A program made the translations under genes and the position numbers. 39,207 bases of DNA from Bacteroidales bacterium (lineage in GTDB: Bacteria > Bacteroidota > Bacteroidia > Bacteroidales > UBA932), in contig JAFUWZ010000033.1 in assembly GCA_017471045.1 (NCBI GenBank), positions 1 to 39,207 on the forward strand. Reading direction: 5' to 3'. Under the pieces are notes generated by a model that saw nothing but the letters and a program-made list of their open reading frames with translations, was not told where the DNA came from and did no database searches. Positions 1-39,207 of the stretch are shown here, one piece after another (the stretch's first letter is position 1; each line of letters opens with the position of its first letter).

Positions 1-47
1 CCCAGTGTCAGGCATGCAAGCACCACAATTACGAATCGTTTTACCAT
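1..47 (-). CDS. 5' end of a leftward gene, signal peptide only (partial)
   Basis: Reading leftward from the ATG at 47, the visible peptide is MVKRFVIVVLACLTLG, a basic-then-hydrophobic stretch typical of an exported protein; the rest lies outside the window. Its first five codons (ATGGTAAAACGATTC) are identical to those of the divergent SusC-like gene at 502, and the hydrophobic core is also similar at the DNA level (TGCTTGCAT shared). A paralogous outer-membrane protein, perhaps another SusC-like receptor, is the natural guess, but only 15 codons are seen and the product cannot be identified. Confidence 0.6.
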   Translation of the reverse strand, partial: MVKRFVIVVLACLTL

Positions 48-49
48 AA
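33..49. repeat. Left arm of 17-bp perfect inverted repeat
   Basis: The 17 bases here (GAATCGTTTTACCATAA) are the exact reverse complement of 500-516. The arm covers the start codon and the first five codons of the leftward gene. Similarity continues into the coding side with mismatches, and stops on the intergenic side. Together with its partner it flanks a segment of about 450 bp. Confidence 0.75.
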
Positions 50-501
50 AAATTTAAGGTTAATGAAATATAGTGATAGGTTGTATATGTCGCCAATAAG
101 CGATTTGACGTTACTTAATCTGTTAGCTCTCTCTCTTTTCCTATTCTATTTAATATATGTACAAATTTCTCCAAAAAAAACGAAACGGCAAAACTATTTT
201 ACGTTTTGACACAAATTTACCTTTAAAAGATGCTGTTTTCATGCATATCGTTGCAAACGGCAGGGGGGAAATAAAACGATCGCTTCGCTAAAAATACCAT
301 TACTGGCCATCGAGACAAGATTATCTCGCAAATACTGCAATAAGTCTCTTTCAATCAGCGGAATAATAATATTTTCGATTTTCCGTAAAAGAATATTTAG
401 GGTCCGTCTGTATTCAAATAGGAAATTATTTAAGCTGATAACCAATAACTTAATGGCGACTTAAGTAACGCATCATTATATCTATTTTTTAAACTAATCT
501 T
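48..501. other. AT-rich divergent intergenic region
   Basis: This 454-bp AT-rich stretch separates two divergent genes and should hold both promoters. I see no convincing gene in it. On the minus strand TAAATTTG at 219-212 fits the Bacteroidota -7 box TAnnTTTG for the leftward gene, but no well-spaced -33 TTTG accompanies it. No good match for the rightward susC was found. The octamer AAACGGCA occurs twice (183-190 and 255-262) and an interrupted palindrome lies at 311-328. Confidence 0.5.
311..328. promoter_or_regulatory. Interrupted palindrome, possible operator
   Basis: The 18 bases CGAGACAAGATTATCTCG form an inverted repeat with seven of eight positions paired around a GA centre. It lies in the divergent intergenic region upstream of susC and could bind a dimeric regulator. 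This is inference from symmetry alone. Confidence 0.25.
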
Positions 502-516
502 ATGGTAAAACGATTC
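500..516. repeat. Right arm of 17-bp perfect inverted repeat
   Basis: TTATGGTAAAACGATTC here is the reverse complement of 33-49 and includes the start codon (502) and first codons of the SusC-like gene. Recombination between the two arms would flip the intergenic DNA while leaving both reading frames intact. Confidence 0.75.
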
Positions 517-3500
517 ATTTATGTGATGCTTGCATTCCTCATGATCGGAGTGCAGGCGTTCGCCCAGAATGTCGTGACCGGCAAGGTCGTCGATGACCAG
601 GGTGAACCGCTGATCGGCGTCGGTATCCAAGTCAAAGGGACCAACGCCGGTACGATGACTGACTTGGATGGCAATTATTCGCTCATTGCGAATCCCAACG
701 CCACCCTGGTCTTCTCCTACATCGGTTTCCTCAATCAGGAAGCCGCGGTCGGCAGCCGCAGAACGGTTAACGTCACGATGGCTCCGGACAATATGCTGCT
801 GGATGACGTCGTGGTGGTCGGTTACGGCACGGCTCGTAAGCGCGACGTTTCAGGAGCTATCGCAAGTGTCAATTATGGCAAGGATGCGAATGTCACTTCC
901 CTTCCCAACCCGAATGCCCTTGCGGCACTCTCGAGCAAGGTGGCCGGTTTCAATTACGCTCCCACGACCAGTGCAGCCGGAGACAACACGCAGACGATGA
1001 CGATCCGCGGTAAGAACTCTATTCCTTACGGCGCATCCATGTCCGCCAGTTCCGAAAGCGTCAACCAGCCGCTTCTCGTCATTGACGGAGTCCTCTCCTA
1101 TGGTTCCATCAACTCGATCAATACCGCTGACATTGAGAGCATTGACGTCTTGAAGGATGCTTCCGCCGCGGCCATCTACGGATCCCGTGCGGCAAACGGT
1201 GTCATCATCATCACCACAAAGAAAGGTGCCAGCGAAGCACCGATTGTTCGGATGAATGCCAGCGTCAGCCTGTCTGATTGGACCCGTATGCCAAAGATGG
1301 TTACCGACAAGGAAACCTTCCTCAAGAACCGCTTCTACTCCTATCAAGGTTCCGAGAGCAACACTTATTATGACAACAAACAATGGTCGGACTATGCGGA
1401 TCTCACTGCCGCAGCGAATGACGGATTGGTCACGGACGCACAGGTCGACGCATGGAGAGATGGACGCTGGGTCAACTGGCTTGATGAAATCTCACGCAAA
1501 GGCGTAGGTCAGAAATATGACGTCAGCGTCAGCGGTTCCTCTGAGCGGGTTAACTACTACGTCTCCGGTGACCACACCCGTCAACAGGGTATCCTCAAGG
1601 GCGACGACTACCAGAAGTCCGGAGCCATGGCAAAAATTGACTTCAGGATCACAGACTGGCTGACTGTCGGCACGAAAGCCAATTTCCTTGCTTCCAAGAG
1701 CTGGGGACAGCCGGCTAGTATCCGCTATGCGATGTGGTACAATCCGCTCTCCTATGTTTACGCTCGTCAGGAGGGATTTGAGAACTGGTACAACTCCGTT
1801 CCGGACGGTAGAAATACCAGCCCTTTCATTGGCACCGGAAAAAATGATTCTTATGCCTATACCGATCGCTCCTCCAGCAGCATGAACCTTAACGGTGTCG
1901 CGTACGCACAGATTGATTTCCCTTTCATTAAGGGTTTGAGCTACCGCGTCACTTTCCAGGGTCAACGCAATGCCGGCTACACAGACATATTCAACAACCC
2001 TGAGATGAATGTCAATACCGAGGTTATCACTGACATGCTGAACCCCGGCCGATACAACTCTACGAGCGCGGGTACCACCTCTTCCACCAACTATGATGCA
2101 TGGAACATTGACCAGATCCTCACCTACGGTCGGGATTTCGGCCGCAATCATTTCGACGTGATGTTGGGTTACACCCGTGAAGCGACCAACAGCAACTCCA
2201 TGGGTCTTGATTTTTCGGGATTTGACACACCGACCGGCCTCGGCGTCTACAACATCGAGACTGCCAATAATTATACGGACGTTTACCGCAACCGTACGCG
2301 TACCCAGTCCGTGGGTTATCTGGCCCGCGTCAATTACAACTACGCCAACAAATATTATCTGACCGGCAACTTCCGCCGTGATGGTTTCTCTGCCTTCGCT
2401 GACGGTCACAAATGGGGCAACTTCTTTGGCGCCAGCGCCGCCTGGGTCCTCAGTAACGAAGATTTCATCAAGGACGGAGGTTTCTTTGACTTCTTGAAGT
2501 TGCGTTTCTCATGGGGTCAGAACGGTTCCCGTAACATCTCCGCCGGCGCAACGCAAGCCTCGGTCGAGAAGAAAACCGACAACAGTGGAGCCAATACGAT
2601 GACTTGGCTGGGTGACCAGAGCACCTTGGGCATGACCCTCACTTCTTTGCCGAACCGCAGTCTGACCTGGGCTACCGTCGAGAAATTCGACCTCGGCCTG
2701 GATTTCGCCTTCCTGGACAGCCGCATCAACGGTAGCCTCGATCTGTATGCGGGCAACACCAAGAATATGCTCGTCAACCGTTCCGCTCCCTACATCTCCG
2801 GTTTCAATGACGTCGATGACAATGTCGGCCTCGTAACCAACAAAGGACTCGAACTCACGCTCAACACCGTAAACATCAATGGCAACGGGAATGACACTTT
2901 CCGTTGGGAGAGCAGCTTCGTGTTCGACATGAACCGCAACAAACTCGTTTCCCTCTTCGGTCCCGACTATAACGGTGATGAGCACGATGACGTCGCCAAT
3001 GCCATTTCCTATGGCCGTGAGGCTAACTATGTCCTGCTTGTCGGCCGTCCGATCGGCGCCGCTTACGATTACAAGCTTCTGGGGATTTTCGAAAGTCAGG
3101 ATGAGATCAATAACTATGTCGGCCCGAATGGGAAACCCATTATGCCGAATGCAAAACCCGGTGATCTCAAGTTTGCCGACCTGAGCGGTCCGGACGGTGT
3201 GCCGGATGGAGTGATTGACTCAGACGACCTCACTTTCCTCGGATCCCCCGATCCGCTCTTTACACTGAATTTCGGCAACACCCTCAGTTGGAAGAACTTC
3301 TCCCTGTACTTCAACTTCCGCTGGGCCCAGGGTGACAAAGAACACTTCATCTGGCTCGATCCGTACGCTTTCGGCACGACAATGACGGGTGGTGCACAGT
3401 TGGCCCGTGTGAAACCTTGGACGGAAGAGAATCATAGCACCGTGTTCCCGCGCTACGGATATAGCAATACATATGATTATCAGTTCTGGAACTCCCGTTC

Positions 3501-4203
3501 TTACTTGAAACTCAAGGATCTTGTCTTTTCTTACAATATCCCGGCCAGGGTCATTAACCCTATCGGACTTTCCAATGCCCGCGTTTACGTGGCGGGAACC
3601 GACCTGCTGACCATCTCCAATTGGTCCGGTATCGACCCTGAAAATGGAGGAACGATTGCCGCAGGTGCCGCATCCAGCCGTTTTGGTAGCAGCGGTGCTT
3701 ATAAGACTGTCACCTTTGGTGTGAACCTGACCTTCCTCGGAGCCAAGGTTAAAGCCAAGACCCCGACTCTCTATGCCCCTCAGGTGAAAGAAGTCATCAA
3801 GGAAATCGTGAAGGAAAAGATCGTTGAAAAGCCCGTCGAGAAAGTCGTCGAGAAGGTGGTTTACAAGGGCACCAATTTCGAGGGCATCTACGAGGACGAC
3901 CTCCTCTTCCTGATCGGCAAGTCCGAGCTTCGTCCGGACGAGGCTTTCAAGCTCGGCCGCATCTGCCAGATCCTGAAGGACAATCCTGACACCAAGATCG
4001 CCATCTCCGGCTACGCTGACAGCGGCACCGGCAACAGCGACATCAATATGACTCTCTCCCAGCAACGCGCCGCTGTCGTGGCCGACATGCTGAAGAACGC
4101 CGGCATCGCTGCCAGCCGTATCACCACCTCCGCCGCGGGTACCGACAAGGATGCTTCCGCATCTCCCGAGTCCAACCGCGTTGCTGTTTGCATTGTTAAA
4201 TAA
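502..4203 (+). CDS. SusC/RagA-family TonB-dependent receptor fused to a C-terminal OmpA domain
   Basis: This is an outer-membrane transporter that imports oligosaccharides using TonB energy, normally paired with a SusD lipoprotein. Visible order in 1233 residues: signal peptide 1-21 (cleavage after AFA), carboxypeptidase-regulatory-like domain about 24-95, TonB-box-like DDVVVVGYGT (101-110), plug with the SusC signature LLVIDGV ... IESIDVLKDASAAAIYGSRAANG, and a long beta-barrel ending near residue 1083 in an aromatic strand (FGVNLTF). After this normal SusC end comes a K/E/V-rich linker (about 1084-1125) and an OmpA-like domain (about 1126-1233). The domain keeps Asp1173 (GYAD), Arg1189 (LSQQRA) and a terminal NRV motif, the positions that bind the peptide stem of peptidoglycan in OmpA proteins. 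susD starts 16 bases after its stop. The SusC assignment is certain; the anchoring role of the extra domain is inferred. Confidence 0.95.
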   Translation: MVKRFIYVMLAFLMIGVQAFAQNVVTGKVVDDQGEPLIGVGIQVKGTNAGTMTDLDGNYSLIANPNATLVFSYIGFLNQEAAVGSRRTVNVTMAPDNMLLDDVVVVGYGTARKRDVSGAIASVNYGKDANVTSLPNPNALAALSSKVAGFNYAPTTSAAGDNTQTMTIRGKNSIPYGASMSASSESVNQPLLVIDGVLSYGSINSINTADIESIDVLKDASAAAIYGSRAANGVIIITTKKGASEAPIVRMNASVSLSDWTRMPKMVTDKETFLKNRFYSYQGSESNTYYDNKQWSDYADLTAAANDGLVTDAQVDAWRDGRWVNWLDEISRKGVGQKYDVSVSGSSERVNYYVSGDHTRQQGILKGDDYQKSGAMAKIDFRITDWLTVGTKANFLASKSWGQPASIRYAMWYNPLSYVYARQEGFENWYNSVPDGRNTSPFIGTGKNDSYAYTDRSSSSMNLNGVAYAQIDFPFIKGLSYRVTFQGQRNAGYTDIFNNPEMNVNTEVITDMLNPGRYNSTSAGTTSSTNYDAWNIDQILTYGRDFGRNHFDVMLGYTREATNSNSMGLDFSGFDTPTGLGVYNIETANNYTDVYRNRTRTQSVGYLARVNYNYANKYYLTGNFRRDGFSAFADGHKWGNFFGASAAWVLSNEDFIKDGGFFDFLKLRFSWGQNGSRNISAGATQASVEKKTDNSGANTMTWLGDQSTLGMTLTSLPNRSLTWATVEKFDLGLDFAFLDSRINGSLDLYAGNTKNMLVNRSAPYISGFNDVDDNVGLVTNKGLELTLNTVNINGNGNDTFRWESSFVFDMNRNKLVSLFGPDYNGDEHDDVANAISYGREANYVLLVGRPIGAAYDYKLLGIFESQDEINNYVGPNGKPIMPNAKPGDLKFADLSGPDGVPDGVIDSDDLTFLGSPDPLFTLNFGNTLSWKNFSLYFNFRWAQGDKEHFIWLDPYAFGTTMTGGAQLARVKPWTEENHSTVFPRYGYSNTYDYQFWNSRSYLKLKDLVFSYNIPARVINPIGLSNARVYVAGTDLLTISNWSGIDPENGGTIAAGAASSRFGSSGAYKTVTFGVNLTFLGAKVKAKTPTLYAPQVKEVIKEIVKEKIVEKPVEKVVEKVVYKGTNFEGIYEDDLLFLIGKSELRPDEAFKLGRICQILKDNPDTKIAISGYADSGTGNSDINMTLSQQRAAVVADMLKNAGIAASRITTSAAGTDKDASASPESNRVAVCIVK

Positions 4204-4219
4204 TCAAAGGGGAAAGACA

Positions 4220-6265
4220 ATGAAAAAGTATATATTTATTTTATGTGCACTTGTCCTTGCCATTTCTTGCAATGACAACTTGTTCCTGGAAGAGCACACC
4301 TATGTTGATGATACCAACAGCTTTTTCCAGAACCAGTCCTCTATCGAAATCTCGTTGGCATCTTGCTACTCCGAAGTTCAATACATGACCTTTGGTAATA
4401 TCCGTGGCGGATCTGAGCACAACTGGATGTTGATGGGACTGGGACTTGACACCTTTACTTCCACCAACGGTAATCTTCAGTTCACCAACTGGCCTACCCT
4501 GAAGGATGACAGCGGATATGCCCGCCACTATGGGGAATATATGTACAAGCTTGTCAACCGTGCCAATGCGACCATTGACATGATTGACGAAAACGAGGAC
4601 ATCGAATACTCCGACGACCAGATCAAAACCACCCTCCGCGCAGAAGCAGTATTCATGCGTGCATGGGCTTACCGGGTCATCGCCGGTATGTTTGGCGCTG
4701 CCGTGTACAACGAGCATATGACCCAAGAGGCCCGCTACGATTACGAGATGCTGCCCCGACAGGAAGTTTGGGAGAAAGTGGCTGAGGACTTCAAATATGC
4801 AGAAGAGAACTTGCCCACGACGCCCCGTATGCTGGGAACAGTGACCAAGGCCGCCGCCGCCCATTATCTCGCAGAAACCTACCTCGCACTCGGCAAGTTT
4901 TCCGAGGCTGAGGCAGCTGCCACTCGTGTCATCGGTGGAAGTGACGGTAATTATCACCTGATGACGACCCGTTTCGGAAACCGTAAAGATGAAGGTCACG
5001 ACCGTTACGGCAATTCCCTCGAGGCGCCTAAGGGTGCATATTGGGATTTGTTCCGCTCTTCTGCGACTTCATCCGGCACCGAAGCTGCCGACTCCAACCC
5101 GAATGACCCTGATAACAAAGAAGCCATCTGGGTTGCTCAGATCGACTATGCTCCAGGTGTCGACAGTTGGCCTCTGGGAGGTTCCGGTGACTCCTGGTTC
5201 CGTATGCATCTCCCGATTATCGAATCCGTTTGGGCTCCTTGGATCCCGATGGGTGGCAAGAATGGTACCCGGGCAAACAAGGACGGAGAGAAATTCTATA
5301 TCTTCACCGCCGACGCCGTTTGCTTCCCTGAAGGGACAGATAGCATTGATGTAGTCGGTGCCGGCAAACCTGCGGATGATATTCCCGAAGCTCAAGGACG
5401 CTGGCTCTCCTACAATCTTTCGACTCGTATTGACTCTCTGGCCTGCCGTACGCAGGGCAACGGTGCAGCAACCAGCCTCGGTTTCTATGGCGTTGATTAC
5501 ATCACCCGTCCCTACGGGCATCCTCTGGGTTCTTACTGGGATGATCCGAATGATATCCGCGGAAACGAGATTATGATCCAGCGTGACTACTTCACACCCT
5601 CCGGGAAGAGATGGTCCCAGGTCCGGCAGCAGATCGCAGACCGGATTGCCGCACACCCCGGAGACAATGCGTATGAGCTGACCGTCGCCGATACGATCAA
5701 TATTACGCCTCGTTTCTGGAAGTTCTCCGATGACAAGCATCCCTTCACCAAGGATAATGTCAACTGCATCTATGACTGTGACTGGTATATGATCCGTATT
5801 GCTGAGACTTACCTGCTCCGTGCTGAAGCTTATCTCGCACAAGGCAACAAGCAGAAGGCTGCTGATGACATCAACGTTATCCGCCGTCGTGCCGGTGCCA
5901 AGGACTGCTCCGCTTCTGATATCGATATCGATTATATCCTGGACGAGCGTGCCCGCGAACTCTTCGCCGAAGAGCACCGTTGGATCACCCTCAGCCGCCT
6001 GTCTTGCAACCCGAACGCAACTTATGTCCTGGATTGTTATCCGACACAGGATGCCCAGACATCCAACACATTCTATGAGCGTACCCGCAAGTATGGCTTT
6101 GGCTATGAAAACGAAGACCGGGGTCGGGAGGCTTATACGAATCCGAAGGACGGAAAGACCTATCACTATCCCAATGTCGCCCCGTACAACTACGTGCTTC
6201 CTATCCCGATCCAGATCATCCAGTCCAACAAGGACAGGAAGATCGATCAGAATTACGGATATTGA
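4220..6265 (+). CDS. SusD/RagB-family glycan-binding lipoprotein
   Basis: This is the surface lipoprotein partner of the SusC-like receptor, expected to act as the lid that captures glycan. The start at 4220 gives MKKYIFILCALVLAISC, a lipoprotein signal peptide with the acylated Cys at residue 17, and follows a purine-rich AAAGGGGAAAG stretch; an upstream ATG in frame at 4151 lies inside susC and is rejected. The 681-residue protein has the usual SusD features: N-terminal helical TPR-like part with the RAEAVFMRAWAYR helix, a later MIRIAETYLLRAEAYLAQGN helix, DERARELFAEEHRW, and a C-terminal YVLPIPIQIIQSN ... QNYGY ending. It is longer than many SusDs (500-600). It is in an operon with the gene before it and is followed by a strong terminator. 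The substrate cannot be read from sequence. Confidence 0.95.
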   Translation: MKKYIFILCALVLAISCNDNLFLEEHTYVDDTNSFFQNQSSIEISLASCYSEVQYMTFGNIRGGSEHNWMLMGLGLDTFTSTNGNLQFTNWPTLKDDSGYARHYGEYMYKLVNRANATIDMIDENEDIEYSDDQIKTTLRAEAVFMRAWAYRVIAGMFGAAVYNEHMTQEARYDYEMLPRQEVWEKVAEDFKYAEENLPTTPRMLGTVTKAAAAHYLAETYLALGKFSEAEAAATRVIGGSDGNYHLMTTRFGNRKDEGHDRYGNSLEAPKGAYWDLFRSSATSSGTEAADSNPNDPDNKEAIWVAQIDYAPGVDSWPLGGSGDSWFRMHLPIIESVWAPWIPMGGKNGTRANKDGEKFYIFTADAVCFPEGTDSIDVVGAGKPADDIPEAQGRWLSYNLSTRIDSLACRTQGNGAATSLGFYGVDYITRPYGHPLGSYWDDPNDIRGNEIMIQRDYFTPSGKRWSQVRQQIADRIAAHPGDNAYELTVADTINITPRFWKFSDDKHPFTKDNVNCIYDCDWYMIRIAETYLLRAEAYLAQGNKQKAADDINVIRRRAGAKDCSASDIDIDYILDERARELFAEEHRWITLSRLSCNPNATYVLDCYPTQDAQTSNTFYERTRKYGFGYENEDRGREAYTNPKDGKTYHYPNVAPYNYVLPIPIQIIQSNKDRKIDQNYGY

Positions 6266-6282
6266 TTGTATGAGTTAGTGTT

Positions 6283-6318
6283 AAGGATCGGTCCCTTCGG
6301 AGACCGATCCTTTTTTTT
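6283..6318 (+). terminator. Rho-independent terminator of the susCD operon
   Basis: An 11-bp perfect stem (AAGGATCGGTC at 6283-6293 with GACCGATCCTT at 6302-6312) encloses a short loop with a C(TTCG)G tetraloop and is followed by an unbroken run of T to 6318. It lies 17 bases after the susD stop. Confidence 0.93.
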
Positions 6319-6327
6319 AGATAACAT

Positions 6328-6774
6328 ATGAAACCGTTATTCCTGATTCTACTCGGACTGGCATGGGTTCATGCCTGCACAAATCATCCTTCCACGATGG
6401 AGGATAAAGCTTTGCGACGCCTTCCACAGGCTTTGGAGAAAGCTTTCGCACGCGACTTCTCCGCATCTGACGTATCCGTCAGCGACCTTCACACCATATA
6501 TGTTTGCGACAGTCTTTGCATGATACATTGTCTCGCAACAGCCAAAACTCAGTCAGGTCCGGACCTTCACTTCCCGGTCCGCTACGTCTTCCTACGCGAC
6601 AATCTCCTGAGTGGCGTCAAGGGAAGGATTGTCTATGCCGAAGTTGTCTCGGGAGCCCCTTATTTGAGCGCTGAAGAAATAGAGATGCTAAAGCGCTCCT
6701 GCGCAGAAAACGGAAAGCAGATGTACATACATTATTCTTCCGCCGCTGATCCCATTGAAGAAGAAATCCAATAG
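6328..6774 (+). CDS. Small putative lipoprotein, function unknown
   Basis: The product is 148 residues. MKPLFLILLGLAWVHAC looks like a lipoprotein signal peptide with Cys17 as acylation site (an imperfect lipobox, VHAC). The mature part is mixed alpha/beta with DFSASDVSVSDLHTIYVCDSLCMIHC near residues 43-69 and a charged C-terminus ending EEEIQ. I do not recognise a family. The start lies only nine bases after the T-run of the susCD terminator, so there is no room for a separate promoter between them; expression may depend on read-through. Base composition resembles the susCD genes more than the GC-richer genes downstream. Confidence 0.75.
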   Translation: MKPLFLILLGLAWVHACTNHPSTMEDKALRRLPQALEKAFARDFSASDVSVSDLHTIYVCDSLCMIHCLATAKTQSGPDLHFPVRYVFLRDNLLSGVKGRIVYAEVVSGAPYLSAEEIEMLKRSCAENGKQMYIHYSSAADPIEEEIQ

Positions 6775-6822
6775 CCTTGTAAAAACGGGCCCGGTTCATC
6801 CAGACGGGCAAGTCTCCGCTCT

Positions 6823-6854
6823 TTTGCTTTGCTGCCCATTATTTTCTATCTTCG
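6823..6854 (+). promoter_or_regulatory. Bacteroidota-type promoter for the GH31-ROK pair
   Basis: TTTG (6823-6826), 20 bases, then TATCTTCG (6847-6854), one base off the -7 consensus TAnnTTTG. The ATG follows 24 bases later. The same TATCTTCG box precedes the helicase gene at 13351. Confidence 0.6.
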
Positions 6855-6878
6855 CAGGACTAACCAAAACTTAGGAAA

Positions 6879-9413
6879 ATGATCAGACACCTCCGTTCTC
6901 TTTCCCTCCTGGCCGCTTTGCTGCTCGGCACCGGCCTGGGCACCCGGGCCAATCCCGTCCACAAAGTCAAGACCGCAGACGGCACCACCGTCGGCATCGA
7001 AGCCTGCGCCGACGGCATCTACCGCATCCATGTCTCACCCCGGAAGGACTTCTCCGAATCCCTGATGGAGCGTTACGGCCTCCTCCGGACGGACTGGGCC
7101 CCTGCCGGTGAGAAGATCAGCGACGGGAAGCGGACCTGGACCCTCACCACGCCGGGCCACGTCCTCAGCCTGGACAAGAAAAGCGGTACCTTCAGCCTGC
7201 GCCGCAGCGACGGGACCGTACTGGTCCGGGCCCTCGATTATATCCCGGGCAAGGATGCCTCCGTCAGTGCCCTTTCGAAGGTCATCAACGACGCCTACGC
7301 CGACCTGCACGTAGCCAAGAACAGCGGCATCATCGGCGATGAGAACAACCGCAAGGAAGGCATCGACAACAGCGAGAGCGGCGACCCGCTCAAAGCCAGC
7401 GTCCTGCGCTTCACCCTCGCGGGAGACGAGCGCTTCTACGGAGGCGGCAGCACCAGCCGCGACCACATCCAGCACCGCGGCGAACTGCTCCGGATGTGGA
7501 CGACCTACCAGCACACGGAGATCCCGATGCCCTTCATGATGAGTTCCCGCGGCTGGGCGGTATACAACAACACGACACGCAAGAACTTCTTCGACGTCGG
7601 CCATACAGACAAGGACCGTTTCAACATCTACAACACCAGCGACGAGGCCGACTTCTATCTGCTCGCCGCCCCTTCGATGAAGGACCTGCTGGGCCTCTAC
7701 ACCCGGGTGACCGGCGGCAACTACGTGCTGCCAAAATGGGCCTACGGCCTCTGCTTCGGTCCCAACATGCGCGAGGACCAGTGGGACATCCTGCACGACG
7801 CGGTCCTCTTCCGCCAGCTGGGCGTGCCCTGCGACATATTCTGGCTGGAGCCGCAATGGATGGAGAAACGTTACGACTTCTCCACCGCGAAGCGCTGGAA
7901 CTTCGAAAAATTCTCCCCGGAGCCCTACTGGCTGCAGGACAAATTTCCCAAGCAGCTGTACAACCGTCTCTTCATCGGCAAGTTGCGCAACATGGGCTAC
8001 CACCTCGGCCTCTGGCTCTGCGAAGAATACGACCTCAGCATCACGGAAGAGGACGAGATCGCAGCGCGTCTCGGCAAGCCCCAGTCCGGGCAGGAACACT
8101 GGATGGACCACCTCAAGACCTTCCTGGACTACGGTGTGGAAGGTTTCAAACTGGATCCGGCCCGCACCATCGACGAGCATCCCGACGCCAGCTACTACAA
8201 CGGACGGACCGACAAGGAGATGCATAACCTCAACCAGGTCCTGCTCCAAAAGCAGATGAACTTGATGACCCGCGAGCACCTCGGCCGCCGCATCTGGTAC
8301 CACTACACGGCCGGCTGGGCGGGCACCCAGCACTGGGGCGCCTCCACCAGCGGCGACAACGGCGGCGGCAAGACGGCCCTCTTCGACCAGCTCAACCTGG
8401 GCAACAGCGCCTACATGAACCTCTCCTGCGACGTGATGAGCGTTCCGAAGGAGCTGGAGATGCAAGGGCTGCACTTCGGTCTCTTTCTGCCCTGGGTCCA
8501 GATCAACAGCTGGTTCTCCATGATGCAGCCCTTCTACTACGGTGAGCCGGAGCAGAGCATTTACCGCGACTATGTCCAGATCCGCTACGCACTGATGCCG
8601 TATATCTATTCCGCGGCCCTGGAAGGCGGACTGAGCGGCCTGCCCATCGTGCGATCGATGCCGCTGATGTTCCCCGAAGACCGCCAGGTGGATGACATGT
8701 GCTACCAGTACATGTTCGGGGACAATCTGTGCGTGGGCATCTTCAGCGACGAGATCTACCTCCCCGCCGGCACCTGGATCGATGCCTGGACCGGCGAACG
8801 CGTGGTCAGCAAGGGCGAAACCCTGCAGCGCAGCTACCCAGACAACCGGGCCGGCCTCCTCTTCATCCGGGACGGTGCGATCCTGCCCTGCATAGAGGCG
8901 CCCCAGAGCCTCAGCACCCATCCTTTCGACTGGCTGATCGTGAAGGTCTTCCCGTCCGGCGACTCTTCCTACCTGCTCTATGAGGACGACGGGGACAGCT
9001 ACGGCTACGAAAGCGGCCGGGTCGCCTCCACCCTGCTGGAAAGCCACGCCGAGGCCGGCGAGGTCCGTCTCCTCGTCCACCCGACGGAGGGCAGCTACGA
9101 GGGGATGCCTGCGACACGGGACTACGTATGGGAGATCGCCCTGCAGAAAGCACCCGCATCGGTCAGCGTCGGCGGCCGGAAAAGCGAAGCCTGGACCTTC
9201 GGGAACGGGATCCTGCGTATCGCCGTCGAAGAGGCTCCGGTCAGCGAGCCCCTGGAGCTGAAGATCACCCTCGGTACGGATAGCGCAACCCTCTCCGGAG
9301 ACCAGTTCCAGAGCTGCCTGACCCATGGCGGCTGGGGCTCCCCCACCCGCACCCGCCGCAGCACCCGCAGCTCCGACACAGCCTCCCAACTCAACGAAGA
9401 AGTCCTCTACTAA
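6879..9413 (+). CDS. Secreted glycoside hydrolase family 31 (alpha-glucosidase/alpha-xylosidase type)
   Basis: This is a retaining alpha-glycosidase, exported by a signal peptide (about residues 1-24, ending near TRAN). In 844 residues the N-terminal galactose-mutarotase-like beta-sandwich (about 25-285) is followed by a TIM barrel. The likely nucleophile is Asp426 in GFKLDPA and the likely acid/base Asp493 in STSGDN; TSRGWAVYNN, WLEPQWME and the FYGGGSTSRDH loop also fit GH31. A C-terminal beta-sandwich contains YLLYEDDGDSYGYE. The substrate (alpha-glucoside or alpha-xyloside, as in xyloglucan) is not decidable here. It ends one base before the ROK kinase start, so the two are co-translated. 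The last about 28 residues are Arg/Ser/Thr-rich and look unlike a folded GH31 end. Confidence 0.9.
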   Translation: MIRHLRSLSLLAALLLGTGLGTRANPVHKVKTADGTTVGIEACADGIYRIHVSPRKDFSESLMERYGLLRTDWAPAGEKISDGKRTWTLTTPGHVLSLDKKSGTFSLRRSDGTVLVRALDYIPGKDASVSALSKVINDAYADLHVAKNSGIIGDENNRKEGIDNSESGDPLKASVLRFTLAGDERFYGGGSTSRDHIQHRGELLRMWTTYQHTEIPMPFMMSSRGWAVYNNTTRKNFFDVGHTDKDRFNIYNTSDEADFYLLAAPSMKDLLGLYTRVTGGNYVLPKWAYGLCFGPNMREDQWDILHDAVLFRQLGVPCDIFWLEPQWMEKRYDFSTAKRWNFEKFSPEPYWLQDKFPKQLYNRLFIGKLRNMGYHLGLWLCEEYDLSITEEDEIAARLGKPQSGQEHWMDHLKTFLDYGVEGFKLDPARTIDEHPDASYYNGRTDKEMHNLNQVLLQKQMNLMTREHLGRRIWYHYTAGWAGTQHWGASTSGDNGGGKTALFDQLNLGNSAYMNLSCDVMSVPKELEMQGLHFGLFLPWVQINSWFSMMQPFYYGEPEQSIYRDYVQIRYALMPYIYSAALEGGLSGLPIVRSMPLMFPEDRQVDDMCYQYMFGDNLCVGIFSDEIYLPAGTWIDAWTGERVVSKGETLQRSYPDNRAGLLFIRDGAILPCIEAPQSLSTHPFDWLIVKVFPSGDSSYLLYEDDGDSYGYESGRVASTLLESHAEAGEVRLLVHPTEGSYEGMPATRDYVWEIALQKAPASVSVGGRKSEAWTFGNGILRIAVEEAPVSEPLELKITLGTDSATLSGDQFQSCLTHGGWGSPTRTRRSTRSSDTASQLNEEVLY

Positions 9414-9414
9414 T

Positions 9415-10377
9415 ATGAAACAGAACCTGCTCGGCATCGATATCGGCGGCACAAAATGTGCCGTCATCTATGGCATTGACACCGACGGCGTCCTGGAGAT
9501 CGCGGACAAAGTCCGCTTTGAAACCACCGGCGTGGACGAGACCCTCACGCGCATCCTGTCGGAAGTGAAGGCGATGGCCGCCCGGCACGGACTTTCGGGC
9601 GCCAATACCCGGGCGGTCGGCATCTCCTGCGGCGGCCCGCTGGACAGCCGCCGCGGCATCATCCAATCCCCTCCCAACCTTCCCGGCTGGGACGACATCC
9701 CGATCGTCCGGCTCGTCGAGGAAGCGACCGGCATCCCGGCCGCCCTGCAGAATGACGCCAACGCCTGCGCGCTGGCCGAGTGGAAGTACGGAGCCGGCCG
9801 CGACAGCCGCAACATGGTTTTCCTGACCTTCGGGACAGGGATGGGCGCCGGCCTCATCCTGGACGGGAAACTCTATGCCGGGACCAACGACAATGCCGGC
9901 GAGGCCGGACACATCCGCCTGAGCGATTTCGGCCCCGTGGGTTACGGCAAGGCCGGATCGTTCGAAGGATTCGCCAGCGGCGGCGGGATCGCCCAGCTGG
10001 CCCAGTCCGCCGTCAAGGAACAGATGATGATGGGACGGAACGTAGCCTGGTGCCCGGACGGGGACCTCTCCGCCATCACGGCCAAAACTGTCGCCGAGGC
10101 CGCTGCAGCAGGGGATGCGCTGGCCATCGAGGTCTATAAGACGAGCGCCACCTATCTGGGCAAGGCACTCTCCATCCTGATCGATGTCCTCAATCCGGAG
10201 GTGATCGTCATCGGGAGCATTTTCGTGCGGGCCGAGGCATTGATCCGTCCCTTCATGCAGGCGGCCATCGACCGGGAAGCCCTGCCGGCCGCCGCGGCCG
10301 TCTGCCAGGTCAAGCCGGCCGAGCTCGGCGAGCAAATCGGCGACTTCGCTTCGCTCTCCATCGCCGCCTCCTGTTAG
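9415..10377 (+). CDS. ROK-family sugar kinase lacking the zinc-binding cysteines
   Basis: This is a cytoplasmic kinase of the ROK family (glucokinase, fructokinase, N-acetyl-hexosamine kinases), 320 residues. Seen: phosphate-1 motif GIDIGGTKCAV (7-17), GISCGGPLD, catalytic Asp114 in QNDANA, phosphate-2 motif TFGTGMGAGL (138-147) and EAGHIRL (163-169). Most ROK enzymes follow this His with a CxCGxxGCxE zinc site; here the stretch is FGPVGYGKAGSFEGFASG, with no cysteine. It starts one base after the GH31 stop, so it probably phosphorylates the hexose that GH31 releases. The reading frame stays open upstream to 9325, but that part overlaps GH31 and ATG 9415 fits the family N-terminus. Confidence 0.9.
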   Translation: MKQNLLGIDIGGTKCAVIYGIDTDGVLEIADKVRFETTGVDETLTRILSEVKAMAARHGLSGANTRAVGISCGGPLDSRRGIIQSPPNLPGWDDIPIVRLVEEATGIPAALQNDANACALAEWKYGAGRDSRNMVFLTFGTGMGAGLILDGKLYAGTNDNAGEAGHIRLSDFGPVGYGKAGSFEGFASGGGIAQLAQSAVKEQMMMGRNVAWCPDGDLSAITAKTVAEAAAAGDALAIEVYKTSATYLGKALSILIDVLNPEVIVIGSIFVRAEALIRPFMQAAIDREALPAAAAVCQVKPAELGEQIGDFASLSIAASC

Positions 10378-10460
10378 GCAGTAAAGGTTGTCGTAAAATG
10401 GCTTTCATTTGACCTGTCGTAGCAGCCATATATTTGACACCAAGACAGTTATATAGTATT

Positions 10461-10485
10461 ACGGGGGCCATAATTCGACCCCCGT
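10461..10485. terminator. Hairpin between convergent genes, possible bidirectional terminator
   Basis: ACGGGGG (10461-10467) pairs with CCCCCGT (10479-10485) across an 11-base loop, midway between the stops of the ROK kinase and the convergent GH3 gene. Neither side has a clear T-run, so terminator function is only likely from position. The rest of this 138-bp gap shows nothing else. Confidence 0.4.
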
Positions 10486-10515
10486 TCACTTATTATTTAA
10501 CAGGCTAAGTATCTG

Positions 10516-13071
10516 CTAGTTATCCGCCACGGTCTTTCCCACCTTTTCCAGGCGGATATCCGCGCTGGAGGCGCCGACCATCACGGTAGGGAGGCCATCG
10601 GGGACGATGAAACCCTTGCGCGATTCGCTCCAATAGCGTAGGTCCTCCCGGCGGAGCGGGACCGTGACGCGGCGGCTCTCCCCTCTTTTGAGATGCACCC
10701 GGCGGAAGCCCTTGAGTTCCTTCAGCGGCGCGACGCCCTCATACTCAGGCAGCTGCACATACACCTGCGCCACCTCATCGTCGTCGTAGCGGCCGATATT
10801 CTTCAGCGTAAAGGACACCTCCACCGTCCCGCCGCCATCCTCAACCCGCAGGTCCGAGTACTGGAACTGAGTATAACTCAAGCCATAACCAAACGGGTAC
10901 AGCACCGGCCCGTCAAAATACTTGTAGGTCCGTTTCGTGATGTCATAATCATCGAACGGCGGCAGGTCATCCAGGCTGTTGTACCAGGTCAGCGGCAGGC
11001 GCCCGCCCGGATTGTACCGGCCCAGCAGGACCTCGGCAACCGCCGTACCGCCCTCCTGTCCGGGATACCAGGCCTGCACGATAGCCTGCAGGTTCTTGTC
11101 TTCCCACTGCAGCGACAGCGGACTGCCCGCCACCAGCACCAGGATTGTATTCGGGTTGACCCGATACAACTCCTGCAGGAATTCCTGCTGATCCTCCGGC
11201 AGGGTCAACTTGTCCCGGTCCTTTCCCTCCCGCTCGATGCTCTTGTTGATGCCCATCACGGCCACCACGGCATCGCAACGCCGCGCCAGTTCTCCGGCCT
11301 TGCCATACAGGGCGATCCGCTCCTGCTTCCCGACCGCAGGCAGACGCCAGCTCAGCCGGGCGACGGCATAGTCCCGGACATTATAATAATCGATTTCCAG
11401 CTCATAGGCATGACCCACCTCCAGCCGCACGGAGACCGTATCGGAACTGACATTGTGACTGTTCCAATGGTCGATCAGCGGCTTTCCATCCAGGCGCAGG
11501 CGCGCCCCGTCGTCCGAGGTAAGCTGGAGGACGTATTCGCCGGAAACCGGCGGCACCAGCCGGCCCGCCCAGCGCACGCTCAGCGGCGAATCGGGTATGA
11601 AGGGATCCGGAGCCTGGTTGGCCGGTTCGAAATTGATCCAGGGATCCGTACGCACCGACGGTTCTCCTTTCAGCTCTGTCCCGGGATAGTATTCGGCGCG
11701 AAGGCCGTCGGGGAAATACTCCGGCGCGATGGTCTCCATCCCGTCCACCGCAGAACGCCAGGGCGCATACTCCACCCGCACATGGGGACCGGCGGCAGCC
11801 TGGATCCCTTCCAGGATAGACACGGGCGCCGTCGCAGGCGTACCGCTGTAGTCGCCGAACTCGCATCGGCCGGCATTGATGCCGACCACCGCCAACGAAC
11901 GGATCCTGCGCAGCGGAAGGGTCCGATGCTCGTTCTTGAGTAGGACCACCGCTTCCCGCGCCGCCTGCAGGGCCAGGTCACGGTGCTTCTCGGAGCCGAT
12001 CACATCCGGACTGATCCGGATGTAGGGATTGTTCCGGCCCGAATCGAACAGACCCAGCCGCATCCGCGCCGTCAGCACATGCCGGGCTGCCCGGTCGATA
12101 TCCGCTTCCGAGACCAGACCCTTGGCGAAAGCATCCTTCAAGGGCTGGATGAAGATATCGTCTCCGCATTCGAGATCCAACCCCGCCTGCAGGGCCAGGG
12201 CAGCGGCCGTCTCGGGGTATTGCACATAATGATGACCCTTCATCAGCAGAGATACGGCGCCGCAGTCCGAAACGACGTATCCATCGAATCCCCAGTCCCC
12301 GCGCAGGACCTGGGTCAGCAGCCAGGGATTGGCCGTACAGGGGATGTTGTTGATCGCCGGATAGGCCGACATGACCGAGGCAGCGTGACCGCGGCGGACC
12401 AGGGCCTCGAAGGCCGGCAGATAATACTCCCGCAACTGCTTCTCGCTGACCGCGACCTTGCACTCGAAGCGGTTATGCTCCTCGTTGTTGACCGCGAAAT
12501 GCTTGGGCGTAGAGACCACTTTCAGGTAACGCGGATCATCCCCTTGCAGCCCCTGCACGAAAGCCGTGCCGATCTCACCGGAGAGGAAGGGATCCTCGCC
12601 ATAGGTTTCGGGCGTGCGGCCCCAGCGTGGATCCCGGGCCATGTTGACGGTCGGAGACCAGAAAGTCAGCAGGTCGCTGAATTGCTGCGTCTGGCCACGC
12701 CCCTGATCCAACTCGCTCCAACGGCCCCGCGCTTCGTCGGAAATGGCCGTGGAGACCTCCCGGATCAGGTCCGGATCCCAGGTCGCCGCCAGGCCGATCG
12801 CCTGCGGGAACACGGTGAAACGTCCCGGACGGACGACGCCGTGGAGCGCCTCATTGCCATGATAGTATTTGTCGAATCCCAGCCGGTCATTGGCTGGCGA
12901 AGAGGCCCGGAGCAGATCGATCTTTTCCTCCACGCTCATCCGTCCCAGCAGATCCTCCACCCGCTCCGGAATAGGAGCCTCTTCATCTTGATAGACCGGG
13001 GTCTGAGCCAGGACCGGAATCGACAGCATCACTGAAAGCATCAGGCAAAAGCAGAAAAAACGGGGTCTCAT
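10516..13071 (-). CDS. Secreted GH3 beta-glycosidase with inserted PA14 domain
   Basis: This is an exo-acting retaining beta-glycosidase (beta-glucosidase/beta-xylosidase class). The 851-residue product starts at ATG 13071, which gives the signal peptide MRPRFFCFCLMLSVMLSIPV (cleaved near LAQ); longer in-frame starts lack a leader and overlap the promoter. Domains: GH3 barrel about 30-345 with nucleophile Asp269 in VVSDCGAV and substrate-loop motifs KHFAVNNEE and NMARDPRWGR; GH3 C-terminal alpha/beta sandwich from about 360, interrupted by a PA14 domain (about 453-577, with YVLQLTSDDGARLRLDGKPL), resuming with the acid/base region SIEREGKDRD (611-620); and a C-terminal FnIII-like domain. PA14 in GH3 enzymes shapes the active site for oligosaccharides. 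It is a single gene, convergent with ROK and divergent from the helicase. Confidence 0.93.
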   Translation of the reverse strand: MRPRFFCFCLMLSVMLSIPVLAQTPVYQDEEAPIPERVEDLLGRMSVEEKIDLLRASSPANDRLGFDKYYHGNEALHGVVRPGRFTVFPQAIGLAATWDPDLIREVSTAISDEARGRWSELDQGRGQTQQFSDLLTFWSPTVNMARDPRWGRTPETYGEDPFLSGEIGTAFVQGLQGDDPRYLKVVSTPKHFAVNNEEHNRFECKVAVSEKQLREYYLPAFEALVRRGHAASVMSAYPAINNIPCTANPWLLTQVLRGDWGFDGYVVSDCGAVSLLMKGHHYVQYPETAAALALQAGLDLECGDDIFIQPLKDAFAKGLVSEADIDRAARHVLTARMRLGLFDSGRNNPYIRISPDVIGSEKHRDLALQAAREAVVLLKNEHRTLPLRRIRSLAVVGINAGRCEFGDYSGTPATAPVSILEGIQAAAGPHVRVEYAPWRSAVDGMETIAPEYFPDGLRAEYYPGTELKGEPSVRTDPWINFEPANQAPDPFIPDSPLSVRWAGRLVPPVSGEYVLQLTSDDGARLRLDGKPLIDHWNSHNVSSDTVSVRLEVGHAYELEIDYYNVRDYAVARLSWRLPAVGKQERIALYGKAGELARRCDAVVAVMGINKSIEREGKDRDKLTLPEDQQEFLQELYRVNPNTILVLVAGSPLSLQWEDKNLQAIVQAWYPGQEGGTAVAEVLLGRYNPGGRLPLTWYNSLDDLPPFDDYDITKRTYKYFDGPVLYPFGYGLSYTQFQYSDLRVEDGGGTVEVSFTLKNIGRYDDDEVAQVYVQLPEYEGVAPLKELKGFRRVHLKRGESRRVTVPLRREDLRYWSESRKGFIVPDGLPTVMVGASSADIRLEKVGKTVADN

Positions 13072-13093
13072 ATCCAATGTATAGTATTCCATC

Positions 13094-13102
13094 CGAAAGA
13101 TA
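13094..13102 (-). promoter_or_regulatory. Possible -7 element of the GH3 gene
   Basis: TATCTTTCG on the minus strand, 22 bases upstream of the chosen ATG, resembles the promoter box before the BASS transporter (28486). No clear -33 element is seen. If real it excludes the longer GH3 starts. Confidence 0.3.
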
Positions 13103-13316
13103 CGGAAAAACGCCGAAGATTTGACCAGCCGCCGCGCAAGATGATCCGTCTTTTGTCCCATCAGACGCAAAAAGGCCCCGACTCGCGCCCGGCAGGTCAC
13201 CGCATGTCCCATTGGGCGCAGCGGCAATGTCTATTTCACGGCAAGACAACCACGGGGTGTACGGATCGACAGCATATCGTCGCGGAACCGGCCTGAGCTC
13301 TGATGAGGCGGAACGC

Positions 13317-13346
13317 TTGATGGATGCGCAATAATTCGTATCTTCG
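13317..13346 (+). promoter_or_regulatory. Bacteroidota-type promoter for the helicase gene
   Basis: TTG (13317-13319), 19 bases, then TATCTTCG (13339-13346), four bases before the ATG at 13351. The spacing is right; the -7 box differs at one base from TAnnTTTG. It implies a very short leader. Confidence 0.5.
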
Positions 13347-13350
13347 CCGT

Positions 13351-15435
13351 ATGGAAGAGATCGTCAAGGACAGGCAGTTCGAGCTGGCGGAAAAGTATGT
13401 GGAGGGGACCTCGGTCTCGTTGTTCCTGACCGGGAAGGCCGGGACGGGCAAAACCACGTTCCTGCGCCATATTGTACAGCATACCTCCAAACGCTGCGTG
13501 GTCCTGGCCCCGACCGGTGTCGCTGCCATCAACGCGCAGGGCAGCACGATCCATTCCTTCTTTTCCCTTCCGCTCTGTCCCTATCTCCCGGACGTGCCCG
13601 AACTCAAGACGGAGTACCAGATGCCGGAGCACTACCGCCGGCTCCGCAAGGAGAAGGTCAAGATCATCCGGACGCTGGATCTGCTCATCATTGACGAGAT
13701 CTCCATGGTCCGGGCGGACCTGCTGGACGCCGTGGATATGGCCCTGCGGCGCTATCGCCGCTCTTCCAAGCCCTTCGGCGGCGTCCAGCTGCTTATGATT
13801 GGGGACGCGCAACAGTTGTCGCCGGTCGTCACGGAGGCCGAACGCCCCTTCCTGGAACGGGTGTACGCTTCCCCCTATTTCTTCCACAGCAAGGCCCTGC
13901 AGGCCCTCCGCTACGTCACGGTCGAGTTGAAGACCATCTACCGGCAGGAGGATGCCGAATTCATCCGCCTGCTCAACGGGGTGCGGGACGCGGCACTCAC
14001 CCCGCAGATGCTGCAGCGCCTGAATGCGCGCGTCGGAGCCCCGGCGGGCGAAGACTGGATCCGGCTGACCACCCACAATGCGCAGGCCGACGAGATCAAT
14101 TCCTCCCGGCTGCTTTCGCTCCCCGGAGAAGTCAGCATCTACAGCGCCGAAGTGGAGGGCGACTACCCGGAGAGCCTGTTCCCCGCAGCCAAGGACCTTC
14201 TCCTGAAAAATGGAGCCCGCGTCATGTTTGTCCGCAACGACGGCGAGGGACGCTTCTACAATGGCAAACTGGGCACCGTCCGGTCCCTGGAGCCGGAATC
14301 CATCACGGTCCTGGATGACGAGGGCGACGAGATCACCCTGGAACGGGTGGACTGGGAGAATCTGCAATATACCCTGGACGAAGAAAGCGGAGACATCCGG
14401 CAGGAGGTCAAAGGTGTCTTCCGGCAGTTCCCGCTGCGCCCTGCCTGGGCCATCACGATCCATAAGAGCCAGGGCTTGACCTTTGACCACGTCGTGATCG
14501 ACGCCGGTGCCGCCTTCGCCTTCGGGCAGGTCTATGTGGCGTTGTCCCGCTGCCGCTCCCTGGAAGGGATCTCCCTGACCCAGCCCATCCACGGGTCCTT
14601 GCTGATCTCGGATGCGGATGTGGCAGCTTTCAACGCTTCTTTCCCGGAAGAGGCCGCGGTGGAGAACGCATGGGAGGGTTTTCACAAGGAAAGTGAGCTG
14701 AACGCTCTCTGCAGCTGCTTTGATTTCGGAGAGCTACGCCGGCTCATCCTGACACTGAAAAAGATATGGAAAGACTCGACCCTGCCAGGCACCTATTCAC
14801 TGCTCTACCATCAATTGGAGCAGTACGCGGGGGAGGCGGTGGACATGGAAGATGTCGCCGACCGCTTCCGCCGGCAGCTCCGCACCCTTCGGGACCAGCC
14901 GGAACAGCGCGCAGAGCGGGTCGCAAAGGCCTGCACGTATTTCCTCCCGCGTGTGGAAAAACTGGAAATGGAGCCCTTCTTCTCCGTGGAGATCGACAAT
15001 GCCGAGATCCGGAAACGGACCCGGAACTTGTCAGCCGAGCTGCTGCCGGTGCTTCAAATCCATAAGGACACGCTCCGCGAGGTACTCGCCGAGGGCTTCG
15101 ACGAGCGGACCTTCCGGCAACTGCGCCTGGAGGCTCTGCTGGAAGAAGGCAAGCCCTCCCGGAAGCGGAAGCAAAAAACCGCGGATGCCCATGATATTTA
15201 CCAGGATAACCGCCATCCGGAACTCGTCGAAGCCCTGATCACCTGGCGCCGGGAAAAAGCCCGGGAACTCGGTGTCCCGGCTTATGTGATTCTCCATCAG
15301 AAGGCATTGCTGGGCATCGCTGATGCCAAGCCCGACTCCCGCGCCCAGCTCCTTGACGTCCCTGGTTTCGGGCCTGAGCTGTGGAAAAAGTTCGGGATGG
15401 AAATCCTGAACCTTCTGTCCGCGCCCAAGGAATAA
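13351..15435 (+). CDS. Pif1/RecD-like superfamily 1B DNA helicase with C-terminal HRDC domain
   Basis: This is an ATP-dependent DNA helicase, probably for genome maintenance. The 694-residue protein shows Walker A FLTGKAGTGKTT (25-36), Walker B LLIIDEISM, motif III MIGDAQQLSPVV, and a C-terminal UvrD-like helicase segment AITIHKSQGLTF ... VYVALSRCRSLEGI. The final about 75 residues (HPELVEALITWRREKAREL ... PGFGPELWKKFG) match an HRDC nucleic-acid-binding domain, a common arrangement for this family in Bacteroidota. The start at 13351 is preferred over 13324 because the extra nine codons would contain the promoter box. Confidence 0.88.
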   Translation: MEEIVKDRQFELAEKYVEGTSVSLFLTGKAGTGKTTFLRHIVQHTSKRCVVLAPTGVAAINAQGSTIHSFFSLPLCPYLPDVPELKTEYQMPEHYRRLRKEKVKIIRTLDLLIIDEISMVRADLLDAVDMALRRYRRSSKPFGGVQLLMIGDAQQLSPVVTEAERPFLERVYASPYFFHSKALQALRYVTVELKTIYRQEDAEFIRLLNGVRDAALTPQMLQRLNARVGAPAGEDWIRLTTHNAQADEINSSRLLSLPGEVSIYSAEVEGDYPESLFPAAKDLLLKNGARVMFVRNDGEGRFYNGKLGTVRSLEPESITVLDDEGDEITLERVDWENLQYTLDEESGDIRQEVKGVFRQFPLRPAWAITIHKSQGLTFDHVVIDAGAAFAFGQVYVALSRCRSLEGISLTQPIHGSLLISDADVAAFNASFPEEAAVENAWEGFHKESELNALCSCFDFGELRRLILTLKKIWKDSTLPGTYSLLYHQLEQYAGEAVDMEDVADRFRRQLRTLRDQPEQRAERVAKACTYFLPRVEKLEMEPFFSVEIDNAEIRKRTRNLSAELLPVLQIHKDTLREVLAEGFDERTFRQLRLEALLEEGKPSRKRKQKTADAHDIYQDNRHPELVEALITWRREKARELGVPAYVILHQKALLGIADAKPDSRAQLLDVPGFGPELWKKFGMEILNLLSAPKE

Positions 15436-15456
15436 AGCGCCTGATGGGACAAAAAT

Positions 15457-15487
15457 TTTGACACCGTGCGCAGGATGCTTACCTTTG
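15457..15487 (+). promoter_or_regulatory. Consensus Bacteroidota promoter of the methyltransferase gene
   Basis: TTTG (15457-15460), exactly 19 bases, then TACCTTTG (15480-15487): a full match to the TTTG-N19-TAnnTTTG consensus. It lies just after the helicase stop and favours ATG 15524 over ATG 15497 as the start. Confidence 0.8.
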
Positions 15488-15523
15488 CAGGGGCTTATGG
15501 ATGTAATAAACCCTCGAAAGAAT

Positions 15524-16231
15524 ATGGAAGGACCGAAGAAAGAGAAGATCGGGCAGATGTTCGACTCGATCGCGCCGGAGTATGACCGGCTCAACCATCT
15601 GATGTCACTGGGCATCGACAAAAGCTGGCGGCGACGTGCCCTCCGGCAGATCGTGGAGCCGGAGCGGCCCCAGCGGATCTTGGACCTGGCATGCGGGACC
15701 GGGGATTTCAGCCTGGCCATTGCCTCCAAGGCCCATCCGGACACGACGGTGACCGGGGTGGACCTGTCCGAGGGGATGCTCTCCGTAATGCGGGAGAAAG
15801 TCGCCGCGGCCGGTCTGGAGGGCCGCATCTCGGCCGGGCAGGGAGATGCCGAACACCTGCGCTTCCCCGATGACAGTTTCGACCGGGTGACAATCGCTTT
15901 CGGGATCCGCAACTTCGAGCACCGGGAGGCGGCCCTGCAGGAAATAAGGCGGGTGCTCAAGCCCGGAGGCCGGCTGGTCATCCTGGAGCTTTCGGTCCCC
16001 TCCAACCCGCTCATCCGCTGGGCCTACAATCTCTATTTCACGAAAATAACGCCCCTGATCGGGGGGCGTATCTCGGGCGACAAGGCCGCTTACCGGTATC
16101 TGCCGGCTTCGGTGCTGAAGTTCCCGGGGAAGGAGGCGTGGATGGCGACGATGTCCGGGTGCGGCTTCCGCGCCGTCACGCACCGCGCCTTCACCCTCGG
16201 CATTTGCCGCATCTACACCGGGACAAAATAA
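15524..16231 (+). CDS. ubiE: Demethylmenaquinone methyltransferase (UbiE/MenG)
   Basis: This enzyme transfers a methyl group from S-adenosylmethionine to demethylmenaquinone, the last step of menaquinone synthesis, in the cytoplasm or at the membrane face. The 235-residue product has QMFDSIAPEYDRLNHLMSLGID at its N-terminus (11-32, the UbiE signature), SAM motif I ILDLACGTGDF (52-62), VDLSEGML, the RVTIAFGIRNF motif and RRVLKPGGRLVILEL, all standard for UbiE/MenG. ATG 15497 in frame is an alternative but would be nearly leaderless given the promoter at 15480. Transcription is alone. Confidence 0.93.
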   Translation: MEGPKKEKIGQMFDSIAPEYDRLNHLMSLGIDKSWRRRALRQIVEPERPQRILDLACGTGDFSLAIASKAHPDTTVTGVDLSEGMLSVMREKVAAAGLEGRISAGQGDAEHLRFPDDSFDRVTIAFGIRNFEHREAALQEIRRVLKPGGRLVILELSVPSNPLIRWAYNLYFTKITPLIGGRISGDKAAYRYLPASVLKFPGKEAWMATMSGCGFRAVTHRAFTLGICRIYTGTK

Positions 16232-16244
16232 AACCTGTCACAGC

Positions 16245-16934
16245 TTAAACATCCGGCAGGAATCGGACATAATGCTCAAACGATTCAATATACTCTCTTC
16301 TATTTTCAAAACCTTGAGGAGTAAAAAGGAAAAGAAGATGAAAGGGCATTTTCCCCTTCTTATATAAAATCATCTTCGTATTGAAAGGATATTGTCTCAT
16401 CACGACTTGTCTATCCGGATTGTTCTCCGGATAGACAAGTAATCTTTCAACATCTGGGAGTTGATAGAAATAGAGGGTATCCGCATTGTATTTTTTCTTA
16501 GCCGCTGAACCAGAAACTTTTGTCAAATAATCATCCCAGTGAATCGGGAAACGCCGATGTTCGAAAACCATCCTGAAACCCAACTGGAAATCACTGAGAA
16601 TAGTCATCCATACATCCCTGTGCATCTCTTTCAAGACTGGCAGGAACACGACACACTGCGAATCCTTACTTTCCAAGAGAGCAGCATACTCCTGAGCTAT
16701 CCACTTATCGGGATTTAGGCATAAGCCATATCCATAGTTTACTATAAATCCCTGTGGATCATGATATAATATCCCGTAATCAAGTCTCATCCTTTCATGA
16801 TAACTGACATGATTAGAGCAAATTCGAATCTCCTCCCTAAAAAAAGACGTATCGGCGTTTTGAGCAGAGAGATGTATGCTGATAAAAAACAAAAAGCCAA
16901 AACAAAATGAAACAAAGATTCTCACATTGTGCAT
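16245..16934 (-). CDS. Secreted protein of unknown function (island gene B)
   Basis: The product is 229 residues with a clear signal peptide (about 1-25, ending HLSAQ). The mature part is rich in Tyr/Phe and has motifs such as YGILYHDPQGFIVNYGYG and PENNPDRQVVMRQYPFNTK; I do not recognise a family. The gene is AT-rich compared with its flanks, which suggests recent acquisition. A decayed IS630-type element ends four bases before its ATG. If the element and one TA are removed, the stop of the upstream gene and this ATG read TAGAATG, a coupled two-gene unit, so its original promoter has been cut off. It is convergent with ubiE. Confidence 0.75.
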   Translation of the reverse strand: MHNVRIFVSFCFGFLFFISIHLSAQNADTSFFREEIRICSNHVSYHERMRLDYGILYHDPQGFIVNYGYGLCLNPDKWIAQEYAALLESKDSQCVVFLPVLKEMHRDVWMTILSDFQLGFRMVFEHRRFPIHWDDYLTKVSGSAAKKKYNADTLYFYQLPDVERLLVYPENNPDRQVVMRQYPFNTKMILYKKGKMPFHLLFLFTPQGFENRREYIESFEHYVRFLPDV

Positions 16935-16938
16935 TCTA

Positions 16939-16961
16939 GTACTTTGTTACAACTAAAACTT
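16939..16961 (+). repeat. Left terminal inverted repeat of the IS630-type element
   Basis: Begins GTACTTTGTTACAAC directly after the TA target. It pairs with the reverse complement of 17957-17979 (GTAGTTTGTAACATC ...) at 18 of 23 positions. Confidence 0.75.
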
Positions 16962-17013
16962 TAATCTATTTGAAATATTTTGTAACTTTGCCATTATCAA
17001 CTAATTTTGGAAT

Positions 17014-17965
17014 ATGGCAAAGTACAGGAAACTGAAAATAGAACTGACCCAGGAGTAACGGACATCCCTTGAAAAGGCCGTCCGCAGCGGTACAGGAGGG
17101 GCAATGGAGATCCGACGCGCCAACGTGCTGCTCCTCGCCGATGAGGCAGGAGACAGAAAGCGGCAGAGGTAAATGGACAACTCATATCGGAACGGGCCAT
17201 GGAATTGGAAGTTCTACCCTCCATTTCGTATGTGCAGGTAGGTCGCATACTAAAAAAATCGGTATAAGCCTCACCTGAAAAAGATGTGGTGCATTCCTCC
17301 TGAACAAAACGCCGCGTTTGTGGCATACATGGAGGATGTTCTGGAGGTGTACTCCAGGCCGCGGAACCCTCGCCGACCTCTCGTATGCATGGACGAGCAG
17401 CCGATAGAACTTCGCTACGATTCTCGTGAAACGATCCACCTGTCCGAGGATAATCCATACGGAGAAGGTCGATCACGAATACGTCCGCAACGGCACCTGC
17501 TGTGGCTTCATGTTCACGGCTCCACTTGAATGCTGGCGAAGAGTATCCATCCGGGAACACAGATGCAAGACGGACTGGACACAAGAGATCAAACAACTTG
17601 TGGATGAGGACTTTCCCGATGTGGAGAAGATTGTCCTTGTATGTGACAATCTGAACACGCACGATATATCGTCTCTGTATGAAGCGTTCGAGCCAGCAGA
17701 GGCTCGACGGATATGGGAGAAACTGGAACTTCATCATACCCCGAAGCATGGCTCCTGGCTGGACATGGCCGAGATAGAACTGTCCGCCTTCACCAAGGAG
17801 TGCCTGGGAAGGAGAATCGGCGACAGCGAGGCTCTGAAGGCTGAAGCCGCAGCTTGGTATCTGGACAGGAATCATCGGCAGAAAGATATCGATTGGCAGT
17901 TCTCTGTTGGGGATGCAAGGACAAGGCTTAAGCACCTGTATCCCATAATAAAAATCAAGAATTAG
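17014..17965 (+). pseudogene. Broken IS630-family DDE transposase
   Basis: Starts MAKYRKLKIELTQE and hits a stop at 17056. Similarity resumes as RTSLEKAVRSGTGG ... ANVLLLADEAGDRKRQ, breaks again, then runs as HLKKMWCIPPEQNAAFVAYM ... VCMDEQPIELRYDSRE (from 17278), shifts frame near 17465, and continues to the end as VDHEYVRNGTCCGFMFTAPL ... LVCDNLNTHDI ... HTPKHGSWLDMAEIELSAF. The three catalytic acidic residues (Asp in CMDEQ, Asp in CDNLNTH, Glu in AEIELS) can all be seen. At least one nonsense codon and two or more frameshifts are present, and the helix-turn-helix and linker part seems shortened by an internal deletion. Confidence 0.9.
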
Positions 17966-17979
17966 ATGTTACAAACTAC
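17957..17979 (-). repeat. Right terminal inverted repeat of the IS630-type element
   Basis: Ends ...GTTACAAACTAC immediately before the TA at 17980-17981; mirror of 16939-16961. Confidence 0.75.
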
Positions 17980-18530
17980 TAGTTAGTTTTTTTATAAAAA
18001 GTCAGACAATGATTCCAAGTAGCAGAATCGAATTGACCGTTATTATAGAATGTTATAAAACCATCTCTCAAGCATGATAAAACATTAACCATATGTAAGT
18101 GATACGAGTCATAGCTGGATGTACGATACTTAATAACAGCGACCATATTATCGGGATAATAGAGTGAACTCGGGAATCCTTCTGGAATAATATAGTGGCC
18201 TGGATAGAGAATATCGAGGAGATGTGGAATGTTATCAACATGAATACCATTAGAGGGGGAATATCCGCAGCTATCAATAGCCACAGACTCAATGAAAGAG
18301 TAACTATAATCCCCCCAATTCTCAAGAGCCGTAATAACACAGTCTCCTGTGGCAACATCAAGACTATCCGGACCACTACGGGTAAACGAATCTGGTATCG
18401 AAGATCCGATAATTTGATTCGTTTCTTCAATCTGACTGAAAACAAACAAGTATAAGGCTTCAGACATGTTGAGATCCTCTGAATAAGGATTCTTCAATAC
18501 CAAACGATGGTTTTTGTACTCACCCCCCAT
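17979..18530 (-). CDS. Papain-like (C39-type) peptidase-like protein, probably 5'-truncated (island gene A)
   Basis: The frame open from ATG 18530 gives 183 residues with no signal peptide. A Cys in ATGDCVITALENW, a His in YHLHMVNVLSCLRDG and FYNNGQ shortly after it are arranged as in C39-like cysteine peptidases; the match is weak. The same frame continues upstream of the ATG for 14 sensible codons (VFVIGSSSNVAIER) back to a TGA, which suggests that the true N-terminus, perhaps a signal peptide, is lost and that this is a remnant. The stop TAG (17981-17979) is formed exactly at the edge of the IS insertion, and would be the same TAG without it. AT-rich; the GH28 gene ends only 67 bases upstream. 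Confidence 0.5.
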   Translation of the reverse strand: MGGEYKNHRLVLKNPYSEDLNMSEALYLFVFSQIEETNQIIGSSIPDSFTRSGPDSLDVATGDCVITALENWGDYSYSFIESVAIDSCGYSPSNGIHVDNIPHLLDILYPGHYIIPEGFPSSLYYPDNMVAVIKYRTSSYDSYHLHMVNVLSCLRDGFITFYNNGQFDSATWNHCLTFYKKTN

Positions 18531-18597
18531 TCTTTCTATTGCAACATTAGAGGAAGATCCTATAACGAATACTCATAACACAATACCTTAAAGCGAA

Positions 18598-20055
18598 CTA
18601 TTTCTTCACGTCGGAGCAGTTGCGGGCGACGAAGATCTTGGTCTTCATCTTGGGCGCGGTCGCCGTGATGCGGCTGAAGGACGAGCGATGCACGTCATCC
18701 AGCACGATGGCCGGACGATAATCCTTTGCCGCCGCCGTCAGAGTCACATTGTCCAGCGAGACCCCCTCCGCATGACGGATGAAGAAGCCCCACGCGGGCA
18801 GTTCCTTGAACTGGGAGAACTCCGGATAAGCTGTCGGCATCTCCGGCACCTGATCCAGTTCGTGCGTCCCGACCTTGGCAAAGGCGGGATCGCCCCCGCC
18901 CGGGAAACGGATCTCCACATTCTCGATCGTCACGTTGCGTACCGGCTGGCCTTCCAGGCCCACGATGCCGCAAGGCAGCACGTTGCGCGGCTGGTCCTCC
19001 AGGGTCGGGCCTTCGTAATCCACGCCGTAGTCCGGCTTGTCCACCGGGACTTCCGCATAGACGTTGCGGATGGTGATGTTCTCCATCCGGCTCTTGTTCT
19101 CGCCCCGACGCTGGCCCACGACCAGGTAGATGGGATTGGCCGTGTTGTAGGACTTCAGTCCGTCCACCAGGATGTTTTCGGCGAAGCCGCCGTCTACGCT
19201 CTGGATCGTAATCGCGCTGCGGAAGGTGTCATACACGACGTTGTCCAGGATCTGGATGTTGCGGAATCCGCCGACACCGAAGGTCCCGAACTTGATGCCG
19301 CTGGCGCTGGACGTGATCGTATTGTGCCGCACGACCACGTTGTCGTTGCAGACATCCTTGTGGTGGGATTTCAGGCAGATGCCGTCGTCCGAGGCATTGA
19401 CGAAGCAGTTCTGGATCACCGCATCCTTGCAATCCACGATATCCAGGCCGTCGTTATTCCAAAAGGCCCGGCTGTCCACGGTCACGCCGTCGATCAGCAG
19501 GTTCTCGATCCGGTCCGTCGTACAGGTCCAGCAGGAGGAATTGCGGATGTTGATGCCCTTGAGCGTCACGTTCTTGCTCTGGCACAGGTACAGCAGATGC
19601 GGCCGGTCGGCGGGACGCCCGAGCTTGAAGATGTCCTTGATCACCCCGACGGCGATCTGCCCGAGGAAGTTGTTGGCCAGCTCGCGGCCCTGTCCGTCGA
19701 TGACGCCCAGGCCGACGATCCCGATGTTTTCGGCACCGTTGGAGATGACGAGCCCGAAAGCGTCCCCCTTCTTGTAATAATCATACGGATTGGTCGATCC
19801 GACCAGCACGGCGCCTTCGCCGAGTTCGATCGTGACATTGTCCTTCAATTCGATCGTTCCGGTCAGGTAGCGGCCCACCTTGAAAATCAGCTTGCCGCCG
19901 CCCTCCGCGCTGATATGGTCGATCGCCCGCTGGATGGAGGTGGTGTTGAGCGTAGTCCCGTTGGACTTGATGCCGAACAGGGACGCATAATAATCCTTTG
20001 CCGAGGCCGCGCAGGCCAGGGACAGGCATATCAATGAGAGAAGAATCTTTTTCAT
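18598..20055 (-). CDS. GH28 polygalacturonase-like enzyme, last gene of the pectin operon
   Basis: This is a secreted right-handed beta-helix hydrolase expected to act on galacturonic-acid linkages in pectin or rhamnogalacturonan. The 485-residue product has a signal peptide (1-19, CAASA) and a Pectate_lyase_3-like N-terminal part (FGIKSNGTTLNTTSIQRAID). GH28 motifs: WNNDGLDIVDC with Asp202, NASDDGICLKS with Asp223-Asp224. The usual GHG motif with its conserved His is replaced by SGIKFGT (252-258), and RIK by RSA. The three catalytic Asp positions are kept, so it is probably active. Nine bases separate it from the short GH28-like gene upstream. It resembles the GH28 at 20593 over its whole length, which points to old duplication. 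Confidence 0.88.
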   Translation of the reverse strand: MKKILLSLICLSLACAASAKDYYASLFGIKSNGTTLNTTSIQRAIDHISAEGGGKLIFKVGRYLTGTIELKDNVTIELGEGAVLVGSTNPYDYYKKGDAFGLVISNGAENIGIVGLGVIDGQGRELANNFLGQIAVGVIKDIFKLGRPADRPHLLYLCQSKNVTLKGINIRNSSCWTCTTDRIENLLIDGVTVDSRAFWNNDGLDIVDCKDAVIQNCFVNASDDGICLKSHHKDVCNDNVVVRHNTITSSASGIKFGTFGVGGFRNIQILDNVVYDTFRSAITIQSVDGGFAENILVDGLKSYNTANPIYLVVGQRRGENKSRMENITIRNVYAEVPVDKPDYGVDYEGPTLEDQPRNVLPCGIVGLEGQPVRNVTIENVEIRFPGGGDPAFAKVGTHELDQVPEMPTAYPEFSQFKELPAWGFFIRHAEGVSLDNVTLTAAAKDYRPAIVLDDVHRSSFSRITATAPKMKTKIFVARNCSDVKK

Positions 20056-20064
20056 GACGCGCGA

Positions 20065-20589
20065 TCAATTATAACGGGTGGACAAGGCCGTATCCTGCAG
20101 CTTCTTGATCTCGCTGCCCATCACGGCGTTTGTACAGTTCTTGAAAGAATACAAGGTCGGAAGGGGCGTATCGGAGGGCAGATAACCCCGGTCTTTCTGC
20201 GCTTGCAGGCTTGCCTTGAGCGCTGTGCTGCGACCTTCGATCACACCTTTCCCGACGACCGAAACATTCTCGGCCCCGTCGGCCCAGACCAGGGCCGGAG
20301 CGCCCTTGTAGTCATAAATATTGGTGGACCCGACCAGGACGGCCGCCTCGGCCAGGTGGAGGGTCACGTTGCTTTTGAGCTGGATGGCGCCGGTCAAATA
20401 GCGGCCCACATAAAAATAAAGGGTGCCGCCACCGTGGGCGCTGATGTAATCGATGGCGCGCTGGATGGAGCCGGTGTTGTCCGTGACCCCGTCGCTCTTG
20501 ACACCCCATACGGTCGCCGTCTGGTCCGTCTGTGCGAAGCAGGAAAGGACGGCAAAGAAAACTACGATGGAAAGGATGAGCTTTTTCAT
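20065..20589 (-). CDS. Short GH28-like protein: N-terminal beta-helix part only, no catalytic motifs
   Basis: The product is 174 residues: signal peptide (MKKLILSIVVFFAVLSCFAQ), then a region like the first 170-180 residues of both neighbouring GH28 proteins (WGVKSDGVTDNTGSIQRAID, GRYLTGAIQLKSNVTLHLAE, AVLVGSTNIYDY, GKGVIEG). It ends at TLYSFKNCTNAVMGSEIKKL ..., the strand that in the full-length paralogs comes just before the catalytic coils, so NND, DD and the later motifs are absent. It is either a remnant of a truncated paralog or a small binding or accessory protein. Intact frame, own signal peptide and tight operon spacing (3 and 9 bases) argue that it is still made. Confidence 0.75.
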   Translation of the reverse strand: MKKLILSIVVFFAVLSCFAQTDQTATVWGVKSDGVTDNTGSIQRAIDYISAHGGGTLYFYVGRYLTGAIQLKSNVTLHLAEAAVLVGSTNIYDYKGAPALVWADGAENVSVVGKGVIEGRSTALKASLQAQKDRGYLPSDTPLPTLYSFKNCTNAVMGSEIKKLQDTALSTRYN

Positions 20590-20592
20590 GGC

Positions 20593-22119
20593 TTATTCGG
20601 CATAAGTGGATTTGTACATGACCACCTGGTCTTTCTCTTCGGAGAGCGGCTCGTCATAGACGACCTGGTCCAGTTTCAGGCCCTCCACGTCGTCACAGAC
20701 AACGGCGGGACGATAGTCGGCTTTCCGGGCGTGGAACGTGAAGTTGCGCAGCGTGACGCCGGTGGCATGGCGCATGTAGAAGCCCCAGGCCGGGAGTTCC
20801 TTCCACTGGGAGAATTCGGGATAAGAGGAAATCATTTCGTCGATGCCGTCCAGGTCCTCGGGCGTCGTGCCGCGGTAGGCGTAGCGCGGATTGCCGCCGC
20901 CGGGATAGACGATTTCGATGTTTTCCATCAACACATTCTCGATCTTGTAGCCGGGGATGCCGGCGATGATGCACGGGGAAATGTTGCGGGGCAGGTCCTC
21001 AATCGGGCCCTCGTAGTTGTAACCGGCGTCCGGCTTGTCGAGCGGGACCTCCGCATAGACGTTCTTGATCGTAATGTTGCGCATGTAGGGCTCCTTGCGG
21101 CGCACGTCCTTGCGGTCCCGTTCGCTCAGGCCCAGGGAATTGATCTTGTTCCAGCGCTCGCCGATCCGCAGGAAGATCACATTGCCGGTATGGATGCTGC
21201 GCAGTCCGTCCACGGTAATGTTCTCGATCTCCGCGCCGTCCACCGCCGCGAACGTGACGGCCGAACGGTAAGTGTCGTAGATGGTTATGTCGCGGATCGT
21301 GAAGTTCTTGAACCCGCCCTTGGAGACGGTGCCGAACTTGACGCCGTTGGCGCTCGAGCGGCCCACGCAGTTTTCCAGCAGGATGTTCTTGCACATGTGG
21401 TCGTGGGAATGGGACTTGAAGCAGAACACATCGTCCGCCGCATCGATGTTGCAGTTGCGGATGATGACGTCCTCACAGTCCACGATGTCAATCCCGTCAT
21501 TGTTCCAATAGGACTTGCTGTCCACCGTGATGCCTTCGACATACACGTTGTGGCACTGGTCGTAGGTCTGGTTCCAGCTGCCCGGGTCCTTGAGGAAGAT
21601 GTCCTTGACCGTAACGCCGTCGCATTCGCGGAAATAGATGTTTTCCGGACGGTTCACTTCGTTGGGGCGGTCCAGCTTGAGCGGGTCCTCGAAGAGACCG
21701 CGGTGGATGTATTCGACCATGTGGTTGGCCGTCGTGAAGCCCCGGCCGTCGATGGTGCCCTCGCCGGTGATGCCGATGTCCTTCTGCTTGATGGAGAAGA
21801 TCATGCTGGTCCAGCCGACGTACGGGTCTTTGATGAAATCCCAGGGATTGGTCGATCCCAGGAGGGTCGCCCCCCGCTCCAGGTGCAGGGTGACATTGTC
21901 CTTGACGTAGATGGTGCCGGTCACCCAGTTGCCGGGCGTAAATACGACACGGCCTCCGCCGTTGGCACTGGCGAAGTCGATGGCCGCCTGGATGCTGGCC
22001 GAGTTGAGCGTGACCCCGTCCGGCCTGGCGCCGAAATCCGCCACGTTGTAGTCCTTGGCCGACAGGGTCAGGCCCGCCGCCAGGCACAGCATCAGCGTAA
22101 TAAGAAAAGATTTTTTCAT
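20593..22119 (-). CDS. GH28 polygalacturonase-like enzyme
   Basis: This is a secreted 508-residue beta-helix hydrolase of the pectin-active family 28. Signal peptide 1-21 (LTLSA); Pectate_lyase_3-like start FGARPDGVTLNSASIQAAID; WNNDGIDIVDC with Asp208 and Asp211; DAADDVFCFKS with Asp229-Asp230. As in the paralog at 18598 the GHG histidine is missing (NGVKFGT, 258-264) and RIK is RSAVTF (285-290). The C-terminal coils contain PEFSQWKELPAWGFYMRHA, nearly identical in the paralog. Its ATG abuts the stop of the GH106 gene with no spacer (TAAATG), so translation is coupled. Endo or exo action and the exact pectin linkage cannot be told. Confidence 0.88.
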   Translation of the reverse strand: MKKSFLITLMLCLAAGLTLSAKDYNVADFGARPDGVTLNSASIQAAIDFASANGGGRVVFTPGNWVTGTIYVKDNVTLHLERGATLLGSTNPWDFIKDPYVGWTSMIFSIKQKDIGITGEGTIDGRGFTTANHMVEYIHRGLFEDPLKLDRPNEVNRPENIYFRECDGVTVKDIFLKDPGSWNQTYDQCHNVYVEGITVDSKSYWNNDGIDIVDCEDVIIRNCNIDAADDVFCFKSHSHDHMCKNILLENCVGRSSANGVKFGTVSKGGFKNFTIRDITIYDTYRSAVTFAAVDGAEIENITVDGLRSIHTGNVIFLRIGERWNKINSLGLSERDRKDVRRKEPYMRNITIKNVYAEVPLDKPDAGYNYEGPIEDLPRNISPCIIAGIPGYKIENVLMENIEIVYPGGGNPRYAYRGTTPEDLDGIDEMISSYPEFSQWKELPAWGFYMRHATGVTLRNFTFHARKADYRPAVVCDDVEGLKLDQVVYDEPLSEEKDQVVMYKSTYAE

Positions 22120-25002
22120 TTATCGATACATTTTAACAGGTCCGATCAAGCCCGCGGGTACGAGCGGGGTATTCCGCCGCAGGACGAAACGGTTCGCGAC
22201 AGCATTGTCCTTCAGCGTCTGGAGATAGTTGCTCATCAGGGTGGTGACTTTGACTTCGATCTCGTTGTCACCGTCCTTGAGCAGGGATGACACGTCGTAG
22301 ATCCGGCGCCCGAACCAACGCACGCCGCAAGGCACGCCGTTGACCGTCAGTTCGGCGATGTCCGCGACCTTTCCAAGGTTGATGTACCGGGGCTTGCGGG
22401 CGCCCGAGAGGCGCACGGTGGTCCGGTAGGTCACATCACCCATGAAGTTCTTGTACTCGGGGACATCCTTGAGGTCCTTGAGCTGCGGCATCTCCATCTC
22501 CTTGGTCCAGTCTTCCTGCGGCTGGTGGAGCGTCAGCTTCCAGTTCTCGACCGCCCGGGTACCGCTGCCCTTTTCGGGGAGCGGATTCCACTCCTCACCG
22601 AGGCGCTGACGGTTGAACTCGAACAGGTAGCTCTCGGAGGGGCCGAAGCTGAAATGCAGGCGGCCGCCGTCCAGTTTCATCTTGTAGCGTTTGCCGGTCG
22701 CAGCGTCATAGGCCCAGCAGTTCTTGCCACGGGTGACAGAGGCCGGGAAGATGATGTCGGTCTCGCGGGACTCGCTCATGTGGGCGTTGACAAACAGGAA
22801 CAGGTCCGACCCGTCATCCGTCAGATAATGGTTCTGCAGCAGGAAGCGGTCCGGATTGGTGACCGTGATCGCGTGCGGCAGGTCATAGCGGTCGATCAGA
22901 TCCTCGTACCACTCCAGATACCGGCCGTCCCCGGGCTTCTCGAGCAGGATGAAGTTTTTGTGGGTCTTGAGCCGTTCCACGGCCGCACGGACCTCGGCGT
23001 CGCGTGCCTCATAGTCCTTCAGGCCCAGCGACTTCTCCGGATACTTGCCGACGCAGAAGACCCGGCCGCCCGAAGTGACGAACTGCTCCAGCTTGTCCAG
23101 GATGTCCGGAAAGGTGCCCGACACCTCCACGAGGAAGAGCGTCCCGTAGGACTTGGGACCGTAGCAGAGCCTGCCCTTGCGCACGACGGCGTCGCGCAGG
23201 ATATTCTCTGTCACATAATCCGCACCGCCGCCCGTCTTATGGATGGCTTCCCAGATCAGGGACGTATAAGGGACATTGAGTTTGACCGGGAAAGGCTCGG
23301 TCTGCACGCCCATCGTCGTCCACATGTCGTAGTTGGCCGGCAGCAGGGCGATGTCGGTCACCATGTCGGCGTTCTGCAGCTGGCTCGCCAGGCGCGCCCG
23401 GTAATCGTTCAGAAGCTTGAAATAGGGCCACCAGGTGTTCTTCTCGTTGTAGTAGGAACCATACTGGACCCAGCCCGGGAAGGGCGCCTCCGCCGGCGAA
23501 TAATTGAAGCCGTGCCAAACGGAGTGCGTGATGCCCGAGATGGCGCTCATGTCGGAACCGACTTTCAGGAACTCGAGCGAGGTGGAGAAGACCTTGTAGG
23601 TATTGGTCATCTCCTCGGCGCTGACGACGCGTTTGCCGGTCAGATGGGCGGCCGAGGAGACGTATTTGTTGATCATCGTATAGCCGCGGCCGCGCCGGTA
23701 ATCCTCGTCTCCCATCTCCTCGCCGAGCCGGTGGCGCAGCCAGTTGGTGGTCCAGGACTCCCCTTCCGGGATATCGCAGCCCAGCGAAGATTCGAGCGGG
23801 AAGAATCCGCGCCCGTAGGCCTGCTGACGGGACAGGACCCCCTTGTCGCGGCACCACTGCTGGAAGACCTGCATGAAACGCTCGTGCAGCAGTTCGGCCT
23901 TGGTGAGCTCGAAATCGAAGCGCACCCGGTCCACCTGTTCCTGGAACTTTTCGCCTTTCTTGGCGCCGTACTCGAAATTCTTGACGTCGCCCAGGCGGCC
24001 GACTTCAAACATCGTGAAAGGGAACCAGGGCATCAGGTCATAGCCGCGCCGGCGGGAGAACTCCTCCGCGAAGTCGGGGGTCCAGTTGTTGCCCTCGAGC
24101 TCCATGCTGTCCACGAAAAGGGCGCGCAGATGACCACTCAGCGGGCCCGTCTTGGCTTCGATCGCATCGGCCATGTGGTCCAGGTACCCGCGCACCGCCC
24201 GGGCGTCCATGTGGTTCAGGATGGGACCGGCGGCGCCCGGCGCCCCGTTGATCACGCTGGCGAAGGAGTCGAAACGGATCAGGGCATAGATCACGTGCTT
24301 GCCCTTGGGGATATCGAGTGTGATCACGTCGTCCACGAAGCGGTCCGTCACATCCACGGCCTGGCTCAGGTCGTCGATCGGATCGGGTACCAGCTTCATC
24401 GAGATCAATTCGCAGGTGCGGCGCGGATTGGGGATGGTGACACCCGGATCCACCAGTTTGTAGAGGTTGAACTTGGACATCTCGAACAGGCCCGGCTTCA
24501 CCTCCGCGGCATAGGTCAGCATGACGCTCGCCCGCTCGCTGCGCGGCAGCCACTCGGCGCCGAACGGCCAGCCCGAGCCGACGATCAGGTCACAGGTCAT
24601 ACCCAGTTTTTTGGCTTCGTCGAAGACGACCTGGAGCATCCGGATCCACTCGTCGCTGAGCCAGGTCAGGGACTTCTTGCTCAGCGAGATCTCTTCCTTG
24701 CCGGGGAACGAGATGGGATTGATCTCCACGCCGCCGATGCCGGCCTCCTTGAGCAAGTGCAGCTCCCGAACCAGTTCCTCGGCTTCCACCTTGTCGCCGT
24801 TCCACCACCAGCGCACGAAGGGACGGTAGCGGTTGTCGGGGTCTTGGAACTGCTTGTACAGCGCATCCGGCCCGGTGAGCCTGGCTGCCAGCTGCCTCGC
24901 GGAAGAGGCGCTCAGATCCTGCGCCCCGGCGGGCAGCGAATGCAGCACTGCCGTGCCGGCCACCAGGACGAAACTGTCTTTGACAAATTGTCTTCTGTCC
25001 AT
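22120..25002 (-). CDS. GH106 alpha-L-rhamnosidase
   Basis: This enzyme hydrolyses terminal alpha-L-rhamnose, typically from rhamnogalacturonan oligosaccharides. The 960-residue protein begins MDRRQFVKDSFVLVAGTAVL, a long leader with an RR motif that may be Tat-type. The family signature is PFVRWWWNGDKV ... HLLKEAGIGGVEINPI (61-97). Later GSGWPFGAEW, ALFVDSMELEGNNWTPDFAEEF, VVSAEEMTNTY and SVWHGFNYSPAEAPFPGW fit the catalytic barrel, where acidic residues in DSMELEGN and SAEEM are candidate catalysts. The C-terminal galactose-binding-like domain ends RRNTPLVPAGLIGPVKMYR. It sits between the phosphatases (3-base gap) and GH28 (no gap), which indicates rhamnose removal coupled with galacturonan cleavage. 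Confidence 0.9.
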   Translation of the reverse strand: MDRRQFVKDSFVLVAGTAVLHSLPAGAQDLSASSARQLAARLTGPDALYKQFQDPDNRYRPFVRWWWNGDKVEAEELVRELHLLKEAGIGGVEINPISFPGKEEISLSKKSLTWLSDEWIRMLQVVFDEAKKLGMTCDLIVGSGWPFGAEWLPRSERASVMLTYAAEVKPGLFEMSKFNLYKLVDPGVTIPNPRRTCELISMKLVPDPIDDLSQAVDVTDRFVDDVITLDIPKGKHVIYALIRFDSFASVINGAPGAAGPILNHMDARAVRGYLDHMADAIEAKTGPLSGHLRALFVDSMELEGNNWTPDFAEEFSRRRGYDLMPWFPFTMFEVGRLGDVKNFEYGAKKGEKFQEQVDRVRFDFELTKAELLHERFMQVFQQWCRDKGVLSRQQAYGRGFFPLESSLGCDIPEGESWTTNWLRHRLGEEMGDEDYRRGRGYTMINKYVSSAAHLTGKRVVSAEEMTNTYKVFSTSLEFLKVGSDMSAISGITHSVWHGFNYSPAEAPFPGWVQYGSYYNEKNTWWPYFKLLNDYRARLASQLQNADMVTDIALLPANYDMWTTMGVQTEPFPVKLNVPYTSLIWEAIHKTGGGADYVTENILRDAVVRKGRLCYGPKSYGTLFLVEVSGTFPDILDKLEQFVTSGGRVFCVGKYPEKSLGLKDYEARDAEVRAAVERLKTHKNFILLEKPGDGRYLEWYEDLIDRYDLPHAITVTNPDRFLLQNHYLTDDGSDLFLFVNAHMSESRETDIIFPASVTRGKNCWAYDAATGKRYKMKLDGGRLHFSFGPSESYLFEFNRQRLGEEWNPLPEKGSGTRAVENWKLTLHQPQEDWTKEMEMPQLKDLKDVPEYKNFMGDVTYRTTVRLSGARKPRYINLGKVADIAELTVNGVPCGVRWFGRRIYDVSSLLKDGDNEIEVKVTTLMSNYLQTLKDNAVANRFVLRRNTPLVPAGLIGPVKMYR

Positions 25003-25005
25003 ATC

Positions 25006-26271
25006 TTACAAATTATAATATTCGGTATAATACGCCTTGACATCCTCCCAGCGGTAATAGGGATACAAATCGGTCGCCGCCGGAATGCCGACTTCGTTCT
25101 CATTGAGCAGGAACTTCACGAGGACTTCTCCCCGGCGGTTCTTGTAGAAAACCAGCTGGACGTTGCCTGCCATCGGGGAAATGCGGTAGTTGGCCCAGGC
25201 CGCCGCGACGCCTTCAGGGTCCGTCACCTTGGCGCGGCATCCGTCCAGTTGGAGGGTCGTGCTGAGCGGGACCAGGTGGGAATCATGCGAGAAGCGGAGA
25301 TCTGCCGCGATATCACCGGAAGCGATGGCCGCGTCCGCCTTGTCGATGATCTGCTGCAGGAGCGAGACTGCGGTACCCTGGATGAATTTCTCACCCGGCG
25401 CGGGGTTGGGGCCTTTCTGCATGTAATAGGAGAAATTGTGCGGTTGCCAAAGCTCGTACCACTCCGTCGTGGTGAACAGGTCGTTCAGCCGGACATCCAC
25501 ATCCGAATCCATCGCGATGGAGGCGAGCTGGTACAGCTGGTGCATCAATTCCTTCGCATCGACCCGGGCATCCACGTAGCCGGGATCCGCGAACAGGGCT
25601 GCCATCAGCCGGTCCGGATGACAGAGCGAGTCGAACATCCGGGCGCGGACCTGCCTCCAGGCACCCGTATCGTTGTAGGCGCGCACTTCAGCCGGGACAT
25701 GGGCCAGGTAAGACCGGTCGCGCACGCTGGCGTCCATCGAGATGTCCAGACGCGGATTGAGCGTCAGCAGTTCCTGGCAGAAAGACTCCATGCTGAGCAT
25801 CACGCGCGGCACCTGGGTCGCATTGGCATTGATGTGCCTGCGGCCCCGGAAGGCCCGGCGGAAAGAAGTAAACATCCGGTTCGCAATCTGCTTGTGCTGG
25901 AGAAAGCCGAGCCGGGTCAGTTCGCCGGTCCGGTCCTCAGCATCGTCCTTGAGGACAGTGACACGCGAGAGGACGTCCTTGCCATACGGCGTCAAGGCGC
26001 CGGCGGAATCTGCGGCCGCGAGGGTTGTAAATGAATATCTATAGGGCCTGGCGCTGGTATGCCAGCGGGAACCGTGACGCCCGAAATGACTGATATAAAA
26101 AGGTTTGTAGCCCCGCGGCGCACGGGTCTGCGCTTTCTGCGGCCCGGGATAGGGCATCAGCAGGCCTGCGGCACGGGTGCTGTCAGCCCAAATTTCCTCG
26201 CGGGGCGTCTGGGCACCCAGGCTCAGGCCAGCGAACAGGGAAAGGGACAGGATCAGGAGGATCTTTTTCAT
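25006..26271 (-). CDS. Secreted histidine acid phosphatase, MINPP/phytase-like (copy 1)
   Basis: This is a branch-2 histidine phosphatase, the group that includes multiple inositol-polyphosphate phosphatases and phytases. Start 26271 gives the signal peptide MKKILLILSLSLFAGLSLGA; the longer in-frame start lies inside the upstream gene. The 421-residue product has the phospho-accepting motif FGRHGSRW (63-70, His66) and the C-terminal FSHDSHL motif with His329-Asp330 as likely proton donor. Gut Bacteroides MINPPs usually carry HAE there, so substrate range may differ. It is similar along its length to the gene just upstream (for example LLNENEVGIP ... YPYYRWE at the C-terminus), a tandem duplication. 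The gaps to its neighbours are 2 and 3 bases. Confidence 0.85.
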   Translation of the reverse strand: MKKILLILSLSLFAGLSLGAQTPREEIWADSTRAAGLLMPYPGPQKAQTRAPRGYKPFYISHFGRHGSRWHTSARPYRYSFTTLAAADSAGALTPYGKDVLSRVTVLKDDAEDRTGELTRLGFLQHKQIANRMFTSFRRAFRGRRHINANATQVPRVMLSMESFCQELLTLNPRLDISMDASVRDRSYLAHVPAEVRAYNDTGAWRQVRARMFDSLCHPDRLMAALFADPGYVDARVDAKELMHQLYQLASIAMDSDVDVRLNDLFTTTEWYELWQPHNFSYYMQKGPNPAPGEKFIQGTAVSLLQQIIDKADAAIASGDIAADLRFSHDSHLVPLSTTLQLDGCRAKVTDPEGVAAAWANYRISPMAGNVQLVFYKNRRGEVLVKFLLNENEVGIPAATDLYPYYRWEDVKAYYTEYYNL

Positions 26272-26273
26272 GG

Positions 26274-27530
26274 TCAGAGTTGATACTGGGATTGATAATA
26301 GCTGCGCACCGCCTCCCAGCGGTAATAGGGATACAGGTCGCTCTCCAAGGGGATGCCGACTTCGTTTTCGTTCAGCAGGAACTTGACGAGCACATCGCCC
26401 ACCCGGTTCTTGAAGAAGACCAGCTGGATGTTGGCGCACATCGGGCAGATCCGGTAGGTCGCGAACACGTCGGCGCAGGTCTCGGGACCCTGCGCCTCAC
26501 CCAGACAGCCGTCCAGGCCGAGGGTTACCGCCAGCGGCAGCAGGTAGGAATCGTGGGAGAAGCGCAAGGTCGCGCCGCGGCCGCCGGAAGCGATGGCTTC
26601 ATCCGCCTTGGCGAGGATGTGGGCCAGGATGGGCTTGCTGGACTCCACGACGACTTCCCGGCCCCGGGGATCGGGACCGATCGCGACATACTCCTTATAG
26701 TTGTCCACCGCCCAGAGGGAATAAAGTTCTTCCGCCGTAAAGACGTCCGTCAGGGCCAGGGAGTCGAGTTCGTTGTTCTGGGCCATCTCCGCGACATAGT
26801 AGAGCTGCCAGTACAGTTCCCGGGCATCCACGCTGTCGCGCAGGTAGGCCTTGTCGGCAAACAACGCATCCATCAGGCGCTCCGGATGGGTCGTAGCCGT
26901 GGAGAAGGCCTGCATCTCCGCTTTGGGATCATAGGACAGGGGGCCCTTTGCCTTGGCCCGGTGCGACACGAACGGAGCGTCGCGCCGGCTGCTGTTCAGG
27001 TCGATTTCCAAGGCGGGATTGTGGCTCTTCAATTCGTTGCAGAAGCTGAACATGCTCATCATCACCCGCGGCGAGAGGGTGGAATTGGCCACGACTTTCG
27101 CACCCTTGCCGAACACTTCCGGGAAAGCGGCGTACATACGCCGTGCGACCGCCTGATGCTGCTTTACGCCGAGCCGGGTCAGCTCGCCGAGCCGGTATTC
27201 GCCGTCCTGCTCCAGCACTTCCACCTTGCGGTACACCGCTTCGCCGAGAGGGGTCAGCGCCGAGGCTTCGCGGGCTTTTTTCAAGGTTTCATACGGGGCG
27301 ATGTAGTCCCGGTTCCCGATGTGCCAGCGCGAACCGTGGCGACCGAAATGACTGATATAAAAAGGCTTGTAGCCTCTCGGAGCCGGCATCTGGACCGTTT
27401 GCGGCCCGGGATAAGCGTAGTGCAGGCCCGCCGCCTTGGCCGGGTCGGACGCGATCTCCTCCTGCGCCGTCTGCGCACGCAGTGGCAGCGCCAGGGCGGT
27501 CAGCAAAAACAGCAACAACGATTTCTTCAT
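26274..27530 (-). CDS. Secreted histidine acid phosphatase, MINPP/phytase-like (copy 2, first gene of operon)
   Basis: This is the paralog of the next gene: 418 residues, signal peptide MKKSLLLFLLTALALPLRAQ, FGRHGSRWH (62-70, catalytic His65) and RFSHDSYLLPL with His326-Asp327. The start at 27530 is chosen for the signal peptide; an in-frame ATG at 27560 lies within the promoter region. The proteins share KPFYISHFGRHGSRWH and the C-terminal block but differ a good deal in between, which suggests different phosphate esters. It leads a leftward operon with GH106 and GH28 genes. Phosphate release from phytate or other plant phosphate esters is the likely role; the exact substrate is inferred from family only. 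Confidence 0.85.
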   Translation of the reverse strand: MKKSLLLFLLTALALPLRAQTAQEEIASDPAKAAGLHYAYPGPQTVQMPAPRGYKPFYISHFGRHGSRWHIGNRDYIAPYETLKKAREASALTPLGEAVYRKVEVLEQDGEYRLGELTRLGVKQHQAVARRMYAAFPEVFGKGAKVVANSTLSPRVMMSMFSFCNELKSHNPALEIDLNSSRRDAPFVSHRAKAKGPLSYDPKAEMQAFSTATTHPERLMDALFADKAYLRDSVDARELYWQLYYVAEMAQNNELDSLALTDVFTAEELYSLWAVDNYKEYVAIGPDPRGREVVVESSKPILAHILAKADEAIASGGRGATLRFSHDSYLLPLAVTLGLDGCLGEAQGPETCADVFATYRICPMCANIQLVFFKNRVGDVLVKFLLNENEVGIPLESDLYPYYRWEAVRSYYQSQYQL

Positions 27531-27557
27531 ATTTAAACGGATGGTTTTGACAAAAAA

Positions 27558-27565
27558 CAAAGATA
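27558..27565 (-). promoter_or_regulatory. -7 box for the phosphatase-pectinase operon
   Basis: TATCTTTG on the minus strand exactly fits TAnnTTTG and lies 27 bases upstream of the first phosphatase ATG. A matching -33 TTTG at the right distance was not seen. It is back-to-back with the plus-strand box at 27580. Confidence 0.5.
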
Positions 27566-27579
27566 AGACAAATTATTCT

Positions 27580-27587
27580 TATTTTTG
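27580..27587 (+). promoter_or_regulatory. -7 box for the MBL-fold hydrolase gene
   Basis: TATTTTTG fits TAnnTTTG, eight bases before the ATG at 27596; the leader would be only a few bases. No -33 TTTG at standard spacing. Confidence 0.45.
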
Positions 27588-27595
27588 CCCCGAAT

Positions 27596-28456
27596 ATGGA
27601 AAAAGCCAAACTGACTTTCTTGGGGACAGGGACTTCCCAGGGCGTGCCGATGATCGGCTGCGACTGCCCTGTCTGCCGTTCCGCCGATCCCCGTGACCAG
27701 CGCCTGCGCGCCTCGGCCCTCGTCGAATACGGCGGCCTGACCCTTCTGGTAGACTGCGGACCGGACTTCCGCACCCAGATGCTGCGTCAGGGAGTCCGGC
27801 ACCTGGATGCCATCCTGCTCACCCACAACCACAAGGACCACACCGGCGGCCTGGACGATGTGCGTTCCTTCAACCTGCTGGAAGCCAAACCCGTCAACAT
27901 CTTCTGCCAGGAATACGTCGAGCAGTCGCTGCGGCGCGAGTACAGCTATGCCTTCGCCGAGAAGAAATATCCCGGTGCACCGGAATGGAACGTCCACCGG
28001 ATCGGTCGCGACCCTTTCCTCGTCCACTCCAATGCCGGCGAGCGGACCCTGGTCTGGGAGTCGGGCTTCGGCTACCGCTCCGAAGCGCCCTCCGGGAGCG
28101 AGATCCTTCCGCCTGTGGAAGTCGTGCCCATCCAAGGCTGGCACCACAAGGAGAAGGTCCTCTCCGTGCTGGGCTTCCGCTTCGGCAACATCGCCTACCT
28201 GACGGACATGAACCAGATCGAGGAACAGGAGTTCGAGAAATTGAAGGGTCTGGACTATATCACGATCAACTGCGTCAAGATCGGCCCGCACTACTCGCAC
28301 TTTTCCCTGCAGGAGGCGCTGGACTTCTTCGCGCGCGTCGGGGCGAAAGAATCCTACATCACCCACATGTCCCATATGCTCCCCTGCCACGCCGATTTCG
28401 CGGCGACGCTGCCGCCCCACGTCCACCCGGCCTATGACGGACTGGTGCTGGCGTAG
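27596..28456 (+). CDS. MBL-fold metal-dependent phosphodiesterase (PhnP-like)
   Basis: This is a cytoplasmic metallo-beta-lactamase-fold hydrolase of 286 residues. It begins MEKAKLTFLGTGTSQGVPMI, followed by a CDCPVCRS motif (the structural zinc motif of PhnP-like proteins), the metal-binding THNHKDHTGG (His77, His79, Asp81, His82), and a late SHMSHML motif. PhnP cleaves cyclic ribose phosphates, and related proteins are housekeeping nucleases or phosphodiesterases; with no phn genes nearby the substrate is open. It is divergent from the phosphatase operon, with overlapping promoters in the 65-bp gap. The next gene has its own promoter. Confidence 0.85.
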   Translation: MEKAKLTFLGTGTSQGVPMIGCDCPVCRSADPRDQRLRASALVEYGGLTLLVDCGPDFRTQMLRQGVRHLDAILLTHNHKDHTGGLDDVRSFNLLEAKPVNIFCQEYVEQSLRREYSYAFAEKKYPGAPEWNVHRIGRDPFLVHSNAGERTLVWESGFGYRSEAPSGSEILPPVEVVPIQGWHHKEKVLSVLGFRFGNIAYLTDMNQIEEQEFEKLKGLDYITINCVKIGPHYSHFSLQEALDFFARVGAKESYITHMSHMLPCHADFAATLPPHVHPAYDGLVLA

Positions 28457-28461
28457 CGTCA

Positions 28462-28494
28462 TTTGCATAATCGGTCGAAAACCTTTATCTTTCG
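28462..28494 (+). promoter_or_regulatory. Promoter of the transporter-acyltransferase operon
   Basis: TTTG (28462-28465), 20 bases, then TATCTTTCG (28486-28494), close to TAnnTTTG. It starts just after the stop of the MBL gene and lies 39 bases before the ATG at 28534. Confidence 0.55.
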
Positions 28495-28533
28495 AAGTTT
28501 TTTACCACGACACACTGAAACCTGGCCCAGCTT

Positions 28534-29487
28534 ATGAGTCCTGAAATCGCCTCCCAGATCGACCAGATCAACGTGACCCTCAACGCAGGGGGCATGAACA
28601 CGATCAACATCGTCCTGGCATTCGTCATGTTCGGCGTCGCCCTCGGCATCAAGCCGCGCATCTTCGTCGAAGTTTTCCAAAAGCCCAAATCCGTCCTCCT
28701 CGGCATGCTCTGCCAGCTGGTCCTGCTGCCCGCCTTCACTTTCTGCCTGGCCTGGGCGATGGGATCCTGGATCTCTCCGATGATGGGCCTGGGCATGATC
28801 CTGGTGGCCTCCTGCCCCGGCGGGAACATCTCCAACTTCATGTCCTCGCTCTCCAAGGCCAATATCGAGTTGTCCGTCTCGCTGACGGCGATCAGCACGG
28901 CCCTCGCCGTCCTGATGACGCCGGCCAACTTCTTCATCTGGGGCAATCTCTACCTCCACACGGCCAAGATCGCGGCCGAAGTGCCGACCTTGGTCATTCC
29001 CCTGTGGGATGTCTTCAAGACGATCTTCATCCTCCTGGGCATCCCGCTCACGCTCGGCATCCTCTGCTCGCAGTTCCTGCCCAAGATCGCCGAGGCGATG
29101 AAAAAGCCTTTCCAGTGGGTTTCCATCATCTTTTTCGTGGCGATGGTCATCCTCTCCTTTGCCGGCAACCTCGATGCCTTCCTGAAGTGCATCAAATACA
29201 TCTTCATCGTCGTATTCATCCACAACCTGCTCGCCCTGGGGATCGGCTTCGGCATCGGATCCGCCTTCAAACTCCCCTTCCGCGACCGCAGGACCCTGAC
29301 CATCGAGACCGGCATCCAGAATTCCGGTCTCGGGCTCGTGCTGCTGCTGGGCACCTCGCTGTTCGCCAATTTCCCGCCCCATGGCGGCATGCTGGTGATC
29401 ACGGCCTGGTGGGGCGTCTGGCACATCATTTCCGGGCTGACCGTCTCCACGGTTTTCAATCTCAGGGACAAAAGGATCACTGGATAG
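28534..29487 (+). CDS. Bile acid:sodium symporter (BASS/SBF) family transporter
   Basis: This is an inner-membrane protein of 317 residues with about nine to ten hydrophobic segments. The BASS signatures are ILVASCPGGNISNFMSSL (about 89-106) and the repeat counterpart IETGIQNSGLGLVLLL (about 262-277), the two crossover motifs that line the sodium and substrate sites. Bacterial members carry bile acids or small organic anions such as pantoate or 2-keto acids; the cargo is not readable here. It is the first gene of an operon: the acyltransferase starts six bases after its stop. Confidence 0.88.
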   Translation: MSPEIASQIDQINVTLNAGGMNTINIVLAFVMFGVALGIKPRIFVEVFQKPKSVLLGMLCQLVLLPAFTFCLAWAMGSWISPMMGLGMILVASCPGGNISNFMSSLSKANIELSVSLTAISTALAVLMTPANFFIWGNLYLHTAKIAAEVPTLVIPLWDVFKTIFILLGIPLTLGILCSQFLPKIAEAMKKPFQWVSIIFFVAMVILSFAGNLDAFLKCIKYIFIVVFIHNLLALGIGFGIGSAFKLPFRDRRTLTIETGIQNSGLGLVLLLGTSLFANFPPHGGMLVITAWWGVWHIISGLTVSTVFNLRDKRITG

Positions 29488-29493
29488 ACGCTT

Positions 29494-30735
29494 ATGAAGA
29501 AACCCTACGAAAAGCAAAACAGTTACTACATCATGAAGGCCTGGTGCGACGCCACGGTCCGGAGCCTCTTCAGTTCCATCCGTTCCGTAGGGAAGGATAA
29601 CATCCCCGCGGACGGGGCCGTCCTGCTGGCCCCCAATCATTGCAACACCTTGATGGACGCCCTTGTCGTCCTGCAGGACTGGAAGCCGGCCACGCTCTTC
29701 GGCGCCCGGGCCGACATCTTCCGCAAGCCTCTGCTCAACAAGACATTGCGATTCCTGCGCATCCTGCCCATCCCCCGCGTCCGTGACGGCATCCAGGAGG
29801 TCCTGCACAACCGGGAGACGATGGACGAAGTGATCGACGCCCTCGACCACGGGATGAAATACTGCATGTTCTGCGAAGGGACGCACCGGCCCAGGCATTC
29901 GCTGCTGCCCCTGAAAAAGGGCATCGTGCGGACCGCCCTGCTCGCGCACGAGCGTCTCGGCGACCGCAAGCCGGTCTATATCGTCCCGATGGGACTTGAG
30001 TATCAGGACTATTACCGGCTCCAGACGTCGCTCGCCATCCGGTACGGCGAGGCAATCAACGTCTCGGCCTTTGTCGCATCCCACCCGGAAATGGGGGACG
30101 CGGAAGTGTACCGGAAGATTCTGGGCGAGCTGAAGGAGCGGATGAGCACCCTGATCACCTACCTGCCCGACGACGGACAGTACGACGGCCGCTGGGCGCT
30201 GACCAAGATCGCAGGCAGGCCGGCCGCCATGGCCGCAGGCACGGAGCTGGTGGAAGAAGCCGCCGCGTTTGACCGGCAGCGGAAGGAGCGCCAGCTTTCG
30301 TTCTGGTCTTTCGGCTACAAGCGTCCGGTCCTGTGCGCGGTGCTCAAGTTGCTGTCGGGCCTGGTCCTCCTGCCGGTTTTCCTCTTCGACGCCGTCGTGG
30401 CGGCTCCGATGTGGGGCTTGTCCGCTTACCTGGTACGCGGATTGAAGGACAAGGCCTTCACGCGCACGGCACTCTTCGGAGTCAAGTTTCTGATGAACCC
30501 GCTCGTGGTCCTGGCCTGGAGCCTGGTCTTCTTCCTATGCCTGCCCTTCCCGCTGGCGCTGCCCGCCTTCCTGCTCCTCCTTTTCGCCCACAAGTTCTTT
30601 TACGGGATGCTCAACGAAGGCCGCATCTTCCTTTCCGACCTCCGCCTGCTTTTCGGACACAAGGATCTGAAAGCACGATATGCCCGCCTGGCCACCCAAG
30701 CCCAGGCACTCAAAGACTCAATACCAAACGACTAA
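29494..30735 (+). CDS. PlsC-like lysophospholipid acyltransferase with C-terminal membrane segments
   Basis: This is a 413-residue membrane-associated acyltransferase. The acyltransferase domain (about 25-235) has the NHx4D catalytic motif as APNHCNTLMD (His49, Asp55), RADIFRKPLL and a CEGTHRPRHSLLPLKKG block in place of the usual EGTRS, followed by VPMGLEY. The C-terminal part holds two or three strongly hydrophobic stretches (about 280-365). The family moves acyl chains onto lysophosphatidic acid or related acceptors; the precise acceptor is unknown. It lies between a BASS transporter and an outer-membrane barrel with gaps of 6 and 3 bases, so the operon may concern the envelope. Confidence 0.85.
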   Translation: MKKPYEKQNSYYIMKAWCDATVRSLFSSIRSVGKDNIPADGAVLLAPNHCNTLMDALVVLQDWKPATLFGARADIFRKPLLNKTLRFLRILPIPRVRDGIQEVLHNRETMDEVIDALDHGMKYCMFCEGTHRPRHSLLPLKKGIVRTALLAHERLGDRKPVYIVPMGLEYQDYYRLQTSLAIRYGEAINVSAFVASHPEMGDAEVYRKILGELKERMSTLITYLPDDGQYDGRWALTKIAGRPAAMAAGTELVEEAAAFDRQRKERQLSFWSFGYKRPVLCAVLKLLSGLVLLPVFLFDAVVAAPMWGLSAYLVRGLKDKAFTRTALFGVKFLMNPLVVLAWSLVFFLCLPFPLALPAFLLLLFAHKFFYGMLNEGRIFLSDLRLLFGHKDLKARYARLATQAQALKDSIPND

Positions 30736-30738
30736 AAT

Positions 30739-32109
30739 ATGAAAAAAATGATGCTCGCAGCCACCCTGCTGATCGGCTGCACCCTCTTTTCCCACGCCCA
30801 GGAGGTCGCCAAGACCGGCCTCAACTTCGGTCCGCTGCCGGCTGTCGGTTACTCTTCCGACCTCGGCTGGCACTACGGCGCCCTGAGCGACATCTACTGG
30901 TACGGTGACGGAAGCACCTATCCCGACTATGTCTGGAAGGCCAATGTCGAGGTTTCCCGCTATTCCAAGGGCAACACCGTGCTCCACAGCTTCTTCGACA
31001 GCAAGTACCTGATCCCGGGCCTGCGCGTGTCCGCAGCCGTTTCCTGGTTCGGCAACAAGACCACCAACTTCTACGGATTCAACGGAGCCTCTTCCCTGTA
31101 TGTCCCCGAGCTGGACAAGATTACGGACACCCAACAGGGCCTGTACCTGATGAAGCGCGACATCTTCCGCGTCCAGACCTGTCTCCAGGGCAATTTCGGC
31201 GACAGCCACTGGGGCTGGGCAGCCGGCATCACCTATTGGAACATCAAGACCGGCCACGCCGAGAACAAGGGCCTGGCAGGGTTCGACAGGAAGGCCGGCC
31301 ACGCTGCCGAAGACCTCTCCCTGTATGACCTCTACGTCAAGAACGGTATCATCCCCGAAGCGGAGAAGGACGGCGGACAGCACCTGGAGTTCAAGGCCGG
31401 CGTCGTATTCGACACCCGCGACCACGAAAACAACCCCACCCGGGGCACCAACCTCGAAGCCTATGTCTTCGGTTCTCCGGACTTCATCTCGAAGCATGAC
31501 AACAGCTATCTCAAGCTGGCCGTCCACTTCAAGCAGTTCTTCCCGCTGGGTGACCGTCTGGTCTTCGGCGGCCACATGGCATATCAGGGCCTGATCGCCG
31601 GCAACGCGCCTTACTACATGCTCCAGACGATCCAGTCCATCAACATGAAGCAGATCAACACTGAGGGTCTCGGCTCGACCTGCACGCTGCGCGGTACCAT
31701 CACCAACCGCCTGCAGGGCAACAGCTACGCCTGGATGAACACAGAACTCCGCTGGAGTTTCGCCAAGTTCCGCTGGATCAACCAGAACTGGACGCTCGCC
31801 ACGAACCCCTTCTTCGACATGGGCATGATCGTGAGCCCGTACCGCGGCGAGCAGATGGAGAACCTGCTCAAGGATACGACGCCCGTGGCACAGGTCGGCG
31901 ACAAGACCTACACCGCAGCGGACTTCTACACCCAGCAGGCGGAAAAGCTCCACATGAGCGCCGGTATCGGACTGCACGTCATCATGAACCAGAACTTCAA
32001 CATCAACTTCGAGTTCGGCAAGGCCTTCTATGACGGCGCCAACTTCGGCTGGGCCAACAATGACGGCACCGGCCTGGGTATCAACATCGGCCTGAACTAT
32101 ATCTTCTAA
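30739..32109 (+). CDS. Omp85/BamA-like outer-membrane beta-barrel without POTRA domains
   Basis: This is an exported protein of 456 residues. The signal peptide ends at FSHAQ (residue 21). The rest is an amphipathic, aromatic-rich beta-barrel with many short strands, and it ends in LGINIGLNYIF, a C-terminal Phe typical of outer-membrane proteins. TRGTNLEAYVFGSPDF and the block STCTLRGTITNRLQGNSYAWMNTELRW resemble the barrel of the bacterial surface antigen (Omp85) family, including the LRG motif of the strand that reaches into the barrel lumen. No POTRA repeats precede it. The role is unknown; it may insert or transport lipid or protein. It is the third gene of the operon, three bases after the acyltransferase. 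Confidence 0.7.
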   Translation: MKKMMLAATLLIGCTLFSHAQEVAKTGLNFGPLPAVGYSSDLGWHYGALSDIYWYGDGSTYPDYVWKANVEVSRYSKGNTVLHSFFDSKYLIPGLRVSAAVSWFGNKTTNFYGFNGASSLYVPELDKITDTQQGLYLMKRDIFRVQTCLQGNFGDSHWGWAAGITYWNIKTGHAENKGLAGFDRKAGHAAEDLSLYDLYVKNGIIPEAEKDGGQHLEFKAGVVFDTRDHENNPTRGTNLEAYVFGSPDFISKHDNSYLKLAVHFKQFFPLGDRLVFGGHMAYQGLIAGNAPYYMLQTIQSINMKQINTEGLGSTCTLRGTITNRLQGNSYAWMNTELRWSFAKFRWINQNWTLATNPFFDMGMIVSPYRGEQMENLLKDTTPVAQVGDKTYTAADFYTQQAEKLHMSAGIGLHVIMNQNFNINFEFGKAFYDGANFGWANNDGTGLGINIGLNYIF

Positions 32110-32119
32110 TCATTTGCAA

Positions 32120-32204
32120 GAAGCCGGAGGGCCGGGACCGGCGGGCAGTGGAATGAGCCCCCCTTGCGGGGAATGCTGCCCGCCGGTCCCGGCCTCCCGG
32201 CTTC
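32120..32204. repeat. Long GC-rich hairpin (29-bp arms)
   Basis: The arms 32120-32148 and 32176-32204 are complementary at about 27 of 29 positions, and the 27-base loop contains a second small stem (C-run 32158-32161 with G-run 32168-32171). It lies between the Omp85-like gene and GH43. There is no T-run on either side, so it is not a normal terminator. It could be a mobile palindromic repeat, an RNA-processing site or a transcript-stabilising structure. Confidence 0.75.
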
Positions 32205-32227
32205 CAACGGCAACAACCGCTTCATCC

Positions 32228-33988
32228 ATGCGTCGTTTATTGATCTACAGCCTGGCGGCCATTGGGTTTTACGCCTGCATTGCGGGTTCCGGAATCCCGG
32301 CAGATCCGGTGTTTACACCGTTGGAGTTTGAGGGACAAGCCGCTTCGTTCGACCCGGCTACGCAGTATCGAAACCCGATCCTGCCCGGTTTCTATCCGGA
32401 CCCGAGCATCTGCCGCGTCGGGGAGGATTTCTATCTGGTCAATTCCACCTTCCAGTATTTCCCGGGCATTCCGGTCTGGCACAGCACGGACCTGGTACAC
32501 TGGGAGATGTGCGGACCGGTCCTTGCTACGGGCGAGGCCATCACATTCAGCCGCCATCCGATGCTTTTCGGACTCTGGGCACCCCAGATCTCGTTCAATC
32601 CGCACAACCGGAAGTTCTACGTCGTCTGCACCCAGGTCGGCGGCGGGATCGGCAACTTTTTCGCGACCTGCGACGACCCGCGCGAGGGACACTGGGACGG
32701 TCCTTTCCGCCTGCCTCAGATCACAGGCATCGATCCCAGCCTGTTTTTCGATGAGGACGGACGGGCCTGCATCCTCACCGCCACCTCCCCCGAGACGGCA
32801 GGCTCGCCGGTCCGTTATGAGGGCGAGGGCGGCATCCTGATGTGGGATTTCGACTGGAAGGACGGAGTCACGACCGGCGGTCCGCGTATCCTCGCCCGGG
32901 GGGGGGCGCATCCCGAACAGCACCCTTCCAGCCTCGAAGGCGGACACCTCTACAAAGTCGATGACCGTTATTTCCTGATGTGTGCGGAAGGGGGGACCGA
33001 ACTGGGACACAGCGAAGTCGTTTTCAGCGCCGACAGGCTGGAGGGCCCCTACGCGCCTTGCGCGATCAATCCCATCCTGACGCAGCGGGACCTGGATCCT
33101 GCGCGCCCGGACCCCGTCAGTTGCACGGGGCACGCGGACCTGGTCTGCACGGCGGGGGGAGACTGGTACGCGGTCTTCCTCGGATGCCGGCCCTACGACG
33201 GTCAGGAGTATTTCAATACGGGACGGGAAACCTTCCTGCTCCCGGTACACTGGCGTGACGGCCAGCCCGTCATCCTGGAGGCAGGAGAGAACGTCCCGCG
33301 CATCGTGGCAAAAGACAAAGGCCTGCTGGCACTTTCCGCCAGGAACCGGATTGAAGCCTTCGACGGATTCCGCCCCGGGCCGCTGTGGGATACAGAAGGC
33401 CTGGCTCCATTTGCCCTGTCCGTGCGTGGCGACGTACGGGACCGGCTCCGTTTCGAGCCGGACGGCCGGATGCATCTGCCTTGCTCCGGTATCGCCCTCA
33501 ACAGTTACGGAACGCCCTCCGCGGTGCTGGAGCGCATCACGGCGACGGCTTTCACAGCCACGACGGTGTTGTCTTTCGCGCCTGGCGGAGAGCAGGCGGC
33601 CGGCCTGGTCTGCTGGCAGGATGATGAGGATTACATGACGCTGAGCCGGTGCCTGGATTCCCTGGGCCGGGAGGTGCTGCGTGTGGAAGTGTATGCTTCG
33701 GAGCCCAGGGAGAAGTTCGAAGGATTCTTTTTCAGCCGCCCGAAAGCGACGCTCCGGTATTCGCAGGACGTCGTGCTGGATGCGCGCACGGCCCGGTCCT
33801 CCCTGGCCTTGAAAGTTGAGTCCGACGGGAATGCGATGTACCGGTTCAGCTATGCACCCGTCCGGAAAGGGTCCAGCCTGCGGAAAGCCCGTTTCGCGCC
33901 TGTCGGCGAGCCCATCGACGGCCGCATCCTGAGTTCCCGCTACTGCGGCGGTTTCCAGGGCGCGATGGTCGGCGTCTACGCTTTCTGA
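32228..33988 (+). CDS. GH43 lipoprotein (beta-xylosidase / alpha-L-arabinofuranosidase type)
   Basis: This is an inverting glycosidase of 586 residues for arabinosyl or xylosyl linkages. Start 32228 gives MRRLLIYSLAAIGFYAC, probably a lipoprotein leader with Cys17; an upstream in-frame ATG at 32114 runs through the hairpin and is rejected. The five-bladed propeller (about 45-345) shows the base Asp58 (FYPDPS), the pKa-setting Asp169 (TGIDPS) and the acid Glu237 (SSLEGGHLYK). The C-terminal about 240 residues look like the lectin-like sandwich found in GH43 xylosidases. A run of nine G (32898-32906) lies at residues 224-227. It has no visible co-operon partner: Omp85 ends 118 bases upstream and RecQ is convergent. 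Confidence 0.88.
   Translation: MRRLLIYSLAAIGFYACIAGSGIPADPVFTPLEFEGQAASFDPATQYRNPILPGFYPDPSICRVGEDFYLVNSTFQYFPGIPVWHSTDLVHWEMCGPVLATGEAITFSRHPMLFGLWAPQISFNPHNRKFYVVCTQVGGGIGNFFATCDDPREGHWDGPFRLPQITGIDPSLFFDEDGRACILTATSPETAGSPVRYEGEGGILMWDFDWKDGVTTGGPRILARGGAHPEQHPSSLEGGHLYKVDDRYFLMCAEGGTELGHSEVVFSADRLEGPYAPCAINPILTQRDLDPARPDPVSCTGHADLVCTAGGDWYAVFLGCRPYDGQEYFNTGRETFLLPVHWRDGQPVILEAGENVPRIVAKDKGLLALSARNRIEAFDGFRPGPLWDTEGLAPFALSVRGDVRDRLRFEPDGRMHLPCSGIALNSYGTPSAVLERITATAFTATTVLSFAPGGEQAAGLVCWQDDEDYMTLSRCLDSLGREVLRVEVYASEPREKFEGFFFSRPKATLRYSQDVVLDARTARSSLALKVESDGNAMYRFSYAPVRKGSSLRKARFAPVGEPIDGRILSSRYCGGFQGAMVGVYAF
32898..32906 (+). repeat. Run of nine G inside GH43
   Basis: Nine consecutive G encode part of Arg-Gly-Gly-Ala in the propeller domain before the acid Glu237. 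Loss or gain of one G would shift the frame and remove the catalytic acid. Confidence 0.85.
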
Positions 33989-34016
33989 TGCCGCGCCGGG
34001 AGGCAGCCTCACGGCT

Positions 34017-35972
34017 TCAGGCATCCTGCGGAGCGGGTAGAATGTGCTCGGCGATGAGACGGCGAAGCGTTTCGAGGGCGGAACGGCCCAGGCCGTTTGC
34101 GGGGTCGGCCAGGAAGGCATTGAGTTCGGCAAGGGTGTAGCGGCCACCCTTGGAGGAGATAAAAGAGCGGAAAGCGGCGGCTTCAAGATCCTTCGCTTTG
34201 CCCAGGATGACAGGATGGTCGCATCTGTCCGGATGATCGGAGTTGACATCCTGAGGCTTGCCGAAAGATCTCGACCGCCCCGAACGACACACGTCGCAGG
34301 TCCCGCAATCGGCCGACTCGTCCTGCCCGAAATACCCCACCAGATAGCGCGAACGGCAGGTATCCTCCTCCGAAGCATAGCCGATCACCGCCTCCGCACG
34401 CTCCTGCCAGGTCTGGTGCAGCATCTCGTAGGTCTTCGGCGACAGCGCCAGGTTGCCCGGACGCAGGCGGTCGTGATGGAGCTGGACAACGGACGCGCGG
34501 TCCGCCGGAATATAGTTGATCACGTGCTCCAGCGACAGCTTGTAAAGCAGCTGGCGCAGCGCCGGTACCGAGATGCCCAGTTTCCCGGAGAACCACTTCT
34601 CATCCACGCCCAGGGCGAAGGAAAAGATGCCCGGATAGCTACGCATCAGCAGTTCCAGCACCTCCGCCATTCCCCGTTCCGGCAGGTCCACGTCATACAG
34701 GGCGTTGCGGTCCATCTTGATCTTGACGCGCGTCTGGATGTCCACGTCTTCCGAGAAGGTCAGGTGGTCCGTCTGTTCCAGGTACTTGATGGCATAATGG
34801 ACGGAGGGCCGCTGCAGCGAAAAATGCCGGCAGAACGCCTCCAGTTCGAACTTCTGCTGCCGCCAGGCGCCCGTCTCATAGGGGATCTGGAAGAAGATGT
34901 GCAATTTCTGGTAGATGTCCTCGATGTATTCCAGCGAAGGGAAAGAGGTCTTTTCGATCTGACGCAGGCGGCGCAGGTCGGCATCGTTCCAAAGAAGCAC
35001 GGCGTAGGAGCGCAGGCCGTCGCGTCCCGCCCGGCCCGCTTCCTGGTAATAGGCCTCGAGGCTCTCGGGCAGGTCCATGTGGACCACGAAACGCACATCG
35101 CTCTTGTCGATGCCCATCCCGAATGCATTGGTGCAGACCATGACCGGGATCTCACCGCTCTTCCACAGTTCCTGCCGCTCCGTACGTGCCGGAGCGGAAA
35201 GACCGGCATGATAATAGGACGCTTCAACGCCGTTGGTATTGAGATAGGCGGCGATCTCCTCGCAGCGCGCCCGGTGCCGCATATAGACGATCCCGGAGCC
35301 CGGGACCGAGCGGCAGATGTTCAGCAGCTGCCCCAGCTTGTCGTCCACCTTCCGGACGAGATAGGTCAGGTTCGCGCGTTCGAAATCCCCTTTCAGCAAC
35401 AGCGGCTCGCGGAAGCACAGTTTCTCCATGATATCCCCGGCCACCCGGGGCGTCGCCGTCGCCGTCAAGGCGATGACGGGCGCATCCACGAGCTTGCGTA
35501 ATTCGCCGATCCGCAGGTAGTCCGGCCGGAAATCATAGCCCCACTGCGAAATGCAGTGCGCTTCGTCCACGACGATGTAGCGGATCGGAAGGACATCCAG
35601 GTAGGAGCGGAACAGGCGGGTGTTCAGCCGTTCGGGAGAGACATAGAGGAATTTGAAGTCGCCGTAGGCGGCATTGTTGAGGGTCAGGTCTACTTCATGC
35701 CGGGACATCCCGGCATGGATGGCGAGCGCCCGGATTCCCCGGTCCGAAAGGTTCTGCACCTGGTCTTTCATCAGGGCGATCAGCGGCGTCACGACCAGGG
35801 CCAGGCCTTCCTTCATCAAAGCCGGCACCTGGAAACACACGGACTTCCCGCCGCCGGTAGGCAGCAGTGCAAGCACATCCCGGTCCTCCAGGGCCGAGCG
35901 GATGATCTCATCCTGCAAGGGGCGGAAAGCCTGGTAGCCCCAATATTTCTCCAACACTTCGAGCGGCGTCAT
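34017..35972 (-). CDS. recQ: ATP-dependent DNA helicase RecQ with an in-frame repeat insertion
   Basis: This is a 3'-5' DNA helicase for recombination and repair, 651 residues. Motifs: FRPLQDEII (motif 0), Walker A LLPTGGGKS (37-44), DEAH (136-139) followed by CISQWGYDFRPDY, ALTATATP, and YYQEAGRAGRDG. The RecQ-Ct zinc site is present as Cys539, Cys556, Cys559 and Cys562, and the winged-helix region lies before it in an order usual for some Bacteroidota RecQs. Residues about 565-597 are low-similarity sequence made by a palindromic repeat (34185-34273). The last about 50 residues replace a typical HRDC domain with a short helical end. An AGGAGG site lies just before the ATG. Convergent with GH43. 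Confidence 0.93.
   Translation of the reverse strand: MTPLEVLEKYWGYQAFRPLQDEIIRSALEDRDVLALLPTGGGKSVCFQVPALMKEGLALVVTPLIALMKDQVQNLSDRGIRALAIHAGMSRHEVDLTLNNAAYGDFKFLYVSPERLNTRLFRSYLDVLPIRYIVVDEAHCISQWGYDFRPDYLRIGELRKLVDAPVIALTATATPRVAGDIMEKLCFREPLLLKGDFERANLTYLVRKVDDKLGQLLNICRSVPGSGIVYMRHRARCEEIAAYLNTNGVEASYYHAGLSAPARTERQELWKSGEIPVMVCTNAFGMGIDKSDVRFVVHMDLPESLEAYYQEAGRAGRDGLRSYAVLLWNDADLRRLRQIEKTSFPSLEYIEDIYQKLHIFFQIPYETGAWRQQKFELEAFCRHFSLQRPSVHYAIKYLEQTDHLTFSEDVDIQTRVKIKMDRNALYDVDLPERGMAEVLELLMRSYPGIFSFALGVDEKWFSGKLGISVPALRQLLYKLSLEHVINYIPADRASVVQLHHDRLRPGNLALSPKTYEMLHQTWQERAEAVIGYASEEDTCRSRYLVGYFGQDESADCGTCDVCRSGRSRSFGKPQDVNSDHPDRCDHPVILGKAKDLEAAAFRSFISSKGGRYTLAELNAFLADPANGLGRSALETLRRLIAEHILPAPQDA
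34185..34273. repeat. Interspersed palindromic repeat inserted in recQ
   Basis: The left arm 34185-34212 (AAGATCCTTCGCTTTGCCCA ...) and right arm 34244-34273 are imperfect inverted copies around a spacer of about 31 bases. The arm sequence resembles the ATCCTTCGCTTCG-CTCAGGATGA type of dispersed element that recurs in many uncultured bacterial genomes and is often translated as VILSEAKDL or SFGKLRM; here it gives VILGKAKDLE and SFGKPQDVN in RecQ. Confidence 0.7.
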
Positions 35973-35994
35973 CTTTTCCTCCTTTCCACTGACG

Positions 35995-36002
35995 CAAAAT
36001 TA
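35995..36002 (-). promoter_or_regulatory. -7 box and strong ribosome site of recQ
   Basis: TAATTTTG on the minus strand fits TAnnTTTG and lies 22 bases before the recQ ATG. Between them GGAAAGGAGGAAAAG carries a full AGGAGG Shine-Dalgarno sequence, unusual beside the other genes here. A -33 partner is not clear. Confidence 0.5.
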
Positions 36003-36048
36003 GCAAGAATTTGCTACATTCGTATTCCTTAACCAAAACTACAGATCC

Positions 36049-37230
36049 ATGACGCAAGAACACCGACATCTCCTGGAAAAATATGCGGTCTGGTACGAGA
36101 CCGAGCTGACGGAGAACATCCTGCCTTTCTGGATGGAACACGGCCTGGACCGCGTCCACGGAGGCGTTTATACCTGCCTGGATCGCGACGGAGCCCTGAT
36201 GGATCCGACCAAGTCGGTCTGGTTCCAGGGGCGTTTCGGCTTTGTGGCTGCCTACGCCTATAACCACATCCGGCGCGATCCGGCCTGGCTCGCCGCCTCC
36301 AAATCCTGCATCGACTTCATTGAGACGCACTGCTTCGACGCCGACGGACACATGTTTTTCTCCGTCACGGCGGACGGCCGTCCCGTGCGCAAGCGCCGCT
36401 ATGTTTTCTCGGAGACGTTCGCCATCATTGCGATGGCCGAATACGCCCTGGCCTCCGGCGACCGCAGCTATGCGGACAAGGCGCTGGACTTGTTCCGGCG
36501 CACGCAACAGATGCTCTCCACGCCCGGATTCCTCCCGGCGAAAAGTTACATCCCGGGCCGCAGCCACTCAATCACGATGATCCTCGTCAACGTGGCGCTG
36601 GTCCTCAAGCAGGTCTGCGACGATCCCGTCCTGGACGGTCAGATCCGCTCCTCCGTCCACGACATCGAAACCTACCTGCTGCATCCCGAGTATCGCTGCA
36701 TCCTCGAGAGCGTCGATCCCGAGGGAGGCCTGATTGACACATGCGAAGGCCGGACCATCAACCCGGGCCACGGCATCGAGACGGCCTGGTTCCTGATGGA
36801 AGCCTCGCAGGTATATGGAGACGGGCACTTGAAGGAGCTGGGGATGAAGATCTTCGACTGGCAGTTCGAATGGGGCTGGGACCCCGAGTACGGCGGCATC
36901 ATCAACTTCCGCGACTGCAAGGGCTTCCCCTGTCAGGACTATTCCCAGGACATGAAATTCTGGTGGCCCCAGTGCGAGACCGTCATCGCCTCGCTCTACG
37001 CCTACCATCTGACGCGGGACGAAAAGTACTTGGACATCTGGCAGCAGGCCAACGACTGGATGCTGGAGCACTTCCGGGATCCGGACTACGGCGAGTGGTT
37101 CGGCTACCTCCACCGGGACGGGACAGTAGCCCAGGGAGCGAAAGGAAATCTCTTCAAAGGGCCCTTCCACATCCCCCGGATGCTGATCCGGTCGAAACTC
37201 TTGTGCCAAGCGATTCTTTCAGAAGAATAA
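36049..37230 (+). CDS. N-acylglucosamine 2-epimerase (AGE/RenBP) family epimerase
   Basis: This is a cytoplasmic (alpha/alpha)6-barrel sugar epimerase/isomerase of 393 residues, the length usual for AGE/RenBP proteins. Family blocks: KSVWFQGRFGFVAAYAYN (55-72), SETFAIIAMAEYALASGD, NPGHGIETAWFLMEAS, DMKFWWPQCETVIASLYAY and KGPFHIPRMLI near the end. Conserved His residues in NPGHGIE and GPFHIPR are the likely acid/base pair. Members interconvert N-acetylglucosamine and N-acetylmannosamine, or glucose and mannose units at free ends; WWPQ.E favours the GlcNAc/ManNAc group but does not decide it. A TACATTCG box (36015-36022) precedes it on the plus strand. Confidence 0.88.
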   Translation: MTQEHRHLLEKYAVWYETELTENILPFWMEHGLDRVHGGVYTCLDRDGALMDPTKSVWFQGRFGFVAAYAYNHIRRDPAWLAASKSCIDFIETHCFDADGHMFFSVTADGRPVRKRRYVFSETFAIIAMAEYALASGDRSYADKALDLFRRTQQMLSTPGFLPAKSYIPGRSHSITMILVNVALVLKQVCDDPVLDGQIRSSVHDIETYLLHPEYRCILESVDPEGGLIDTCEGRTINPGHGIETAWFLMEASQVYGDGHLKELGMKIFDWQFEWGWDPEYGGIINFRDCKGFPCQDYSQDMKFWWPQCETVIASLYAYHLTRDEKYLDIWQQANDWMLEHFRDPDYGEWFGYLHRDGTVAQGAKGNLFKGPFHIPRMLIRSKLLCQAILSEE

Positions 37231-37243
37231 GGCCCGGTTTTTG

Positions 37244-37274
37244 TTGCCAAATTCGTGCGGATTGATTATTTTTG
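37244..37274 (+). promoter_or_regulatory. Promoter of pckA
   Basis: TTG (37244-37246), 20 bases, then TATTTTTG (37267-37274), an exact TAnnTTTG. The ATG is 53 bases further, so there is a short untranslated leader. Confidence 0.7.
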
Positions 37275-37327
37275 CACGATTCCCGTAACGGGCTTCGAAA
37301 GTCAGTTATTAAACCTCAAAATAAAGT

Positions 37328-38935
37328 ATGTACAACATCGATTTGTCCAAGTACGGCATCAAGAATGTAGCCGAAATTGTGTACAACCCCACTTACGAAG
37401 TGCTTTTCAACGAAGAGACCAAACCCGGTCTCGACGGGTATGAGAAGGCGCAGGAGACCGAACTCGGCGCCCTGAACGTGATGACCGGCATCTATACCGG
37501 CCGCTCCCCCAAGGACAAGTACATCGTGATGGACGAAAACTCCAAGGACACCGTGTGGTGGGATTCCGAGGAGTACCACAACGACAACCACGCCATGTCC
37601 GAGTCTGTCTGGGCCGAGGTCAAGAAGATCGCCCTCGACCAGCTCTGCGGCAAGCGCCTCTATGTCGTGGACGGTTTTTGCGGCACCAACGCCGACACCC
37701 GGATGAAGGTCCGCTTCATCATGGAAGTCGCGTGGCAGGCCCATTTCGTCACCAACATGTTCATCCGCCCCAAGAACGAGAAGGAGTTTGACCAAGAGCC
37801 CGACTTCGTGGTCTACTGCGCTTCCAAGGCGAAGGTGAGCAACTACAAGGAGCTCGGTCTGCGCACCGACACCTGCATCGCGTTCAACGTGACCAGCAAG
37901 GAGCAGGTCATCCTCAACACCTGGTACGGTGGTGAGATGAAGAAGGGCATGTTCTCCATGATGAACTACTTCCTCCCCCTGCGCGGCATCGCGGCCATGC
38001 ACTGCTCCGCCAACACCGACATGAAGGGCGAAAACACCGCCATCTTCTTCGGCCTGAGCGGCACCGGCAAGACCACCCTCTCCACCGATCCTAAGCGCCT
38101 GTTGATCGGCGACGACGAGCACGGCTGGGACGACCACGGCGTCTTCAACTTCGAAGGAGGCTGCTACGCGAAGGTCATCAAGCTCGACAAGGAGTCCGAA
38201 CCCGACATCTACAATGCGATCCACCGCGACGCGCTGCTCGAGAACGTGACCGTGGACGAGAACGGCGTGATCGACTTCAACGACAAGAGCGTGACCGAGA
38301 ACACCCGCGTCAGCTACCCGATCTACCACATCAAGAACATCGTCCGTCCGCAGAGCGCCGGTCCGGCCGCCAAGCAGGTGATCTTCCTGAGCGCCGATGC
38401 GTTCGGCGTCCTGCCTCCGGTCTCCATCCTGACTCCCGAGCAGACCCAGTACTACTTCCTCTCCGGATTCACGGCCAAGCTCGCCGGTACCGAGCGCGGT
38501 ATCACTGAGCCTACCCCGACCTTCTCCGCTTGCTTCGGACAGGCCTTCCTCGAGCTGCACCCGACGAAGTATGCCCACGAGCTCGTGAAGAGGATGAAGG
38601 CTTCCGGCGCGAAGGCCTACCTCGTGAACACAGGCTGGAACGGCACCGGCAAGCGCATCTCCATCCCTGATACCCGCGGTATCATCGACGCGATCCTCGA
38701 CGGTTCCATCCTGAAGGCCGAGACGAAGAAGATCCCCATCTTCGACTTCGAGGTTCCGACCGCCCTGCCGAAGGTAAATCCCGCCATCCTCGACCCGCGC
38801 GACACCTATGCAAGCGCCGCAGAGTGGGAGGAGAAGGCCAAGGATCTCGCCGCCCGCTTCATCAAGAACTTCGACAAGTACACGACCAACGAGGCCGGCA
38901 AGGCACTCGTCGCCGCTGGCCCGAAGCTTGACTAA
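37328..38935 (+). CDS. pckA: Phosphoenolpyruvate carboxykinase (ATP)
   Basis: This enzyme interconverts oxaloacetate + ATP and phosphoenolpyruvate + CO2 + ADP; in Bacteroidota it often runs in the CO2-fixing direction toward succinate. The 535-residue protein begins [20 protein letters not shown] and shows [15 protein letters not shown] (oxaloacetate and metal site), the kinase-1a loop [13 protein letters not shown] (242-250 for GLSGTGKTT), [23 protein letters not shown] and TRVSYPI. Length and motifs are standard for the ATP type. It is a single gene with its own promoter and a terminator 37 bases after the stop. Confidence 0.97.
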
Positions 38936-38972
38936 GCCCATCCGTCCCTGACGGGACGCTCCCGATACCGAG

Positions 38973-39019
38973 GAGGATGACCGAAAAGTCCATAAGACTT
39001 GGAGGTAATCCTCTTTTTT
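38973..39019 (+). terminator. Rho-independent terminator after pckA
   Basis: GAGGAT (38973-38978) pairs with ATCCTC (39008-39013), extended inward by ACC/GGT after one mismatch; the loop holds a second stem (AAGTC/GACTT). Six T follow (39014-39019). Confidence 0.75.
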
Positions 39020-39049
39020 GGGATGGGTCCACAGGCCGGGGAAGCGTGT

Positions 39050-39133
39050 GCGGGTGGCCGCGCGGGTAGTCTCGCGGGAGGTCGCGAAGGTAGCCCCGCG
39101 AGTGGCCCTGCGGGAGGCTCCGCGGGAGGTCCC
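39050..39133. repeat. Seven 12-bp imperfect tandem repeats
   Basis: Seven consecutive 12-base units fit a GCGGGAGGTCNC-like consensus: GCGGGTGGCCGC, GCGGGTAGTCTC, GCGGGAGGTCGC, GAAGGTAGCCCC, GCGAGTGGCCCT, GCGGGAGGCTCC, GCGGGAGGTCCC. The array lies in the 188-bp non-coding end of the window after the pckA terminator. I see no supported gene there. Confidence 0.8.
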
Positions 39134-39207
39134 AGCCCAGGAGGGGGAAGGTGCCAGGAATAAAACAGTGTCGGATTCCGGACACAAGGGGTGTGGTTTT
39201 CAAAGGG

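Follow-up and report, generated by a model that had tools for sequence, protein, structure and literature searches.

The window that we analysed, a stretch of 39,207 nucleotides from a Bacteroidales bacterium, carries a gene in which a complete SusC receptor is continued, within one open frame, by a linker and an OmpA-like domain. We consider it probable that the product is a SusD-paired glycan importer bearing a wall-anchoring OmpA tail, and that this tail constitutes a mobile cassette within the present family of Bacteroidales. Those parts of the explanation that the sequences themselves back are the fusion, with its complete domains and conserved residues, the SusD partner, the recurrence of the arrangement, and the exchange of the tail in the clearest pairs of genes. 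The outer membranes of gut Bacteroidota are rich in SusC receptors, and the genes considered here offer a clear example of a C-terminal domain appearing on numerous receptors of one large family. At the level of titles and the openings of abstracts, we found no description of a SusC-OmpA fusion in the open-licence literature.

Architecture and predicted fold of the fusion

The frame runs from ATG to TAA without interruption (Table 1). Its match to the SusC/RagA profile TIGR04056 reached 766.9 bits against a curated cut-off of 368.25 and covered profile positions 3-981 of 981, while that to PF00691 reached 59.4 bits against a gathering cut-off of 27.2, over positions 1-90 of 98; the PF13715 and PF07715 matches both exceeded their curated cut-offs as well. 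The Pal model TIGR02802, for its part, gave 37.2 bits, under its cut-off of 125.35, which score places the protein outside the Pal lipoproteins; nor does the protein belong with the Bacteroidales OmpA porins, as a SusC receptor precedes the linker in place of the small porin barrel. The first-pass annotation had proposed a barrel ending near residue 1083 and followed by a K/E/V-rich linker, and both details agree with what we found: 27 of the 49 linker residues are Lys, Glu, or Val (10, 8, and 9, respectively), and the last strand ends at about residue 1079, four residues earlier, in a full-length model of low confidence (mean pLDDT 59) that served only to position that strand and the linker.

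Table 1. Features of the window, with positions counted from its first nucleotide.
Feature	Position	Strand	Remarks
Start of a divergent SusC gene	1..141	-	identical to both ends of contig C3
SusC-OmpA fusion gene	502..4203	+	1233 aa plus stop; frame and profile matches
Putative signal peptide	502-567	+	judged by eye
CarboxypepD_reg-like extension, N-terminal	574..816	+	PF13715, aa 25-105
SusC/RagA receptor, complete	574..3735	+	TIGR04056, aa 25-1078
TonB-dependent receptor plug	877..1203	+	PF07715, aa 126-234
K/E/V-rich linker	3751..3897	+	aa 1084-1132; modelled without regular structure, low confidence
Cassette shared with the SusC gene of contig C3	3800..4203	+	92-97% DNA identity per 100 bases
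OmpA-like domain	3898..4200	+	aa 1133-1233; PF00691 at 1135-1223
Asp1173 codon	4018..4020	+	motif equivalent of the diaminopimelate-contacting Asp in OmpA domains
Arg1189 codon	4066..4068	+	motif equivalent of the diaminopimelate-contacting Arg
SusD-like lipoprotein partner	4220..6265	+	PF07980, PF14322
GH31 glycoside hydrolase	6879..9413	+	likely same locus
ROK-family protein	9325..10377	+	
GH3 with PA14 domain	10516..13227	-	

The AlphaFold2 model of residues 1075-1233 adopted an OmpA fold, with most ten-residue blocks of the domain at pLDDT 87-97 and two lower, at 78 and 62. The Foldseek matches of this model included the peptide-bound 3td5 (TM 0.78, normalized by target) and 9uu2 (0.84), along with the TolB/Pal complexes 2hqs and 4r40. 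Asp271 and Arg286 of Acinetobacter baumannii OmpA are reported to contact diaminopimelate (PMC5974059). The corresponding pair that the annotation had pointed out, Asp1173 and Arg1189—an equivalence set by motif and profile alignment, not by the superposition of side chains—was intact in the translation, and an Asp and an Arg were conserved at those positions in all 38 fusion tails. Within the common GHTD motif a Tyr replaces the His (GYAD), as it does in most of the porins that we aligned.

The protein thus described resembles several known systems in part. With the SusC/RagA receptors (TIGR04056; solved homologue 8aa4) it shares the N-terminal extension, the plug, the barrel, and a SusD gene downstream, but the family profile stops at the barrel, at residue 1078 here, whereas the fusion has 155 residues more. 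The OmpA/OprF porins and the Pal lipoproteins, Pal being a lipoprotein without a barrel, are alike in the fold of the domain and in the region of the Asp/Arg motif. PorE and other multidomain OmpA proteins of the Bacteroidota likewise end in an OmpA domain, that of PorE (6top) being a close fold match, but contain no SusC receptor. Not every long frame with an OmpA domain is a SusC gene, as five control frames from other families (L154-L157 and L159) contained no such receptor; a sixth long frame from the same genus (L158) gave no match to the tail profile.

The closest likeness in the linker and domain is to the Bacteroidales OmpA-type porins, mostly of 375-431 aa and with the solved relative 9uu2; the aligned tail was 35-46% identical to 20 of these. 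When linker plus domain served as the query, 66 of the best 80 loci of the named collection belonged to frames that the SusC profile did not match, 61 of them 375-431 aa long, and many of the frames of that size had linkers of the VEKIVEKPVEK type, which resemblance to porin linkers had been anticipated from the window alone. The further suggestion that the fusion arose through recombination with a porin gene fared less well: in the domain tree, which is weakly resolved and covers 14 of the 66 named loci that are not fusions, the tails cluster apart from the porins included. That tree thus gives no support to direct descent from Prevotella-type porins.

Occurrence of the fusion among genomes and orthologues

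The source genome, assembled in 73 contigs, contains eight distinct SusC-OmpA genes among its 35 distinct SusC genes; 9 of its 13 OmpA-domain sites are SusC tails, 8 of those distinct. Also present are a porin-type gene of 404 aa and, where a contig ends, a portion of a second one, and the idea that the fusions have replaced the ordinary OmpA porins is unsupported, the genome having retained these. In the genus sample we found 37 distinct fusions in at least 15 of 121 species genomes, and no fusion among the matches listed for the other 106; three species of another genus of the same family have one each. Outside the family, in searches for tails resembling the present ones, the matches listed for 295 genomes of the order and 395 of the phylum included no fusion. 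The remaining 14 of the best 80 named loci were fusions, several of which overlap genomes of the genus sample. The fusion that had been read from the window is therefore real, a complete receptor, linker, and PF00691 domain recurring in one frame across genomes, whereas the notion of a single, unique event is ruled out by the eight genes of this genome and the recurrence in the genus.

The tail is not a constant companion of its barrel. Of nine barrel orthologues other than the gene itself, at 56-77% identity, eight end at the barrel, with tail-less receptors reaching 75-77%; such orthologues point to a receptor for which the tail is dispensable. The ninth (G012.C41; barrel 68%, tail 52% identical to those of the window gene) carries a tail of the other of two linker classes, which are VEK-rich and Ala-rich, and an orthologue from a reindeer MAG (74% identity) has one of the same class as the window gene. 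A finding that close relatives all ended at the barrel, with the OmpA segment part of another locus, had been named as fatal to the original reading; this pattern held for the eight, but not for the G012 and reindeer orthologues.

Evidence for exchange of the tail between SusC genes

In a parsimony reconstruction on a tree of 71 receptors, tail presence changes 13 times, 8 of these changes being forced by starred branches, while the tails themselves need only one or two origins. In two pairs of receptors from the same genome, moreover, a block of 92-97% DNA identity extends sharply from the linker to the stop codon, on barrels whose proteins are 60% and 30% identical; between the window gene (C17) and that of contig C3 the DNA identity falls to about 60% before the block and 67% just after the stop. 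Since near-identical blocks with sharp limits thus sit on divergent barrels, and the gains and losses of the tail are many but its origins few, the tail, judged from the sequences, acts at least partly as a cassette that SusC genes exchange with one another, and in the clearest pairs is such a cassette. No rule that tails follow barrels holds, as one pair combined 94% identity in the barrel with 68% in the tail and another 34% with 87%.

The similarity of the tails might instead reflect strong selection after one ancient spread, without any continuing exchange, which explanation we regard as unlikely. In its favour, 16 of 20 chosen pairs showed no significant difference between tail and barrel at fourfold sites; divergence was lower in the tail in only four at p<0.05, two of which survive correction for 20 tests, so that slow evolution accounts for part of the similarity. 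In the window gene and C3, however, 5 of 35 fourfold sites differ in the domain versus 131 of 230 in the barrel (p=2e-6), and in C24 and C22 of G081 7 of 34 in the domain versus 69 of 124 in the barrel (p=4e-4). The tail of G121.C2, whose barrel is 94% identical to that of G037.C16, clusters with those of G121.C5, G121.C11, and G037.C3 (96% SH-aLRT), and tails borne by different barrels resemble each other more closely within genomes than between them (73.6 vs. 66.2%; permutation p=0.0003, with related genomes non-independent). Continuing exchange, which these comparisons favour, would have moved the linker-domain unit between different SusC genes of this Bacteroidales family, and gene conversion may keep the cassettes alike in some genomes.

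Role of the tail

The most likely role of the tail is the tethering of the receptor to peptidoglycan. The receptor would end, periplasmically of its barrel, in a flexible linker followed by an OmpA-type domain predicted to bind the diaminopimelate of peptidoglycan; paired with the SusD protein of the adjacent gene, it would import a glycan, and the tail would anchor the receptor-SusD complex to the cell wall. The benefit might lie in fastening the outer membrane to the wall and in limiting drift of the receptor or its loss in vesicles. The first-pass annotation had named, as possible effects of a tether, a transporter fixed in place and a close pairing of TonB with the receptor.

Three other accounts may be weighed against tethering. 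That the tail, though of OmpA fold, has a mainly non-anchoring role—as a periplasmic protein-protein module for a receptor dimer, TonB, or an assembly factor, or as an aid to barrel biogenesis—appears quite unlikely: OmpA-like domains can have other partners, as with the TolB/Pal complexes among the fold matches, and the difference between the linker classes may mean that spacing outweighs sequence, but the diaminopimelate-contact pair is conserved in all 38 tails, and among stand-alone proteins the closest relatives are porin-sized frames of OmpA type. Less probable still is a neutral passenger, derived from recombination with a porin gene and kept because harmless. The tail-less orthologues and the patchy presence within the genus would agree with this explanation, but over the last 133 codons the window gene and C3 differ by 20 synonymous codons and 1 nonsynonymous, a ratio indicating purifying selection; the conserved residue pair, the eight copies in one genome, and the several pairs whose tails are more conserved than their barrels or downstream DNA likewise argue against it. 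An artefact of assembly or binning that joined SusC to a porin, conceivable in a genome of 73 contigs, has a negligible probability: chance and assembly error are excluded because the fusions recur in independent assemblies, 37 distinct ones in 15 genomes, with the downstream lipoprotein gene in its expected place, an aligned lipobox Cys being common to all 40 downstream proteins examined and PF07980 matched by 32 of them, so that at least 32 are SusD-like.

Receptors that bear the presumed wall anchor and receptors that lack it occur side by side in one genome, and also on orthologous barrels up to 77% identical. With this natural set it becomes testable whether TonB-dependent transport works in a receptor tethered to peptidoglycan, and by what means these bacteria keep their outer membrane attached to the wall. 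A broader version, which we put forward tentatively and think doubtful, is that the cassette is a swappable anchor spreading among receptors of different specificity, with gene conversion keeping it alike within a genome, and that SusC receptors thereby become a main class of tether between outer membrane and wall, as the 9 SusC tails among the 13 OmpA-domain sites of this genome would suggest; the set of nutrient-uptake loci being expressed would in that case govern the anchoring of the envelope.

Some minor observations concern the surroundings of the gene. A search of the intergenic region for a Bacteroides-type promoter, with the motif taken from general knowledge, gave two -7-like matches on the minus strand, neither convincing. 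The contig of the G082 orthologue breaks off upstream of the gene, which had seemed to favour an inversion hot spot; we discounted this support, as at least five other contigs carry the sequence found at the break. Contig C3, for its part, bears a sister SusC-OmpA gene, and the source bacterium is akin to bacteria found in goats, deer, and buffalo.

The fusion gene and its product

As the first-pass annotation had claimed, the gene comprises a single unbroken frame leading from a SusC-type receptor through a Lys/Glu/Val-rich linker into a complete OmpA domain; the linker has 49 residues, and both profiles are matched above their cut-offs. The solved structure closest to the receptor was the SusC homologue 8aa4 (E 3e-113), and that closest to the tail—the linker plus the OmpA domain—was 9uu2 (E 2e-12). 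Since the SusD-like gene and, beyond it, a GH31, then a ROK-family, and then, on the opposite strand, a GH3 gene adjoin the fusion gene, the latter likely belongs to a glycan-use locus.

Features of the window and of one comparison locus
Feature	Position	Strand	Remarks
SusC-OmpA fusion gene	502-4203	+	uninterrupted frame, 1233 residues
CarboxypepD_reg-like extension	residues 25-105		Pfam, above curated cut-off
Plug	residues 126-234		Pfam, above curated cut-off
Complete SusC/RagA receptor	residues 25-1078		NCBIfam, above curated cut-off, profile end reached
OmpA domain	residues 1135-1223		above curated cut-off
SusD-like lipoprotein gene	4220-6265		starts 16 bases 3' of fusion gene
GH28, short frame, second GH28, GH106 alpha-L-rhamnosidase, in a row	18598-25002	-	
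Two overlapping frames, both matching histidine acid phosphatase	25006-27560	-	PF00328; neighbouring copies
Inverted repeat arms in genome G043	L175 17436-18306 and 18609-19479		

A structure model of residues 1075–1233, for which the alignment input consisted of 35 tails and porin ends, adopted the OmpA fold, the ten-residue blocks of the domain having mostly pLDDT values of 87–97 (two were at 78 and 62) and the linker values near 50. Foldseek returned 111 PDB hits with E ≤ 0.001; among these were OprF, Pal, PorE and the A. baumannii OmpA with either glycine (3td3) or a peptidoglycan pentapeptide (3td5; rmsd 1.9, TM 0.78 by target). By its fold, the tail qualifies as a genuine OmpA domain. 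Asp1173 and Arg1189, whose retention had been noticed beforehand, were indeed in place at the positions of the diaminopimelate-contacting pair of OmpA domains, which pair was present in all 38 tails compared; in A. baumannii OmpA, PMC5974059 ascribes those roles to Asp271 and Arg286. Over the last 133 codons, the window gene and its sister fusion on contig C3 of the same genome show 20 synonymous codon differences against a single nonsynonymous one; relative to the gene on contig C70, the counts are 44 and 19, respectively.

Occurrence of the fusion

The search for other SusC receptors with a C-terminal OmpA domain yielded such receptors both in the window's own genome and in its genus. The OmpA domain occurs at 13 places in that genome (2.62 Mb, 73 contigs), nine of them within SusC receptor frames of 1174–1410 aa; because two of the nine, on contigs C49 and C62 (L050 and L051), are copies with one mismatch in 5382 bases, the distinct fusions number eight. 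Contig C62 (5.4 kb) duplicates part of C49, as either a strain variant or an assembly duplicate; without that copy, the places above the SusC cut-off fall from 36 to 35, of which eight bear the tail. With a profile (A1) built from those eight tails—suited to similar tails, so that fusions with quite different OmpA domains would escape it—fusions were found in at least 15 of 121 genus genomes, themselves a sample out of a larger group, amounting to at least 37 distinct genes once the C62 copy is discounted. Of the 37, contig ends truncate two (L142, L153), and a third (L149) is a 683-aa frame that lacks the first half of the receptor; a further tail (L133), whose contig ends before any receptor match, stands outside that number. 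The near-identical fusions L151 and L152, from genomes G074 and G079, carry an OmpA domain more divergent than those of the other fusions (103–104 bits).

Among 199 genomes of the family, three from another genus carry the fusion, one apiece. For the order (295 genomes, with up to 16 scored candidates each), no frame among the matches listed exceeded 771 aa except in the window's own genome, and for the phylum (395 genomes, with up to 12 each) that genome alone passed E 1e-20. Among the 80 loci listed from a second, named collection as most similar to linker plus domain, 14 were fusions; the other 66 lay in frames that did not match SusC, of which 61 had 375–431 aa. A ruminant source is given for seven of the 14 (goat abomasum in three, water buffalo rumen, roe deer rumen, reindeer and red deer); a further four belong to the RUG isolates, which are rumen genomes, and three have no host named.

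The proteins encoded immediately downstream of 40 tail loci (the 37 minus L142, plus L133 and the three from the other genus) all had an aligned lipobox Cys, with overlapping matches to PF07980 in 32, PF14322 in 32, PF12771 in 19 and PF12741 in three; therefore, the tailed receptors have retained a SusD-type partner.

Gain and putative exchange of the tail

The first-pass annotation had raised the possibility that close relatives all end at the barrel. Eight of nine orthologues from other genomes (56–77% identity) do so, as frames of 1074–1113 aa without an OmpA domain, but the ninth, in genome G012, bears the alternative tail class, in which the linker is rich in Ala (identity 68% in the barrel, 52% in the tail), and L190, an orthologue from a reindeer MAG (barrel 74%), has a tail of the window's VEK-rich class. 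The L190 and window tails may reflect one shared gain. In a tree of 71 receptors (39 tailed, 32 tail-less), where several long branches meet, the window receptor sat among tail-less orthologues and the tail state changed at least 13 times, eight of the changes being forced by starred branches. A tree of 109 OmpA domains (103 different, 102 columns) left many forks open, and some of its 49 fusion rows represent one gene drawn from both collections. In this tree, two changes, one of them forced, account for the fusion label, so that the cassette—the linker-domain unit apparently exchanged between SusC genes—may have originated once or twice.

The DNA of the window gene (contig C17) and of its C3 sister was about 60% identical over the compared barrel part, 92–97% per 100 bases across the final 400, and 67% for the 100 bases that follow the stop, the edges of the block lying within the linker and just 3' of the stop codon. 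A receptor pair in genome G081 had barrels 30% identical and 92–93% identity over the last 240 bases before the stop, which value dropped to 68% in the next 60 bases and to about 40% further out; a pair in G084 had a weaker block, of 72–82%. In four of 20 pairs of our own choosing, fourfold sites in residues common to both proteins were less diverged in the tail than in the barrel (p < 0.05), and two of the four survived correction: C17/C3 (5 of 35 sites different in the tail versus 131 of 230 in the barrel, p = 2e-6) and G081 C24/C22 (7 of 34 versus 69 of 124, p = 4e-4). The other 16 pairs exhibited no difference, so selective constraint, too, contributes to the similarity of the tails.

The reverse case was that of G037.C16 and G121.C2 (contigs C16 of G037 and C2 of G121), which share 94% of their barrel residues, 68% of their tail residues, and 98–99% of the DNA in the 200 bases 3' of the stop; the G121.C2 tail clustered with those of G121.C5, G121.C11 and G037.C3 (96% SH-aLRT), but fourfold divergence did not differ between tail and barrel (0.43 versus 0.46). 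Finally, among the 387 of 595 pairs that had the same linker class and barrels less than 45% identical, tails were more alike within a genome (73.6%, 27 pairs) than between genomes (66.2%, 360 pairs; permutation p = 0.0003), and likewise when the window's genome was left out (71.3% versus 64.8%).

Proposed working and neighbouring features

Since both the N- and the C-terminal ends of TonB-dependent barrels are periplasmic, the linker and OmpA domain would hang beneath the barrel at the cell wall, as in OmpA. While the receptor, together with SusD, imported the glycan, the tail would grip the diaminopimelate of the wall; we infer both this binding of peptidoglycan and its benefit to the cell. 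The existence of tail-less orthologues suggests that transport does not depend on the tail, which would be an accessory trait. The SusC receptor, the OmpA domain and the wall tether are already known singly and are combined here in one protein; apparently new are their fusion, the presence of eight such genes in a single genome and the putative spread of the tail as a cassette, none of which was described among the open-licence papers listed in our searches.

Contig C3 (L044; 9.9 kb), for its part, carries the sister SusC-OmpA, SusD, DUF6057 and PD40 genes and ends in inverted repeats (L044 1–202 and 9718–9919) that are 97% alike over 202 bases, each of which matches window 1–141 exactly; the left copy contains a SusC start that meets a stop after only 34 residues. 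The contig resembles the invertible on/off segments that PMC4747536 reports for SusC genes in B. fragilis. However, an assembly broken by the exact repeat alone would also give such ends, and a search for a second flank for the repeats found none. At the same locus in a relative, G043, the two 5' ends of a divergent SusC pair form an inverted repeat of 871 bases with 87% identity, which suggests that the paired genes exchange sequence.

Elsewhere in the window, the GH28 and GH106 genes likely constitute a rhamnogalacturonan-use cluster, of which one GH28 is perhaps split: the short separate frame (20065–20589) gave weak partial GH28-type matches, below all cut-offs.
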